Below, piece by piece: positions 1-55,759 of a stretch of DNA of 55,759 nucleotides. Made by a program: the position numbers and the translations under genes. How positions within the stretch are numbered: position 1 is the stretch's first letter; each line of letters begins with the position of its first letter. The stretch spans positions 1 through 55,759 of the forward strand of contig QBYJ01000006.1 of the NCBI GenBank assembly GCA_003282885.1, written 5' to 3'. The stretch comes from SAR116 cluster bacterium AG-325-F22. Its GTDB lineage: Bacteria; Pseudomonadota; Alphaproteobacteria; Puniceispirillales; Marisalimonadaceae. The notes below the pieces were generated by a model. It saw only the letters and a list, made by a program, of their open reading frames with translations, was not told the origin of the DNA and ran no database searches.

Positions 1-57
1 AAAACTCTTACCATTTCTTTTGAGTGTTAATTTAGCATTATCGATATGGTTGTCCAT
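1..57 (-). CDS. crtB: Phytoene synthase, N-terminal fragment (runs off the left edge)
   Basis: Only the first 19 codons are inside the window, beginning M-D-N-H-I-D-N-A and ending R-N-G-K-S-F. An N-G/S-K-S-F stretch near the N-terminus is typical of bacterial phytoene synthases. The start codon lies 12 nt past the crtI stop and follows an AAAAGAG ribosome-binding sequence, so the two genes form one transcription unit. Phytoene synthase condenses two geranylgeranyl diphosphates to phytoene, the substrate of CrtI. The assignment rests mainly on position after crtI and a short motif; another carotenoid gene is possible. Confidence 0.6.
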   Translation of the reverse strand, partial: MDNHIDNAKLTLKRNGKSF

Positions 58-69
58 TAATGCACTCTT

Positions 70-1566
70 TTATTTTATTAGACTCTCTACAATTTTTGCT
101 GATGATAAAACTCCTGGGACACCTGCTCCAGGATGTGCTCCAGCAGCAGCAAAGTATAAATTATTAATATGAGGGTCTTTATTGTGATACCTAAACCACG
201 CTGACTGAGAAAAATTTGGTGCAATTGAAAAACCAGCGCCATGAGTTGATCTATAGTTATTTTTAAAGTCAACAGGTGTCATGAAAAAATCATCCGATAT
301 GTTTTTTTGTAAATCAGGTAAAATAGTAAGTTCAAGGGCCTTAACAATTCTAGCTTGTAACTTACTACCTTCAACACTCCAGTCAACATTGCCTAATAAA
401 TTTGGAACTGGACATAAAACATAAAAACTATCACACCCCTTAGGAGCAAAGCTTTGATCTGTTGCAGTAGGTCTATGTATATAAAGCGAAAAATCTTCAC
501 TTAAAATTTTATTATCAAAAATATCTTTTAATAAGCCTTTAAATCTTTTTCCCAACCAAATAGTGTGATGAGCTATTTTGGGATACTGTTTTTTTGTTCC
601 AAAAAACAAAACAAACATTCCCATGGAATAAGTAGTCAACTTCTCAGGTAAAAATTTTTTTCTTTTTTCGAATAAACTATTAGATTTCAAGATTTCTTTA
701 TAAAAAGTTGGTGGATCTCCGTTGAAAACGATATTATCTGGAAGAAAAACTTCTCCGACCATACTCTCCAATTTTTCAATTTTACCATTCTTCTGATATG
801 CAGTTTTAATATCAGTATTATACTTCACTTCGACACCAGATCGCTTAAGTAGTTTTGTTAATTCTTCAACTAGTTTTCCAGTTCCGCCCATACTGAAATA
901 CACACCCCAATTTCTTTCTAAGAAATGTATCAAGGCGTATATAGAAGTAGTTGAAAATGGGTTCCCTCCCACTAATAACGGATGTATTGAAAATGCCGCT
1001 CTCAGATTTGAATTTTTGATATATTTGTTTACTAATTGAGAGACAGTTAAATAACTCTTTAATTTGAGAAGAGATGGAATTTGTTTCAACATAAAAGAGA
1101 ATGAATTGAATGGCTTGTCTGCAAGCTTTGTAAATCCAACGTCAAAAATTGATTTTGACGCGTTTAACAAATCTTCATAATTATTAGCATCTTCAACTGA
1201 AAATTTTTTCATTTCTTTTTTTGTTTTTTCAATTGTTTGAGAATAATCAAAAGTTTGACCATCGTGAAAATGAAATCTGTACCATGGATCTAATGGTTTA
1301 AATTCAACATAATCCTTTCTATTTTCACCAAATAACTCAAAAAGTTCGTCGAACAAGAAAGGAGCGGTTATTACTGTCGGTCCTGCATCATGTTTGAAAC
1401 CATTTTTCTTAAAAACTTGTGCCCTACCTCCTAGACAACCTAATTTTTCTATTAATGTAACTTGGTGACCTAGCGCCCTTAATCTAAGAGCAGCAGCAAT
1501 ACCACCAAAACCACCACCAATTACAATACTTTTAATTTTCTTTTGTACTTTTACTGATCCGTCCAT
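70..1566 (-). CDS. crtI: Phytoene desaturase CrtI
   Basis: A 498-residue FAD-dependent desaturase that introduces double bonds into phytoene to give lycopene, the precursor of beta-carotene and hence retinal for the neighbouring proteorhodopsin. The dinucleotide-binding motif IGGGFGG sits near residues 16-23, followed by the E-K and G-G-R elements of the family. The C-terminus carries the conserved A-A-A-G-A-H-P-G-A-G-V-P-G segment that closes the FAD site. Length is normal for bacterial CrtI (about 490-510). It is the second gene after proteorhodopsin on the same strand, separated by a terminator hairpin, and is followed immediately by crtB. The start chosen is the ATG at 1566; the ribosome-binding site there is weak. 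Confidence 0.95.
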   Translation of the reverse strand: MDGSVKVQKKIKSIVIGGGFGGIAAALRLRALGHQVTLIEKLGCLGGRAQVFKKNGFKHDAGPTVITAPFLFDELFELFGENRKDYVEFKPLDPWYRFHFHDGQTFDYSQTIEKTKKEMKKFSVEDANNYEDLLNASKSIFDVGFTKLADKPFNSFSFMLKQIPSLLKLKSYLTVSQLVNKYIKNSNLRAAFSIHPLLVGGNPFSTTSIYALIHFLERNWGVYFSMGGTGKLVEELTKLLKRSGVEVKYNTDIKTAYQKNGKIEKLESMVGEVFLPDNIVFNGDPPTFYKEILKSNSLFEKRKKFLPEKLTTYSMGMFVLFFGTKKQYPKIAHHTIWLGKRFKGLLKDIFDNKILSEDFSLYIHRPTATDQSFAPKGCDSFYVLCPVPNLLGNVDWSVEGSKLQARIVKALELTILPDLQKNISDDFFMTPVDFKNNYRSTHGAGFSIAPNFSQSAWFRYHNKDPHINNLYFAAAGAHPGAGVPGVLSSAKIVESLIK

Positions 1567-1604
1567 TATTTCTAATAATTTCTATATTATGAATTTAAAT
1601 ATAT

Positions 1605-1639
1605 TAAAAAAAAAGCCTGTAGTTTTACCTACAGGCTTT
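1605..1639 (-). terminator. Rho-independent terminator after proteorhodopsin
   Basis: A perfect 11-bp inverted repeat (1612-1622 with 1629-1639) encloses a 6-nt loop. Read on the minus strand the stem is followed by a run of T residues (plus-strand A run at about 1605-1611). It lies 20 nt past the proteorhodopsin stop and before crtI, so it should end most proteorhodopsin transcripts and let only a fraction continue into crtI-crtB. Confidence 0.9.
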
Positions 1640-1659
1640 AAGTTATTATAAATTTGATT

Positions 1660-2427
1660 TTATGCGTCTGATTCTGCAGTAGCAGCAGCCCATATAGCTA
1701 AACAGAAAGCGATTTTGTTAACTACATCAGCTAAGTTATAGACAATATTTAAGCTGTTATCGTCTACACCACCAGCCATATATCCCATGAAATAACCTAT
1801 AGGGTAGATAGCCCATCCAATAGTCACAATCCATTTCATGGTGTTGTAAGCTGTTTTAACAGAGTCTGGAGCTTCAGCAGCATTAACTTTACTTGCTTCA
1901 CCAGCAAAGATTTCATAAAGAATGAATATCCAACCAGCCATACCAATAACAAAACCTAACGTTGCGTTAATGAAACCTGCTTCACCAAGATATCCACCGA
2001 TTAACATCACCAATGATCCAACAAATAATCTCCAGAAGACACCACCTGCAATGGCAGTACAAGCAGCTAAAATTAGGTAAAATTCAATCATTTGTAATGG
2101 AACTGTAATAATCCAGTCTACATATCTAAATACAGTAGGTGATGCACCTGTGGACACCCACACATCTCTCATGTAAAAATAGTGAACAGCCGCAACTAAG
2201 GTAACGAGAGAACCAACAACTAGAGATGTTCTCCACTTGCCTTTAACTCTCAATGATTCCATTAAGAAAAAAACAGTTGCTGCAACCATGGCAATAGATA
2301 TTATCCAAAAACTTATACCAACAAAATCGCTTGGATCCAGGTTTCCACTAGCGTGGGATCCTGCATAAGCAAGTGTTGGAAGTCCAGCTAATAATGTAGC
2401 CGGTATTAAATATTTTAAAAAAGACAT
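1660..2427 (-). CDS. Proteorhodopsin, predicted blue-absorbing proton pump
   Basis: A 255-residue seven-helix retinal protein that pumps protons out of the cell in light. A cleavable signal peptide ends at about residue 22 (A-Y-A before G-S-H). The retinal Schiff-base lysine is K238 in N-L-A-D-V-V-N-K. The proton acceptor is D104 in R-Y-V-D-W, the proton donor is E115, and H82 matches the acceptor-partner histidine of proteorhodopsins. Position 112, equivalent to residue 105 of the first described proteorhodopsin, is glutamine. Q at this site is known to give blue absorption and L green. A strong ribosome-binding site (AAGGGGAG) precedes the ATG. A promoter and a dyad lie upstream and a terminator downstream. 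It is the head of the light module with crtI and crtB. Confidence 0.98.
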   Translation of the reverse strand: MSFLKYLIPATLLAGLPTLAYAGSHASGNLDPSDFVGISFWIISIAMVAATVFFLMESLRVKGKWRTSLVVGSLVTLVAAVHYFYMRDVWVSTGASPTVFRYVDWIITVPLQMIEFYLILAACTAIAGGVFWRLFVGSLVMLIGGYLGEAGFINATLGFVIGMAGWIFILYEIFAGEASKVNAAEAPDSVKTAYNTMKWIVTIGWAIYPIGYFMGYMAGGVDDNSLNIVYNLADVVNKIAFCLAIWAAATAESDA

Positions 2428-2461
2428 TTATAAACTCCCCTTATACTTGTCATGTTTAATT

Positions 2462-2477
2462 TCTAGCAACTGCTAGA
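2462..2477. promoter_or_regulatory. Perfect 16-bp dyad at the proteorhodopsin promoter
   Basis: TCTAGCAACTGCTAGA is a perfect 7+2+7 inverted repeat. It begins at the last base of the candidate -10 element and covers the expected transcription start, 35-50 bp upstream of the proteorhodopsin ATG. That is the position of an operator for a dimeric regulator, or it may act as a 5' hairpin in the mRNA. No cognate regulator is visible in the window. Confidence 0.5.
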
Positions 2478-2505
2478 TTCTATGCAAATTTAGCATAATA
2501 AGCAA
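2477..2505 (-). promoter_or_regulatory. Candidate sigma-70 promoter of proteorhodopsin
   Basis: On the minus strand a -35 like TTGCTT (2505-2500) and a -10 like TAGAAT (2482-2477) are separated by exactly 17 bp. The predicted start near 2470 gives a leader of roughly 43 nt before the ATG at 2427, which includes the strong AAGGGGAG ribosome-binding site. Confidence 0.5.
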
Positions 2506-2841
2506 AACAATAAATTGGAAATTAAAGTTAGGCAACAAATAAAAGTTAATAAAATATGTTTTTTTTTCACCTTTTTTACTAACATATTGATTTTAATAGA
2601 TTTATTTTTTGATAATAATTATCACTATAATTTAAAAAAGCCTCTATTTTATGGAAATCATGCTGATAAGTAGCATATATTTCTTAATTTTAATTGATTT
2701 ATGTATTTAAATATCAAAAAGATAACATATACCCAATAATCTTTTAGAATAAAGGATACTTTACTATTTAGCTCTTAGTTTATTCATAATAATTACAATT
2801 TTAATTTTGGAAACGCCGCAAAGTAATTATTTGATATATGA

Positions 2842-3618
2842 TTAAATAATCAATTCACCTTTTAAATTTGTTTCAAGTACATCCCAATTAGGATTTTGAG
2901 GTTGTATTGCTTTAGATTTAAGTATCTTATGAATTTCAAGCCTGTAAATCTTATCGTTTATTACATGATCTAGCCACTGTGAAAAATTTTTATCATTAAC
3001 ACCTAAAAAATTTTTAAGATAAATAAGTGCCTCACTTTCATAGATACCTTTTAAACTAGTGTTTTGTGCTTTTAACGCCGATAATCTTTTAGGTTTATCT
3101 TCATTAAAAGAAAAAACACCTGGTATTGACACATATCCATATATTTCTTTTTGCCATTCAAATTCTTTTATTTTTACAGTTCCTAATTTCAATTTTACAA
3201 AATTATAAGCAACACCCAAGGCCTCACTTAAGTGCATTATATTTAATTGACTTTCATTGAGCCATAATACGTTAAGATCAACTTTTGCTCCTTCACAAGG
3301 CCATTGTGTAGCAGGCATTGATCCATAAGCTGATACAGACGCTGCATATACTATGTCAGAGTCATATAATGTTGCTGGAGTAACGCATATATCTTGAATC
3401 ATAGAAAACTTTCTTTTTAATTGATAAGGTGACCTATTTGATCCGACAGACAAAATGGGTGTTCTTTTATCTAAATCAAAACATATTCCTCTCACAAATT
3501 GACCCTTATAAAAAGAAAAAGAATAATTGGGGGCAAAATATGGATAACTTACAGCTCTATTGTAAAAAGATAGATTAGGAAATAATTCATCATTTTCATT
3601 TAGGTTATTTTTTCCCAT
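2842..3618 (-). CDS. Gamma-glutamylcyclotransferase-like protein of unknown substrate
   Basis: A 258-residue soluble protein. The segment I-L-S-V-G-S-N-R-S-P-Y-Q-L (residues 55-67) and the following S-A-Y-G-S-M-P-A-T resemble the substrate-binding loop (xYGSN/xYGSL) of the gamma-glutamylcyclotransferase/AIG2 fold found in several alphaproteobacterial hypothetical proteins. No signal peptide or membrane segment is visible. It starts 21 bp after the argC stop on the same strand, so the two are probably co-transcribed. This is one of three proteins in the window with this fold. The fold call is moderate, and the substrate cannot be deduced. Confidence 0.6.
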   Translation of the reverse strand: MGKNNLNENDELFPNLSFYNRAVSYPYFAPNYSFSFYKGQFVRGICFDLDKRTPILSVGSNRSPYQLKRKFSMIQDICVTPATLYDSDIVYAASVSAYGSMPATQWPCEGAKVDLNVLWLNESQLNIMHLSEALGVAYNFVKLKLGTVKIKEFEWQKEIYGYVSIPGVFSFNEDKPKRLSALKAQNTSLKGIYESEALIYLKNFLGVNDKNFSQWLDHVINDKIYRLEIHKILKSKAIQPQNPNWDVLETNLKGELII

Positions 3619-3639
3619 CTTATAAAATTACCTAGAGAT

Positions 3640-4584
3640 TTATAGACCTAAAGTTTCATCAAATCCAAGAGCTATATTCATGCATTGAATAGCAGCGCCA
3701 GAGGCTCCTTTGCCTAGATTGTCTAACCTTGATGATATTATTAGTTGATTATTATCATCATTTCCAAAAACACTTATTTCTAAATTATTAGTACCAACTA
3801 AATTATCTGGCCTAAAATAACCTTGGGGGCTAATTCCTTCATCCTTTTTCAAAACCTTTATAAAATGTGCACCTAAATAATAATCCTCCATACAGGACCG
3901 AACTATTTCGGTATTAATTTTCTTTTTAAACCAATGAAAATGTATTGGTATTGATACGATCATACCTTGAATAAAATCTCCAACAGATGGGCTAAAAATT
4001 GGCGTTAACTCTAAATTATTATGATATATAATTTCAGGTAAATGCTTATGATTTAATTTTAATCCATAATTAAAAAAAGGCTCATGATCTTTTTCTTTAA
4101 AGTAATTTATCAATGCCTTTCCTCCACCGGAATAGCCACTTACAGCATTAATAACTATTGGATTTTTATGACTTATGAAGTTATTTTCTAAAAGTGGCTT
4201 TAAGATCACATTTGCACCAGTAGAATAACATCCAGGAGCAGCAATACGTTTAGAGTGTAATAACTTTTTTCTAAATTCTAAGCCTAATTCCGGAAGACCG
4301 TATGCCCAATCAGGATTTGTCCTATGAGCGGTTGAAGCATCAATTATTATTGGAGATTTATTTCCTAGTTGATTAGCTATTTGAACAGCTTCAATTGCAC
4401 CATCATCAGGCAAACATAAAAAAGATACATCTGATGCTTCGAACATTTCTTTTTTATAATCTAGGTCTTTTCTTTTGTCTTGATTGACTAATAAAATATT
4501 AACATTAGGGTGTTTTGTTAATTTTTCATAAACTTGCAAGCCAGTAGTACCAATTTCACCGTCTATAAAAACATTCTTTTTCAT
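3640..4584 (-). CDS. argC: N-acetyl-gamma-glutamyl-phosphate reductase, short (type 2) form
   Basis: A 314-residue NADPH-dependent enzyme of arginine biosynthesis that reduces N-acetylglutamyl phosphate to the semialdehyde. The N-terminal D-G-E-I-G-T-T-G-L-Q is the nucleotide-binding motif of the short type 2 family, and the catalytic cysteine is in A-A-P-G-C-Y-S-T-G. The length matches type 2 (about 310) rather than type 1 (about 345). It is the first gene of a two-gene unit with the gamma-glutamylcyclotransferase-like gene and is divergent from pmbA across about 107 bp. Confidence 0.95.
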   Translation of the reverse strand: MKKNVFIDGEIGTTGLQVYEKLTKHPNVNILLVNQDKRKDLDYKKEMFEASDVSFLCLPDDGAIEAVQIANQLGNKSPIIIDASTAHRTNPDWAYGLPELGLEFRKKLLHSKRIAAPGCYSTGANVILKPLLENNFISHKNPIVINAVSGYSGGGKALINYFKEKDHEPFFNYGLKLNHKHLPEIIYHNNLELTPIFSPSVGDFIQGMIVSIPIHFHWFKKKINTEIVRSCMEDYYLGAHFIKVLKKDEGISPQGYFRPDNLVGTNNLEISVFGNDDNNQLIISSRLDNLGKGASGAAIQCMNIALGFDETLGL

Positions 4585-4691
4585 TTTAACCTTTTTTAAT
4601 ACTTATAAATATTGCAACAACTCGAACAGTATATTAATAACTCAAGAATAATTTTTTTGTAATTTTTTATTTTTTATAGGACTTATTTTGA

Positions 4692-6050
4692 ATGTGTGCA
4701 CAAAAACTTAATGACAAAGATATAATGAACCTTTTAATAGAAACAGCCATCTCAAATGGAGCAACGGCAGCCGATTGCGTTTTATCAAGAAGTAGAGGTG
4801 TTTCACTTACAAGAAGATTGGGTAAAGACGAAAATATAGAAAGATATGAAGATTTTGACACTGGCTTACGAGTATTTGTTGATAATAAAATTGCCTCAGT
4901 TTCAACAAATGAAAACTCTGAGAATGCTATTAAAGTTGTTGCAAAAAGAGCTGTTGAAATGGCTAAAATTGCTCCTCAAGACGAATTCAGTTTTATTGCT
5001 GATAAAGAAATGCTTCATGAGTTCCCATTAAATAATAAAGCTATTATTGATAGCTATGACGAAGTTGAGCCCAGCATAGATATTATAAGAGATAGAGCTT
5101 CTGAAGTTGAAGACGCGGCTTTAGGTGTCAAAGGGATAACCAATAGTGATGGAGCTGACGCCTCTTGGGGTGAAGGAGAGACACTTTTAATGACATCCAA
5201 TGGTTTTTTTGGAAATTCAAAAAAATCTAATCACAGCGTTTCAGTTGTTGTAATTGCTGAAAAAGATGGAAAAATGGAAAGAGATTATGATTACTCTTCA
5301 AAAGTCTTTGGAGAGGATCTTACAAATTCAAAAAAAATTGGTCTTGAAGCTGCAAAAAAAACATTGGCTAGAATTGGAGCCAAAAAACCTGTGACAGGTA
5401 AATACCCAGTTATATTTGACCCTAGAGTGTCAAGGTCTATAGCAAGTCATTTTGCCTCTGCAATCAATGGCTCGTCTATAGCACGAAAAACAAGCTTTTT
5501 AAAAGATATGTTAAACCAACAAATAGCAAATAAATCTATTAGTCTAGTTGATGATCCATTTCTTAAAAGAGGTTTAGCTTCAAGATTATTTGACGGGGAA
5601 GGTCTAGGATCTTCAAAAAATTTACTAATAAATGAAGGTGTTCTTCAACAATGGCTATTAGATTTATCTTCAGCAAAACAATTAAATATGTCACCAACAG
5701 GAAATGCAAAAAGAGGTATTAGTGGACCTCCTGCTCCAGGTATTTCAAATCTAATTTTGATGCCAGGTGAAGTTACTCCAGAGAAATTGATATCCAATGT
5801 AAGTGAAGGATTTTACGTAACTGACATGATTGGCAGCAGTGTATCAATGGTTACAGGTGATTATAGTAGAGGTGCAAGTGGATTTTGGATAAAAAATGGT
5901 GAGTTTTCTAACCCAATAACTGAAGCTACTATTGCAGGCAATTTAAAAGAGATGTTCATGACACTTCAACCTGCTAATGATATTGATTATTCACATTCTA
6001 TAAATTGCCCAACTTTACTTATTGAGGGAATGACTATTGCAGGAAACTAA
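4692..6050 (+). CDS. pmbA: TldE/PmbA family metalloprotease partner
   Basis: A 452-residue member of the TldD/TldE (PmbA) family. In characterised bacteria TldD and TldE form a heterodimeric protease that processes small peptides and was also linked to gyrase modulation. No HExxH zinc motif is present, which fits TldE rather than TldD. The end of the protein has the conserved D-Y-S-R-G-A-S-G-F-W-I-K-N-G-E and G-N-L-K-E-M-F segments. The ATG at 4692 follows an AGGA. The phosphatase gene begins 4 nt after its stop. A pmbA gene next to lipid A genes is common in alphaproteobacteria. Confidence 0.93.
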   Translation: MCAQKLNDKDIMNLLIETAISNGATAADCVLSRSRGVSLTRRLGKDENIERYEDFDTGLRVFVDNKIASVSTNENSENAIKVVAKRAVEMAKIAPQDEFSFIADKEMLHEFPLNNKAIIDSYDEVEPSIDIIRDRASEVEDAALGVKGITNSDGADASWGEGETLLMTSNGFFGNSKKSNHSVSVVVIAEKDGKMERDYDYSSKVFGEDLTNSKKIGLEAAKKTLARIGAKKPVTGKYPVIFDPRVSRSIASHFASAINGSSIARKTSFLKDMLNQQIANKSISLVDDPFLKRGLASRLFDGEGLGSSKNLLINEGVLQQWLLDLSSAKQLNMSPTGNAKRGISGPPAPGISNLILMPGEVTPEKLISNVSEGFYVTDMIGSSVSMVTGDYSRGASGFWIKNGEFSNPITEATIAGNLKEMFMTLQPANDIDYSHSINCPTLLIEGMTIAGN

Positions 6051-6054
6051 TTAA

Positions 6055-6717
6055 TTGAAAGCAAGAGTTAAACAATTTAAATTTAATAGATTTTTAGCTT
6101 GGTTTGACATGATTATCAAAGATCATGGATTTTTAAGATTTTTCTATAATAATTTTCATAAAGTTGATGAAAATCTGTATAGAAGCAATATGCCGACTCC
6201 ATCAAGGATCAAAGATTATAGCAAACTTGGGATTAAAACTATCGTTAACCTAAGAGGGATTAGGAAGGATGGTGGTTGGTTATTGGAAAATGAAGCTTGT
6301 AACAAATATAAAATTAATTTAATTGATTTTAAAGCAAGATCACGTGCTGCACCTGAAAAAGAAATGATTTTCGAAGCTGAAAAATTGTTTAATAATATTG
6401 AATATCCAGCTTTAATACATTGTAAATCAGGTGCTGACAGAGCAGGCATAATGTGCGCTTTATACATGCTTATTCATAAAGGACATCATCCTGATTTTGC
6501 TAAAAGACAACTTTCATGGACCTATTTACATATAAAATGGGCTAAACCTGGAATTTTAGACTCTTTTGTTGAAAGCTATTCATTAGATTATAGAAAAAGT
6601 AAAATTAAATTCATGGATTGGGTTAAAAATAAATACAGTCCTAAAAAATTAGAGAATAGTTTTAGATCGGTGTGGTGGATTAACAGATTATTAGATGATG
6701 TTTTTAGAAGAGAATGA
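6055..6717 (+). CDS. Dual-specificity/tyrosine phosphatase-like protein
   Basis: A 220-residue protein with the cysteine phosphatase loop H-C-K-S-G-A-D-R (nucleophile C123, arginine R129) and upstream features of small DSP-like phosphatases: L-Y-R-S-N-M-P at 41-47 and I-K-T-I-V-N-L-R-G at 60-68. The substrate is not known; protein, lipid or sugar phosphates are possible. The likely start is a TTG at 6055 preceded by AGGAA nine bases upstream. An in-frame ATG 18 codons later lacks such a site. It is almost certainly translated with pmbA (4-nt gap) and is convergent with msbA (8-nt gap). Its place beside envelope genes suggests, but does not prove, an envelope-related substrate. Confidence 0.85.
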   Translation: MKARVKQFKFNRFLAWFDMIIKDHGFLRFFYNNFHKVDENLYRSNMPTPSRIKDYSKLGIKTIVNLRGIRKDGGWLLENEACNKYKINLIDFKARSRAAPEKEMIFEAEKLFNNIEYPALIHCKSGADRAGIMCALYMLIHKGHHPDFAKRQLSWTYLHIKWAKPGILDSFVESYSLDYRKSKIKFMDWVKNKYSPKKLENSFRSVWWINRLLDDVFRRE

Positions 6718-6725
6718 TTTTTTAT

Positions 6726-8465
6726 TTAGTTATCACCATATAATTTCTTATACAATGGTGATCTCTTAATCAACTCAAAATGTTTACCAATATCAACAAT
6801 TTTACCTTTATTAAATAAAATTATCTTATCAGATTTAACAATATTAGATAATTTATGCGCAACAGTAATGGTAGTTTTATTTTTGGTTAATTTTTCTAAT
6901 GTCTTATTAATCTCATTTTCAGTTTCAGCGTCAAGAGAACTTGTCGCTTCATCCAGTAATAGTATTGGCGCGTCCTTGAGTATTGCTCTTGCAATGGATA
7001 TACGTTGTTTCTGACCTCCAGATAAATTATTTCCACCTTCCCCAACAATAGTTTCATAACCGTTCAAAGAGGTGTTTATAAAATCATGAATTCCAGCATT
7101 TTTAGCAGCTTCTTTAATTTTTTTATCATCAGCTTTTAAATTTCCAAATTTGATATTATCCAGAAAGCTTTTGTTATATATAATTGTATCTTGGCTAACT
7201 AGTGCAATATTATTTCTGAGCGAATTTATATTTACATTTTTAATATTTTGTTCATTTATAGAAATTTCACCAGAAACTGGGTCATAAAATCTAGAAATCA
7301 GATTGATTATTGAAGATTTACCAGCCCCACTCTGACCTACTAAGGCCACTTTTGATCCTGCATTTATATAAAAATTGATATTATTTAAAACGTTTGATTT
7401 TTTATTGTAAGAAAAACTTACGTCTTTAAATGATATTGTTGGTGCTTTGTTATTCGGCATTTTTATATCAACAGCAGAAGTCATACTATTAACTTTAGGT
7501 ATTATACTTAATTGCAGGTATATTCTTCCTAGAGCAGAAATAGCTTCTTGAAATATTGTATTAAATGTTCCTAAAGCTCTTGCAGGCTGTGCAATCATAA
7601 GTAAAGCAGTAACATAGCCTACTACACTTCCTGGCGAAAGTTCTCCTAAAGAAACTCTATAACTTGCTAAACCAATAACACAAGCAGCTGCGACACCACC
7701 TAAAATATCTAAAATAGGCAATATTTTTGCTCTTCCAATCACAAGATTAAACATTTTAGAAAAAAGATTGTTTAAAACATCTTCTGACCTTTTTATTTCC
7801 ATATTTTCTAAGTTATATGATTTTACCATTCTAATACCTTGCAACATTTCGGTTAAAGTTGAAGTAACGGTCTCCATTTGCTCTTGAAGAGAAGTGGCTA
7901 TAATTTTCTGCTTTTTTCCAATTCTAAAAATTGGTCGAAGAGCGATCGGATATATAACAAATACTAGTATTGAAAGAAGCCAGTCTAACCAAATGAGATA
8001 AGACATTAATGCAATTATTGTCAGAGTGTCTCTTATTAAATTATTTACACTTCTCTCAAAACCATCTCTGATTAAAATCACGTCATTCATTATTCTGGAA
8101 ACATGGTTTCCTGACGAAAATTTATTAAGTTCCACTAGATCAGTATTAATTAAATGCTTACTTAATTTTTTTTGAATATCGACTACGATAGATAAAGAAA
8201 TTTTAGATACTTGTTTTATTTGAAAAAACATTGCTATACCTCTAATTACTGCGATTAATGCAATAATCATAGGTAATATTATCCAATTATTATTTTCATT
8301 ATCTAACAAACCATCAAATACAAGTTGTATTAAATATGGGTAAATTGAAGCAGTTGCGGCAACTAAGATTAATAAAAAAAAAGCTATAATGATATCAAAT
8401 TTATATCTTGATACAAAATCATTCCAAAAATTTTTAATTATTACTTTATTAACATCAGCAATCAT
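6726..8465 (-). CDS. msbA: MsbA-type lipid ABC transporter (fused permease and ATPase)
   Basis: A 579-residue half-transporter. Residues 1-310 hold about six membrane helices. The ATPase follows with Walker A G-Q-S-G-A-G-K-S (377-384), signature L-S-G-G-Q (481-485) and Walker B I-L-L-L-D-E-A-T (501-508). MsbA proteins flip lipid A-core across the inner membrane, and the lipid A genes transcribed divergently next door support that role here. Type I exporters of other substrates look similar, so the substrate is inferred from context. Confidence 0.85.
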   Translation of the reverse strand: MIADVNKVIIKNFWNDFVSRYKFDIIIAFFLLILVAATASIYPYLIQLVFDGLLDNENNNWIILPMIIALIAVIRGIAMFFQIKQVSKISLSIVVDIQKKLSKHLINTDLVELNKFSSGNHVSRIMNDVILIRDGFERSVNNLIRDTLTIIALMSYLIWLDWLLSILVFVIYPIALRPIFRIGKKQKIIATSLQEQMETVTSTLTEMLQGIRMVKSYNLENMEIKRSEDVLNNLFSKMFNLVIGRAKILPILDILGGVAAACVIGLASYRVSLGELSPGSVVGYVTALLMIAQPARALGTFNTIFQEAISALGRIYLQLSIIPKVNSMTSAVDIKMPNNKAPTISFKDVSFSYNKKSNVLNNINFYINAGSKVALVGQSGAGKSSIINLISRFYDPVSGEISINEQNIKNVNINSLRNNIALVSQDTIIYNKSFLDNIKFGNLKADDKKIKEAAKNAGIHDFINTSLNGYETIVGEGGNNLSGGQKQRISIARAILKDAPILLLDEATSSLDAETENEINKTLEKLTKNKTTITVAHKLSNIVKSDKIILFNKGKIVDIGKHFELIKRSPLYKKLYGDN

Positions 8466-8608
8466 TTGATACTTTTCATATTAATCTACTTTAATATCAA
8501 CCTAATAATAACTTATAATATAAATTATATGTATAGATAGTTATTTTGTTTTGTGGAAATTTAATTTAAATTTTATTAAAATTATCTATCAATGACATGG
8601 ATTAATAA

Positions 8609-9295
8609 ATGCGTATTATAAAACGTTTTAGCAAAATTAACATTGGCCAAAAATTAATAGGGTTATTGTTTTACTCTATAACACATTTGATATCGCGCTC
8701 AATTAAATGGGAATATATAGTTGAAAATGAAAAATCAAATATATTTAATAGTAATAAAAAATATATTTTTTGTTGTTGGCACAATAAATTATTTTTAGGG
8801 CCTCATCTTTTACCAAGAAACAGAATTATCAATGCTCTACAATCCAGTCATTCTGACGGCATGGTTACTTCTGTGGTATTCAAATATCTTGGCATGAATG
8901 TCATTTTAGGTTCTTCAAAAAAAGGCGGAATGCAAGCTTTTAGAAAAATGGTTAAATGTATACAATTGGGTGAAAGTGTTGCAATTACTCCAGATGGACC
9001 CAAGGGACCTAAAGAAAAAGTAAAAGAGGGTATAATTAAATTAGCTCAAATAACAGATACTTCTATAATCCCACTCGTTTGGGCTACAAATAAGTTCAAG
9101 ATAATTAATTCATGGGATAGTTTTGTTTTACCATACCCTTTCTCAAAAGGTGCATATAGTTTTGGCAAGCCAATAAATGTTAAAAAAAAGATAAATGAAG
9201 AAGAACTAGAAATTATAAGACTTTTTCTTGAACATGAAATCAAACGCCTAACAACACTAGTAGAAAATAAAGTTAATCGAATTTATTTAAAATAA
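8609..9295 (+). CDS. DUF374 lysophospholipid acyltransferase-like protein
   Basis: A 228-residue membrane-associated protein of the DUF374 family, related to PlsC/LpxL acyltransferases. Family hallmarks are C-C-W-H-N-K-L-F near residue 55, followed by S-S-H-S-D-G-M and I-T-P-D-G-P-K-G-P. It is the first gene of an operon with waaA (13-nt gap), lpxK and lpxL, so an acyl transfer step in lipid A or outer-membrane lipid assembly is likely. The start is the ATG at 8609; the ribosome-binding site is weak. Confidence 0.82.
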   Translation: MRIIKRFSKINIGQKLIGLLFYSITHLISRSIKWEYIVENEKSNIFNSNKKYIFCCWHNKLFLGPHLLPRNRIINALQSSHSDGMVTSVVFKYLGMNVILGSSKKGGMQAFRKMVKCIQLGESVAITPDGPKGPKEKVKEGIIKLAQITDTSIIPLVWATNKFKIINSWDSFVLPYPFSKGAYSFGKPINVKKKINEEELEIIRLFLEHEIKRLTTLVENKVNRIYLK

Positions 9296-9308
9296 AATAG
9301 GATATTAT

Positions 9309-10628
9309 ATGTCACTAACTACTTATAATTTTTTATGGGGAATAGTAAAATTTATTTTACCCAGCTATTTAGAAAGGCGACAAAAAAAAGGAAAGGAGGA
9401 TATACATAGAATTAAAGAAAGATTTGGCATTTCAAAAAAAAATAGACCATATGGAACACTAGTATGGTTACATGGCACTAGCGTTGGTGAGTCAGTTGCA
9501 GCTCTCGCACTAGCTAACTCTATGAGTAAAAATGGTTATGGGATTAATAATAAAGAATTTTTTTTATTGACTACAAATACACTTTCAGCAGCAAAACTAA
9601 TTAAAGATAAAATAAAAAAAGGTTTACCTGCAATTCATCAATACAATCCTTATGATCACCCCGAATTTGTATCTAAATTTTTAGGGCATTGGAAACCAAA
9701 CATGGCTGTATTTTTAGAATCAGATTTTTGGCCTAATTTAATTTATTTAACAGCAAATACTGAAATTCCGACTGTCTTGGCTTCATCTCAAATGTCTGAC
9801 AAATCTGCGCGTTTCTGGACTGGATTAGGTTTTTTTTTAGCTAAGAAAATTTTTGGAAAAGTAACAAATGTTTTAGCAGTAGATCCAAAACAAGAGGCGC
9901 TTTTTAAAAAATTAGGTGCTAAGAATGTTAAGAGTTTAACTAGCTTAAAATCTATTGCTGAAAAACCACCAATCAATCAAAATTATGTAATAAATTTAAA
10001 AAAAAATCTTACAAAAAAGAAAATTATATTAGCTTCATCAACACATCCAGGAGAAGAAGAGTTAATGATCAAATTAGCTGATTTATTGAGAAAAAACGCC
10101 CATGATAATATCTTAATAATTATTGCACCTCGTCACATAAGAAGAAGCATTAGTATACAAAATAGAGTAAAATCTGCAGGGTTTGATATAAAATGTAGAA
10201 GTAAAGGAGATTATCCATCTAAAAATGACAAGTTTTACTTATCAGATACTATGGGGGAAATGGGATCTCTTATTGAAGTGGCTGATTTAGTTTATGTAGC
10301 AGGGTCAATGGTTCCAGTTGGAGGTCATAGTCCTTCTGAAGCGTCGCAATTTGGCAAACCAGTAATAATGGGGCCTCATTCAGAAAAATGTAATGCTCAA
10401 ATTAAAGATCTTGTTTGGTCTGGAGGAGCAATACAAATAGAAAAAGGACCTAAAATGAATGAAAATTTTCTTAATAATATTGTTGCATTGATAAGTAACA
10501 ATGAACGTTTAGAGGATATGGGAAAAAACAGCTTAATAGCATCTGGTTATGCGCAACAACGTGCTGATGAGGCAAGTATTCATTTACTTGAATTACTAAG
10601 TCTAAGTAATAACAATAATGTTGCTTAA
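9309..10628 (+). CDS. waaA: 3-deoxy-D-manno-octulosonic acid (Kdo) transferase
   Basis: A 439-residue GT-B glycosyltransferase that adds Kdo from CMP-Kdo to the lipid A precursor at the inner membrane. The N-terminal H-G-T-S-V-G-E-S-V-A holds the catalytic glutamate of WaaA/KdtA, and the C-terminal half has G-G-H-S-P-S-E-A, the sugar-nucleotide-binding region. A hydrophobic N-terminal anchor is present. The length is typical (about 425). The lpxK start follows its stop by 2 nt. Confidence 0.95.
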   Translation: MSLTTYNFLWGIVKFILPSYLERRQKKGKEDIHRIKERFGISKKNRPYGTLVWLHGTSVGESVAALALANSMSKNGYGINNKEFFLLTTNTLSAAKLIKDKIKKGLPAIHQYNPYDHPEFVSKFLGHWKPNMAVFLESDFWPNLIYLTANTEIPTVLASSQMSDKSARFWTGLGFFLAKKIFGKVTNVLAVDPKQEALFKKLGAKNVKSLTSLKSIAEKPPINQNYVINLKKNLTKKKIILASSTHPGEEELMIKLADLLRKNAHDNILIIIAPRHIRRSISIQNRVKSAGFDIKCRSKGDYPSKNDKFYLSDTMGEMGSLIEVADLVYVAGSMVPVGGHSPSEASQFGKPVIMGPHSEKCNAQIKDLVWSGGAIQIEKGPKMNENFLNNIVALISNNERLEDMGKNSLIASGYAQQRADEASIHLLELLSLSNNNNVA

Positions 10629-10630
10629 AT

Positions 10631-11620
10631 ATGATTGAATCCCCAAAATTTTGGTATCAAAATAATTCATACTCAAAGATTCAAAGTTTTTTACTTTTTC
10701 CTTTATCGATATTATGGATTTTAATTTCATTTCTAAAAAAAGTTTTTATAAAAAAATATAAATCAAAATTAAAAGTGATTTGTATTGGAAATATTACTGT
10801 TGGCGGAACAGGAAAAACTCCATTTGCAATTTACACCTTTAAATTTTTAAAGAAATTAGGATATAAACCAGTTTTTTTGACTAGAGGATATGGGGGATTG
10901 CTCAAAGGTCCAATTGAAGTGAAAGACACGCATAAATTTAAAGAAGTTGGAGATGAAGCACTATTATTAAACAAAGTTGGTCCAACAATTGTCTCAAAGA
11001 ATAGATCACATGGAGCTAAATTAATTGAGAACCATGAAAGTGATTTTAATATAATTATAATGGATGATGGTCTTCAAAATTATCAATTAAAGCAAGATAT
11101 TAAATTTTTGTTAATAGATAAGAATTTAAAATTTGGAAATAAGTTTTGTATCCCTGCCGGCCCCTTAAGAGAACCCATAAATCAAGGTCTTTTAGGAATT
11201 GATGCCATCGTACTTACTGGAAACGAAAATAAAGACACTGACCTTTACAATGTTTATAATAAAATTATATTTAATCCCCAAATTAAAACGATAAAATCAC
11301 CAAAAATTAAAAACGATAAACTTTTAGCTTTTTGTGGACTAGCAAATGCGATTAAATTTTATGAAACACTTAAAGCTAATGGTTTTAATGTTATGTATAC
11401 AAAATCATTTCCAGATCATTACGAATATAAAAATGAGGATATTGATAAATTAATATTAGAAGCAAATATCCAAAACTTAAAATTAATTACTACAGAAAAA
11501 GATTATGTTAAAATCAATGATAATAAAAATATAATTAATTTTCTCCCAATAGAGATGGAGTTAGACATGAAAGATAAAGCTGTCTTCAAGCCATTTTTGC
11601 AGGAAAAACTAAATGATTAA
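10631..11620 (+). CDS. lpxK: Tetraacyldisaccharide 4'-kinase
   Basis: A 329-residue P-loop kinase that phosphorylates the 4' position of the lipid A disaccharide. After an N-terminal membrane helix comes I-G-N-I-T-V-G-G-T-G-K-T-P, the LpxK Walker A motif. M-D-D-G-L-Q-N and P-A-G-P-L-R-E-P are also diagnostic. It overlaps lpxL by 8 nt, indicating translational coupling. Confidence 0.96.
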   Translation: MIESPKFWYQNNSYSKIQSFLLFPLSILWILISFLKKVFIKKYKSKLKVICIGNITVGGTGKTPFAIYTFKFLKKLGYKPVFLTRGYGGLLKGPIEVKDTHKFKEVGDEALLLNKVGPTIVSKNRSHGAKLIENHESDFNIIIMDDGLQNYQLKQDIKFLLIDKNLKFGNKFCIPAGPLREPINQGLLGIDAIVLTGNENKDTDLYNVYNKIIFNPQIKTIKSPKIKNDKLLAFCGLANAIKFYETLKANGFNVMYTKSFPDHYEYKNEDIDKLILEANIQNLKLITTEKDYVKINDNKNIINFLPIEMELDMKDKAVFKPFLQEKLND

Positions 11621-12500
11621 TCATTTTATTTATCTACTTAAAAAAAAATTTGATAGATATATTCATGACCCAATAGCTGCAATTCTAGCTGTTCCATTTT
11701 TTCTAATACTAAAAATCCTTCCTTATAAACTTTCATCATATTTGTGTGGAACTTTAATGTACTTAATTGCTCCACTTACCTTTTACAATAATCGTGTTAA
11801 AAAACATATGCAGATTGCATTTCCTAAAAAATCCAAAAAAGAAATCAATAAACTCTCGTCTCAACATTGGTTTATTCTTGGTCAAACTATAGGAGAAATG
11901 CCTCATATTAATAAATTGATAAAGTTAGGCAATTTAGAAACAGAAGGTTTAGACAAAATAAAACTAGGCCCTGCTATTCTAGTAGGAGCTCATATGGGCA
12001 ATTGGGAATTTCTTTTAAGAGTTGGTGACCTGGCTGGAAGAAGAGCAGGATATGTTTTCAGGCCTATTAATAATTGGATTTTAAATAAAATGCAAATTCA
12101 TAGAAATAAAGATGCAAATGCTGATTTTTACAGGAAAGGTCGTCTTGCTGCTATTGGAATGGCAGGGAAACTTAAAAGTGGTGAAGTAGTTGGTTTAACT
12201 GGTGATCAACTTTTACGAGAGGGAATAAAGGTTCCTTTTTTTGGGATAGAAACACCAACTCCTCAAGCTGCGGCGGTTATGGCTTTAAAATGGAACGTTC
12301 CAATATATATGGTAAGAGTAGAACGTTTTAAAGGAATAAAATTCAGAATGAGTGTAGAGAACAAACTAACAATTCCAAAGAATTTAGAAAAAGATAAAGC
12401 TATATTCGAAATAACCAGATTAATCTCATCTAGAATAGAAGAATGGATTATTGACAAACCAGAACAATGGCTTTGGGCTCATAGACGATGGGGCAAATAA
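11613..12500 (+). CDS. lpxL: Lipid A lauroyl acyltransferase (LpxL/HtrB family)
   Basis: A 295-residue inner-membrane acyltransferase that adds a secondary acyl chain to Kdo2-lipid IVA. The catalytic H-x4-E is seen in G-A-H-M-G-N-W-E-F, and G-D-Q-L-L-R-E-G-I and P-E-Q-W-L-W-A-H-R-R-W are further family signatures. It is the last gene of the DUF374-waaA-lpxK-lpxL operon. Only one LpxL/LpxM-type enzyme is in the window; the acyl chain used cannot be told from sequence. Confidence 0.92.
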   Translation: MINHFIYLLKKKFDRYIHDPIAAILAVPFFLILKILPYKLSSYLCGTLMYLIAPLTFYNNRVKKHMQIAFPKKSKKEINKLSSQHWFILGQTIGEMPHINKLIKLGNLETEGLDKIKLGPAILVGAHMGNWEFLLRVGDLAGRRAGYVFRPINNWILNKMQIHRNKDANADFYRKGRLAAIGMAGKLKSGEVVGLTGDQLLREGIKVPFFGIETPTPQAAAVMALKWNVPIYMVRVERFKGIKFRMSVENKLTIPKNLEKDKAIFEITRLISSRIEEWIIDKPEQWLWAHRRWGK

Positions 12501-12542
12501 ATTAAAATTTTCTAGTCATGTTAGGTAAATATATATTGAATA

Positions 12543-13880
12543 TTATTTATCCAATATTGCTGATCGAATCTCATCTGAAAACTTTATTTTAAGTTTTGCA
12601 TTTTTTGGAGCATCACTGCTGAGTTTAATTGGTTTGCCATAATTGTCCATCACAAGCGTAAAACCCCTTTCAAGCACACTGTTAAAACTAGATGCTTCTA
12701 ATAATTGGCTGAGTGAAGCTAATTTTGTATCTTTGTTTTTTAAAATATTTTCTAAATAATTTTTAAATTTCGTATCTAACAGTTGTTGTTTTGAATCTAA
12801 ATTACTTATTAATACTTTTGGTGGTATTAATCTTTGAGTAAGTTGAGTAATTTTGTTTTTCTGTTCTATAAAAGTATTCTTAAACAAGTTTTCAATATCT
12901 TTGTAAATAAAATCTAATATTTGGTTTTTATTATCAAATATCTGATCGGGTTTACCTAGAAGTCTGATAAGATTACTAAGTCGATCTTTATTGTTATTTA
13001 ATTTATTAGTAAATGAAGTTTTAAGTCTTAAATTTAATTCAACAATTCTGGCTATCAATTCAACTCTTACCGGTACTGACTTTTCAGCAGCTCCAGTTGG
13101 TGTTGGAGCTCTTAAATCAGATACAAAATCAATCAATGTTGTATCAGTTTCATGCCCTACTGCTGAAATAACTGGTATTGTACTATTAAAAACCGCTCTA
13201 ACTACTACCTCTTCATTAAAAGACCATAGATCTTCTAAACTGCCTCCACCTCTTGCGACAATAAGTAGATCTGGTTTCTTAAAATTTGTTTGATCTGTGA
13301 ATAGATTAAACTTTTCTATGGCATTGGCTATTTGTTGAGCTGAACCTTCACCCTGAACAGCAACAGGCCACAAATAAACATGTGAAGGGAAACGATCTGA
13401 TATTCTATGTAATATATCCTTTATTACAGCCCCCGAAGGACTTGTTATGACACCAATTCTTTTTGGCAGGTATGGAATTAGCTTTTTATGCTCTTGTTTA
13501 AATAAACCTTCAGCCAGTAGTTTTTTTCTTCTATCTTCAAGCATTTTAAGAAGTGCACCCTCACCCGCAACTTCCATACTATCTACAATAATTTGATATT
13601 TTGATTGCCCTGCGAAAGTAGTAATTTTTCCAGTACAAATGACATCCATGCCTTCTTCAGGCCTGATAGAAAGTCTGGGTAATGTATATTTCCAGATTAT
13701 TGCTGCAATAGTTCCGTCTGTATCTTTAAGAGTAAAGTATACATGACCTGATCCAGGAAATGAGGGACGTGAAATTTCACCTCTAATACGAACATAACTA
13801 AAATTTGTCTCGACTGATTTTTTAATAACTTGAGAAAATTCACCTACAGAATATACAGGATTGTTATTATTATTTTCCAT
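12543..13880 (-). CDS. xseA: Exodeoxyribonuclease VII large subunit
   Basis: A 445-residue subunit of exonuclease VII, which degrades single-stranded DNA. An N-terminal OB-fold (residues 1-100, with R-I-R-G-E-I-S-R and H-V-Y-F-T-L-K-D) is followed by the catalytic core with G-V-I-T-S-P-S-G-A-V, A-R-G-G-G-S-L-E-D-L-W and S-A-V-G-H-E-T-D. A coiled-coil-rich C-terminus follows. The length is normal. The small subunit xseB is not in the window. It is divergent from purD across 84 bp and convergent with lpxL. Confidence 0.96.
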   Translation of the reverse strand: MENNNNNPVYSVGEFSQVIKKSVETNFSYVRIRGEISRPSFPGSGHVYFTLKDTDGTIAAIIWKYTLPRLSIRPEEGMDVICTGKITTFAGQSKYQIIVDSMEVAGEGALLKMLEDRRKKLLAEGLFKQEHKKLIPYLPKRIGVITSPSGAVIKDILHRISDRFPSHVYLWPVAVQGEGSAQQIANAIEKFNLFTDQTNFKKPDLLIVARGGGSLEDLWSFNEEVVVRAVFNSTIPVISAVGHETDTTLIDFVSDLRAPTPTGAAEKSVPVRVELIARIVELNLRLKTSFTNKLNNNKDRLSNLIRLLGKPDQIFDNKNQILDFIYKDIENLFKNTFIEQKNKITQLTQRLIPPKVLISNLDSKQQLLDTKFKNYLENILKNKDTKLASLSQLLEASSFNSVLERGFTLVMDNYGKPIKLSSDAPKNAKLKIKFSDEIRSAILDK

Positions 13881-13964
13881 TAATTTAAATAAGGTTTATA
13901 TTTATCATAATTCGATACTATGGCATATTGAACAAAATCGAAAGCTTTTTGGGGTGTATAATCT

Positions 13965-15227
13965 ATGAATATTTTAGTTGTGGGTGGAGGTGGCAGAGAA
14001 CATGCCATTGCTTATTCATTTTCAAAATCTCCACTAACAAAAAAGCTAATGGTTGCTCCTGGTAACCCTGGCATTGAAACTTTTGCTAAATGTTATCCAA
14101 TAGCCGCTGACGATATTGATGGACAATGTAGGCTAGCAAAAGACATGAAAGCAGACATAGTTTTCATAGGACCAGAAATCCCCTTAGTGCTTGGCTTAAA
14201 AGATAAATTATCCGAAATAGGTATTAATGCATTTGGACCATCTAAAGAAGCTGCAAAGTTGGAAGGATCAAAAATCTTCTCTCGAAATTTTTGTAAAAAA
14301 TATAATATTCCTCAACCAAGTTTTAAATATTGTAGTGATTTAAAGACTGCAAAAGACCAAATAGAATTGTTAAATGGATACTGTGTTGTAAAAGCAGATG
14401 GTCTTGCAGCAGGTAAAGGTGTTATAGTTTGTGATACAGTGAATGAAGCAATTGAGGCATCCACTCAAATGATAGAAAAAAATAAATTTGGCGATGCTGG
14501 AAAATCAATTTTAATTGAGGAAAGAATAACTGGTATTGAGGCAAGCGTGTTTGCAGTATCAGACGGCAATACCGCAATTTTACTTGCGACAGCTCAAGAT
14601 CATAAGAGAGCTTATGATAATGACGAAGGCCCGAATACTGGAGGCATGGGAGCAATATCTCCAGCACCAGCAATAAATGAAGAATTAAATGAAAAGATTT
14701 TTAACAATATTATAATGCCGACAATTGATGGAATGAGATCCAATGGTAATCCCTACCAAGGCATACTTTATGCTGGTGTCATGCTTACTGATGAAGGACC
14801 AAAGGTAATTGAATTTAATTGCAGATTTGGAGATCCAGAAACACAGGTCGTACTTCCACGCCTTAACACAGATTTAGTAGAAATTGTTCATAACACTGTC
14901 ACAAACAATCTTGAAAACACTTTCATTGATCTTATTGATAACACTACAATAACTGTTGTAATAGCAAGTCAAGGTTATCCAGGAACCTTTAAAAAGGGAA
15001 TTGAATTACCCTTACTTGATAAGTTTGATAACAAAGATGATATATTAATTTTCCATTCTGGTACTGCTAAGAATGATAATGAAAATCTTATTTCAAGTGG
15101 CGGTAGAGTTTTATCTGTGACAGCGATTGGAGAAAATGTCCAAGACTGCAGAAAAAAAGCATATAAGGCTATTGAGGAAATAAATTGGGATAATGGCTTC
15201 TTTAGAAGAGATATAGGTAAACTCTAA
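13965..15227 (+). CDS. purD: Phosphoribosylamine-glycine ligase
   Basis: A 420-residue ATP-grasp enzyme that makes glycinamide ribonucleotide in purine synthesis. The start M-N-I-L-V-V-G-G-G-G-R-E-H-A is diagnostic. V-K-A-D-G-L-A-A-G-K-G-V is the ATP-grasp loop, and D-H-K-R-A-Y-D-N-D-E-G-P-N-T-G-G-M-G is the classic PurD signature. GGGGTG upstream of the ATG may serve as ribosome-binding site. Monocistronic, convergent with tadA (2-nt gap). Confidence 0.98.
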   Translation: MNILVVGGGGREHAIAYSFSKSPLTKKLMVAPGNPGIETFAKCYPIAADDIDGQCRLAKDMKADIVFIGPEIPLVLGLKDKLSEIGINAFGPSKEAAKLEGSKIFSRNFCKKYNIPQPSFKYCSDLKTAKDQIELLNGYCVVKADGLAAGKGVIVCDTVNEAIEASTQMIEKNKFGDAGKSILIEERITGIEASVFAVSDGNTAILLATAQDHKRAYDNDEGPNTGGMGAISPAPAINEELNEKIFNNIIMPTIDGMRSNGNPYQGILYAGVMLTDEGPKVIEFNCRFGDPETQVVLPRLNTDLVEIVHNTVTNNLENTFIDLIDNTTITVVIASQGYPGTFKKGIELPLLDKFDNKDDILIFHSGTAKNDNENLISSGGRVLSVTAIGENVQDCRKKAYKAIEEINWDNGFFRRDIGKL

Positions 15228-15229
15228 AA

Positions 15230-15676
15230 TCACCTTATTTTATTAAAAAATTCTTTTAATAGTCTTTCTGATTCAGTTGTGGAAAAACCTGAGTAAATTT
15301 CAATTGATGTTTTATTATCTGAGAAGACTCTAATTCCATTTTCGATGGCTCCCCCCTTCTTATCCTCAGCTCCATAATATAACCTTCTTATTCTTGTCTG
15401 TTTAATAAGCCCTGAACACATAACACAAGGTTCTAATGTAACCCACAAATCACAATTATTTAAAAATCTTTGACCTGTTATTTTTAATGCTTTTTCAATA
15501 ACTAATTTCTCTGCATGACAAGTAGGATCATTCCTTGTTTCGACTAAATTGTGTGCCTTAGCAATAACACTTCCGCACCTCCTTACTATTATAGCCCCAA
15601 CAGGAACTTCATCTTTATTTTTAGCCTTAATCGCTTCTTTGATAGCTAAACTCATATAATCAATTTGATTTGGCAA
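15230..15676 (-). CDS. tadA: tRNA adenosine(34) deaminase
   Basis: A 148-residue zinc deaminase that converts wobble adenosine-34 of tRNA-Arg(ACG) to inosine. Zinc and catalytic residues are visible as H54-A-E56 and P-C84-V-M-C87. The length suits TadA. It is divergent from the pseudouridine synthase gene across 60 bp. A related cytosine or guanine deaminase is less likely because N-x4-T and the H-A-E spacing fit TadA. Confidence 0.93.
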   Translation of the reverse strand: MPNQIDYMSLAIKEAIKAKNKDEVPVGAIIVRRCGSVIAKAHNLVETRNDPTCHAEKLVIEKALKITGQRFLNNCDLWVTLEPCVMCSGLIKQTRIRRLYYGAEDKKGGAIENGIRVFSDNKTSIEIYSGFSTTESERLLKEFFNKIR

Positions 15677-15736
15677 ATTTAATCCTTAGTTTACAGTTAT
15701 GTTGCTAATAATGCTTAAAAGCTATAATACAAAATT

Positions 15737-16582
15737 ATGAAAAATACTTTTAAAAAAAATAATTCAGAAATATCATTAAATAAAACTGAAACCTTAAAAC
15801 TAAAAGTACCTGATACTAGACCCGAGAGAATTGCAAAAGCTATCGCCAGGTCAGGCTTATGTTCTAGAAGAGAAGCTGAGCGATGGATAATTAATGGTCA
15901 GGTAAAACTAAATAGTAAAATTTTAACTGAATGTGGTGTTAATGTTACTACTAGAGATGTCATTGAAGTAAATGGTAAACCATTACCCAATAAGGTAATA
16001 ACTAAGTTATGGATGTACCATAAACAGAGAGGTTATTTAGTTACTAACTATGATCCAGAAGGTAGGTCAACAATCTTCGATCAATTGAAAAATAAAATAG
16101 AGACAAGATTTATTTCTGTTGGCCGTTTAGATATGGATTCAGAAGGCCTAATATTACTTACTAATGATGGTGATTTAGCTAGAAAACTTGAACTACCTGC
16201 AACAGGGTGGCTTCGTAAATATAGAGTTAGAGTTCATGGCTATGTGATATCAAAAGATTTGGAACCACTGAAAAATGGAATTATAATTGATGGTATAAAG
16301 TATGGTAGAATAGATGCCACTTTAGATAGGCAGCAGGGAAGTAATGCTTGGCTTACATTGAGTTTTAGAGAGGGGAAAAATAGGGAAGTTAGAAAGGTTA
16401 TGAACCATCTAGGCTATAACGTGAACCGTCTAATTAGAGTATCTTTTGGACCTTTTAATTTAAAAGACCTCCCCTCAGGAGAATTACAAGAAGTTAAAAA
16501 CCGAGTATTGAACGATCAATTAGGTTTATCTCAACCAAAAAAATTAAGACATAATAAAAATAAAATAATTATAAAAACATAA
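15737..16582 (+). CDS. rluB: RluB/RsuA-family 23S rRNA pseudouridine synthase
   Basis: A 281-residue enzyme. An N-terminal S4 RNA-binding domain (about 30-90, R-S-G-L-C-S-R-R-E-A-E) precedes the catalytic domain with G-R-L-D-M-D-S-E-G-L-I-L-L-T-N-D-G, whose aspartate is the nucleophile. The order and length fit RluB, which modifies helix 80 of 23S rRNA near position 2605. The related RluE/RluF/RsuA cannot be fully excluded. rsmD follows after 6 nt, making an rRNA-modification pair that is common in alphaproteobacteria. Confidence 0.88.
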   Translation: MKNTFKKNNSEISLNKTETLKLKVPDTRPERIAKAIARSGLCSRREAERWIINGQVKLNSKILTECGVNVTTRDVIEVNGKPLPNKVITKLWMYHKQRGYLVTNYDPEGRSTIFDQLKNKIETRFISVGRLDMDSEGLILLTNDGDLARKLELPATGWLRKYRVRVHGYVISKDLEPLKNGIIIDGIKYGRIDATLDRQQGSNAWLTLSFREGKNREVRKVMNHLGYNVNRLIRVSFGPFNLKDLPSGELQEVKNRVLNDQLGLSQPKKLRHNKNKIIIKT

Positions 16583-16588
16583 GAACCT

Positions 16589-17152
16589 ATGAGAATAATA
16601 AGTGGTAAATTTAGAGGGTTAAAGCTTCAACCACCAGTTGATTTTAGTATAAGACCAACATCTGACAGGTTAAAAGAATCACTTTTTTCTATTTTAGAAT
16701 CAAATAAATATAATATAAAAATTCAAAATTCTAATGTTATAGATATTTGCAGTGGAACAGGAGCATTAGGCATCGAAGCATTATCCAGAGGTGCCAAATT
16801 AATCTATTTTATTGATAAGGATCCAAAAGCAATTAATGTATTGCAAAAAAATATTTCAAAGTTAAAGATTGATTATAAAGATGAGACTCATATAAAAATC
16901 ATAAGAGATGACGCTAACATAGCACTTAAAAATATAAAAAATAATTTTGATATTGTATTAATAGATCCTCCATATAATTCAAATATCATTGAAGAGTGCT
17001 TGGTTAAATTAAAACAATATAATTTGATTGATTTAGATAGCTATATTTTTGCTGAGAGTAGCAAAAATGAAAACTTTAATTTTGATGGCTTTGATATGTT
17101 AGATAAAAAAATTTACGGGAACTCTAAACTAACTATTCTAAAATTATTTTAA
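16589..17152 (+). CDS. rsmD: 16S rRNA (guanine(966)-N2)-methyltransferase
   Basis: A 187-residue Rossmann methyltransferase. It begins M-R-I-I-S-G-K-F-R-G, typical of RsmD, and has the SAM-binding segment D-I-C-S-G-T-G-A-L-G-I-E-A-L-S-R-G and the catalytic motif D-P-P-Y-N. It methylates G966 of 16S rRNA. It is in an operon with the upstream pseudouridine synthase and convergent with mutL (1-nt gap). Confidence 0.96.
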   Translation: MRIISGKFRGLKLQPPVDFSIRPTSDRLKESLFSILESNKYNIKIQNSNVIDICSGTGALGIEALSRGAKLIYFIDKDPKAINVLQKNISKLKIDYKDETHIKIIRDDANIALKNIKNNFDIVLIDPPYNSNIIEECLVKLKQYNLIDLDSYIFAESSKNENFNFDGFDMLDKKIYGNSKLTILKLF

Positions 17153-17153
17153 C

Positions 17154-18932
17154 TCAAGCTCTGTTAAATAATTTTTCAATATCCTTTAATGAAAGACTTA
17201 TTGAAGTTGGTCTGCCATGGTTGCATTGTCCTGAATTTGGTGTGCGTTCCATCTCTCTTAACAACTCATTCATTTCAGTTTCATTTAAACTTCTCCCAGA
17301 CCTTACTGATCTATGGCAAGCAATATTTCCTAATATTAAGTCAATTTTAGCATTATAAGAAGACGGTAAACCAGCTAATGAAATGTCATCACCAAGATCA
17401 ATAATAATTTGTTTTATGTCAGCCTCTCCTATCAAAGCAGGTACCTCTCTAACAATTATCATGCCATCACCAAACGGCTCAATTACAAAACCTATGTCAA
17501 CTAGCAAATCAATATTTTCTGTTATCATGGCTAATGGAATAGGTTCAAGATTAACTACTTCAGGAAGCAATAAAATTTGTTTTTCCACAGATTTATTTTC
17601 TCGTGCTAATTTCATTCTTTCTAAAACTAATCTTTCGTGAGCGGCATGTTGATCAATAATCACAATTCCGTTTGAATTTCTCGAGATTATATAATTTTTG
17701 TTGAATTGTGCTAAAGCAACACCCAATGGAAACTCCTCCTGATCGAAGAGCTTTGTAACATCATTGTGATTTTTCTCTTGTCTAACTGGCTTCACAGAAG
17801 GACTTATATCTCCATGTTCAAAAAAAGATTGGTTACTTTTATTTTGAATATTTGAACTTAACTCTGTAACATTATCAAATCGTTTCAAGGCCTCTCTCGA
17901 AAGATGGGTAGTAGTTTGACTATAACTTACGTTTAATTCTCTGCTGATTGATCCTACAATCAAACTTCTTATTAGAGCATTATCTTGAAATCTAACTTCT
18001 GTTTTACCAGGATGCACATTTACATCGATAAAATCAGGTGGTACATTTATGAACAAACAAAAAACAGGAAACTTTCCTTTTGGAAGTGTGTCTCTATAAG
18101 CTGCTCTAATTGCTCCAGATAAGTTTTTATCTTGAATGAACCTTCCATTTATAAAAAGATGCTGTTGATTATAATTCGATTTATTTAAGGTAGGAAGACC
18201 AATAAACCCATAAATTTTTGCCCATTGATTTTCTTGTATCATCTTAAAGTTCTCAATCTTTATAGCTTCATCAGAAAAACCTGAACCCATTATATTTCTT
18301 ACTCTGTTTATATATGAGTTATCATTCTGTATTTCAGGTCTGATATTTAAAATTTCTCGACCATCTGATTGAAATTTAAATCCTATACATGGGTTTGCTA
18401 AAGCCTGTTTTAAAATTATTTGATGGCAATAACTTTTTTCAACTTGAGAAGATTTTAAAAATTTCAACCTTGCTGGTGTTGCATAAAATAGTTTTTTAAC
18501 TGATATTCTTGTTCCTGTTTGAAGTGAGGATGGGTAAACTTCATTAAAGCTTCCCGCCAGCACATCTAATGACCATGCTTGGTTAGAATTGGTAAACTTT
18601 GTCTGAATATTTAATTCACTCACTGCAGCTATAGACGGGAGAGCTTCCCCTCTGAAACCCAAATAATCTATTTTGTTTAAATCATTATTAGGAAGTTTCG
18701 AAGTAGCATGTCTTTCAATAGCAAGAGGAATTAAACTTTTTTCAATACCAATACCATTGTCTGAAACTGATATTAAATTTTTACCTCCATTATCTAAGAT
18801 TATATCAATTTGAGTTGCGTTTGCATCTATAGAGTTTTCAATTAATTCTTTTAATGCTGAGGATGGTCTTTCGACAACTTCTCCAGCAGCTATTTGATTG
18901 ATAAGATTTTCAGGAAGCCTTCTTATTTCCAT
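17154..18932 (-). CDS. mutL: DNA mismatch repair protein MutL
   Basis: A 592-residue GHKL ATPase. N-terminal motifs are E-L-I-E-N-S-I-D-A, D-N-G-I-G and G-F-R-G-E-A-L. The C-terminal half carries D-Q-H-A-A-H-E-R-L-V-L-E, the DQHA(x)2E(x)4E metal-binding motif of MutL proteins with their own nicking endonuclease, and the G-Q-C-N-H-G-R-P motif. It should therefore nick DNA itself, as in organisms without MutH. It lies 14 bp downstream of the lipoprotein gene on the same strand. Confidence 0.97.
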   Translation of the reverse strand: MEIRRLPENLINQIAAGEVVERPSSALKELIENSIDANATQIDIILDNGGKNLISVSDNGIGIEKSLIPLAIERHATSKLPNNDLNKIDYLGFRGEALPSIAAVSELNIQTKFTNSNQAWSLDVLAGSFNEVYPSSLQTGTRISVKKLFYATPARLKFLKSSQVEKSYCHQIILKQALANPCIGFKFQSDGREILNIRPEIQNDNSYINRVRNIMGSGFSDEAIKIENFKMIQENQWAKIYGFIGLPTLNKSNYNQQHLFINGRFIQDKNLSGAIRAAYRDTLPKGKFPVFCLFINVPPDFIDVNVHPGKTEVRFQDNALIRSLIVGSISRELNVSYSQTTTHLSREALKRFDNVTELSSNIQNKSNQSFFEHGDISPSVKPVRQEKNHNDVTKLFDQEEFPLGVALAQFNKNYIISRNSNGIVIIDQHAAHERLVLERMKLARENKSVEKQILLLPEVVNLEPIPLAMITENIDLLVDIGFVIEPFGDGMIIVREVPALIGEADIKQIIIDLGDDISLAGLPSSYNAKIDLILGNIACHRSVRSGRSLNETEMNELLREMERTPNSGQCNHGRPTSISLSLKDIEKLFNRA

Positions 18933-18946
18933 AACTGGTTTCCTAA

Positions 18947-19468
18947 TTATTTTATCAATAAAGGCTTTCCAGAATTAATGTCTAAAGCTGGAGAAGGAGT
19001 TGCATTGATTTGTTGTCCAGAAGACTTATTTTTTCTAATTCTTAACGCTTCTTTTTTCGCATCAATAACTACACCTGTTTCTGGAACATCTCCAAATAAC
19101 ATTTGTAAACCAGTCCTTTCACTTAATGATATACCCAGTGTCTCTTCATCAACTATCTTCCTTATATCTTTTGGGACATTCTTAGAACCAAATAAATCAC
19201 TAAAACTATTAGCTTCACTCTTATTTTCTATGTTTATCTCATTAGTAAGGTTAAAATCATTTTTAGTTTCTTCTAAATCATTGTTTTTAAGAACTTCAGG
19301 ATCTATCTTATAACCTGGCGGCACAATAAGTGATGGTGTCAAAGCTACAGAGAATTCATCAGGTATAACCTTTTCTTTACCTACGGCTTTTCTAAAATCA
19401 GAGCAACTAGACAATGTCATTGTTATAGGTAACAAAAAAACAAATATCTTTAAAAATTTATTTTTCAT
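18947..19468 (-). CDS. DUF3035-type outer-membrane lipoprotein
   Basis: A 173-residue lipoprotein starting at the ATG at 19468 (M-K-N-K-F-L-K). A hydrophobic signal is followed by the lipobox L-S-S-C, so the mature protein begins at the cysteine. The segment F-R-K-A-V-G-K-E-K-V-I-P-D-E-F-S-V and the following P-S-L-I-V-P-P-G-Y are characteristic of DUF3035 in alphaproteobacteria. The function is unknown. A longer frame reaching 19522 exists, but its extra residues precede the signal peptide. The start overlaps the end of lspA by 11 nt, tying it to the signal peptidase that would process it. Confidence 0.8.
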   Translation of the reverse strand: MKNKFLKIFVFLLPITMTLSSCSDFRKAVGKEKVIPDEFSVALTPSLIVPPGYKIDPEVLKNNDLEETKNDFNLTNEINIENKSEANSFSDLFGSKNVPKDIRKIVDEETLGISLSERTGLQMLFGDVPETGVVIDAKKEALRIRKNKSSGQQINATPSPALDINSGKPLLIK

Positions 19469-19946
19469 AGTAAGAACTTTCAGCTGTAAAAAATTGATTA
19501 AAAAGAAATAAAAACGTACCAATAAAAATTATTGTATCAGCAAGATTAAAAGCTGGCCAGTGTAAATCGTCAATATAAAAGTCTATAAAATCTACAACCT
19601 TACCATAAATTATTCTATCAATTGCATTACCAATCGCTCCACTTGCAATTAGAATAAATCCCAAAGAAGAATATCTTGGCATTTTGAAAGAAGAAAAAAT
19701 CAACCATATACTTACTAAAAAAGCAAATATAGTGAAACCATATCTACCTATTTCTCCAGAGCCCTGAAAAAAACCAAAAGAGATACCACTATTCCAAACT
19801 GGTGTCATGGAAAGAAATGAAGTTAATTTTATTGACTGGTATTTTATAAAAAGGTTTTCTATCGCCCATAATTTAGTAGCATAATCAAGAAAAACTAAGA
19901 TTATCAAAATTAATAAAAGATTAAATATACCAATATTTTTTTTCAT
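19458..19946 (-). CDS. lspA: Lipoprotein signal peptidase (signal peptidase II)
   Basis: A 162-residue polytopic membrane aspartyl protease that cleaves prolipoproteins at the lipobox cysteine. Four membrane helices and the two catalytic aspartates are visible in G-N-A-I-D-R and F-N-L-A-D. It begins 4 nt after the ileS stop and ends inside the start of the lipoprotein gene, giving an ileS-lspA-lipoprotein unit seen in many proteobacteria. Confidence 0.96.
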   Translation of the reverse strand: MKKNIGIFNLLLILIILVFLDYATKLWAIENLFIKYQSIKLTSFLSMTPVWNSGISFGFFQGSGEIGRYGFTIFAFLVSIWLIFSSFKMPRYSSLGFILIASGAIGNAIDRIIYGKVVDFIDFYIDDLHWPAFNLADTIIFIGTFLFLFNQFFTAESSYYEK

Positions 19947-19950
19947 TTAA

Positions 19951-22719
19951 CTATTTTTGTAAAACACTTGTACACCTGTAGCATACTTCAATATCGTCTT
20001 TTACCTCATTAACGATCTTCCAACATCTCAAACATTTACCCCCAGACGCAAGTTCTACTTGAACATTAATTTTTGATTCTAACAAATTTTTGTTCAAATT
20101 TATCTCAACATCAGAACAAATGAATATTTCTGGCAAGTTTACGCCTTCAAGTTTATTATAAGTTTTTTGATTTGCCTCAATAATAACTTTTGCCTGAAGA
20201 CTAGATCCTAACAACCCTTCTTTTCTTTTTTCTTCAATAGCAGTCGTTACTACCGATCTTAATTCTCTAATCTCAGACCATTTATTACCAATTAAATCAT
20301 TTTGCCACTCTTCACTTGATTTAAAGTAAGTTTGAAGATGGACAGAATTTTCTTGATCGTTATATCTACTTTGCCAGGCTTCTTCAGCGGTAAAACATAT
20401 AATTGGAGCAAGCCAAGTAGTAAGTGATTTGAATAAAATATCCATTACAGTTCTACAGGACCTTCTTTCAATGCCCTTTAATTCTTCACAATATAAAGTA
20501 TCTTTTCGAATATCAAAATAAAAGGCTGACAAATCAACTGTACAAAAATTGTGTATGTCTAAATAAATATCATGCAAATTAAAGTTTTCTGTATTTTCTT
20601 CTATTTTTTTACTTAATTCATATACTCTATGTAAGACCCATTGATCTAATTCAGGCATCTCACTAAAGGTAATTTTTTCGTCATCCTCAAATTGATTTAA
20701 AGCACCTAAAAGATACCTAAGAGTATTTCTAAGTCTTCTATAATGATCAGAGTGTCTAATAAGTATCTCTTTTCCAATTCTTAGATCATCATAATAATCT
20801 GATCCAACAACCCACAAACGTAATATATCAGCTCCAAATTCATTAATTACTTTTTGAGGTGCAGTTATATTACCTAAAGATTTAGACATCTTTCGACCTT
20901 GCTGATCTAAAACAAATCCATGTGTCAATACAGCATCATAAGGAGCCCTTCCGCGTGTTCCACAACTTTCTAACAAGGAAGAATGGAACCATCCTCTATG
21001 CTGGTCCGTTCCTTCAAGGTACAATGAGGCAGGCCAGAATAAATCATTTCGCTCTTCTAAAACAAATGAATGAGTTGAACCAGAATCGAACCAAACATCA
21101 GCAATATCAGTTACGGCTTCATAATCTTCAGGATTATATTTTGAACCAAGAAAGTATGAAGAAGGTTTTTGAAACCAAGCATCAGCTCCATCTTTTTTGA
21201 AAGCTTCAACAACTCTATCAACAACTTCTTGATCTCTAAGAGGTTCTTGTGTTTTTTTATGTACAAAAATAGCTAATGGAACACCCCATGCTCTTTGTCT
21301 TGAAATACACCAATCAGGTCTATCCTTTATCATTTTTGTTAATCTATTTTCACCCTGAGGGGGAAAAAAATTAGTTTCTGATAAGGCCTTAATAGCAATA
21401 TCTCTTAAATTGTTAGTTTTCATTGAAATGAACCATTGAGGAGTAGTTCTAAAAACCAGAGGTGCTTTTGATCTCCAACTATGTGGATATGAATGGTTCA
21501 AAGTGCCTCTTCCAATCAATGCATTATGCTCAGACATTATATCTGCAATTTTTTCGTTATCTTTTAAAACACGTAATCCACCTAATAAAGGTAATTCATT
21601 TTCTAATATTCCATTATCTGTAACAGTTTCAGGTATTGGCAAATTATGTTTTTTTCCTAATTCAAAATCATCTGCCCCATGTCCAGGTGCAATATGAACA
21701 AATCCTGTACCTTGATCAGTCGTAACAAAATCAGCCTCTAGTAATAGAACATCGTGATCATAACCGTACCCATTTAATGGATGAGCTAAAATTGATCCTT
21801 CAAAATCACTTCCTTTTAATTTCTTAGAAACATTATAATCTAATATAGAAAGTTCTTTTATTGCTTCTTCTAGCAATTGGGTGGCCACTACTATTTTATT
21901 ACCAATTTTGGCTAGTGAATTTTCATTCACACTAGTAATTTCTAATAGAGTGTAATCTATATCCTTGCCATAAGCGACAGCTCTATTACCAGGCATCGTC
22001 CAAGGAGTTGTTGTCCAAATTATAATTTCATAATCTTTTAGTATTTCTAATGGGGCTTTTTTAATCGGAAATCTGGCAAATATTGTAGTGCTAATATGAT
22101 CATGGTATTCAATTTCAGCTTCAGCAAGAGCAGTTTTTTCAACTGGTGACCACATTACAGGTTTAACGCCTCTATATAAACTTCCATTCATCAGAAACTT
22201 ACCAATTTCAGACATAATAATGGCTTCAGATTCATATTTCATTGTTGAATAAGGATTTTCCCAATCACCGTAAACGCCTAATCTTTGGAATTCTTCAGAT
22301 TGAATATCCATCCATTTGGCAGCAAAATCACGACATTCTTTTCTAAACTCTACAACTGGAATTTCGTCTTTATTCTTTTTCTTTTTTCTGTAATTTTCTT
22401 CTATTTTCCACTCAATCGGTAATCCATGACAATCCCAACCAGGCACATAATTAGCATTTTTGCCTAACATTGATTGGGATCTATTAATTACGTCTTTAAT
22501 TATTTTATTTAAGGCATGTCCTATATGTAAATTACCATTAGCATAAGGTGGACCGTCATGAAGTATAAATGGCTTAGAATTCTTTCTTTGTTCTCTAAGT
22601 TTCTTGAATAACTTTGTATCTTCCCATATTTTTAATATTTGTGGTTCCTTATTAGGTAAACCAGCTCTCATAGAAAAATCTGTTTTTGGCAAGTAAACGG
22701 TATCTTTATAATCAGTCAT
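19951..22719 (-). CDS. ileS: Isoleucyl-tRNA synthetase
   Basis: A 922-residue class I aminoacyl-tRNA synthetase. The HIGH motif is at residues 65-68 (N-L-H-I-G-H-A) and K-M-S-K-S-L-G-N is near residue 600. The intervening editing domain has W-T-T-T-P-W-T-M-P-G-N. The C-terminal zinc ribbon C-L-R-C-W...C-Y-R-C is complete, as in bacterial-type IleRS. Downstream on the same strand are lspA and the lipoprotein gene; ribF lies 71 bp upstream, also on the same strand. Confidence 0.98.
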   Translation of the reverse strand: MTDYKDTVYLPKTDFSMRAGLPNKEPQILKIWEDTKLFKKLREQRKNSKPFILHDGPPYANGNLHIGHALNKIIKDVINRSQSMLGKNANYVPGWDCHGLPIEWKIEENYRKKKKNKDEIPVVEFRKECRDFAAKWMDIQSEEFQRLGVYGDWENPYSTMKYESEAIIMSEIGKFLMNGSLYRGVKPVMWSPVEKTALAEAEIEYHDHISTTIFARFPIKKAPLEILKDYEIIIWTTTPWTMPGNRAVAYGKDIDYTLLEITSVNENSLAKIGNKIVVATQLLEEAIKELSILDYNVSKKLKGSDFEGSILAHPLNGYGYDHDVLLLEADFVTTDQGTGFVHIAPGHGADDFELGKKHNLPIPETVTDNGILENELPLLGGLRVLKDNEKIADIMSEHNALIGRGTLNHSYPHSWRSKAPLVFRTTPQWFISMKTNNLRDIAIKALSETNFFPPQGENRLTKMIKDRPDWCISRQRAWGVPLAIFVHKKTQEPLRDQEVVDRVVEAFKKDGADAWFQKPSSYFLGSKYNPEDYEAVTDIADVWFDSGSTHSFVLEERNDLFWPASLYLEGTDQHRGWFHSSLLESCGTRGRAPYDAVLTHGFVLDQQGRKMSKSLGNITAPQKVINEFGADILRLWVVGSDYYDDLRIGKEILIRHSDHYRRLRNTLRYLLGALNQFEDDEKITFSEMPELDQWVLHRVYELSKKIEENTENFNLHDIYLDIHNFCTVDLSAFYFDIRKDTLYCEELKGIERRSCRTVMDILFKSLTTWLAPIICFTAEEAWQSRYNDQENSVHLQTYFKSSEEWQNDLIGNKWSEIRELRSVVTTAIEEKRKEGLLGSSLQAKVIIEANQKTYNKLEGVNLPEIFICSDVEINLNKNLLESKINVQVELASGGKCLRCWKIVNEVKDDIEVCYRCTSVLQK

Positions 22720-22790
22720 ATAATTTTCTCTATGTCAGTCTATTTATTTTTATTTATAAAATAACTTTTGTTTATCTTAAAATTTTATAA

Positions 22791-23786
22791 TTATAAACTA
22801 TTTAACTTATGAAAATCATAAGCCATTTTTGTATCAAGCTCGATCTGTTTTCTTAATTCAGATAAGGAATTAAATTTCTTCTCTGATCTTAAAAACTCTA
22901 AAAGTTCTACCTTTATTCTTTTACCATATAGATTTATATTAAGATCTTCATTATTTAAATCAATTATATGAGTTTCCAAATTTATAGAATCTCCAGAAAC
23001 AGTTGGTCTTGTACCTATATTTGAGATAGATGGCAACCAATCATTTGAGGTTTCCAATTGTTTCTGGCCTGTTATTTTCAACCTAGTTATATAAACTCCA
23101 AGTGGCGGTTTTAAAAATTTTTTTATATCTAAGTTGGCTGTTGGAAAACCAATTTCTCTACCTTGTTGCTTACCCTCTTCTACAAAACCTGTAATGCACC
23201 AATTTCTACCAAGCAGAGAATTTGCTATATTCAACTGTCCATTTTGAATTAATTTTCTTATTGTTTGGGAGCTTATAATTTCTAATTCTTTACCTTTTAT
23301 AGAATCCGTTTGTTTTAAGTCCACAGCTATAATTTCCAAACCTAATTTACTAGCAAAATTTCTATTTCCTTCAATCGTACCTTCCCTATTTTTTCCAAAT
23401 CTAAAATTAGATCCTGCAAACATTTTAGTTACTTTTAAAGTTTCATTTAATATTTTGGATAAAAAGTCATTTGCACTACAATTTTTTAATTCTTCATTAA
23501 ACTCAATTATAATTAAATAATTAACGCCGATGTCTCTTAACAAGTTCTCTTTTTCCAATTCATCTAAAAGCTTAAAAGAAGAATTGCCTGTACTAAAAAA
23601 ATCTCTTGGATGAGGATCAAAAGTTACAACACCAAAAGCAAGATTATTTTCAAGAGCGTTTAATTTAGCTGTTTCTAGAAGTTTTACGTGACCTTGGTGA
23701 ATACCATCGAAATTACCAATTGCAATTGAAATGTTTTTGTCAATTTTAGGAGCGACACCACCAAATTTCCATTTAATAATTTTCAT
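22791..23786 (-). CDS. ribF: Bifunctional riboflavin kinase/FAD synthetase
   Basis: A 331-residue enzyme making FMN and FAD from riboflavin. The N-terminal adenylyltransferase domain shows I-G-N-F-D-G-I-H-Q-G-H, and the C-terminal kinase domain shows G-R-E-I-G-F-P-T-A-N-L. It lies upstream of ileS on the same strand; ribF-ileS-lspA is a frequent order in bacteria. Divergent from the mscS-type gene across 156 bp. Confidence 0.97.
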   Translation of the reverse strand: MKIIKWKFGGVAPKIDKNISIAIGNFDGIHQGHVKLLETAKLNALENNLAFGVVTFDPHPRDFFSTGNSSFKLLDELEKENLLRDIGVNYLIIIEFNEELKNCSANDFLSKILNETLKVTKMFAGSNFRFGKNREGTIEGNRNFASKLGLEIIAVDLKQTDSIKGKELEIISSQTIRKLIQNGQLNIANSLLGRNWCITGFVEEGKQQGREIGFPTANLDIKKFLKPPLGVYITRLKITGQKQLETSNDWLPSISNIGTRPTVSGDSINLETHIIDLNNEDLNINLYGKRIKVELLEFLRSEKKFNSLSELRKQIELDTKMAYDFHKLNSL

Positions 23787-23942
23787 AAAATTGTTATAAC
23801 CTTTTTAAGATTTTAAACTCAAGCTGATATATAATAAATTTCAAAGTGTTTGTATCTTTTTTTGTTATAAATGTATGAATTATATGAAATAATATTGAAT
23901 GTTAAAAAGCTACTTTGATTAGCCATCAATGGAGATTAATTT

Positions 23943-24788
23943 TTGGGTGACAAAATAAATATAAATTTAGAAATTATTTCTAACTTAATTAATAGCTCCA
24001 TACAAATATTTGTTGCCTATGCCGGCCAGGTATTAGGAGCTACCCTTATTCTTATTCTGGGTTTTTATTTTGCTGGTAAACTTAGTAAAGTTGCACGCAA
24101 AAACTTAAGTCTTTTCAATAAAATAGATCCATTAATTGTCCCAATAATTGGGAATATTATAAGATATGGAATAATAATTATCACATTAATAGCTGTTTTA
24201 GGACAGTTTGGAGTCCAAACAACTTCTATTATCGCTGTCTTAGGTGCAGCTGGTTTAGCAATTGGCTTAGCATTGCAAGGAACTCTGTCAAACGTGGCGG
24301 CTGGAGTGATGTTATTACTACTTAGACCATTTACTACTGGTGATTGGGTGGAAACTGGTAATGTCTCTGGTACCATAAGAGAAGTAGGCCTATTTACTAC
24401 AATTATAGACACATTTGATAATGTTTATGTATCAATACCTAATTCAAGTATTTGGAATAGTACAATAACAAACCACTCACATTACGAAACACGACGTATA
24501 GATGTTGATATTGGAATTCACTATGACACCGATTTGGAATTGGCTTCAGAGGTTTTATTAAAATTAGCTGACGATGATAGAGTTAAGAACAAACCCAAAG
24601 CACCTCAATTCCTTGTCATGAAATATGACGATAGCGCGATAGTGGTGAGACTAAGACTTTATTCACATACTAAAGATTGGTACGCGTTATATACTGATTT
24701 AATGCGTAAACTCAAACCTGCTCTTGACGAAGCAGGTATTGAAATCCCGTATCCGCATAGAGTTATTTCTTCAAAAAATACAGTTTAA
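23943..24788 (+). CDS. mscS: Small-conductance mechanosensitive channel, MscS family
   Basis: A 281-residue inner-membrane channel that releases solutes on hypo-osmotic shock. Three N-terminal helices are followed by the glycine/alanine-rich pore helix G-A-A-G-L-A-I-G-L-A-L-Q-G and the cytoplasmic beta domain with P-N-S-S-I-W-N. The size equals the E. coli 286-residue MscS. The best start is a TTG at 23943 with GGAG eight bases upstream; no ATG is suitably placed. Its stop overlaps the chaC start by 1 nt (TAATG). Confidence 0.93.
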   Translation: MGDKININLEIISNLINSSIQIFVAYAGQVLGATLILILGFYFAGKLSKVARKNLSLFNKIDPLIVPIIGNIIRYGIIIITLIAVLGQFGVQTTSIIAVLGAAGLAIGLALQGTLSNVAAGVMLLLLRPFTTGDWVETGNVSGTIREVGLFTTIIDTFDNVYVSIPNSSIWNSTITNHSHYETRRIDVDIGIHYDTDLELASEVLLKLADDDRVKNKPKAPQFLVMKYDDSAIVVRLRLYSHTKDWYALYTDLMRKLKPALDEAGIEIPYPHRVISSKNTV

Positions 24789-25489
24789 TGACGACTACAA
24801 AAAAAATTAATCATGGCACAGTTCAATTAACAAGAGAAAATATAACTCAAGGTCGTCTTGGTGAAAAAATAAGAAGTATCAGTGGAAGTGATAAAGTTCT
24901 TTCTCAAGATGAATTAATTAATGAGCGTAGGAAAATCATTCCAGATGATGGAATTGGTGAAGATATTTATATTTTTGCTTATGGATCTCTTTTATGGAAT
25001 CCAACAGTAGATTATGAAGAACAATTCTTAGCGAGAGTATATGGTTTTCATAGAAGCTTTTGTATGAAGACAAATTTAGGTAGAGGATCTTTTGAAAACC
25101 CAGGTTTAATGTTGGCTCTAGACAACGGTGGATCATGTAGAGGATCGGCTTTTAGGCTAAATAGGAATGATGCAATAAAAAATATTGATATTTTATTTAA
25201 AAGAGAAATGGTAACTGGAGCATATAAACCAAAATTAATAAAAACAAAATTAGAGAATAATAAAAACGTTTTATCACTGGCATTCACAGTTGATAAAAAC
25301 CACAAAAATTATTTTGCTAAAAAAAGTACATCTATAAAAGCTAAGATGATTTTTAAAGCACACGGGTTTTTAGGGACTTGCCAGGAATATTTCGATAACA
25401 CATTAGAAAGCCTTGAAGAGTTAGCTATTAAAGACCTTGAAATGAGAGCAATATCAAATCACTTAAAAAAGTTTAATAAAAAGTCATAA
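24788..25489 (+). CDS. chaC: ChaC-type glutathione-specific gamma-glutamylcyclotransferase
   Basis: A 233-residue cytosolic enzyme of the ChaC family, whose members cleave glutathione to 5-oxoproline and cysteinylglycine. The segment I-F-A-Y-G-S-L-L-W-N-P (residues 58-68) is the family signature. It is translationally coupled to mscS. The last 6 nt overlap the convergent GMC oxidoreductase gene. Second of three gamma-glutamylcyclotransferase-fold proteins in the window. Confidence 0.9.
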   Translation: MTTTKKINHGTVQLTRENITQGRLGEKIRSISGSDKVLSQDELINERRKIIPDDGIGEDIYIFAYGSLLWNPTVDYEEQFLARVYGFHRSFCMKTNLGRGSFENPGLMLALDNGGSCRGSAFRLNRNDAIKNIDILFKREMVTGAYKPKLIKTKLENNKNVLSLAFTVDKNHKNYFAKKSTSIKAKMIFKAHGFLGTCQEYFDNTLESLEELAIKDLEMRAISNHLKKFNKKS

Positions 25490-27076
25490 ATCTTTTTTTA
25501 TAATATCAGAAGCTTTCTCAGCAATCATTAACGTTGCTGCATTTGTATTTCCTGACGGCATAGTTGGCATTATTGAGGCATCAGCAATTCTAATGTTACT
25601 CAATCCTTTTATTTTAAGGGACGGTGTTACGACTGCATTTTCATCTATACCCATCCTACAACTTCCAATGGCGTGGTAAACTGTAGCGCCATTGTTTCTG
25701 AGATAATTTAGTATTTCTTCGTCTGTCTGAATATTATCACCTGGAAGTGTCTCCCCAATAGAAATTTTATCTATATTTGAAGTTTTAAGAAGCGCTCTAC
25801 ACATTTTAAAACCTGATACCAATACATCTTGATCTATTTTTTCTTTTAGATAATTAGGTTGAATAATTGGAGCATCTTCAATATTTTGAGATAAAGCTCT
25901 CACATACCCTCTACTCAATGGCCTAGACTGCCAAACACCACAAGTTATTCCAGGCAATTCTTGTAATTTGCCAATCATACCTTCAGTATATGACGCTGGT
26001 GTAAAAACAAATTGTAAATCAGGAAAATCTATTTCAGAAGATGATTTTAAAAAAGCTCCAACATGTGCTGGACTGTAAGATATCAAACCTTTTTTCAAAA
26101 CAAACCATTTCATAATTTCTAAAAATAGCTTATGGCCTCGAGCCTTTTCGTTAAGGGAAATTGGTAAATTAATTTTGTTTGCAACTCTTACCGCATAATG
26201 GTCTTGCAAACCTTCACCCACATTTTTCATTTCATGTAAGGGATCAATACCTATTGATTTCAAGTATTTTCCATCACCTATTCCAGACACTTGAAGCAAA
26301 TGAGGTGTACCAACTGCGCCAGCACATAAAATGATTTCCTTATTAGCAAAAATTTCAAATATCTTATTATTTTTCTTACAAACTAATCCAATAGCTTTTT
26401 GATCATTGAATATGATTTTTAAAACAAGTGTATTTTTTTTTATATTTACATTTTTTCTTTTAAGTGCCGTTTTTAGAAAAGCGTCATAAGCACTATACCT
26501 CATCCCATTTTTAATTGTTCTTTGATAATAAAAGATTCCTTCTTGATCACCTGAATTATAGTCTTTTTGTAAGGATATTCCCAACTCTTTAGAACCAGAA
26601 ATGAATTCCTCACAAATAGGATGTTTTTCAACAACATCTGAAACAAACAAAGGACCGTTTTTACCCCTATACCTCTCATCTCCATTTTCTTTAAATTCTG
26701 ACTTTTTGAAATATGGTAAAACATCATCGTAAGACCAACCAAGGTTTCCAAGTTGTGCCCATTGATTATAATCGTCTGGTTGCCCTCTAACGTACAAGTG
26801 TCCATTAATAGAACTAGAGCCCCCAAAACCTTTTCCTCTTGGAAACAATATTTCTCTATTATTAACGTTTTCGTTACTTTCAGTTTTAAAACACCAATTA
26901 AACCTTTTATCATTGATTGTTTTAATAAAACCAGCTGGCATTTTTATAAATGGATGTTGGTTACTACCACCAGCTTCAAGAACACATATATTTATATTAT
27001 TAATTTCAGATAGTCTATTTGCAACGACCGAACCTGAAGATCCTGAGCCAACTATTATATAGTCAAATTTTTCCAT
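25484..27076 (-). CDS. GMC-family FAD oxidoreductase (choline dehydrogenase-like)
   Basis: A 530-residue flavoenzyme oxidising an alcohol. Evidence includes the FAD motif V-G-S-G-S-S-G-S-V-V-A near residue 9, the GMC signature G-K-G-F-G-G-S-S-S-I-N-G around residue 84, and the C-terminal catalytic H of T-V-Y-H-A-I-G-S-C-R-M-G with the S-G-N-T-N-A-A motif. The best family match is BetA/alkJ-like alcohol dehydrogenases, but the substrate is unclear because no betB, betT or betI lies nearby. It follows the TauD-like dioxygenase gene by 19 bp on the same strand. Confidence 0.9.
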   Translation of the reverse strand: MEKFDYIIVGSGSSGSVVANRLSEINNINICVLEAGGSNQHPFIKMPAGFIKTINDKRFNWCFKTESNENVNNREILFPRGKGFGGSSSINGHLYVRGQPDDYNQWAQLGNLGWSYDDVLPYFKKSEFKENGDERYRGKNGPLFVSDVVEKHPICEEFISGSKELGISLQKDYNSGDQEGIFYYQRTIKNGMRYSAYDAFLKTALKRKNVNIKKNTLVLKIIFNDQKAIGLVCKKNNKIFEIFANKEIILCAGAVGTPHLLQVSGIGDGKYLKSIGIDPLHEMKNVGEGLQDHYAVRVANKINLPISLNEKARGHKLFLEIMKWFVLKKGLISYSPAHVGAFLKSSSEIDFPDLQFVFTPASYTEGMIGKLQELPGITCGVWQSRPLSRGYVRALSQNIEDAPIIQPNYLKEKIDQDVLVSGFKMCRALLKTSNIDKISIGETLPGDNIQTDEEILNYLRNNGATVYHAIGSCRMGIDENAVVTPSLKIKGLSNIRIADASIMPTMPSGNTNAATLMIAEKASDIIKKDL

Positions 27077-27095
27077 ATTAATATCTCAAATCTGT

Positions 27096-27947
27096 TTAAT
27101 GATTTAAAGTTGACGTTTCACCAGCAATGGTTGTTCTTACCATTAATCTTTTTTCTATTTTCCCCTTTATTGGCGTTGCTCTATGTAAAACAGCTCTGTT
27201 GTCCCACATTATTAAATCATATGGTTTCCAAGAATGAGAATAAACAAAGCTTTCATTATCAACATATTGATAAATCTCTCTAAAAAGCTTTTTACTTTCA
27301 CGTTTTGGCATACCTTCGACAGAACTACAATGTGACCCTAGATAAAGAGATTTTCCGTGCTTATCATTATTTAATACTAACTTTTGTTTAACAGGAGGGA
27401 GTGCTTTTTTTTCTTCAGGGGTAACTAAATTTGGATCTATTTTTGATCTTCCATAAGAATAGTCGTGCCAACAAACTTTATCTTCAATTATTAATTTTAA
27501 TTTTTTAGGTAATGAACTATAAACCGCTCTCATTGACAAGAACTCGGTATTACCACCTTTAGACGGTATCATTTTGGCAGAAAGAATTGACATTTTTGAA
27601 GGAATAACTTTGAAAGAACTGTCACTATGCCACTCTTGATTAGCTAAATTATTTAATCTTTGCCTATCAGTAGCAGGAACAATGTTTCCATCTTCATCAA
27701 AGTTTCGAAGTATTATTAATTTTGAACCTGAGCCATCAGTGCCAGCTTTAGTTGTTTCTAAAGTACCAAAGTACTGACTAAATTTAATATGCTCATCGTT
27801 TGTTATATTTTGATTTCTAATTACAACTACTGAAAATTCTGACAAAAGATCAGAAATTTTACTCTTTATTTTTTTACTTAGATCTACTTTTGTATCTAAA
27901 CCTGTAATCTCAATACCAATTGATTTTCCAAGTTTATTTGTAAACAT
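27096..27947 (-). CDS. TauD/TfdA-family 2-oxoglutarate dioxygenase
   Basis: A 283-residue Fe(II)/2-oxoglutarate oxygenase. The iron ligands are H and D in E-W-H-S-D-S-S-F and the distal H in V-L-H-R-A-T-P; the 2-oxoglutarate arginine is probably in R-L-M-V-R-T-T. Known family members act on taurine, 2,4-D or alkyl sulfates, and the substrate here is unknown. First gene of a likely two-gene unit with the GMC oxidoreductase. An oxygenase plus alcohol oxidase pair suggests stepwise oxidation of one small organic compound. Confidence 0.9.
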   Translation of the reverse strand: MFTNKLGKSIGIEITGLDTKVDLSKKIKSKISDLLSEFSVVVIRNQNITNDEHIKFSQYFGTLETTKAGTDGSGSKLIILRNFDEDGNIVPATDRQRLNNLANQEWHSDSSFKVIPSKMSILSAKMIPSKGGNTEFLSMRAVYSSLPKKLKLIIEDKVCWHDYSYGRSKIDPNLVTPEEKKALPPVKQKLVLNNDKHGKSLYLGSHCSSVEGMPKRESKKLFREIYQYVDNESFVYSHSWKPYDLIMWDNRAVLHRATPIKGKIEKRLMVRTTIAGETSTLNH

Positions 27948-28038
27948 ATATATCTCTTATTTTTAAATATATTTTTGTTTAATCTTCATACAGCAATATG
28001 TTAAAAAGGAAATCTAGTTTGTAAATAAAAAATTTGAG

Positions 28039-28044
28039 TATAAT
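28039..28044 (+). promoter_or_regulatory. Candidate -10 box just before the two-part AIG2-like gene
   Basis: A consensus TATAAT ends 8 nt before the ATG at 28053, and no ribosome-binding site is visible between them. If used, the message would be nearly leaderless. No good -35 lies 16-18 bp upstream, so chance occurrence in AT-rich DNA is quite possible. Confidence 0.25.
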
Positions 28045-28052
28045 TAAAAACA

Positions 28053-28874
28053 ATGGATGAAACTTTAAATATTAATGATGACATTAAATCCTTAAAGTTG
28101 GCGGTTTTAAAAGATAATCTTAAGCAAAACTGGAAACTTGATACTGATTTATGGAATGAGGAATTTCCACATGACTTTAGATTTGAAGACACATATTTAC
28201 AATTAAGCTTTGTCCTACGAGATTTTAATATTGACGAGTTAAAGCATTTAATTTCAATAACAAATTTATTTGATGTAAAAAACTATAGTCATGATATCTC
28301 AACCTTAATAAACAATTACATCAAAAGTTGTGTTGATTACCTTAACCACGAAATAGATGGAAAAACTGACGAATATTTTCAAAAATTTAAAAATAACAAT
28401 AATTGTTTTTCATATGAAAAAAAAATCAAAAAATCTATAACTAAATACCAAATTAATTATTCTTTATTCTTTTATGGAACACTTAGATCTCTAGAAGTTC
28501 GAAAAGCTGTAATTGGAGAAAGTAGTGATAATCACAATATCTCATTAGGTTATTTGTTAAAGCATAAAGTCTTTAGAGTTAAAAATGCAAATTATCCTCT
28601 TATAAAATATACAAATAATCAAGTTGACGTTGTTAAAGGCTTGCTCATTAATAATATAACTTTTGAAGAATTAAAAAAATTGGATAGATTTGAGGGAAGA
28701 AATTACTTTAGGCAATTTGTAAAAGTTAATGTTGATCAAATTCATCATGATGCACAAATCTATATGCCCACTAAAAACATGATATCAGAAGAACCTTGGG
28801 ATTATGAAAAGTGGTACAAAAATGATATGAAAAATTTCTTTTTAAATGAATTTGATTTAAATGGAGTGAGATAA
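28053..28874 (+). CDS. Two-part protein with C-terminal AIG2/gamma-glutamylcyclotransferase-like domain
   Basis: A 273-residue cytosolic protein. Residues 1-135 are charged and predicted helical with no family I recognise. Residues 138-265 start with Y-S-L-F-F-Y-G-T-L-R-S, the substrate loop of AIG2-like/gamma-glutamylcyclotransferase domains, and continue with G-Y-L-L-K-H-K-V-F-R-V and L-K-K-L-D-R-F-E-G-R-N-Y, a typical C-terminal element with the catalytic-type glutamate. The substrate is unknown. It stands alone, divergent from the TauD-like gene. Confidence 0.7.
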   Translation: MDETLNINDDIKSLKLAVLKDNLKQNWKLDTDLWNEEFPHDFRFEDTYLQLSFVLRDFNIDELKHLISITNLFDVKNYSHDISTLINNYIKSCVDYLNHEIDGKTDEYFQKFKNNNNCFSYEKKIKKSITKYQINYSLFFYGTLRSLEVRKAVIGESSDNHNISLGYLLKHKVFRVKNANYPLIKYTNNQVDVVKGLLINNITFEELKKLDRFEGRNYFRQFVKVNVDQIHHDAQIYMPTKNMISEEPWDYEKWYKNDMKNFFLNEFDLNGVR

Positions 28875-28897
28875 AGTCTGAATCAATTGTTAAATCT

Positions 28898-29623
28898 TCA
28901 GTTATTTTTAAGCTTTTGTACTTGATCCCAGGCAGCATTAATAGCCCTCATTTTATTCTTACTTTCATTAATAACTTCTATGGGTACACCTTTACTAATT
29001 AATAAATCAGGATGATGTTCTTTAGATAGTTTTATATATTTTTTTCTAATTGTTTGAAGATCATCAGTTGGTTGACTTTCTAATACAATATAAGGATTAA
29101 GTTTATCGGATGACTTTCTAGATTCTTTGATACTTTCATACTGTTTTTTCGTTAAACCAAAGATATAAGCGATACTCGCAATCATTGACTCTTCTTCATT
29201 ACTTACATGACCATCTGACTCGGCGATATAAAATAGAATATTTACAACCTCTTCTAAAACATTAATATTACCTCGAAAAATATCACCAATTTGTTTTGCA
29301 TATGGTTCATAACCAGTGCTTTCGTCTTTTGCCTTATTAAAAATTTTAGCCACTTGATCAATTTCACTGTCCGGAATTTGCAACTTTTCCTTAACAGCAA
29401 TCAACTCTTCTTTACTAACCTGTCCATCAGCCTTACTGAGCTTCGCTGAGAGAACTATGAGTGAAAGTGCAAAAATTTCTTGAGAATTTTGTTGTTTACC
29501 AAGATTTTTATTAGAGCTTAATCTTGAAATTTTTCCACCTAAAAAAGACCCCAATAAAGCTCCAAACGGACCTCCAAAAGAAAAGCCAATAACACCACCT
29601 AATAAACTTCCCCAAATCGACAT
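28898..29623 (-). CDS. djlA: TerB-DnaJ co-chaperone, DjlA-like
   Basis: A 241-residue protein with three parts. A glycine-rich hydrophobic N-terminus (residues 5-32, repeated G-x3-G) may insert into membrane. A TerB-type helical domain follows (about 48-155, with A-D-G-Q-V-S-K-E-E and E-S-D-G-H-V-S-N-E-E acidic loops). A C-terminal J domain carries the H-P-D motif in K-E-H-H-P-D-L-L, which stimulates DnaK. The architecture matches DjlA, although the N-terminus is glycine-zipper-like rather than one simple helix. Confidence 0.85.
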   Translation of the reverse strand: MSIWGSLLGGVIGFSFGGPFGALLGSFLGGKISRLSSNKNLGKQQNSQEIFALSLIVLSAKLSKADGQVSKEELIAVKEKLQIPDSEIDQVAKIFNKAKDESTGYEPYAKQIGDIFRGNINVLEEVVNILFYIAESDGHVSNEEESMIASIAYIFGLTKKQYESIKESRKSSDKLNPYIVLESQPTDDLQTIRKKYIKLSKEHHPDLLISKGVPIEVINESKNKMRAINAAWDQVQKLKNN

Positions 29624-29730
29624 ATTTATTTCTCACAAATTTTTAATAAGTTAAATATTGGTTATATTTATATAATAATACTTTATATAAATAAAAAGCA
29701 TTTAATCGCTTATTTAAATCTAAATTACAA

Positions 29731-30870
29731 TTACCAACCATTAGTTCTTGACCATTTGTCTATAATGCTACCGTTTTCTAAAACATTGTAATTTTCATAA
29801 GCAGCACAAGTTAAACATGCATGGTTTGGTAATATTCGAACTAGACTTCCTATAGGTAACTTATCAAACCAATCTGTGCTTTTTATCTTAATAGATCCAT
29901 GTTCTTGATGTACTTCTGAAATATTAAGACCTTCAAAAGGTATTGCTGTATGTGGATTACAAATTAAACCATAACCTGCTTCTGGCATAAATTTATTTGC
30001 ACTTATATCTTTTGACAATGCTAATGAACCTGCATCAATAATTATTCTTTTTCTTTGATGATTATGGCCTATGACACTGGCTAATACAGTTATTGCAATG
30101 TCTTCTATTTTACAAATTCCTCTAGAAGCTTGTGCTAAATCCCAGAACATATAAATACCTGCCCTAACTTCAGAAATACCATCAAGATTTGAAGCCAAAA
30201 ACATTGTTGGTGTAGACCCTATACTAATTATTTGAGACTTATCCTCAAAATTAAAAATTTTTTTTAAAGAGGCCTTGGCCTCTTCGCGTTCAATGTTACT
30301 AATTGAAATAATTTCATTTTTGTCTTTGGTAGAATAACTATGTCCAGCGTGAGTTAAAACACCTAACAACTTTGTCTTGTGATTTGGTTCAAAAACTCTA
30401 GATATTTCTCTAATCATTTCGTCTTGATAATCTAAACCACTTCTTCCCTCTCCGCAGTCAATTTCTATAAGAATTTCAAAATTAGCATTATGCAATTTAC
30501 TGTACTTTAGAATTTCTTGGGCAACATAAGTTGAGTCTATAACTATACGAATAATACAACTATATTTTTGTTGAATGAAATTTAATCTTTTTAGTTTTTT
30601 AGGAATGATGCAAACAGCATATAAAATATCTTTAAAACCCGCACCGGCAAAATATTCTGCTTCGTTAAGAGTTGAAACTGTTATAGGTCCAATCTTATCA
30701 TCAAGTGCTATTTTTGCAATTTCAATGCTTTTTGGTGTTTTTATATGAGGTCTTAAAATAGTACTTAATTCAAGACATTTCTTTCTTGCTTTAAAACAGT
30801 TTTTTTCAAGAAGAGGTTTATCTAAAATCAAGCATGGTGTATCTATTTCCTCTAAATTTTGTATTTTCAT
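29731..30870 (-). CDS. D-threonine aldolase/D-serine dehydratase-like PLP enzyme
   Basis: A 379-residue fold-type III (alanine-racemase-like) enzyme. The PLP lysine is K44 in P-H-I-K-T-P-K. The C-terminal P-N-H-A-C-L-T supplies the histidine and cysteine metal ligands that distinguish metal-dependent D-threonine aldolases and DSD1-type D-serine dehydratases from racemases. The substrate is thus likely a D-3-hydroxyamino acid. It lies 33 bp downstream of the metallo-hydrolase gene, probably one operon. Confidence 0.82.
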   Translation of the reverse strand: MKIQNLEEIDTPCLILDKPLLEKNCFKARKKCLELSTILRPHIKTPKSIEIAKIALDDKIGPITVSTLNEAEYFAGAGFKDILYAVCIIPKKLKRLNFIQQKYSCIIRIVIDSTYVAQEILKYSKLHNANFEILIEIDCGEGRSGLDYQDEMIREISRVFEPNHKTKLLGVLTHAGHSYSTKDKNEIISISNIEREEAKASLKKIFNFEDKSQIISIGSTPTMFLASNLDGISEVRAGIYMFWDLAQASRGICKIEDIAITVLASVIGHNHQRKRIIIDAGSLALSKDISANKFMPEAGYGLICNPHTAIPFEGLNISEVHQEHGSIKIKSTDWFDKLPIGSLVRILPNHACLTCAAYENYNVLENGSIIDKWSRTNGW

Positions 30871-30903
30871 TTTTAACTCGCTTTATTTCAATTTTCTAAA
30901 TTG

Positions 30904-32064
30904 CTATTTCACTAAATCTATTAGTTTTTCCCACCAACTTTCAGAAACAATCAAATTTTCCATATCTATCACTTGACCTATAATTGGGGTAATTAAAGAT
31001 ATGTTTTGTTCTTTAGCTCTTTTTTCAATTTCAACTGGAGGATCAAACCAATTATGCATCGCAAGAGTAAACATACCCCAGTGAATGGGTATGAGATTTT
31101 CTCCCTTAACATCTATAAAGCCCTTTATTACTTCATCTGGCATATTATGTACCGACCTCCAACGAGTATTATATTGTCCGCTATCCATGAAAACCAGTTC
31201 CATAGGACCATATTTTTTGCCAATCTCTTTATAATGTTTGGAATATCCTGAATCGCCACTAAAATAAAAATTTCTTTTTCCTGACTTAACAACCCAAGAT
31301 GCCCAAAGAGATTTTTGTGTTTCTACAAAACCTTTTCTTCCAGAAAAGTGTTGTGCAGGAGTACAAATGAAATTTATATCTTTAATTACTTTATTTTCCC
31401 ACCAATCCATTTCTGTAATCCTAGAACTTGAAACACCCCATTTTTTTAAATGTGACCCAACACCTAAAGGCACAACAAATGAGACATCTTTATTTTTATT
31501 AAAGAACTTTATCGTATTCATATCTAAGTGATCATAATGATCGTGTGAAATTAATATGAAATCAATTTTTGGTAATTCCTTCATTTTAAAAACAGGTGGC
31601 TGATATCTTTTTATTAGCCAACTGAATGGGGAAGCTGATGACGAAAACACAGGATCAATTAAAATAATTTTATTATTTATAGACATTAAAATACTTGAAT
31701 GACCTAACCAGGCAAATTTGATATTATTCTTACTTTTTATAAAATTTTCATTTAAAGAATTTTTATCTTCTGGCAAAAGTGTCTCTGGCTTTGTAATATT
31801 AGAATTAAAGAAAAAATTATTAGCCATGTTTTTTCTTGGGTTTGCCCAAAACCCACTATTTTTTTTCATTTCTTCAATAATTTCAGAATTCTGGTTTAAG
31901 AACTTATCTTTTGGAATATTGTAGTTAGGAGATTTTTTCATTCTTAAATAATCATTATCTTTTGGAATTGATCCAAACTGATCACAACTAGAAAGTTGAA
32001 AACTTATTAGTATTACGTATAAAATTAATATGAATTTATTTTTAAAATTAATTAATTTCTTCAA
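30904..32064 (-). CDS. Metallo-beta-lactamase-fold lipoprotein, NAPE-PLD/UlaG-like
   Basis: A 386-residue predicted lipoprotein: signal peptide with lipobox L-S-S-C near residue 27, then a metallo-beta-lactamase fold with S-H-D-H-Y-D-H-L-D (HxHxDH metal site), W-L-G-H-S-S, and F-S-G-D-S-G-Y. The arrangement resembles N-acyl-phosphatidylethanolamine phospholipase D-like bacterial hydrolases. A phosphodiester or lipid substrate in the periplasm is plausible but unproven. It lies 15 bp downstream of the cyclase gene on the same strand. Confidence 0.83.
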   Translation of the reverse strand: MKKLINFKNKFILILYVILISFQLSSCDQFGSIPKDNDYLRMKKSPNYNIPKDKFLNQNSEIIEEMKKNSGFWANPRKNMANNFFFNSNITKPETLLPEDKNSLNENFIKSKNNIKFAWLGHSSILMSINNKIILIDPVFSSSASPFSWLIKRYQPPVFKMKELPKIDFILISHDHYDHLDMNTIKFFNKNKDVSFVVPLGVGSHLKKWGVSSSRITEMDWWENKVIKDINFICTPAQHFSGRKGFVETQKSLWASWVVKSGKRNFYFSGDSGYSKHYKEIGKKYGPMELVFMDSGQYNTRWRSVHNMPDEVIKGFIDVKGENLIPIHWGMFTLAMHNWFDPPVEIEKRAKEQNISLITPIIGQVIDMENLIVSESWWEKLIDLVK

Positions 32065-32079
32065 GATTTTTCCAACTAA

Positions 32080-34242
32080 TTATTTTTGATCTAAACGGTT
32101 GATTCCGTCCCATAAGTCGAGAGGCATCCCCCCTTTAATTATTTTTTGACATCGATTGATATAAATTGCTGTCACTTTATCATGTGGATTAATTTTATTA
32201 ATTTTTAAAAATAATTTTAATGCTTTTTTAAAGTTTTTTTGAAAATAATCACTAACTGCTTCTTTGAAATCCTCTAAAGTATCAATTTTTAAATGTTTTA
32301 ATTTGTCTAAATCTGAATCAAAAATTTCAAATATTTTAACAGGTTTGTCTTTTCCTTTAACGGCCACAACATCTATAAATCTTGTGTTAAATAAATCTTT
32401 ATTAATATTGTTGTAAGCTTCTTCAGAAATAATAATACCTACTTTGTAAATTTTGGTTAACCCCTCAAGTCTAGAAGCTAAATTTACAGCATCACTAATT
32501 ACTGATCCCTCCATTCTATTCACATCACCTAATGTTCCTAACATCATTTCTCCAGTATTGATCCCAATACCTATTTTAATTTTGTGTGTTTTATTTTTAA
32601 AAGAGTTAGAATTATATTGCTTCAAGTATCTCTGCATTCCTATGGCTGCCTTAATAGAGTCATTTGCTGAACTTTTAAACAATGCCATAACACCGTCACC
32701 CATAAATTTATCTATATAACCTTTATTTTCTCTAATTATTGGACTCATTTGATTTAAATATGAGTTCAAAAATGAAAAATTTTCTTTTGGAGTCATTTTT
32801 TCTGATATCGAAGTAAAAGATCTTATATCAGAAAATAATATACTCATTTCAACATTCACTTGGTCTCCTAATGAGACATCTAATATACTATCTTTACCAA
32901 GATTTTTGAGTAATTGCTGTGGCACAAATCTTTGGTAAGCTTCTGTTAATTTTACTTGTTGTTGAAGAGCTAACAACTTCATATCATTTAATTGCTGAGC
33001 AACAGCAAATCCAAAAGTAATAAACATACCAAGGAATAAAATTCCTACTGCAGAATTTATGATTAACCAAGTAATCCAATTAAAATCATAAAATAAATAC
33101 GCCAAACCCGAAATTGGTGCCGATAAAAAAGGTAACGCGAAGGATATACATAAATATTTGGCGTAGGAGCTTCCTTTTTTCCAAAGTAAGAATGATATAA
33201 CAGCAGAAGTTAGCAATAAAAATGTAAAAGGGGCAAATAAATATTTTACTTTAACTAAGCCTGGTCCATTCATGTCAGGTGGATACAAATTTAAATCCAA
33301 ATACATTATGCTCGGCCAAGATAAAGATGTATATAAATTTAAAAAAATCATAACAATATAAAAAATTATAGTTGAAACAAAAATTTTATTAAAAACTGGA
33401 TAATTTACTTTTAAATTAAGCGATTGTCTAAAAAATTGAAGTAATAGTAAAAATAATAGGGATATTGAAGCCAAAGAAAATTCACTTGCATAAAACCAGG
33501 AATTTATCCCAATAATTCTGCCAACAACTAAATTTGTAATGGACAGAAAAGAGATTTGAAAAAGGCTTAATGACAACCACAAATAGTTACCTTTCGAGAC
33601 TAAAAAAATGAATAAATAATAAATAGCAAAAGTTATAGCTATTGCAAAAGTTGCTAAGTTTGCAGCAATTTTTACAAATTGATGAGTACTAATATTTTCC
33701 CATGAGCTAATAGTCATTCGGTGAAGACTATCTCTACCCATATAACGGTCAAATGGTTTTTTTCTAAAAAAACTATAAACTTGCGTGGTTTGATTAGGAT
33801 TCATTATGATTTTATAACTTGCTCTAACTCTTCCATCATCAATCCATCTATCAAGTTTTTCATTCCAATATGGATACTCTATAACTGTCTTATTATTTAG
33901 ACTAAAAACTTTCTTTTCGTTATTATAATTGAAAGTGACTCCAATATTTTTCTTATTCGTGTTATTTTGAACACTAAATCGAACCCAATAACCATCAACG
34001 AATGATTGATCATTCTGTAATTTTTTTTTCCAGTCTAATTTAAATAATTTTTCAAAAGGAGTGTTTTGATCAAAGCCTTCAACAAATTCTAAATGTTTTG
34101 AGGGTATGGTTTCAAAATCGTCTGTATTAAGAATAAAAGTTATATTATCTTTATTATCTACATTTGCGAAAACATTTTCAAAACTAAAAAATAAAAAGCC
34201 TAATAAATTTAATAAGGTATAAATTTTATTTTTGATTTTCAA
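32080..34242 (-). CDS. Receptor adenylate/guanylate cyclase with 7TM-DISM sensor
   Basis: A 720-residue protein. A signal peptide (1-26) and an extracytoplasmic domain (30-190) of the DISM-extracellular type come first, then about seven membrane helices (190-420). A short coiled linker leads to a class III cyclase domain (455-640) with metal aspartates D472 (F-S-D-I-R-S-F) and D516 (M-G-D-G-V), and N587/R591 in A-V-N-L-A-S-R for the transition state. A C-terminal tail of about 70 residues is uncharacterised. It should convert an external signal to cyclic AMP or GMP. Base specificity was not determined. Confidence 0.9.
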   Translation of the reverse strand: MKIKNKIYTLLNLLGFLFFSFENVFANVDNKDNITFILNTDDFETIPSKHLEFVEGFDQNTPFEKLFKLDWKKKLQNDQSFVDGYWVRFSVQNNTNKKNIGVTFNYNNEKKVFSLNNKTVIEYPYWNEKLDRWIDDGRVRASYKIIMNPNQTTQVYSFFRKKPFDRYMGRDSLHRMTISSWENISTHQFVKIAANLATFAIAITFAIYYLFIFLVSKGNYLWLSLSLFQISFLSITNLVVGRIIGINSWFYASEFSLASISLLFLLLLQFFRQSLNLKVNYPVFNKIFVSTIIFYIVMIFLNLYTSLSWPSIMYLDLNLYPPDMNGPGLVKVKYLFAPFTFLLLTSAVISFLLWKKGSSYAKYLCISFALPFLSAPISGLAYLFYDFNWITWLIINSAVGILFLGMFITFGFAVAQQLNDMKLLALQQQVKLTEAYQRFVPQQLLKNLGKDSILDVSLGDQVNVEMSILFSDIRSFTSISEKMTPKENFSFLNSYLNQMSPIIRENKGYIDKFMGDGVMALFKSSANDSIKAAIGMQRYLKQYNSNSFKNKTHKIKIGIGINTGEMMLGTLGDVNRMEGSVISDAVNLASRLEGLTKIYKVGIIISEEAYNNINKDLFNTRFIDVVAVKGKDKPVKIFEIFDSDLDKLKHLKIDTLEDFKEAVSDYFQKNFKKALKLFLKINKINPHDKVTAIYINRCQKIIKGGMPLDLWDGINRLDQK

Positions 34243-34306
34243 CTACTGACCAATCAAGTTATTTTGTAATGTAACTTATGAGTTAGCTCTAATTTTTTCA
34301 ATTAAA

Positions 34307-37099
34307 TTAAAAATGTGCTGATAAGGTATTCTGATTTTTTTCCACCGGTGGAGCAAATTTAGTTAGATCAATTCCTTCTACAGCAATTTTATACTCTTCT
34401 ATTGTTGGTGTTCTTCCTAATATTGCAGAAAGAACTACAACTGGGGTAGAAGCAAGTAATGATTCACCTTTTTTTTCTTCAGTGTCTTCTACTACCCTAC
34501 CTTGGAACAATCTTGTAGAAGTTGCCAAAACCGTATCCCCATTTGCAGCTTTTTCTTGATTTCCCATACAAAGGTTACACCCAGGTCTTTCGAGATAAAG
34601 AATATTATCATATTCTAGACGTGCGGAATTTTTTGGATTTTTATCATCAAACTCAAAGCCAGAGTATTTTTGCAAGATACTCCAGTCACCTTCTTCTTTA
34701 AGTTCATCTATTATATTATAGGTTGGTGCCGCTACAACTAGAGGAGCCTTAAAATTCACTTTACCTGACGATCTTTCAAGATTACGTAACATTTGTGCAA
34801 CAATTTTTACATCCCCTTTATGAACCATACACGAGCCTACAAAGCCAAGATCAACCTTTTTTTCTGCGTTATAATATGAAATTGGTCTTATAGTGTCATG
34901 AGTATACCTCTTAGAGACATCATGATTATTAACGTCTGGATCAGCAATCATCGGCTCATCAATTAAGTTAAGATCTACAACAACTTCAGATGAATATTTT
35001 GCATTTGCATCAGGTCTTAATGCGGGTTTTTCCCCTGATTTAATTTGAGAAATTCTTTTTTCTGCAATACCTATTAACTTATGAAGCATTTTGTCTTTAT
35101 TCTCCATACCCTTATCAACCATTACTTGTATTCTATCTCTTGCAATTTCTAATGATTTAACAAGTGTATTATCTTCAGAAATACAGATGGATGCTTTGGC
35201 CTTCATTTCAGCTGTCCAATCTGTAAAAGTAAAGGCTTGATCCGCAAGAAGAGTCCCAAGATGTACTTCTATAATTTTTCCTTGAAATACATTATCACCA
35301 AATTGTTTAAGCATCTGTGCTTGAGTTGCATGTACTACATCACGAAAATCCATATGATCACTCATTTTACCTTTAAAGGTAACCTTTACTGATTCAGGTA
35401 TAGGCATAGTTGCTTCACCAGTTGCCAAGGCAAGTGCGACTGTTCCGGAGTCAGCACCAAATGCAACACCTTTTGACATTCTGGTATGGGAGTCACCACC
35501 AATAATAATTGACCAATCATCAACAGTTATGTCATTTAAAACTTTGTGAATAACATCGGTCATTGAATGATAAGAATCTTTTGGATCACGTGCTGTAATA
35601 AGACCAAATTTATGCATAAATTTCATAAGTCGGGGCGTATTTTCTTGAGCTTTAAAATCCCATACAGAAGCAGTATGACATCCTGATTGATAAGCTCCAT
35701 CAACATTTGGAGAAATTATAGTCGCTGCCATAGCTTCTAACTCTTGTGAAGTCATTAAACCTGTAGTGTCCTGAGATCCAACAATATTGACTTTTACGCG
35801 TACATCAGATCCTGCATGTAACTTGACACCATCTTCAACACCTACCGCATTTGCATTAAATATTTTTTCTACAGCAGTGAAACCTTGACCAGAATTATAC
35901 ACTTGTTTTGAAGGTGCAAATGCAGATTTTAATTCTATGTTTAGAGCTTTACAGGCAAAGCTCTGAAGTTTTTTTCCAAATACAATAGCATATGAACCCC
36001 CAGCTTTCATGAACTCAAGTTTTTGTGGTGAAAAAGAGGAAGACATATCTACAAGCTCTTTGTCACCTGTTTCGTCATATAGTTTTTGTTTTTTAGTATT
36101 GATGGTTAATACTGTCCCAGTATCAACACTGTATCTTTGCTCCAGTACTGGATTATCGTCATTATTAATTATTGGATTTCCATCTGTATCAAGCTTTTTA
36201 GTCCAATTTTTTAGATCAACTCCTATACCCCCAGTAACACCCACTGTTGTTAAAAAAATTGGTGATATACCATTCGTTCCAGCCACTATTGGAGCAATAT
36301 TTACAAATGGAACATATGGACTAGCTTGAATACCTGTCCACAAAGCAACATTGTTAACTCCTGACATCCTTGACGAACCAACACCCATTGTTCCTTTTTC
36401 AGAAACTATCATCACACGTTTGTCAGGATTTTCTTTTTGCAATCTTCTAATCTCTGATTGTGCTGCTTCTGATATCATACACTTACCATGAAGCTCACGG
36501 TCAGATCTTGAATGAGCCTGATTCCCAGGTGATAATAAATCAGTTGAAATATCTCCTTCAGCTGCAACATACGTTACAACTTTAATCTCTTCCTCAATTT
36601 CTGGAAGCTTAGTAAAAAATTCTGCTTCTGAATAACTTTTAATAATATCTTCCGCAATTTTATTACCTTTACTGTAAGCATTCTCTAATCTAGAAGTATC
36701 AATCTCATAAAGAAAAACTTGGGTTTTAAGAATTTCTGCTGCTTCTAGAGCTACAGATTTATTTTCACTCAAAGCTAAATCAAGAAGCACTTCAATCGAT
36801 GGGCCGCCTTTCATATGAGATAAAAGTTCAAATGCGAACTTTGGTTCAATTTCTTTTACAACAATTTGTTTTGTTATAATTTCTTTTAAAAACTTTGATT
36901 TTACAACTGCTGCAGTAGTTGTGCCTGGGATAGTATTGTAAATGAGAAAGTTGAGTGAATCGGATCTATGAATATTATTTTCGTCTTTTATTTGTGAAAT
37001 TATTTCTTTTAATAAAGTGCCATCCTCTATTGGCTTTGGCTTTAAACCTTCTTTTTTTCTGTTTTCAATTTCAGATATATAATTCGTATATAAACTCAT
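34307..37099 (-). CDS. acnB: Aconitate hydratase B
   Basis: A 930-residue TCA-cycle enzyme interconverting citrate and isocitrate. An N-terminal helical HEAT-like domain and swivel domain precede the catalytic domains, the AcnB rather than AcnA order. The [4Fe-4S] ligands are the cysteine of F-V-G-S-C-M-V and the two in C-N-L-C-M-G-N-Q. The protein is about 65 residues longer than the 865-residue E. coli enzyme. Part of the excess lies in a charged stretch near residues 270-300 (L-D-T-D-G-N-P...). It is transcribed alone, divergent from fccA across 192 bp. Confidence 0.96.
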   Translation of the reverse strand: MSLYTNYISEIENRKKEGLKPKPIEDGTLLKEIISQIKDENNIHRSDSLNFLIYNTIPGTTTAAVVKSKFLKEIITKQIVVKEIEPKFAFELLSHMKGGPSIEVLLDLALSENKSVALEAAEILKTQVFLYEIDTSRLENAYSKGNKIAEDIIKSYSEAEFFTKLPEIEEEIKVVTYVAAEGDISTDLLSPGNQAHSRSDRELHGKCMISEAAQSEIRRLQKENPDKRVMIVSEKGTMGVGSSRMSGVNNVALWTGIQASPYVPFVNIAPIVAGTNGISPIFLTTVGVTGGIGVDLKNWTKKLDTDGNPIINNDDNPVLEQRYSVDTGTVLTINTKKQKLYDETGDKELVDMSSSFSPQKLEFMKAGGSYAIVFGKKLQSFACKALNIELKSAFAPSKQVYNSGQGFTAVEKIFNANAVGVEDGVKLHAGSDVRVKVNIVGSQDTTGLMTSQELEAMAATIISPNVDGAYQSGCHTASVWDFKAQENTPRLMKFMHKFGLITARDPKDSYHSMTDVIHKVLNDITVDDWSIIIGGDSHTRMSKGVAFGADSGTVALALATGEATMPIPESVKVTFKGKMSDHMDFRDVVHATQAQMLKQFGDNVFQGKIIEVHLGTLLADQAFTFTDWTAEMKAKASICISEDNTLVKSLEIARDRIQVMVDKGMENKDKMLHKLIGIAEKRISQIKSGEKPALRPDANAKYSSEVVVDLNLIDEPMIADPDVNNHDVSKRYTHDTIRPISYYNAEKKVDLGFVGSCMVHKGDVKIVAQMLRNLERSSGKVNFKAPLVVAAPTYNIIDELKEEGDWSILQKYSGFEFDDKNPKNSARLEYDNILYLERPGCNLCMGNQEKAANGDTVLATSTRLFQGRVVEDTEEKKGESLLASTPVVVLSAILGRTPTIEEYKIAVEGIDLTKFAPPVEKNQNTLSAHF

Positions 37100-37291
37100 A
37101 ACTAACCTTACAATTTTTTAAAGATAATAAGTTATAATTTAAATTGAAAATAGACATATAACAATGAAAATTTTCCGTAGGAAAATTATTCCTTGATAAA
37201 TAAATAAAATAATAAATAATTGTTAATAATGAAAATAGTTTAACAATGGGTAAATGGTAAATTTTATCTACTTTTGAACCTGGGGGAGGTT

Positions 37292-37612
37292 ATGAAGTCC
37301 AAATTTGTTTTTTTTTCCATCATTATTTTGCTTTTGTTCTCAAACAAGATTTTAGCTGACGATAAAGCTCTAGCTGGGGCAGATTTCGAATATGGTCAAC
37401 ATTTATCAGGAGAGTGTGTTACTTGCCACAATTCCACCGGTTTAGGTCAAGGTATACCAAAAATAACCGGAATGAAGACTGCAGTTTTTATAAAAAAAAT
37501 TTTAGCATATAAAACAAAAGAAAAAGATAACGCTGTTATGCAAATGGTTGCTGACAGACTTGGTGAAGAAGAAATTAACTCACTTGCACTTTATTTAAGT
37601 AAAACTAAATAA
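37292..37612 (+). CDS. fccA: Small periplasmic cytochrome c, FccA/SoxE-like
   Basis: A 106-residue monoheme cytochrome c with a signal peptide ending near I-L-A. The heme motif is C-V-T-C-H, and candidate axial methionines follow in I-T-G-M-K or A-V-M-Q-M. The start is the ATG at 37292 with a very strong GGGGGAGG three bases upstream. A TTG further 5' is in frame but behind no such site. It is followed after 67 bp by the FccB-like flavoprotein, so it is likely its electron-accepting subunit. A generic c-553-type cytochrome is the alternative. Confidence 0.82.
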   Translation: MKSKFVFFSIIILLLFSNKILADDKALAGADFEYGQHLSGECVTCHNSTGLGQGIPKITGMKTAVFIKKILAYKTKEKDNAVMQMVADRLGEEEINSLALYLSKTK

Positions 37613-37679
37613 AAATAAAATTTTACTTAAGTTTAAAAGTTGTTAACATTTTTATATGTTTTTAATTAGGGAGGATTAA

Positions 37680-38945
37680 ATGGCTAAAATAACAAGACGT
37701 ACCTTTGTTGGTGTAATGGCTGCATCAACAACGGCACTTTCAATGCCTTCGATTGCTTTTGGAGCTCTACCAAGGGTCGTTGTTATTGGAGGAGGAGCAG
37801 GTGGAGCTACCGCTGCTAAATATATTGCTAAAGACTCTAAAGGAGCGGTAGACGTTACTTTAGTTGAAGCTTCAAAAAGATATTACACTTGTTTCTTTTC
37901 AAACCTATACTTAGGCGATTTTAGAAATTATGGTTCAATAGGTCACAACTATTATGGGCTAGCAGTGAACCATGGTGTAAATATGGTTCATGAGTGGGCA
38001 TCATCAGTAAATAGCGCCGAAAAGAAAGTATATCTTGGATCTGGTGCTACTGTCTCTTATGACAAACTCGTTATATCTCCGGGTATTGATTTAAAATTTA
38101 ACAGTGTTAATGGATATTCTCCAGAAGCACAATCTATAATGCCTCATGCATGGAAATCTGGAACACAAGTTCAACTGCTTAAGAATCAGGTTAAAGGTAT
38201 GAAAAAAGGTGGTACATTCGTAATGGTCCCTCCACCAAATCCATATCGCTGTCCTCCTGGACCTTATGAGAGAATTTCTATGATTGCTCACCAATTTAAA
38301 AAGACTAATCCTACTGCTAAAATTGTTGTTCTCGATCCTAAGAATAAATTTTCTAAGCAAGGTCTTTTTATGGAAGGATGGCAAAAACATTATCCAGGAA
38401 TGATTGAATGGATTAGTGCTGATACCCATGGTGGAATTAAAAAAATTAATACTTCAACTATGGAATTTGAAACTGACTTAGATACTTTCAAAGCTGATGC
38501 TGCAAGCGTTATTCCCGCTCAACAAGCAGGACGAATTGCCATGAATGCCGGCGTTAATAAAGGAGATTGGTGTCCAATAGTTCCTGCTTCAATGCAATCT
38601 CAAGCTGATGAAAATATCTATGTTTTAGGTGATGCATCAATTGCTAAATCTATGCCAAAATCAGGGTTTTCAGCGAACAGTCAAGCTAAGGTAGCTGCAA
38701 ATCATATAAGAGGTAGTTTAACTGGAAGTAAAGTATTTGCTCCTCGTTTCGCAAATACTTGCTGGTCTTTAGTAGCGACTAATGATGGTATAAAAGTTGG
38801 TGCCAATTATGACGCTAAACCTGACAAAATAAATAAGACTAGTGGTTTTATTTCTAAGACAGGTGAAGATAGCAATTTAAGAAAAGCTACCTACGAAGAG
38901 TCAATTGGGTGGTATTCTGGTATTACATCAGACATGTTCTCATAA
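37680..38945 (+). CDS. fccB: Flavocytochrome c sulfide dehydrogenase flavoprotein (FccB/SoxF)
   Basis: A 421-residue periplasmic FAD enzyme oxidising sulfide. A twin-arginine signal (T-R-R-T-F-V-G, residues 5-11) leads to V-I-G-G-G-A-G-G-A-T, the FAD motif. Cysteines in Y-Y-T-C-F-F-S-N and N-P-Y-R-C-P-P-G match the redox-active pair of FccB. G-D-A-S-I-A-K-S-M-P-K-S-G-F-S-A-N is the second FAD element. AGGGAGG precedes the ATG. It pairs with the upstream cytochrome and converges on soxB, placing it in sulfur oxidation. Confidence 0.93.
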   Translation: MAKITRRTFVGVMAASTTALSMPSIAFGALPRVVVIGGGAGGATAAKYIAKDSKGAVDVTLVEASKRYYTCFFSNLYLGDFRNYGSIGHNYYGLAVNHGVNMVHEWASSVNSAEKKVYLGSGATVSYDKLVISPGIDLKFNSVNGYSPEAQSIMPHAWKSGTQVQLLKNQVKGMKKGGTFVMVPPPNPYRCPPGPYERISMIAHQFKKTNPTAKIVVLDPKNKFSKQGLFMEGWQKHYPGMIEWISADTHGGIKKINTSTMEFETDLDTFKADAASVIPAQQAGRIAMNAGVNKGDWCPIVPASMQSQADENIYVLGDASIAKSMPKSGFSANSQAKVAANHIRGSLTGSKVFAPRFANTCWSLVATNDGIKVGANYDAKPDKINKTSGFISKTGEDSNLRKATYEESIGWYSGITSDMFS

Positions 38946-38956
38946 TAAAATAATAG

Positions 38957-38989
38957 TAAGAAGGTAACCACATATTGGTTGCCTTCTTA
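38957..38989. terminator. Hairpin terminator between convergent fccB and soxB
   Basis: A 14-bp stem (38957-38970 with 38976-38989) with one G-U pair and a 5-nt loop fills the 46-bp gap between the two convergent stops. The minus-strand side is followed by a T-rich stretch, so it should serve soxB best. On the plus strand the T tract is poor, and termination of fccB there may rely on the stem alone. Confidence 0.7.
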
Positions 38990-38991
38990 AC

Positions 38992-40680
38992 TTACATACC
39001 CACTATTTTAACAGCCTCTAAATTATTATTTTTTATAATTTTCTTTTCTGAAATATAATTTTCTAGCAAATTATATATTGGAGGTCCTTTTACATTTTGG
39101 TTAACTGAACCCCAACCACCTACTACGTAGTTTTTATTTGACTCAAGAGATTTGTCAGATGATATAATCCTTAAATTACTAATTCTGTTTCCCATCTTAT
39201 TTTTGGGGCGACATGTATAAGTTAAGCCACCTACTCTAACCATGTCACCACCTTGTTGAAAAAAAGGATCAGGGTTGAAGATATTATCACAAACATCTTC
39301 AAGTATTTCTTTAATCATTTTCCCCGTCATTTCAATTCTATAAACTTCAGGATAATTCATTGATGTTTGTGAGTAAATATCGTCAATTGTTATTTTTTGT
39401 CCTGGCAATAAGGTTGTACCCCACCTAAAACCAGGACTTAAAGATATTTCTGTATCTCTTTCTCTAATAATGGTGTCGCAAATAACATCATCCCAACTGC
39501 CATTAAAATTACCTCTCCTGTAAAGTAGGGTTTCAGTTTCACCTATAACCCTGTTACACTCGCTTTGATATGGAGCTCTTATTTTATTAATAAGCTTTTT
39601 CATATCAGGATCAGGTGGAATAATATCTGAAAAAACTGGAATTAAATTTGAACTTGTATCTATAACTTTTCCATTTTTTACTTTAAGATCTATTCTTCCT
39701 AAATATTTACCGTGTGAGCCAGATGACAATAGAAGTGTGTCTTTAATTCTTATACCCTTAGGGATAGCATCATGAGTATGACCAGTTAAAATTACGTCAA
39801 TACCGTCAATCATAGAGGCTAACTTTTGATCAACATCAAAACCATTATGAGATAAAAGAACTACAATTTCTGCACCTTGTTTTTTAGCCTTATTTACATT
39901 TTTTTGAAGAACTTCTGGTCTAATACCAAAAGACCAACCCTTCACCATATAACTTGGATTTGCGATAGGAGTATATGGAAAATGCTGTCCAATAACTGCT
40001 ATACTTACTCCCCCTTTTTCAAAAAAGGCTGTACTTTCGAAAACAGGCTCGTCCCATTCAGTATCAAAAACGTTACCACCTAGGAATGGATAGCCCAATT
40101 TATCAATTAATTCTTTTAAGCGATCTTGCCCAAATGTAAACTCCCAATGACCAACCATAGCTTCAGTTCGTAATGCTCTCATCACTTCAACCATGTCAGC
40201 TCCTTGAGTTTGAAGCGAAGTGTAGGATCCCTGCCATGTATCACCTCCATCAAGAAGAAGTACTTTATCATCTCCTCTTTCAGAGCGAATTGCTTTTATC
40301 AAAGTTGTTGTATGATCTAGGCCGCCTAACTTACCATATTCCATTGCCAATGGAACATAATCAACCATAGTGTGAGCGTAAGCTAATGGTGTATTTGGTA
40401 ATATATTAAAATGCTTTAAAAATGCTTCTCCAATTAAATGAGGAGGTATTCCTTCAAATTTACCAACACCAAAGTTTTCAGATGGTGGTCGAAAATATAC
40501 GGGTTTTAATTGACCATGCATATCAGTTAAATGTAGGAGTGTAACCTGTCCTTTTGCATCAAAATTTAAGAGATCTTCAGTTTTGAGTTTTTGTTTTGCT
40601 GCTATAGCATTCCAAGATTTTGTAGCTAATAACATTGCTGAAACTGATGCTAATTGGATAAATTCACGCCTAGAACGCAT
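38992..40680 (-). CDS. soxB: Sulfur-oxidation hydrolase SoxB
   Basis: A 562-residue dimanganese hydrolase that releases sulfate from the SoxY carrier. A signal with twin arginines (S-R-R-E-F-I) is followed by a calcineurin-like/5'-nucleotidase fold: T-D-M-H-G-Q, L-D-G-G-D-T-W-Q-G-S, S-H-N-G-F-D and T-G-H-T-H-D, the metal-binding blocks. The length equals typical SoxB. It is the last gene of the soxS-Y-Z-C-D-B run, 15 bp after soxD. Confidence 0.97.
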   Translation of the reverse strand: MRSRREFIQLASVSAMLLATKSWNAIAAKQKLKTEDLLNFDAKGQVTLLHLTDMHGQLKPVYFRPPSENFGVGKFEGIPPHLIGEAFLKHFNILPNTPLAYAHTMVDYVPLAMEYGKLGGLDHTTTLIKAIRSERGDDKVLLLDGGDTWQGSYTSLQTQGADMVEVMRALRTEAMVGHWEFTFGQDRLKELIDKLGYPFLGGNVFDTEWDEPVFESTAFFEKGGVSIAVIGQHFPYTPIANPSYMVKGWSFGIRPEVLQKNVNKAKKQGAEIVVLLSHNGFDVDQKLASMIDGIDVILTGHTHDAIPKGIRIKDTLLLSSGSHGKYLGRIDLKVKNGKVIDTSSNLIPVFSDIIPPDPDMKKLINKIRAPYQSECNRVIGETETLLYRRGNFNGSWDDVICDTIIRERDTEISLSPGFRWGTTLLPGQKITIDDIYSQTSMNYPEVYRIEMTGKMIKEILEDVCDNIFNPDPFFQQGGDMVRVGGLTYTCRPKNKMGNRISNLRIISSDKSLESNKNYVVGGWGSVNQNVKGPPIYNLLENYISEKKIIKNNNLEAVKIVGM

Positions 40681-40695
40681 TAATTAACCTTTAAT

Positions 40696-41340
40696 TTATG
40701 ATTTTTCTTCTTCTGGTGTAACGTCTATATCTCTTGCTTTTCCAATGATCTTAGTTGGTACTTTACAATTTTCCATGCATGGTTTTCCGTCAGTGTTAGC
40801 AATGTCTGGTCTTGGATCAGGTAGTAAAAAGCCTTTTTGATTTGGCATTTTTATTTTTCCAATATTTTTTTCCGACAAAACAAAATCTTCTTCAATGATC
40901 TCGTTCATATAAAGAAGATAAGCAACTATCTGATATGTTTCATCATGCGTTAGAGATTGCGCAACACCAAAAGGCATTGCGCGATAAATATAATCATACA
41001 TTGTTGATGCATAAGGCCAATAACTTCCAGTAGTTTTTACAGGATCGTGAGTGTCAAGACTACCTTCACCACCAACTAACTCTGGCCATCTATCAACACC
41101 TTCACCAAAATCTCCATGACAGGCAGCACACTGTTCTGCATAAACTTCTTCACCCTTAATTGCATCTCCACTTCCTTTCGGAGCACCCATACCATCAGGT
41201 CTAACATCAATGTTCCATCCAGCAATTTCAGTTTTGGTTGCTATTTTTCCTAAATTAAATTTTCTATCATCAGCATTTACAAAGCTTGATAAAAAAATAA
41301 AAAAAGAGAATAATATTGAATGTTTAACCAAGTCGAACAT
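40696..41340 (-). CDS. soxD: Sulfane dehydrogenase cytochrome c subunit SoxD
   Basis: A 214-residue c-type cytochrome with a signal peptide ending near V-N-A. The heme site C-A-A-C-H is at residues 71-75, with later P-F-G-V-A-Q and P-Y-A-S-T-M-Y providing SoxD/SorB-like features. The start chosen is the ATG at 41340, preceded by AAGG at good spacing; an upstream ATG at 41355 lacks one. The start overlaps soxC by 17 nt. The protein transfers electrons from SoxC. This SoxD has only one visible CxxCH, unlike the diheme Paracoccus form. Confidence 0.87.
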   Translation of the reverse strand: MFDLVKHSILFSFFIFLSSFVNADDRKFNLGKIATKTEIAGWNIDVRPDGMGAPKGSGDAIKGEEVYAEQCAACHGDFGEGVDRWPELVGGEGSLDTHDPVKTTGSYWPYASTMYDYIYRAMPFGVAQSLTHDETYQIVAYLLYMNEIIEEDFVLSEKNIGKIKMPNQKGFLLPDPRPDIANTDGKPCMENCKVPTKIIGKARDIDVTPEEEKS

Positions 41341-42604
41341 TATCAACCTTACCATCAGAATTTACCAGCCATGTTGCAATAGAATTATTATGGTAAATTG
41401 AGTTAACGCCTCTGATTTTTTGAAGCTCTTGAATAGTTGGTTGAATATAATTTGTTTCATCAATAGCTCTAGATTGTATAAGTAGCTCTTCTCCGTTCCA
41501 TTCGAAAGGAAAGGTAAAACGAGCTACACTTTTGCTCAATACTGGGTCATGTAGTTTTGCAGTTTTCCAATTTTTTCCACCATCCAAAGAAACATCAACT
41601 CGTGAAATTTTACCTCTACCTGACCAAGCAAGGCCTCTTAGTTGATGCACACCCTTATTCAAAATTGGTTTTTCAGGACTAGGAGAAGTAACTACAGATT
41701 TAGCATCCATGACCCAAGTAAACATTCGTGCATTTCCTTCAGGTAGCAAGTCAGTGTATTTTGAAGTTTCTTCACGTGTCATATAAGGCATATCTCCGAA
41801 TTCAAGTCTTCTTAACCACTTCACCCACATATTACCTTCCCAGCCTGGTACTACAAGCCTGGCTGGATAGCCTTGTTCTGATCTCAAAGCTTCTCCATTC
41901 ATAGCCCAAGCTATCATGCAGTCATCAAGTAATTTTTCAATTGGTATAGACCTAGTCATTCCAGAAGAATCACTCCCTTCAGCTAAAACCCACTTTGCTT
42001 TTGGCTTTAAACCAGTCTCTTGAATTAAATCTGATAATTTAACCCCAGTGTATTGGACATTGTGAACCATGCCAAAAGTATATTGACATCCATTTAACTG
42101 AGAGCCTTTCCATTCCATTCCACCATTAGCGGCACACTCTAAAAAGTAAAATTTATTTGTTTGTGGAAATCTTTTTAGGTCATCCAAAGTGAAAATCATT
42201 TCTCTATCAACTAAACCATTAATCATGAGACGATAATCTTTAGGATTTATTATTGAAACGCCTCCATGATGCCTTTCAAAACACAACCCATTAGGAGTAA
42301 CTATACCCTCTAAATCTTGAATAGGAGTAAAATTTACTGAAGACTGACTACTTGCAGTTAACCATTCTACATTTCTACGGATAACATTTTCTTCAAACTG
42401 TGATGGCATTCCATATGGATTAACATCTACACCGTCTCCAAGCTCACCAGTCCACTCAGGTACATTAGGTGGTAAGTTCTTTGAAGAAACTTCTTTAGCA
42501 AAAACTGAATTGGATGCAGCCGCCATAGCTCCTAAAGAGGCTGAGCCAACTAAGAGCTCTCTTCTATTAAGTTTTAAACTTTGATTTTTTTTATTTTTCT
42601 TCAA
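41324..42604 (-). CDS. soxC: Sulfane dehydrogenase molybdenum subunit SoxC
   Basis: A 426-residue sulfite-oxidase-family protein with a twin-arginine signal (N-R-R-E-L-L-V-G at 13-20). The molybdopterin-coordinating cysteine is C157 in F-L-E-C-A-A-N-G. H-H-G-G-V and W-E-G-N-M-W-V-K-W are additional family motifs. With SoxD it oxidises the sulfane sulfur bound to SoxY, so a full thiosulfate-to-sulfate route without sulfur globules would be expected. It lies 15 bp after soxZ. Confidence 0.95.
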   Translation of the reverse strand: MKKNKKNQSLKLNRRELLVGSASLGAMAAASNSVFAKEVSSKNLPPNVPEWTGELGDGVDVNPYGMPSQFEENVIRRNVEWLTASSQSSVNFTPIQDLEGIVTPNGLCFERHHGGVSIINPKDYRLMINGLVDREMIFTLDDLKRFPQTNKFYFLECAANGGMEWKGSQLNGCQYTFGMVHNVQYTGVKLSDLIQETGLKPKAKWVLAEGSDSSGMTRSIPIEKLLDDCMIAWAMNGEALRSEQGYPARLVVPGWEGNMWVKWLRRLEFGDMPYMTREETSKYTDLLPEGNARMFTWVMDAKSVVTSPSPEKPILNKGVHQLRGLAWSGRGKISRVDVSLDGGKNWKTAKLHDPVLSKSVARFTFPFEWNGEELLIQSRAIDETNYIQPTIQELQKIRGVNSIYHNNSIATWLVNSDGKVDNVRLG

Positions 42605-42619
42605 AGTAATACCTAAAAG

Positions 42620-42949
42620 TTAAGATACAGTCATTTTTCTGGACATATTATATTTATCTCCATTATCATCTGTCCATTCAAAATCAAATGTTCCAGTTTT
42701 TTTTGCTTTAAACGGAAATGCTATGTAAGGATTAGTAGAAATTGATGGCTCTAAATCCATACCAAAAACTTGCTTTCCATTAAATTTTACTAAAAATTTA
42801 TTAATAATTCTTTTTGGAATTTTTTTTCCATCTTTGTCCTTCATTCGACCACTATGCATTGGGTGCCTAATAAGTGTTTTTATTTCAATTATTTCATCAA
42901 CTGAAGCTGTTTTAGGAACTTTTCCTCTTGGTTTTATTTTTGACATCAC
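42620..42949 (-). CDS. soxZ: Sulfur-carrier partner SoxZ
   Basis: A 109-residue immunoglobulin-like protein that pairs with SoxY. I-K-T-L-I-R-H-P-M-H-S-G, P-K-R-I-I-N-K-F and I-S-T-N-P-Y are characteristic. It has no signal peptide, so it is presumably carried out with Tat-exported SoxY. It lies 12 bp after soxY. Confidence 0.95.
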   Translation of the reverse strand: MMSKIKPRGKVPKTASVDEIIEIKTLIRHPMHSGRMKDKDGKKIPKRIINKFLVKFNGKQVFGMDLEPSISTNPYIAFPFKAKKTGTFDFEWTDDNGDKYNMSRKMTVS

Positions 42950-42961
42950 AAGCCTCCCTTC

Positions 42962-43426
42962 TTAACCACCACAACCACCAATAGTAACTTTTACTTTTGA
43001 TTTTGTCATAGCAAAATTACCGTTATTATATTCTGCTAATAAGTAAATATTTTGAGTTTTAGATAATCTCATTCTTGTTGTAGCGGAGCACGCTCCCATA
43101 TCTGTTGTAAAAGAAAATTTAGCTACATTTGGTGCGGGATTTCCGTCAGCTAAGATATAAACAGTTTTAACAAAATCTTCTTCTGTCATTGGACTTTCAA
43201 TATCAAAACTTACTTTGACCTGATTTCCATTCTCTGCAATTTCTGGAACATCAAGGAAAAGATCAACTTCATCAACTTTAGCATTTTTACTTATTTCTTT
43301 AATTTTATTTAGAGCTAAGTTAGGTTTAGAAAGTGCATATTTTGAAAATAATACTGAGCCGGTAGCTCCACCCAATAGATGCAGAACATTTCTTCTAGAT
43401 ATTATTTTCATCTTAATTTGCTTCAT
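42962..43426 (-). CDS. soxY: Sulfur carrier SoxY
   Basis: A 154-residue periplasmic protein whose C-terminal cysteine carries sulfur intermediates. The protein ends in I-G-G-C-G-G, the GGCGG-type motif of SoxY, with Cys at residue 152. A twin-arginine signal (S-R-R-N-V-L-H-L-L-G) is present. The start is the ATG at 43426 with GGAG six bases upstream; a TTG at 43438 is rejected. Confidence 0.96.
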   Translation of the reverse strand: MKQIKMKIISRRNVLHLLGGATGSVLFSKYALSKPNLALNKIKEISKNAKVDEVDLFLDVPEIAENGNQVKVSFDIESPMTEEDFVKTVYILADGNPAPNVAKFSFTTDMGACSATTRMRLSKTQNIYLLAEYNNGNFAMTKSKVKVTIGGCGG

Positions 43427-43484
43427 TAATATCTCCAATTAACATTTAATCTATTGATATATTAATTTATTTTTATTGATTGTA

Positions 43485-43865
43485 TTAGTTATCAATAATT
43501 TCGTCAACTTGCCACCAAAACATTTCTGGATTTGTGTATCCCTCAATACGACCTGCTTCATTATCATTTTTTATAAAAATAAATGTTGGGGTTATATTTG
43601 TTTTTTTTAAATCATATTTAGTATAATTAACAAAATTTTTAACTTCTATTCTATGTAATGGAAATTTTTTTGCTATTTCAGTCTTTGGATATATTTTACC
43701 AATCTGTTTTTCCCACACAATGCAATATAAGCAATTTTTGTCTGTTATCATTATCATTAAAGAAGTGTCTTTAGCGTCAACTGATTGAAATATTGATGTT
43801 ATAAAGATAAAGAAAACAATAATAGGAGTATAAATATATTTTTTTGAAAGATGTATAGATTTCAT
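43485..43865 (-). CDS. soxS: Periplasmic thioredoxin-like protein, SoxS-type
   Basis: A 126-residue protein with a hydrophobic N-terminal signal and a thioredoxin-fold active site C-L-Y-C near residue 47. T-P-T-F-I-F supplies the cis-proline element. In other Sox clusters SoxS keeps SoxY reduced. Its place as the first gene before soxY supports that role. A general thiol reductase is the alternative. Confidence 0.8.
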   Translation of the reverse strand: MKSIHLSKKYIYTPIIVFFIFITSIFQSVDAKDTSLMIMITDKNCLYCIVWEKQIGKIYPKTEIAKKFPLHRIEVKNFVNYTKYDLKKTNITPTFIFIKNDNEAGRIEGYTNPEMFWWQVDEIIDN

Positions 43866-43921
43866 TTAAAGAATTTGTTTTATGAAAAAGGATATGTCAA
43901 TAATTATTGATAATAAGTTTT

Positions 43922-44473
43922 TCAATTATCAATATAGTCAAGGTCAATCCAATTCGGAATTATTGATATTTTTTCAAAAAATTTTTCTAACTGTTTAATT
44001 GATAGTTCTAAAGTTTTGTCGTTTTCTAATGGATGTGCGTAAATTTTACTAAATGACTTCAAATTATTGTCTAAAAATAAATATACACCTGTTTTTGCAC
44101 CGTTTATCATTGCAAATGGAGACACAGCTCCTGGTAAAACTCCCAAGTGTTCAAATAATCTATCAGTGGAACCAAAACTTAAACGCTCCATTTTTATAAT
44201 TTTTGCTAATAGTTTTAAATCTATTAAGGCATCTTGATGAGCAACTAATAATATATTGTTTTTTCTTTTATCTCTTAAATAAAGGTTTTTAATATGCCCA
44301 TTACTATTGTCTAAACCAAAAATTTCTTCTTGAACGAATTTAGCTTCTTTAACAGTCATAACTGGTTCATGAGAATAGCTTTTATAAATAATTTTCCAAT
44401 CATCTAATATTTTAATTAAATTGTTAGATGTTAAGGGTAACTCTTTTTCCAAATTAGAATTGTTAATTTGCAT
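43922..44473 (-). CDS. YbaK/ProX-type aminoacyl-tRNA deacylase
   Basis: A 183-residue protein of the prolyl-tRNA editing (YbaK/ProX/PrdX) fold. S-H-E-P-V-M-T-V-K-E-A, K-N-L-Y-L-R-D and L-G-V-L-P-G-A-V-S-P-F-A are conserved. Its likely role is hydrolysis of mischarged tRNA, such as Ala-tRNA-Pro or Cys-tRNA-Pro. It sits on the sox/cox strand between the two operons with gaps of 56 and 153 bp, and a functional link to them is not obvious. Confidence 0.85.
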   Translation of the reverse strand: MQINNSNLEKELPLTSNNLIKILDDWKIIYKSYSHEPVMTVKEAKFVQEEIFGLDNSNGHIKNLYLRDKRKNNILLVAHQDALIDLKLLAKIIKMERLSFGSTDRLFEHLGVLPGAVSPFAMINGAKTGVYLFLDNNLKSFSKIYAHPLENDKTLELSIKQLEKFFEKISIIPNWIDLDYIDN

Positions 44474-44626
44474 TGAAAATCTCTGAAACTTTGCTTTAAG
44501 TTTTTATTATATTTCGCTATGTCACCCTGATCATAATACCTAACCCATTGATAGATATACTAGTATAATTTAGAAGTATATAATCTAATTATCCTCTAAA
44601 ATTTTAATTAAAAAAAAGAAAATTAA

Positions 44627-45088
44627 TTAAGAAAGAACCTCTTTTTTGTCGCCTTCCATATAAACTTTAAAATTTTCGAAAAAAGTTTTAGATAATTTTT
44701 TAGCTGTACTTAAAATTAAACGGCTCCCAAGTTGAGCAATTTTTCCTTTGACTTCGCTCTTAGCAACATACTTTAATATAGTTTGTTCACCATCTTTGAT
44801 CAACTCAACATCAGCTCCACCTTTAGCAAATCCAGCAACACCACCATCTCCTTCTCCAGTAAGTGAATATTTTGTAGGACCATTGGATAAATCTAAAGTA
44901 ACTTTTCCCTTAAACTTAGCTTTTATAGGACCAATTTTCAAAACAACCTTTGCAGATAATTTGCCATCATCTTCTTCAATAAGTTCTTCACAACCAGGGA
45001 TACATGATTTTAATACCTCAAGATCGTTTAATGACTTATAAACTAATTCCAATTTTGCTGGTATTGTAATTTCATCGTTAAGTTCCAT
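44627..45088 (-). CDS. coxG: CO dehydrogenase accessory protein CoxG
   Basis: A 153-residue SRPBCC-fold protein. L-N-D-L-E-V-L-K-S-C-I-P-G-C-E and G-E-G-D-G-G-V-A-G-F-A-K-G-G are typical of CoxG, which is thought to anchor or help assemble CO dehydrogenase at the membrane. It is the last cox gene, 30 bp after coxF. Confidence 0.92.
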   Translation of the reverse strand: MELNDEITIPAKLELVYKSLNDLEVLKSCIPGCEELIEEDDGKLSAKVVLKIGPIKAKFKGKVTLDLSNGPTKYSLTGEGDGGVAGFAKGGADVELIKDGEQTILKYVAKSEVKGKIAQLGSRLILSTAKKLSKTFFENFKVYMEGDKKEVLS

Positions 45089-45118
45089 GATTTTCTCCGA
45101 TTTACTTAAATTTACTAT

Positions 45119-45916
45119 TTAAAATTTTTTACTTCCAATTTTACCAGATCTTTTTAGCTCAATTATTTCTGCAAAAATTGATAAGGCTACTTCCTCGGGC
45201 ATAATTGCATTTATAAAAATTCCTGCAGGACAAATTATATTTTTTAATTTTTCTTGCGACACACCGTCATCTATTATTTTCTTTTTTAAAGCTTGATATT
45301 TTTTTTGGCTTGCAACAAGGCCGATATAAGTTGCTTTTATTTTAAGCGATTCTGTTATTGCTATTAGGTCTGAGTTACCCTGAGTAGCTATAACAATATA
45401 TTTCTCCGAAAATTCATTTAAATTATTATTATCGTCTTGAGAGTTTCTAACATGAACTACATTAAAGCTATATTTCTCACCAAATTTGACTAATTCATTT
45501 GCAATTGGTGTATTACCATAAATTATTAATTCTGATTTAGGATAAAAAGGCTCAATAAAAATATCCATTGAACCTTCACTAGGACAATAATTTTTTTTAT
45601 GAAAAGTTTGATCGCTTTTTAATTCGTCCAAATCTTCTTTAATATCGTCTGGACTTAACACAACTAATTTGGGTTTTTTTAAATTTAATGTTTCTAAAGC
45701 TGTGTTACGTACAGCGTTCGTTACACATCCACCTCCAAGCCAACCTGATAATATTTCACCTTTGTTTGATATTATCGCTTTCATGCCAGGTTTTGCAGCA
45801 GTTGACGACATAGTTCTAATGACAGTAGCAATTACAAAAGAAGATCCCTTATTTTCAAGAGTTTTCAAAACATTTTCAAAATTTATTTTTTCATCATTAT
45901 TTGTCATATTATACAT
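45119..45916 (-). CDS. coxF: CoxF, XdhC-like molybdenum cofactor maturation protein
   Basis: A 265-residue XdhC/CoxI-family protein. The N-terminal S-T-A-A-K-P-G-M-K and G-W-L-G-G-G-C-V segments are typical of the XdhC domain, and the C-terminal half has a Rossmann-like fold. Relatives insert a sulfurated Moco or help build the Cu-S-Mo site. It overlaps coxE by about 13 nt if started at 45916; an ATG at 45907 giving an ATGA overlap is equally possible. Confidence 0.88.
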   Translation of the reverse strand: MYNMTNNDEKINFENVLKTLENKGSSFVIATVIRTMSSTAAKPGMKAIISNKGEILSGWLGGGCVTNAVRNTALETLNLKKPKLVVLSPDDIKEDLDELKSDQTFHKKNYCPSEGSMDIFIEPFYPKSELIIYGNTPIANELVKFGEKYSFNVVHVRNSQDDNNNLNEFSEKYIVIATQGNSDLIAITESLKIKATYIGLVASQKKYQALKKKIIDDGVSQEKLKNIICPAGIFINAIMPEEVALSIFAEIIELKRSGKIGSKKF

Positions 45917-47097
45917 AATTCTTTTTCTAAATTTTCTAAATCTTCTATAGTACTACAAGGCGCAAATAAATCTAAATACGAAGATGCTTCTTTCATGCTA
46001 GCAGCAACTGGTTCATAATTCTCCCATCCAAGAAGAGGATTTAGCCAGATTATTTTACAATTTCTCTTTTTTAATTTTTCAAGTTCTTGCGAAACAATTT
46101 TTGGGCTTCCTGTATCGTAACCATCAGAAATAATAATAACAACTGTTCTACCATTAACTTGGTTTTTTGAATAAACATTATTAAATTCTTTTAATGACTT
46201 TCCAATTTTAGTACCACCCGAAAATCCCTCTGTAAGTAAAGAAATCCTATTAACCGCATTTAAAGTGTCATTGTCTTTAAGGTATTCTGTAACTCTCATC
46301 AATCTAGTGTGAAACAAATATACATCTGCAGATTGATCAACACCTACCAAACCTTTAACAAAAGTTAAAAAAATCTGACTATATACCTTCATAGATCCCG
46401 ATATATCTAATATGCTTACTATTCTCATCGGCTTTTTAGGCTTACTTTTTTTATACAGTTTAATAGGATAACCTTCATAGGCTAATGATTTACTAACAAT
46501 TTTCCTTAAGTCTAATTTAACACCTTTTCTATCTGCTATTAATCGTCTTGATCTTTTATGTTTAATTGACTTAGCTATTTTCAAAACAGCTGAATGTATT
46601 CTTTTTTGTAAATCAGAATCAATTAGTTCTTTTAAATCTGTTTTCTTTTTGTTTTCTATGAAACTGGCAGTTATTTTAGACACTGCATTGCTAGAGGCTT
46701 CCATTTCGTTTTCGTTATTAGTCATAGATTTATTTGTTGATTCATTGTCAAGTGTACCTTGCTCCGGAGGGGCAAAAATACTTCGAGTATTAATTGTATC
46801 GTTATTTTTATTATTATTTTGTCTTTGGATATTTGTTTTTTTTCTTCCTTCATTTGTCCAGAAGGAATCGAATAATTCATCAAATTTTTCATATGTATCA
46901 AAGTTGTAACAATAAATTGATTTAAGAGCATTTTTCCATTCTTGTATTTTAGACAAATCAATATTTTGCAAACCATTAAGAGACTGAGTTACGTGATCAA
47001 AGGAAGTATTAAAACCGTTAGCAAACATGTGATGACTAAAGTCTAACAACCTAGAAGTTTTAGACGACCTTAAAAGAAATTTTGTAGGTTTAAGCAT
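45904..47097 (-). CDS. coxE: CoxE, von Willebrand factor A-domain protein
   Basis: A 397-residue cytosolic protein. The C-terminal VWA domain holds the MIDAS motif D-I-S-G-S-M (residues 231-236) and F-S-G-G-T-K-I-G. The N-terminal part is CoxE-type with a low-complexity Asn-rich spacer near residues 90-130. It works with CoxD in maturing the CO dehydrogenase active site. It begins 1 nt after coxD. Confidence 0.92.
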   Translation of the reverse strand: MLKPTKFLLRSSKTSRLLDFSHHMFANGFNTSFDHVTQSLNGLQNIDLSKIQEWKNALKSIYCYNFDTYEKFDELFDSFWTNEGRKKTNIQRQNNNKNNDTINTRSIFAPPEQGTLDNESTNKSMTNNENEMEASSNAVSKITASFIENKKKTDLKELIDSDLQKRIHSAVLKIAKSIKHKRSRRLIADRKGVKLDLRKIVSKSLAYEGYPIKLYKKSKPKKPMRIVSILDISGSMKVYSQIFLTFVKGLVGVDQSADVYLFHTRLMRVTEYLKDNDTLNAVNRISLLTEGFSGGTKIGKSLKEFNNVYSKNQVNGRTVVIIISDGYDTGSPKIVSQELEKLKKRNCKIIWLNPLLGWENYEPVAASMKEASSYLDLFAPCSTIEDLENLEKELCII

Positions 47098-47098
47098 A

Positions 47099-47968
47099 TT
47101 ATACTTTAGCTAATTTCTGACTTGTTTCTAAAGAAATAATTGCCTTATCAGCTTCTGTTTTTAACAAACAGACCAAAGTTGAATGTAAGATTTCATGATT
47201 TTCAGATAAATCCTTTAATCCCAATCCTGATATAGCGGCAGCCCAGTCTAAAGTTTCTGCTATACCAGGTTTTTTTTCTAAATCTTCCATTCTTAAATTT
47301 TGAACAAAGCTAACTATTTGTCTTGATAATTCTAATTCAATATTAGGCATTTTTTTTTGTAATATTTGAAGTTCAAGTTCTTTTTTTGGGTAGTATACAT
47401 AATTATAAATGCACCTTCTTCTTAACGCATCAGACAAATCTCTAGTACTGTTAGACGTTATAATTACAATTGGCTTTGAAACAGCTTTTATTGTACCAAA
47501 TTCAGGAATAGACACCTGAAACTCCGACAAAATTTCTAAAAGATACGCTTCAAACTCTTCGTCAGCTCTGTCGATTTCGTCAATGAGAAGAACAGGTGAT
47601 TTTTTTTGAGTTATTGCCTTTAATAAAGGTCTTTCCAAGAGAAAATCTCTAGAAAATATGTGTTTATCAATATCTATTTCATTGTTACTTTTGGTTTCGT
47701 TAGAACGAATTGCAAGTAATTGTTTTTGATAGTTCCATTCATAAATTGTTGAGGTAGAATCAAGACCTTCATAACATTGTAATCTTATAAGACTAGTTTC
47801 ATGAAATTTAGATAAAGCAATGGCGAGGGCAGTTTTTCCAATACCTGCCTCACCTTCCAATAGAAGAGGCCTACCAAGACTTGAAGCTATGTGAATACTC
47901 ATAGCTAATTCATCTGATGCTATATAATCTAAATCATATAGATACTTCTTAATATTTTGCCATTGCAT
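47099..47968 (-). CDS. coxD: CoxD, MoxR-type AAA+ ATPase
   Basis: A 289-residue AAA+ ATPase. Walker A is G-E-A-G-I-G-K-T (39-46), Walker B is L-L-I-D-E-I-D-R-A-D, and I-T-S-N-S-T-R-D-L-S supplies sensor 1. CoxD is known to be needed to build the Cu-S-Mo cluster in form I CO dehydrogenase. It lies 18 bp after coxL and 1 nt before coxE. Confidence 0.95.
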   Translation of the reverse strand: MQWQNIKKYLYDLDYIASDELAMSIHIASSLGRPLLLEGEAGIGKTALAIALSKFHETSLIRLQCYEGLDSTSTIYEWNYQKQLLAIRSNETKSNNEIDIDKHIFSRDFLLERPLLKAITQKKSPVLLIDEIDRADEEFEAYLLEILSEFQVSIPEFGTIKAVSKPIVIITSNSTRDLSDALRRRCIYNYVYYPKKELELQILQKKMPNIELELSRQIVSFVQNLRMEDLEKKPGIAETLDWAAAISGLGLKDLSENHEILHSTLVCLLKTEADKAIISLETSQKLAKV

Positions 47969-47986
47969 TTTTGTTTATCAGCTAGA

Positions 47987-50410
47987 CTAACTATGAAGTC
48001 CAAGATCTTTAGCAATCTTCCAAACTCTCCAATGATCATGAGGCATATGTGCCTGTGTTAATCCAAATGGTTTAAAAGCGTCATGTACTGCATTTGAAAA
48101 AGCAGACACTCCACCTACATTAGGACTTTCACCTACACCTTTTGCACCTATAGGATGATGCGGACTTGGTGTTTCTGTATAATCAGTCTCGTAATTTGGT
48201 GTTTCCCAAGCAGTTGGGATAAAAAAGTCCATCAAAGTACCTGTCATGACATTACCTTGCTCATCATAAGCAATTTCCTGTCCCATAGATATAGCTAGAG
48301 CTTCTGTTAATCCACCGTGAACCTGACCTTCGATAATCATTGGGTTTATTCGAGTACCACAATCGTCAAGAGCGTAAACCTGTTTAATGTCACTAACCCC
48401 GGTGTCTACGTCAATTTCCATGACTACTACGTAGGCTCCGTTTGGATAAGTCATATTCGGTGGATCATAATAACTAACGGCTTCCAAACCGGGTTCTACA
48501 CCAGGTATGGCCTGATTATAAGAAGCGAATGCAATCTCTTTCATAGTTTTGAATTTTTCAGGTGCACCTTTGACTGAAAATCTATCTACATCCCATTCTA
48601 AATCATCGTCGTGAACTTCTAGCAAATAAGCTGCAATCATTTGTGCCTTTGCTCTTATTTTTCTACCAGCCATGGCAGTTGCCGCTCCAGCAACTGGTGT
48701 GGAACGAGAACCATAAGTTCCTAGTCCATAAGGAGCGGTATCCGTATCACCTTCTTCTAATGTAATGTCTGAAGCTGGGATACCAATTTCAGATGCTAAT
48801 ATTTGAGCAAATGTGGTGGCATGACCTTGACCTTGTGATATAGTTCCTAATCTTGCTATAGCTGAGCCAGTTGGATGAATTCTTATTTCACAAGCATCAA
48901 ACATTCCTAAACCAAGGATATCACAATTTTTAACTGGACCAGCACCTACTATCTCAGTGAAGTGACTAAGACCAATACCCATCAACTTTCTTGATTTACC
49001 ATCTTTAAATGATTGTAATTGTTTTGCTTGATCTTCTCTTAATTGTTTATAGTTTACAGATTTCATAGCTTTTTCCCAAGCTTGATGATAATCGCCTGAA
49101 TCATATTCCCAACCAAGAGCTGATGTGTAAGGGAATTGCTCTTTTTTTATAAAATTCTTAGAGCGTAGTTCAGCAGAATCCATTCCAAGTTTCTGTGCAA
49201 GCACCTCAATCATTCTTTCTATAAAATAAGAAGCTTCAGTTACTCTAAAAGAGCACCTGTATGCTACGCCACCAGGTGCCTTGTTTGTATAAACACCGTC
49301 AACAGCTAAATAAGCAACTGGAATATCATATGAACCAGTACAAATATTCATAAATCCAGCTGGAAACTTTGTGGGATCAGCGCATGCATCAAATGCTCCG
49401 TGATCAGCTGTAGTATGACACCATAACCCAGTAATTTTTCCTTCTTTTGTTGCTGATATCTTACCATGCATCCAATAATCTCTTGCAAAAGCAGTGGCCA
49501 TTAAGTTATCCATTCTGTCTTCAACCCATTTGATTGGAACACCAGTTACAATTGACGCAACAATCGAACAAACATAACCTGGATAAACACCTACTTTATT
49601 TCCAAATCCTCCACCAATATCTGGAGAAATAATTCTAATGTTATGCTCTGGAATACTTGAAATTAATGACGCTACTGTTCTTACAGCATGTGGGGCTTGA
49701 AAAGTACCCCAAACTGTAAGTTTACCATTAACTTTATCCATAGAAGCAACACAACCGCAAGTCTCAAGAGGACATGGATGTGTTCTATGATAATAAACCA
49801 TCTCATCAGCAACAACTTCAGCTTCTTCTAATACTTTATTAGTTTGTTCCTTTTCACCTGCTTCCCATGTAAAAATGTGATTTGGGTGTCTTCTGGCTCC
49901 ATGGGCACCTTCTTTCTGATCTGCAATGTCTTCTCTTAAGATAGGTGCATCTTTTAATTCAGCTTTAAAAGGATCTGTTACTACTGGTAACTCCTCATAT
50001 TCAACTTCGACCAAGGAAACACCATCAGCTACTGCATATCTGTCGTCTCCAACAACAAACGCAACTTCTTGTCCTTGAAATAGAACTTTACCATCTGCAA
50101 GAACCATTTGTTTGTCACCTGCAAGAGTTGGCATCCAATGTAGACCTAATGGTTCTAAATCAGCTGCAGTAAGTACTGCATGAACACCAGGTAAGGCTAA
50201 AGCAGCGCTTGTATCTATATTCTTTAATCGTGCATGTGCAACTGGTGATCTTACAAAGTCACCAAAAAGCATTCCTTTTAGCTTTATATCATCTACATAA
50301 TTACCTTTACCTTGCGTAAATCTAGCATCTTCAACTCTTTTTCTAGAAGTACCAAGACCGCTTAATGCACTTTTTCTTTCTTCTCGTGATGGGGTTTTTA
50401 CGTCATCCAT
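47987..50410 (-). CDS. coxL: Form I CO dehydrogenase large (molybdenum) subunit
   Basis: An 807-residue molybdopterin cytosine dinucleotide enzyme oxidising CO to CO2. The active-site loop reads A-Y-R-C-S-F-R at residues 383-389, the form I hallmark (AYxCSFR), with C386 as the copper-sulfur ligand. Form II enzymes have AYRGAGR instead. Also present are P-D-I-G-G-G-F-G-N-K, G-Q-G-H-A-T-T and G-A-K-G-V-G-E-S (catalytic Glu near the C-terminus). Length fits form I. The start overlaps coxS by 1 nt (TAATG). Genuine CO oxidation is therefore well supported. Confidence 0.98.
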   Translation of the reverse strand: MDDVKTPSREERKSALSGLGTSRKRVEDARFTQGKGNYVDDIKLKGMLFGDFVRSPVAHARLKNIDTSAALALPGVHAVLTAADLEPLGLHWMPTLAGDKQMVLADGKVLFQGQEVAFVVGDDRYAVADGVSLVEVEYEELPVVTDPFKAELKDAPILREDIADQKEGAHGARRHPNHIFTWEAGEKEQTNKVLEEAEVVADEMVYYHRTHPCPLETCGCVASMDKVNGKLTVWGTFQAPHAVRTVASLISSIPEHNIRIISPDIGGGFGNKVGVYPGYVCSIVASIVTGVPIKWVEDRMDNLMATAFARDYWMHGKISATKEGKITGLWCHTTADHGAFDACADPTKFPAGFMNICTGSYDIPVAYLAVDGVYTNKAPGGVAYRCSFRVTEASYFIERMIEVLAQKLGMDSAELRSKNFIKKEQFPYTSALGWEYDSGDYHQAWEKAMKSVNYKQLREDQAKQLQSFKDGKSRKLMGIGLSHFTEIVGAGPVKNCDILGLGMFDACEIRIHPTGSAIARLGTISQGQGHATTFAQILASEIGIPASDITLEEGDTDTAPYGLGTYGSRSTPVAGAATAMAGRKIRAKAQMIAAYLLEVHDDDLEWDVDRFSVKGAPEKFKTMKEIAFASYNQAIPGVEPGLEAVSYYDPPNMTYPNGAYVVVMEIDVDTGVSDIKQVYALDDCGTRINPMIIEGQVHGGLTEALAISMGQEIAYDEQGNVMTGTLMDFFIPTAWETPNYETDYTETPSPHHPIGAKGVGESPNVGGVSAFSNAVHDAFKPFGLTQAHMPHDHWRVWKIAKDLGLHS

Positions 50411-50913
50411 TATGCTATTTCCTTTTTCTCAACGTTAGCTTCATCTCTTATTTTATCTGCGGCTGCCATTATTGATTTAACAATATTTTGGTATCCAGTA
50501 CATCGGCATAAGTTTCCTGAAATACCAAATCTAACCTCTTCTTCTGTAGGATTAGGGTTCTCTTGTAAAAACCTATATGACCTCATAATCATTCCAGGTG
50601 TGCAATATCCACATTGTAAACCATGATGCTCTTTAAACATTTCTTGTATAGCATGAAGTTTGTCGGGAGAACCTATACCTTCAACTGTCAAAATTTCAGA
50701 TCCTTCTGCTTGAGGGGCAAATACTGTACAAGACTTTACTGATTTTCCATTCATATCTATAGTGCAAGCACCACAATGAGACGAAGAACATCCTATATGT
50801 GCACCAGTATAATCTAAGTGCTCTCTAAGAGCGTGAACTAAAAGTGTTCTCGGCTCAACTGACAATGTCTCTTCTTTACCATTAACAGTCATAATGACAT
50901 TAATTTTTTCCAT
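50410..50913 (-). CDS. coxS: CO dehydrogenase small (iron-sulfur) subunit
   Basis: A 167-residue protein with two [2Fe-2S] clusters: N-terminal C-S-S-S-H-C-G-A-C and C-terminal C-G-Y-C-T-P-G with C-R-C-T-G-Y-Q. It passes electrons from the Mo site to the FAD subunit. An AAGGGGAAA site precedes the ATG at 50913. coxM lies 15 bp upstream. Confidence 0.97.
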
Positions 50914-50928
50914 ATCTTTCCCCTTAAT

Positions 50929-51783
50929 TTAGGTTCGTTCAATAGCTCTTGTAAGAGCCTTTTTAATTACAATACCAGCGACGTATTTCTTGAATTCAAC
51001 TGGTCCTCTTTGATCAGCTACAGGATCACTTTGTTCTACACAAGCTTCTGTGACTTGAGTTAATATGTTATTATCAATTTCCTTTCCAAGGATTATATCT
51101 ACGGCTTTATTACAATATACTGGAGTGTCTGATAAGTTAGTTAATGCTATAGAGGCACTTGAACACATATTATTTTCGACTTTTAATATTACACCAGCTG
51201 CTGCAGTCGCGTAATCACCAATTTTTCTTTTTTGTTTTTCATAGGCATAACCACCTGATGGAGCTTCAAAGGAAATTGAAATAAGAATTTCATCATCTTC
51301 CCTAACAGTAAAATAAGCTCCTTCATAAAACTCTCTTGCTTTAACATCGCGAACACCCTTAGAACCACTTAATTTATAAGTAGCGTCAAGTAGTTGCATT
51401 AAGCCAGGCATATCATTCGCTGGATCACCATTAGCCACATTTCCCCCGATTGTACCAAGGTTCCTGACTTGGGGGTCAGCAATTTGCAATGAAGCTTCTC
51501 TTATGATAGGAGCTTTTTTAAATAATTCTTCATTATTTATCAATTCAACTTGAGTAGTCATTGCACCAATTGATATTCGGTTGTCTGTAATTTCAATACC
51601 TTTAATTTCATTAATCCCAGACAAATCTATTAAATGTTTAATATCCGTAAGTCTTTGTTTCATTACTGGTATCAAACTATGACCTCCAGCAATCACTCTT
51701 GCCTCATCGCCAAAGTCTACCATAAGAGATACAGCTTTTTCTATATTTTCTGGTTTATAAAAAGTGAATGCACTAGGTATCAT
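50929..51783 (-). CDS. coxM: CO dehydrogenase medium (FAD) subunit
   Basis: A 284-residue FAD-binding protein. A-G-G-H-S-L-I-P-V-M-K-Q-R-L and T-I-G-G-N-V-A-N-G-D-P are the two FAD loops. It is the first gene of coxM-S-L-D-E-F-G. GGGAGG precedes the ATG by 6 nt, a strong translation signal. Confidence 0.97.
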   Translation of the reverse strand: MIPSAFTFYKPENIEKAVSLMVDFGDEARVIAGGHSLIPVMKQRLTDIKHLIDLSGINEIKGIEITDNRISIGAMTTQVELINNEELFKKAPIIREASLQIADPQVRNLGTIGGNVANGDPANDMPGLMQLLDATYKLSGSKGVRDVKAREFYEGAYFTVREDDEILISISFEAPSGGYAYEKQKRKIGDYATAAAGVILKVENNMCSSASIALTNLSDTPVYCNKAVDIILGKEIDNNILTQVTEACVEQSDPVADQRGPVEFKKYVAGIVIKKALTRAIERT

Positions 51784-51833
51784 ATAGATCCTCCCAATAA
51801 TTCTAAATTAAAATGATTCTAAGGTACATATAT

Positions 51834-51839
51834 ATTATA
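51834..51839 (-). promoter_or_regulatory. Candidate -10 element for the cox operon
   Basis: A consensus TATAAT on the minus strand lies 51 bp upstream of the coxM ATG. No good -35 is seen 17-18 bp upstream, so an activator may be required, or the match may be chance in AT-rich sequence. Confidence 0.35.
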
Positions 51840-51902
51840 AATTCTTAAAAAATTAAAGATAAATAATTTCACATATTAATTAATTATAATTTAATTTAAT
51901 TT

Positions 51903-51954
51903 TAGTAAGGATACTCGTAACGAACTGGTAAGCCTTGCGGCACTGTTTTTTGAG
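51903..51954 (-). repeat. Degenerate copy of the 3' part of tRNA-Leu (attachment-site-like repeat)
   Basis: This 52-nt stretch aligns with 53184-53236, the tRNA-Leu from anticodon loop through the CCA end. I count 45 identities in 53 alignment columns (7 mismatches, 1 gap), including a 16-base exact run covering the variable arm. Both copies have the same orientation. The T-stem is broken and the CCA is CTA, so it is not a functional tRNA. It lies 1,281 bp from the true tRNA on its 3' side, where integration into the tRNA end would leave a displaced copy. A decayed duplicate tRNA gene is the alternative. Confidence 0.85.
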
Positions 51955-52212
51955 TTACTTGATAACACTTATGTATATTTTACATATTTAAGAAATTTGA
52001 AGTATTACATATAATAATCCATCCCCTCGATATATATATTGTAAATATTATCAAGCTAATCAGATTAAAATAGAAAAAGAAAAAATTATTTATAAAAAGG
52101 AAACAATAATCTAAAATATTAACTCTTGTCATATATATATATAGATACAAAGTTTGCTGTTAGATACTATAATAATGATGTCCTTATGCTGCCCTGGCAT
52201 AAAACTTGAACG

Positions 52213-52218
52213 TATAAT
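52213..52218 (+). promoter_or_regulatory. Candidate -10 box of the phage-like oxygenase gene
   Basis: A consensus TATAAT sits 20 bp before the ATG at 52239. The sequence 17 bp upstream (TGCCCT) is a poor -35. A start near 52225 would leave a leader of about 14 nt containing an AAAGGGG ribosome-binding site. Confidence 0.45.
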
Positions 52219-52238
52219 GCTAATTAAAAGGGGTTGAT

Positions 52239-52844
52239 ATGAATCACATTCAAAATTCATCTTTAAAGTTAGATTTTTTTCAATTTGGGCCGATAATTTG
52301 CCATTACAAATTAGAAGAACAATTTGTTGATGATTTAACATATAAAGGTAAAAAATCAAATATCGATTTTAAAGAAAATTTAGCTGGTCATATTCAGGAT
52401 GAAAAATTATTTTCAGAAAAGGATACAAAGTGGTTTTTAAACAAAACTCAAGATATTTTTTTATCTTATATCGATACTTTACATAAACGTTATTCTATAA
52501 ATAAAATACCAAAGTCACTTGAAATACAAAAGCTATGGATTAATTTTATGAAGGATGGTGAATATAACCCGCCTCATCATCATAAGGGTGATATTTCGTT
52601 TGTAATTTATACTGAAGTTCCAAATGAAATCATTGAAGAAAATAATTCTTTCAAAGGTGTAGGTACTGGGCCAGGTTGCATTGAGTTTTTGTATGGAGAG
52701 GTATGTGATGCTTACAGATCAAATTTTAGTTTTGTACCTCAAAAAGGAAATATGTTTATATTCCCTGCTAAATTGAGGCATTACGTTGCACCATTTAAGT
52801 CAAAAGTAATTAGGACAAGTATTTCGGGAAATTTGTTTATTTAA
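52239..52844 (+). CDS. Putative 2OG-Fe(II) oxygenase, phage-type
   Basis: A 201-residue protein. N-P-P-H-H-H-K-G-D-I-S-F-V-I-Y (110-124) and G-N-M-F-I-F-P-A-K-L-R-H-Y-V (170-183) match the putative 2OG-Fe(II) oxygenase family found widely in marine cyanophages and other marine phages. The iron ligands are probably a histidine of H113-H115 with D118 nearby and H181, and R192 may bind 2-oxoglutarate. Substrate unknown. It is the only gene between the tRNA-Leu and its partial copy. The start has an AAAGGGG site at proper spacing. Confidence 0.85.
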   Translation: MNHIQNSSLKLDFFQFGPIICHYKLEEQFVDDLTYKGKKSNIDFKENLAGHIQDEKLFSEKDTKWFLNKTQDIFLSYIDTLHKRYSINKIPKSLEIQKLWINFMKDGEYNPPHHHKGDISFVIYTEVPNEIIEENNSFKGVGTGPGCIEFLYGEVCDAYRSNFSFVPQKGNMFIFPAKLRHYVAPFKSKVIRTSISGNLFI

Positions 52845-53183
52845 AATGTAAATAATTTATGTATCAAATACAAAATATATATTAAAATAGCATTAAAATT
52901 TATTGCAAAAGCTAGCAAGATGATTAAGTTTTTTACCTCCCTACATAAACAATTTTTAAATTTTCACAATTATTTTAACTTTGTAAGGTGAATTTGGAGT
53001 TTACAATTCAAATATTGCCACAAATTTATTAAACATTTTATCTTTCAAGTATTTTGCAAGTTATAAAAAACGTACCTCATTCGTACACTTTTCAAATACT
53101 ATTGCCAAAAAGCAATAATTTTAAAAGAGTCTATTTGTAGAAGAAACCTATCAAAATCATAACCTACCTTTATCTGTAAGGTT
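52845..53183. other. Non-coding stretch between oxygenase gene and tRNA-Leu
   Basis: 339 bp of very AT-rich DNA without a credible reading frame. Small inverted repeats are present (ATTGC-6 nt-GCAAT at 53101-53116; ACCTT/AAGGT around 53166-53183, just past the tRNA 3' end). The latter could help end the tRNA transcript. Otherwise I see nothing recognisable. Confidence 0.55.
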
Positions 53184-53268
53184 TGGTAGGGATACCCGGA
53201 ATCGAACCGGGAAGCCTTGCGGCACTGGTTTTTGAGACCAGCGTGTTTACCTATTTCACCATATCCCC
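53184..53268 (-). tRNA. tRNA-Leu(CAA)
   Basis: A class II tRNA with the CCA end encoded (53186-53184). The 5' acceptor GGGGATA pairs with TATCCCT, with one G-U at the first pair. The anticodon stem CTGGT/ACCAG encloses the 7-nt loop CTCAAAA with anticodon CAA, which reads UUG. A long variable arm (GCC-GCAA-GGC) and T-arm CCCGG-TTCGAAT-CCGGG follow. Its 3' part is repeated at 51903-51954. Confidence 0.97.
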
Positions 53269-53354
53269 AATATTTTTAATTAAAAGTATACTAAAATAAA
53301 TATTATATATATCAATGTTAGAAAATTAAAAGATATAAATCAGATGAATTAACT

Positions 53355-53954
53355 ATGATTTTTAACAACTATAAAAATATAATAAATAACTCAATTGAAA
53401 AAGCTAAAACGAATGCTGTTAAGCCGTTGGCTGACAAAATTTTAGGCTTTATTTCAATAATTGAATCAATCATTTTCCCTCTCCCAGTTGATCCATTTTT
53501 GGCGGGATTGACTTTAGCTGCTCCTAGAAAAGCTTTTAGATTTGCAATTGTTTGTACTATTGGATCTGTGGTTGGTGGTGTGATTGGATGGTTATTGGGT
53601 TATTTAATTGGGCCGTCTATTGAGAATTTATTTCTATATTTTCCTTGGTTTACTGAAGAGAAGTTTAATACCGTCAAGATTGCTTACAAAGACAACGGTA
53701 TGCTGATTATTTTCTTGGGAGCTTTTACACCCCTTCCGTATAAAATTATAACCATTACAAGTGGAATAGCAGAAGTAAACATATTTGCATTTATTTTAAT
53801 GTCCATTTTAGGAAGAGGCACTCGTTTTTTCATAGTTGCTTATTTGGTTAAATTTTTTGGTAAACCAGCACTATTATTTCTGCAAAAAAACCTTCTGATT
53901 TCTTCTAGCATTTTAGGATTGGCAATTATAATTTTTACGATTTATATTATGTAA
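53355..53954 (+). CDS. YqaA-family (DedA/VTT-like) inner-membrane protein
   Basis: A 199-residue polytopic protein. P-L-P-V-D-P-F-L-A-G-L near residue 37 and F-L-G-A-F-T-P-L-P-Y-K near residue 115 are YqaA/VTT-domain signatures. About four to five membrane helices are evident. Relatives are linked to lipid transport and membrane homeostasis, but a function is not established. Its stop abuts the dsbB start (no gap), so it heads the dsbB-coq7 operon. Confidence 0.88.
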   Translation: MIFNNYKNIINNSIEKAKTNAVKPLADKILGFISIIESIIFPLPVDPFLAGLTLAAPRKAFRFAIVCTIGSVVGGVIGWLLGYLIGPSIENLFLYFPWFTEEKFNTVKIAYKDNGMLIIFLGAFTPLPYKIITITSGIAEVNIFAFILMSILGRGTRFFIVAYLVKFFGKPALLFLQKNLLISSSILGLAIIIFTIYIM

Positions 53955-54437
53955 ATGTTAATGAACAATATTTTTAAAATATCTTTTTTAATATCCTCTT
54001 TAATGCTTTTATCCGCTTTTTATTTAGAATATTTTCATAACGCATTTCCATGCAACTTATGCATCACTCAAAGGTGGTTTCACGCTCTAATCATTTCTTA
54101 CAGTTTAATTGCAATTTTAACTTTAGAAAAAAATTTTATAGCAGATGAATTAGTTTTAATAGGTCTATCTCTAACTTGGATTGCAAGTTCAATTGCCGGA
54201 TTATATCATTTTGGTATCGAGATGAATTTCTGGACTGGACCAGATGAATGTTCTTCTGGTATTGATTTTTCAAAAGATACACTTAAATATTTACTAAATA
54301 AATCTCCTCTTAAATGTGATGAAGTAATGTTCAGTATATTTGGGTTGTCATTAGCTGGTTGGAATACACTAATGTCATTTATTATGTTTATGATAGTAAG
54401 TGTTTTTTTAACGAATAAAAGGTTTATAAAAGTATGA
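53955..54437 (+). CDS. dsbB: Disulfide bond formation protein DsbB-like
   Basis: A 160-residue four-helix membrane protein that passes electrons from DsbA to quinone. The periplasmic pairs are C33-N-L-C36 (in P-C-N-L-C-I-T-Q-R) and C99 with C121. F-G-L-S-L-A-G-W-N is the typical last-helix motif. The start abuts the preceding gene, and it overlaps coq7 by 4 nt (ATGA). Confidence 0.92.
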   Translation: MLMNNIFKISFLISSLMLLSAFYLEYFHNAFPCNLCITQRWFHALIISYSLIAILTLEKNFIADELVLIGLSLTWIASSIAGLYHFGIEMNFWTGPDECSSGIDFSKDTLKYLLNKSPLKCDEVMFSIFGLSLAGWNTLMSFIMFMIVSVFLTNKRFIKV

Positions 54438-54958
54438 AAAAAATTATTAGTAAACATCAGATTGATTCTATTTTGAGAGTTGATCATGCTGGAGAGACGG
54501 CGGCAGCTAAAATATACGACGGACAGTTGGCTATTTTAAAAAATACCCCTGTTGGCCCCACTATTCAACATATGAAGGATCAAGAACAAGAACACCTAGA
54601 CACATTTAATGATCTTCTTGTGGAAAATGATACCAGACCGACTGCTCTTCTTCCTCTTTGGAATGTCATGGGTTATGGGCTTGGTGTTGCGAGTGCCATA
54701 ATGGGAGAAAAAGCAGCTATGGCTTGCACAATAGCCGTTGAAGAAGTCATTGGAGAACATTATGCAAAGCAGGCAGAAAGTTTAGACGACAAACATAAAA
54801 AACTTAAATCAACATTAATGAAATTTAGAGATGATGAACTTGACCACCTTGAAACTGGAGTTGAATATGATGGTGAAAATGCACCAGGATTTGATGTAAT
54901 GAAAACTATAGTTCAGTTAGGTTGTAGAACTGCTATAAAAATTTCAGAGAAAATTTAA
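54434..54958 (+). CDS. coq7: Ubiquinone biosynthesis monooxygenase Coq7
   Basis: A 174-residue diiron hydroxylase adding the C-6 hydroxyl of demethoxyubiquinone. R-V-D-H-A-G-E-T-A-A begins the family signature. Likely iron ligands are E21, E51-x2-H54, E103 and E135-x2-H138 (D-D-E-L-D-H). The reaction needs O2, consistent with an aerobe. The overlap with dsbB links two quinone-related membrane functions. Confidence 0.97.
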   Translation: MKKIISKHQIDSILRVDHAGETAAAKIYDGQLAILKNTPVGPTIQHMKDQEQEHLDTFNDLLVENDTRPTALLPLWNVMGYGLGVASAIMGEKAAMACTIAVEEVIGEHYAKQAESLDDKHKKLKSTLMKFRDDELDHLETGVEYDGENAPGFDVMKTIVQLGCRTAIKISEKI

Positions 54959-54972
54959 AGATTATAATTTAT

Positions 54973-55536
54973 TCAATTATGACTTTCCAATTCCGTATCC
55001 CAATATAAAAAATCACGCCAAGATTCGTGTAAATAGTTTGGTGGGAAATACCTACCATTCTTTTTTAGTAAATTTGTTGATGGAGCTTCTGGCTTAATAA
55101 TAGGAAACATGTTAATTTCCTTGGATCGCTTGCTACCTTTTTTAAAATTACAGGGGCGACAAGCAGCTACAACATTATTCCAATTAGTTCTTCCACCTAG
55201 AGACCTTGGTATTACATGATCAAAAGTTAAATCGTGTGATTGTTTAACTGCTCCACAATATTGACAGGAAAATCTATCTCTTAAGAAAACATTAAATCTT
55301 GTAAAAACAGGAGATTTCTTATTTTTAACATATTCTTTCAAAGAAATTACACTGGGTACTTTCATTGAAAATCCAGGGGACCTAACAACTTCGTCATATT
55401 CAGAGACAATATTTACTCTGTCAAGAAATACGGCTTTTATTGTATCTTGCCATGACCAAAGAGATAATGGGAAATAACTCAACGGTTGGTAATCGGCGTT
55501 GAGAACTAATGTAGGTGAAAAGGAATAGGTAGTCAT
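54973..55536 (-). CDS. HNH endonuclease-family protein
   Basis: A 187-residue protein with an HNH zinc-finger nuclease domain: C91-Q-Y-C94, D106-H107-V-I-P-R-S-L-G-G, N-W-N-N-V-V and C126-R-P-C129. The N-terminal L-N-A-D-Y-Q-P-L is shared with a widespread chromosomal HNH family in bacteria and phages. The biological role is unknown. It is convergent with coq7 (14-bp gap). No toxin, restriction or intron context is visible. Confidence 0.92.
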   Translation of the reverse strand: MTTYSFSPTLVLNADYQPLSYFPLSLWSWQDTIKAVFLDRVNIVSEYDEVVRSPGFSMKVPSVISLKEYVKNKKSPVFTRFNVFLRDRFSCQYCGAVKQSHDLTFDHVIPRSLGGRTNWNNVVAACRPCNFKKGSKRSKEINMFPIIKPEAPSTNLLKKNGRYFPPNYLHESWRDFLYWDTELESHN

Positions 55537-55615
55537 CGAACTCTAATTAAATTATTTGAATAATATTAGACTATCAATATTAAAAATTTATTAAATAAAA
55601 AAATTAGGATTTTAA

Positions 55616-55759
55616 TTAATTTATTTGTTTTAATATCTCCATTCCCCTGCTTATACCTTCAGGATCTATTCCATGGCCAAGTTTAGGTCTTGAGAGTGTT
55701 TCAACATTAAAACCAATGTTGTCTAAAAGTGATTTTGATTTTTGTAATGAATGGAATGG
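55616..55759 (-). CDS. Carboxylesterase/phospholipase (alpha/beta hydrolase), C-terminal fragment
   Basis: Only the last 47 codons are present; the gene runs off the right edge. N-I-G-F-N-V-E-T-L-S-R-P-K-L-G-H-G-I-D fits the catalytic-histidine end of the short phospholipase/carboxylesterase family (YpfH-like), the histidine being in L-G-H-G-I-D. It lies on the same strand as the HNH gene, 79 bp upstream of it. A moderate call from a short fragment. Confidence 0.6.
   Translation of the reverse strand, partial: PFHSLQKSKSLLDNIGFNVETLSRPKLGHGIDPEGISRGMEILKQIN

Follow-up and report, generated by a model that had tools for sequence, protein, structure and literature searches.

A tRNA gene whose 3' part recurs a short distance away raises the question of whether the DNA in between was inserted there and, where that DNA carries no integrase, of how it could have arrived. 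Such a repeat had been described in an earlier note on the window, by which we mean the whole stretch of 55,759 nucleotides analysed here, contig 6 of the SAR116 cluster bacterium AG-325-F22 assembly. The window's own genome (G000) comprises 1.6 Mb in 88 contigs and is an estimated 63% complete. Three readings had been offered for the interval, namely a decayed prophage or island, a minimal cargo element mobilised in trans, or a duplicated tRNA gone to ruin. We have compared the locus with its counterparts in related genomes and argue that the interval is likely to be a site-specific insertion, an integrase-less cargo unit of a family of units at tRNA-Leu(CAA), which was once mobilised in trans and is now partly worn.

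The interval beside tRNA-Leu(CAA)

A single tRNA gene, tRNA-Leu(CAA), was detected in the window by ARAGORN. The features of the locus are as follows (window coordinates).

50929..51783, minus strand: left flank, gene for the FAD-binding subunit in a CO-dehydrogenase-like cluster; also the left neighbour at the empty sites
51900..51954, minus strand: distal repeat copy, decayed, far unit boundary (gapped comparison)
51955..52056, unstranded: left unit end, a putative arm block common to units of other cargo, with a degraded second block
52129-52359, minus strand: 76-aa ORF overlapping the 2OG gene
52239..52844, plus strand: cargo, 201-aa phage-type 2OG-Fe(II) oxygenase, frame intact (PF13759, phrog_81)
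53071..53086, plus strand: right arm-type repeats, an altered CGTACC at 53071 and TTCGTAC at 53080
53080..53181, unstranded: right unit end, common to other units (consensus match and alignment to the G006 and G026 units)
53182..53236, minus strand: proximal repeat, 55 bp, tRNA-side unit boundary (55-bp block common to relatives' displaced copies)
53184..53268, minus strand: tRNA-Leu(CAA), the insertion site, its 3' part being the proximal repeat (ARAGORN)
53355..53954, plus strand: right flank, gene for a VTT-domain membrane protein, with dsbB-like and coq7 genes beyond it

Aligned with gaps, 53182-53236 and its same-orientation copy at 51900-51954 share 47 identical columns, with 7 mismatched and 2 gap columns; the repeat covers the tRNA from about position 33 and reaches 2 bp past its 3' end. 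The repeat of the tRNA-Leu 3' end some 1.28 kb away was thus confirmed; its length had been slightly under-called at 53 columns, intact repeats in relatives being 55 bp. Its ungapped 34-nt core, identical at 31/34 positions at a spacing of 1,282 bp, contains the 16-base exact run previously noted, AAGCCTTGCGGCACTG. Since the displaced copy scores 31 for this core and the runner-up among plus-strand positions of the 55.8 kb window 19/34, a chance repeat was ruled out. The DNA that follows the distal copy matched the tRNA 5' half at 9/32 positions, against a window mean of 8.3, and on this comparison is not a tRNA 5' half. The description of the interval as a one-gene island held for ORFs with a family match, of which there is one (52239-52844); the overlapping minus-strand ORF also lies in the interval. 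The four scanned genes flanking the interval all matched cellular families. As to the left neighbourhood, the CO-dehydrogenase-like cluster (window 44627-51783; names assigned by eye, the FAD-binding subunit alone having been scanned) directly adjoins the island, and in other congeners a small CoxG-like gene, also named by eye, adjoins the tRNA or the outermost copy instead.

Window positions 50929-54958 were used as a query against 60 relatives and the window's own genome. In three congeners (G010, G013 and G035), on one contig each, the matches to the left flank and to the tRNA and right flank overlapped by 55 bp; each has a single tRNA and no interval, with neighbours on both sides as in the window. 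When the window flanks were joined in silico, they were identical to these empty sites in 223/247 (G010), 223/243 (G013) and 214/249 (G035) columns. This comparison, which the earlier note had put forward as a check, supports its proposal of integration at a tRNA attachment site. As three relatives have the same neighbours and one tRNA but lack the interval, we conclude that it was inserted at the 3' end of tRNA-Leu(CAA); were it older, it would have been precisely lost in the close relatives. The window unit therefore shows two features of tRNA islands, a direct repeat of the tRNA 3' end at its far boundary and an empty site in relatives. An aconitase tree of 18 genomes places G010 as sister to G000 (support 100/98), with 99.0% identity between their aconitase genes. 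An age estimate, which sets 7 mismatches over the 55 columns of the distal copy beside 15/193 for neighbouring intergenic DNA compared with G010 (5/107 and 10/86 by part), hints, without being decisive, that the insertion is perhaps older than the G000-G010 split and was then precisely lost in G010.

The cargo protein was compared with 50,697 phage records and gave 205 matches, all below 60% identity, the best being to pelagiphage Mosig (41%). When it was aligned with two phage and five congener homologues, it was nearer to those of phages (42 and 34%) than to those of congeners (29-30%), and H113, H115, H181 and R192 were invariant. We take these, from knowledge of the family, to be 2OG oxygenase site residues, and their invariance is consistent with an intact site. 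In the two pelagiphages examined the 2OG gene has a recombination endonuclease gene on one side and an Smc/SbcC-like gene on the other. A search of IMG/VR with the protein gave no confirmed match and a PDB sequence search none at E 0.01. Eleven loci with 2OG homologues elsewhere were scanned for tRNAs over 3-4 kb and no further island was found; one of them (L029, from another family) had a nearby tRNA, tRNA-Thr.

Two of the earlier readings can be weighed at this point. A prophage that used tRNA-Leu as attB and decayed until one gene was left would account for a cargo gene that is itself phage-like, with its best phage match nearer than the congener homologues aligned with it. Nevertheless, this origin is very improbable, as no phage structural or other virion genes were recognised in the interval, its ends are those of the island family described below, and the pelagiphage counterparts sit among recombination genes; the unit proteins scanned likewise included no recognised virion genes of the kind that a prophage at this site would carry. 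The duplication of a full tRNA-Leu, one copy of which decayed to a pseudo-tRNA 1.28 kb away, agrees with a displaced copy that is a degraded piece of tRNA in the same orientation. It was dismissed as barely credible, because the interval is absent from the three relatives, a second full tRNA-Leu was found in 0 of the 34 loci scanned, and the intact displaced copies of relatives stop at the anticodon loop, after which a conserved element end begins.

A family of stacked units in the genus

Of 40 genomes of the genus, 18, counting the window's own, had displaced copies of the repeat. A further 10 genomes, among them the three with empty sites and G022, had the tRNA in the stretch fetched with no recognised displaced copy, and in the remaining genomes of the genus the locus was missing from the assembly or not resolved. 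The left-junction pattern, with at most 3 mismatches, occurred in 15 of 61 genomes, all of the window's genus, and in 0 of 24 genomes from other families of the order; IMG/VR held no exact match to it. We catalogued 22 units from 15 genomes, of which 20 have both ends and 2 a right end alone. Other units in which an end was missing or broken were left out, namely the G022 ABC unit, the first G006 ABC unit, the G021 unit C8-C9, the G004 hydantoinase unit, the second units of G034 and G005, and those of G027, G032 and G063. The catalogued units are not independent, as seven of the 22 are mutually homologous ABC units and others share parts. The window unit is the smallest found, with 1,227 bp inside the repeats and 1,282 bp when the 55-bp copy is included.

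Seven arrays with more than one displaced copy were compared, and in all 7 divergence was greatest in the outermost copy; L056, where the outer copy is broken after 40 bp (97.5% identical there; next copy 98.2%), was not counted. This order is as expected if new units enter beside the tRNA. In G033, the tRNA bears a T that is absent from the tRNAs of close relatives and also from the displaced copy of G033 itself, which suggests that the new tRNA 3' half comes with the incoming unit and that the displaced copy is the old host sequence. The units occur in differing order and company between genomes.

The cargo of integrase-less units includes a solute-binding protein with a permease, an ABC ATPase and an amidohydrolase; hydantoinase A/B, joined in G021 by a DIOX_N/2OG oxygenase and a Bmp protein; a branched-chain-type ABC transporter with an amidase; a polysaccharide and alginate lyase; and TPR/methyltransferase proteins. 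No conjugation genes were recognised among the unit proteins scanned. Some units carry defence-like genes, including an McrB-like ATPase, an AAA_11/12 helicase with a DUF559 nuclease domain (PADLOC MkoC/MkoA matches), a RecQ-like protein matching DpdF models and one PDC-M72B match (L062:651-2627, L056:6400-9711, L054:5184-6875 and L046:9887-11347). A 4.4-kb unit encodes two proteins (459 and 744 aa) with no Pfam match at E 0.001 (L048:2530-6355, L064:120-3284) and is about 97% identical between G003 and G021, over segments that may overlap. We also observed that G007 resembles an unoccupied version of the site at which G024 has two units (L063 14193-14279 and L061 14367-14421, oriented as the window), its DNA before the tRNA being, by eye, like that before the outermost copy of G024.

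Integrases, unit ends and movement between clades

The 22 units were searched by tblastn with three integrases of the unit family and 27 other tyrosine integrases. Two larger units had a full tyrosine integrase, one a truncated integrase, three a remnant and 16 none, the last group measuring 1.2-6.8 kb. The full integrases, of 370 aa (PF00589, phrog_1), lie directly beside the tRNA in the tRNA-proximal units of G024, which also has an HTH_36 protein and an AAA_25 ATPase, and of G017, which also has a small HTH_17 protein with a weak phrog excisionase match. The truncated integrase (residues 120-370 matched) is that of G006, together with a second integrase fragment; the remnants are C-terminal pieces of 26-74 aa near the right end. 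When the Pfam integrase model was run on 18 genomes, including all 15 of the catalogue, matches within units were confined to G024, G017, G006 and G026 (a fragment), and the Pfam resolvase model matched in no unit. The absence of an integrase from the window interval, as first noted, was borne out by tblastn and the Pfam integrase model, with which neither an integrase nor an integrase remnant was detected, and the resolvase model likewise gave none. The integrase of the unit family was not found in the window's own genome as assembled (63% complete), which has one other integrase-model match, on contig 36, and a search of IMG/VR for it gave no confirmed match. A different tyrosine integrase gene (PF00589 match, G032:C17:7917-8393) was observed in G032 a few kb from a conserved left arm, before which no tRNA repeat was recognisable (L140, reverse complement, 5984-7174 and 12550-15000).

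An ungapped comparison covered 18 left and 16 right unit ends, among them those of the window; the cargo of most is unrelated. Left ends are alike over about 130 bp, the mean pairwise identity, calculated without the window, being 0.89 in columns 1-25 and 0.54 by columns 126-150. Among right ends the likeness is concentrated in the final 50 bp (0.80 in the last 25 and 0.59 in the preceding 25, again without the window). Against consensus sequences made without it, the window unit matched at 43/55 in the first 55 bp of its left end, the single best of 111410 positions, and at 36/60 in the last 60 bp of its right end, the single best of 111400 positions; the right end was also 70-73% identical to the G006 and G026 units over 98-108 bp. 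The second left block of relatives carries TTTTCGTACC repeats, which are degraded in the window. This block, which in units of unrelated cargo lies about 70-130 bp in from the left end, contains a short inverted repeat as well as the 12-bp direct repeats TTTTCGTACCAT (for example L064, reverse complement, 7548-7680; degraded window counterpart, 52027-52056), and may represent arm sites or have a role in regulation.

The heptamer TTCGTAC was counted 37 times in 10,120 bp of unit ends versus 5 times in 100,042 bp of unit middles, a count that is not of independent units and in which the first 200 bp of the two units with a right end only were taken as ends. It lies mostly 116 and 128 bp from the unit end on the left and 84, 95 and 107 bp on the right. 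An end of 17 of the 22 units has it nearby; the other five, some of which are shared between clades, have none at either end. In the window, the TTCGTAC at 53080 is the only one on either strand and lies 95 bp from the unit end as in relatives, and there is none in the left end. Short repeats of such a kind are typical of the arm-type sites of tyrosine integrases, and by this analogy the TTCGTAC repeats are candidate integrase arm sites.

Evidence that units without an integrase have moved was obtained from comparisons between clades, in which unit and coq7-region identities were summed over BLAST segments that can overlap. The ABC unit found in G022, which belongs to the same clade as the window's genome, was 94.7-95.7% identical to eight units of the other clade over 3,388-3,788 bp. 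For the same comparison, the adjacent VTT-dsbB-coq7 DNA was 74.3-75.6% identical (7 pairs) and aconitase 80.3-81.6% (6 pairs). Similarly, the hydantoinase unit was 93.4% identical between G062 and G004, where aconitase is 81.0% identical, and 93.0% between G062 and G021 (no aconitase was found in G021). As the units are far more alike than core genes across clades, these identities show that some integrase-less sibling units have passed between clades. Several pairs of ABC units inside the other clade differ to about the same degree as core genes do, as in vertical descent. No second copy of the window unit was found, the best-scoring protein match in the 60 relatives being 33% identical, and its own mobility is therefore judged from that of its kin.

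Two further explanations bear on how the units spread. Homologous recombination between flanking core genes or tRNA copies, in place of an integrase, would suit a site that is always the same and a tRNA of 87 bp, near-identical in the genomes fetched, that could serve for one crossover. The ABC units have no TTCGTAC at the right end and that of G022 has lost its left end, so that their last move could have been by homologous recombination. As the general route it is unlikely, since the core DNA of G022 is G000-like (93.8% on the right side and 93.5% in the left flank), the order and company of units differ between genomes, and the conserved ends would be left unexplained. That the interval is instead the last remnant of a larger autonomous island, shrunk by internal deletion and never mobilised in trans, is quite possible, if short of probable. 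Internal deletion does make such units, as the three with C-terminal remnants and no working integrase attest, and the worn distal core and left repeats of the window unit fit a remnant as well. That no integrase remnant was detectable in the window unit argues against it, as do the integrase-less kin units shared between clades, which imply that movement follows such loss here.

A probable trans-mobilised cargo unit and its known counterparts

The window unit shares both ends with integrase-bearing and with many integrase-less units at the same tRNA, and so, of the three readings in the earlier note, the minimal cargo element mobilised in trans is the best fit, the supply of the integrase from elsewhere being what we infer. 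In the mechanism proposed, a phrog_1-type tyrosine integrase would act through arm sites at the two unit ends and recombine the 55-bp core of a unit with the tRNA 3' half. The incoming unit would bring a new tRNA 3' half and push the old half outward, which would then be free to decay. Most catalogued units consist of cargo and two ends with no integrase, and would thus depend on an integrase from elsewhere. The suggestion of decay proved right in part, in that the distal copy and left repeats of the window unit are degraded and the 2OG frame is intact. With distal core and left arm repeats worn, the unit is probably hard to mobilise now, and with no left TTCGTAC and 7/55 mismatches in the distal core it may have been immobile for long.

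What looked like a chance repeat thus becomes an example of a streamlined ocean bacterium gaining single genes or operons at a fixed address, and a possible route for a phage-type 2OG oxygenase gene into a bacterial chromosome. Since many units have no recombinase yet keep both ends, the site also offers a testable model of cargo mobilisation in trans, in which the core is defined and there are candidates for the arm repeats and the integrase. Tentatively, tRNA-Leu(CAA) in this genus may be viewed as an integron-like platform, at which recombinase-less cassettes, made up of no more than a tRNA-half core, two end blocks and a single gene or operon, are captured beside the tRNA, stack with the newest innermost and circulate between species, served by the integrase of rare kin; the window cassette would be near-minimal, its gene probably coming from the marine phage pool. 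In integrons, the newest cassette lies nearest the insertion site. The likeness to integrons, and to CALINs, which the available text of PMC11389934 describes as integrase-less cassette arrays, is one of outline, with integrase-less cassettes that stack at one site, the newest apparently nearest to it. Unlike in integrons, the core is a 55-bp tRNA half and not attC, and the enzyme is a phage-type integrase.

Searches of the SAR116 literature on genomic islands and tRNA and on integrase and attachment sites found nothing on this locus, and we make no claim on its unpublished status beyond those searches; the accessible parts of PMC8547437, PMC10734472, PMC12416821 and PMC5217437 likewise held nothing on it. 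Closest in structure are CIMEs, described in the portion of PMC5704250 available as integrase-less segments with attL and attR as their limits, arranged in tandem with elements that do carry an integrase, at the 3' end of a tRNA gene. The window unit has the structural features of a CIME, being bounded by attL and attR (the distal site degraded) and having no integration or transfer genes, with the 2OG ORF alone matching a family. As to CIME descent from an ICE or IME, integrase remnants occur in three sibling units and none was detected in the window unit. Unlike CIMEs, several units keep both end blocks and cross clades with no integrase in the array fetched (G003, G062), and no conjugation gene was recognised in the SAR116 unit proteins scanned.

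The Dehalococcoides ssrA islands, according to the text available of PMC3146451, are tandem islands with RNA-gene-end repeats, 15 of them without an integration module. They resemble the units here in their multiple tandem arrangement and in the lack of an integration module from some; their recombinase is of the serine type, their site the tmRNA gene and their repeat 20 bp long, in contrast to the tyrosine integrase, tRNA-Leu and 55-bp repeat of SAR116. Tycheposons of Prochlorococcus and other plankton, in the excerpted account of PMC10872708, are tRNA-associated tyrosine-recombinase elements of 4-200 kb with metabolic cargo. The window unit is like them in being integrated at a tRNA gene, but as it has no tyrosine recombinase it is not itself a tycheposon as there described; its kin in G024 and G017 have one, and 16 of the 22 units here measure 1.2-6.8 kb without a recombinase, compared with 4-200 kb with one. 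The excerpts of the same paper (PMC10872708) also describe fGI-2 of Methylopumilus, an additive island of a streamlined planktonic bacterium that is likewise marked by recurring tRNA 3'-end repeats, there of 20 bp of tRNA-Lys and here of 55 bp of tRNA-Leu; for fGI-2 these excerpts mention neither conserved end blocks nor dependence on an integrase. The locus is thus of a known kind and, by analogy, would work as do CIMEs in tandem accretion, the Dehalococcoides ssrA islands and tycheposons; what sets it apart is that small units without an integrase are many, keep conserved ends and recall integrons in outline, in a genus for which we found no such description.
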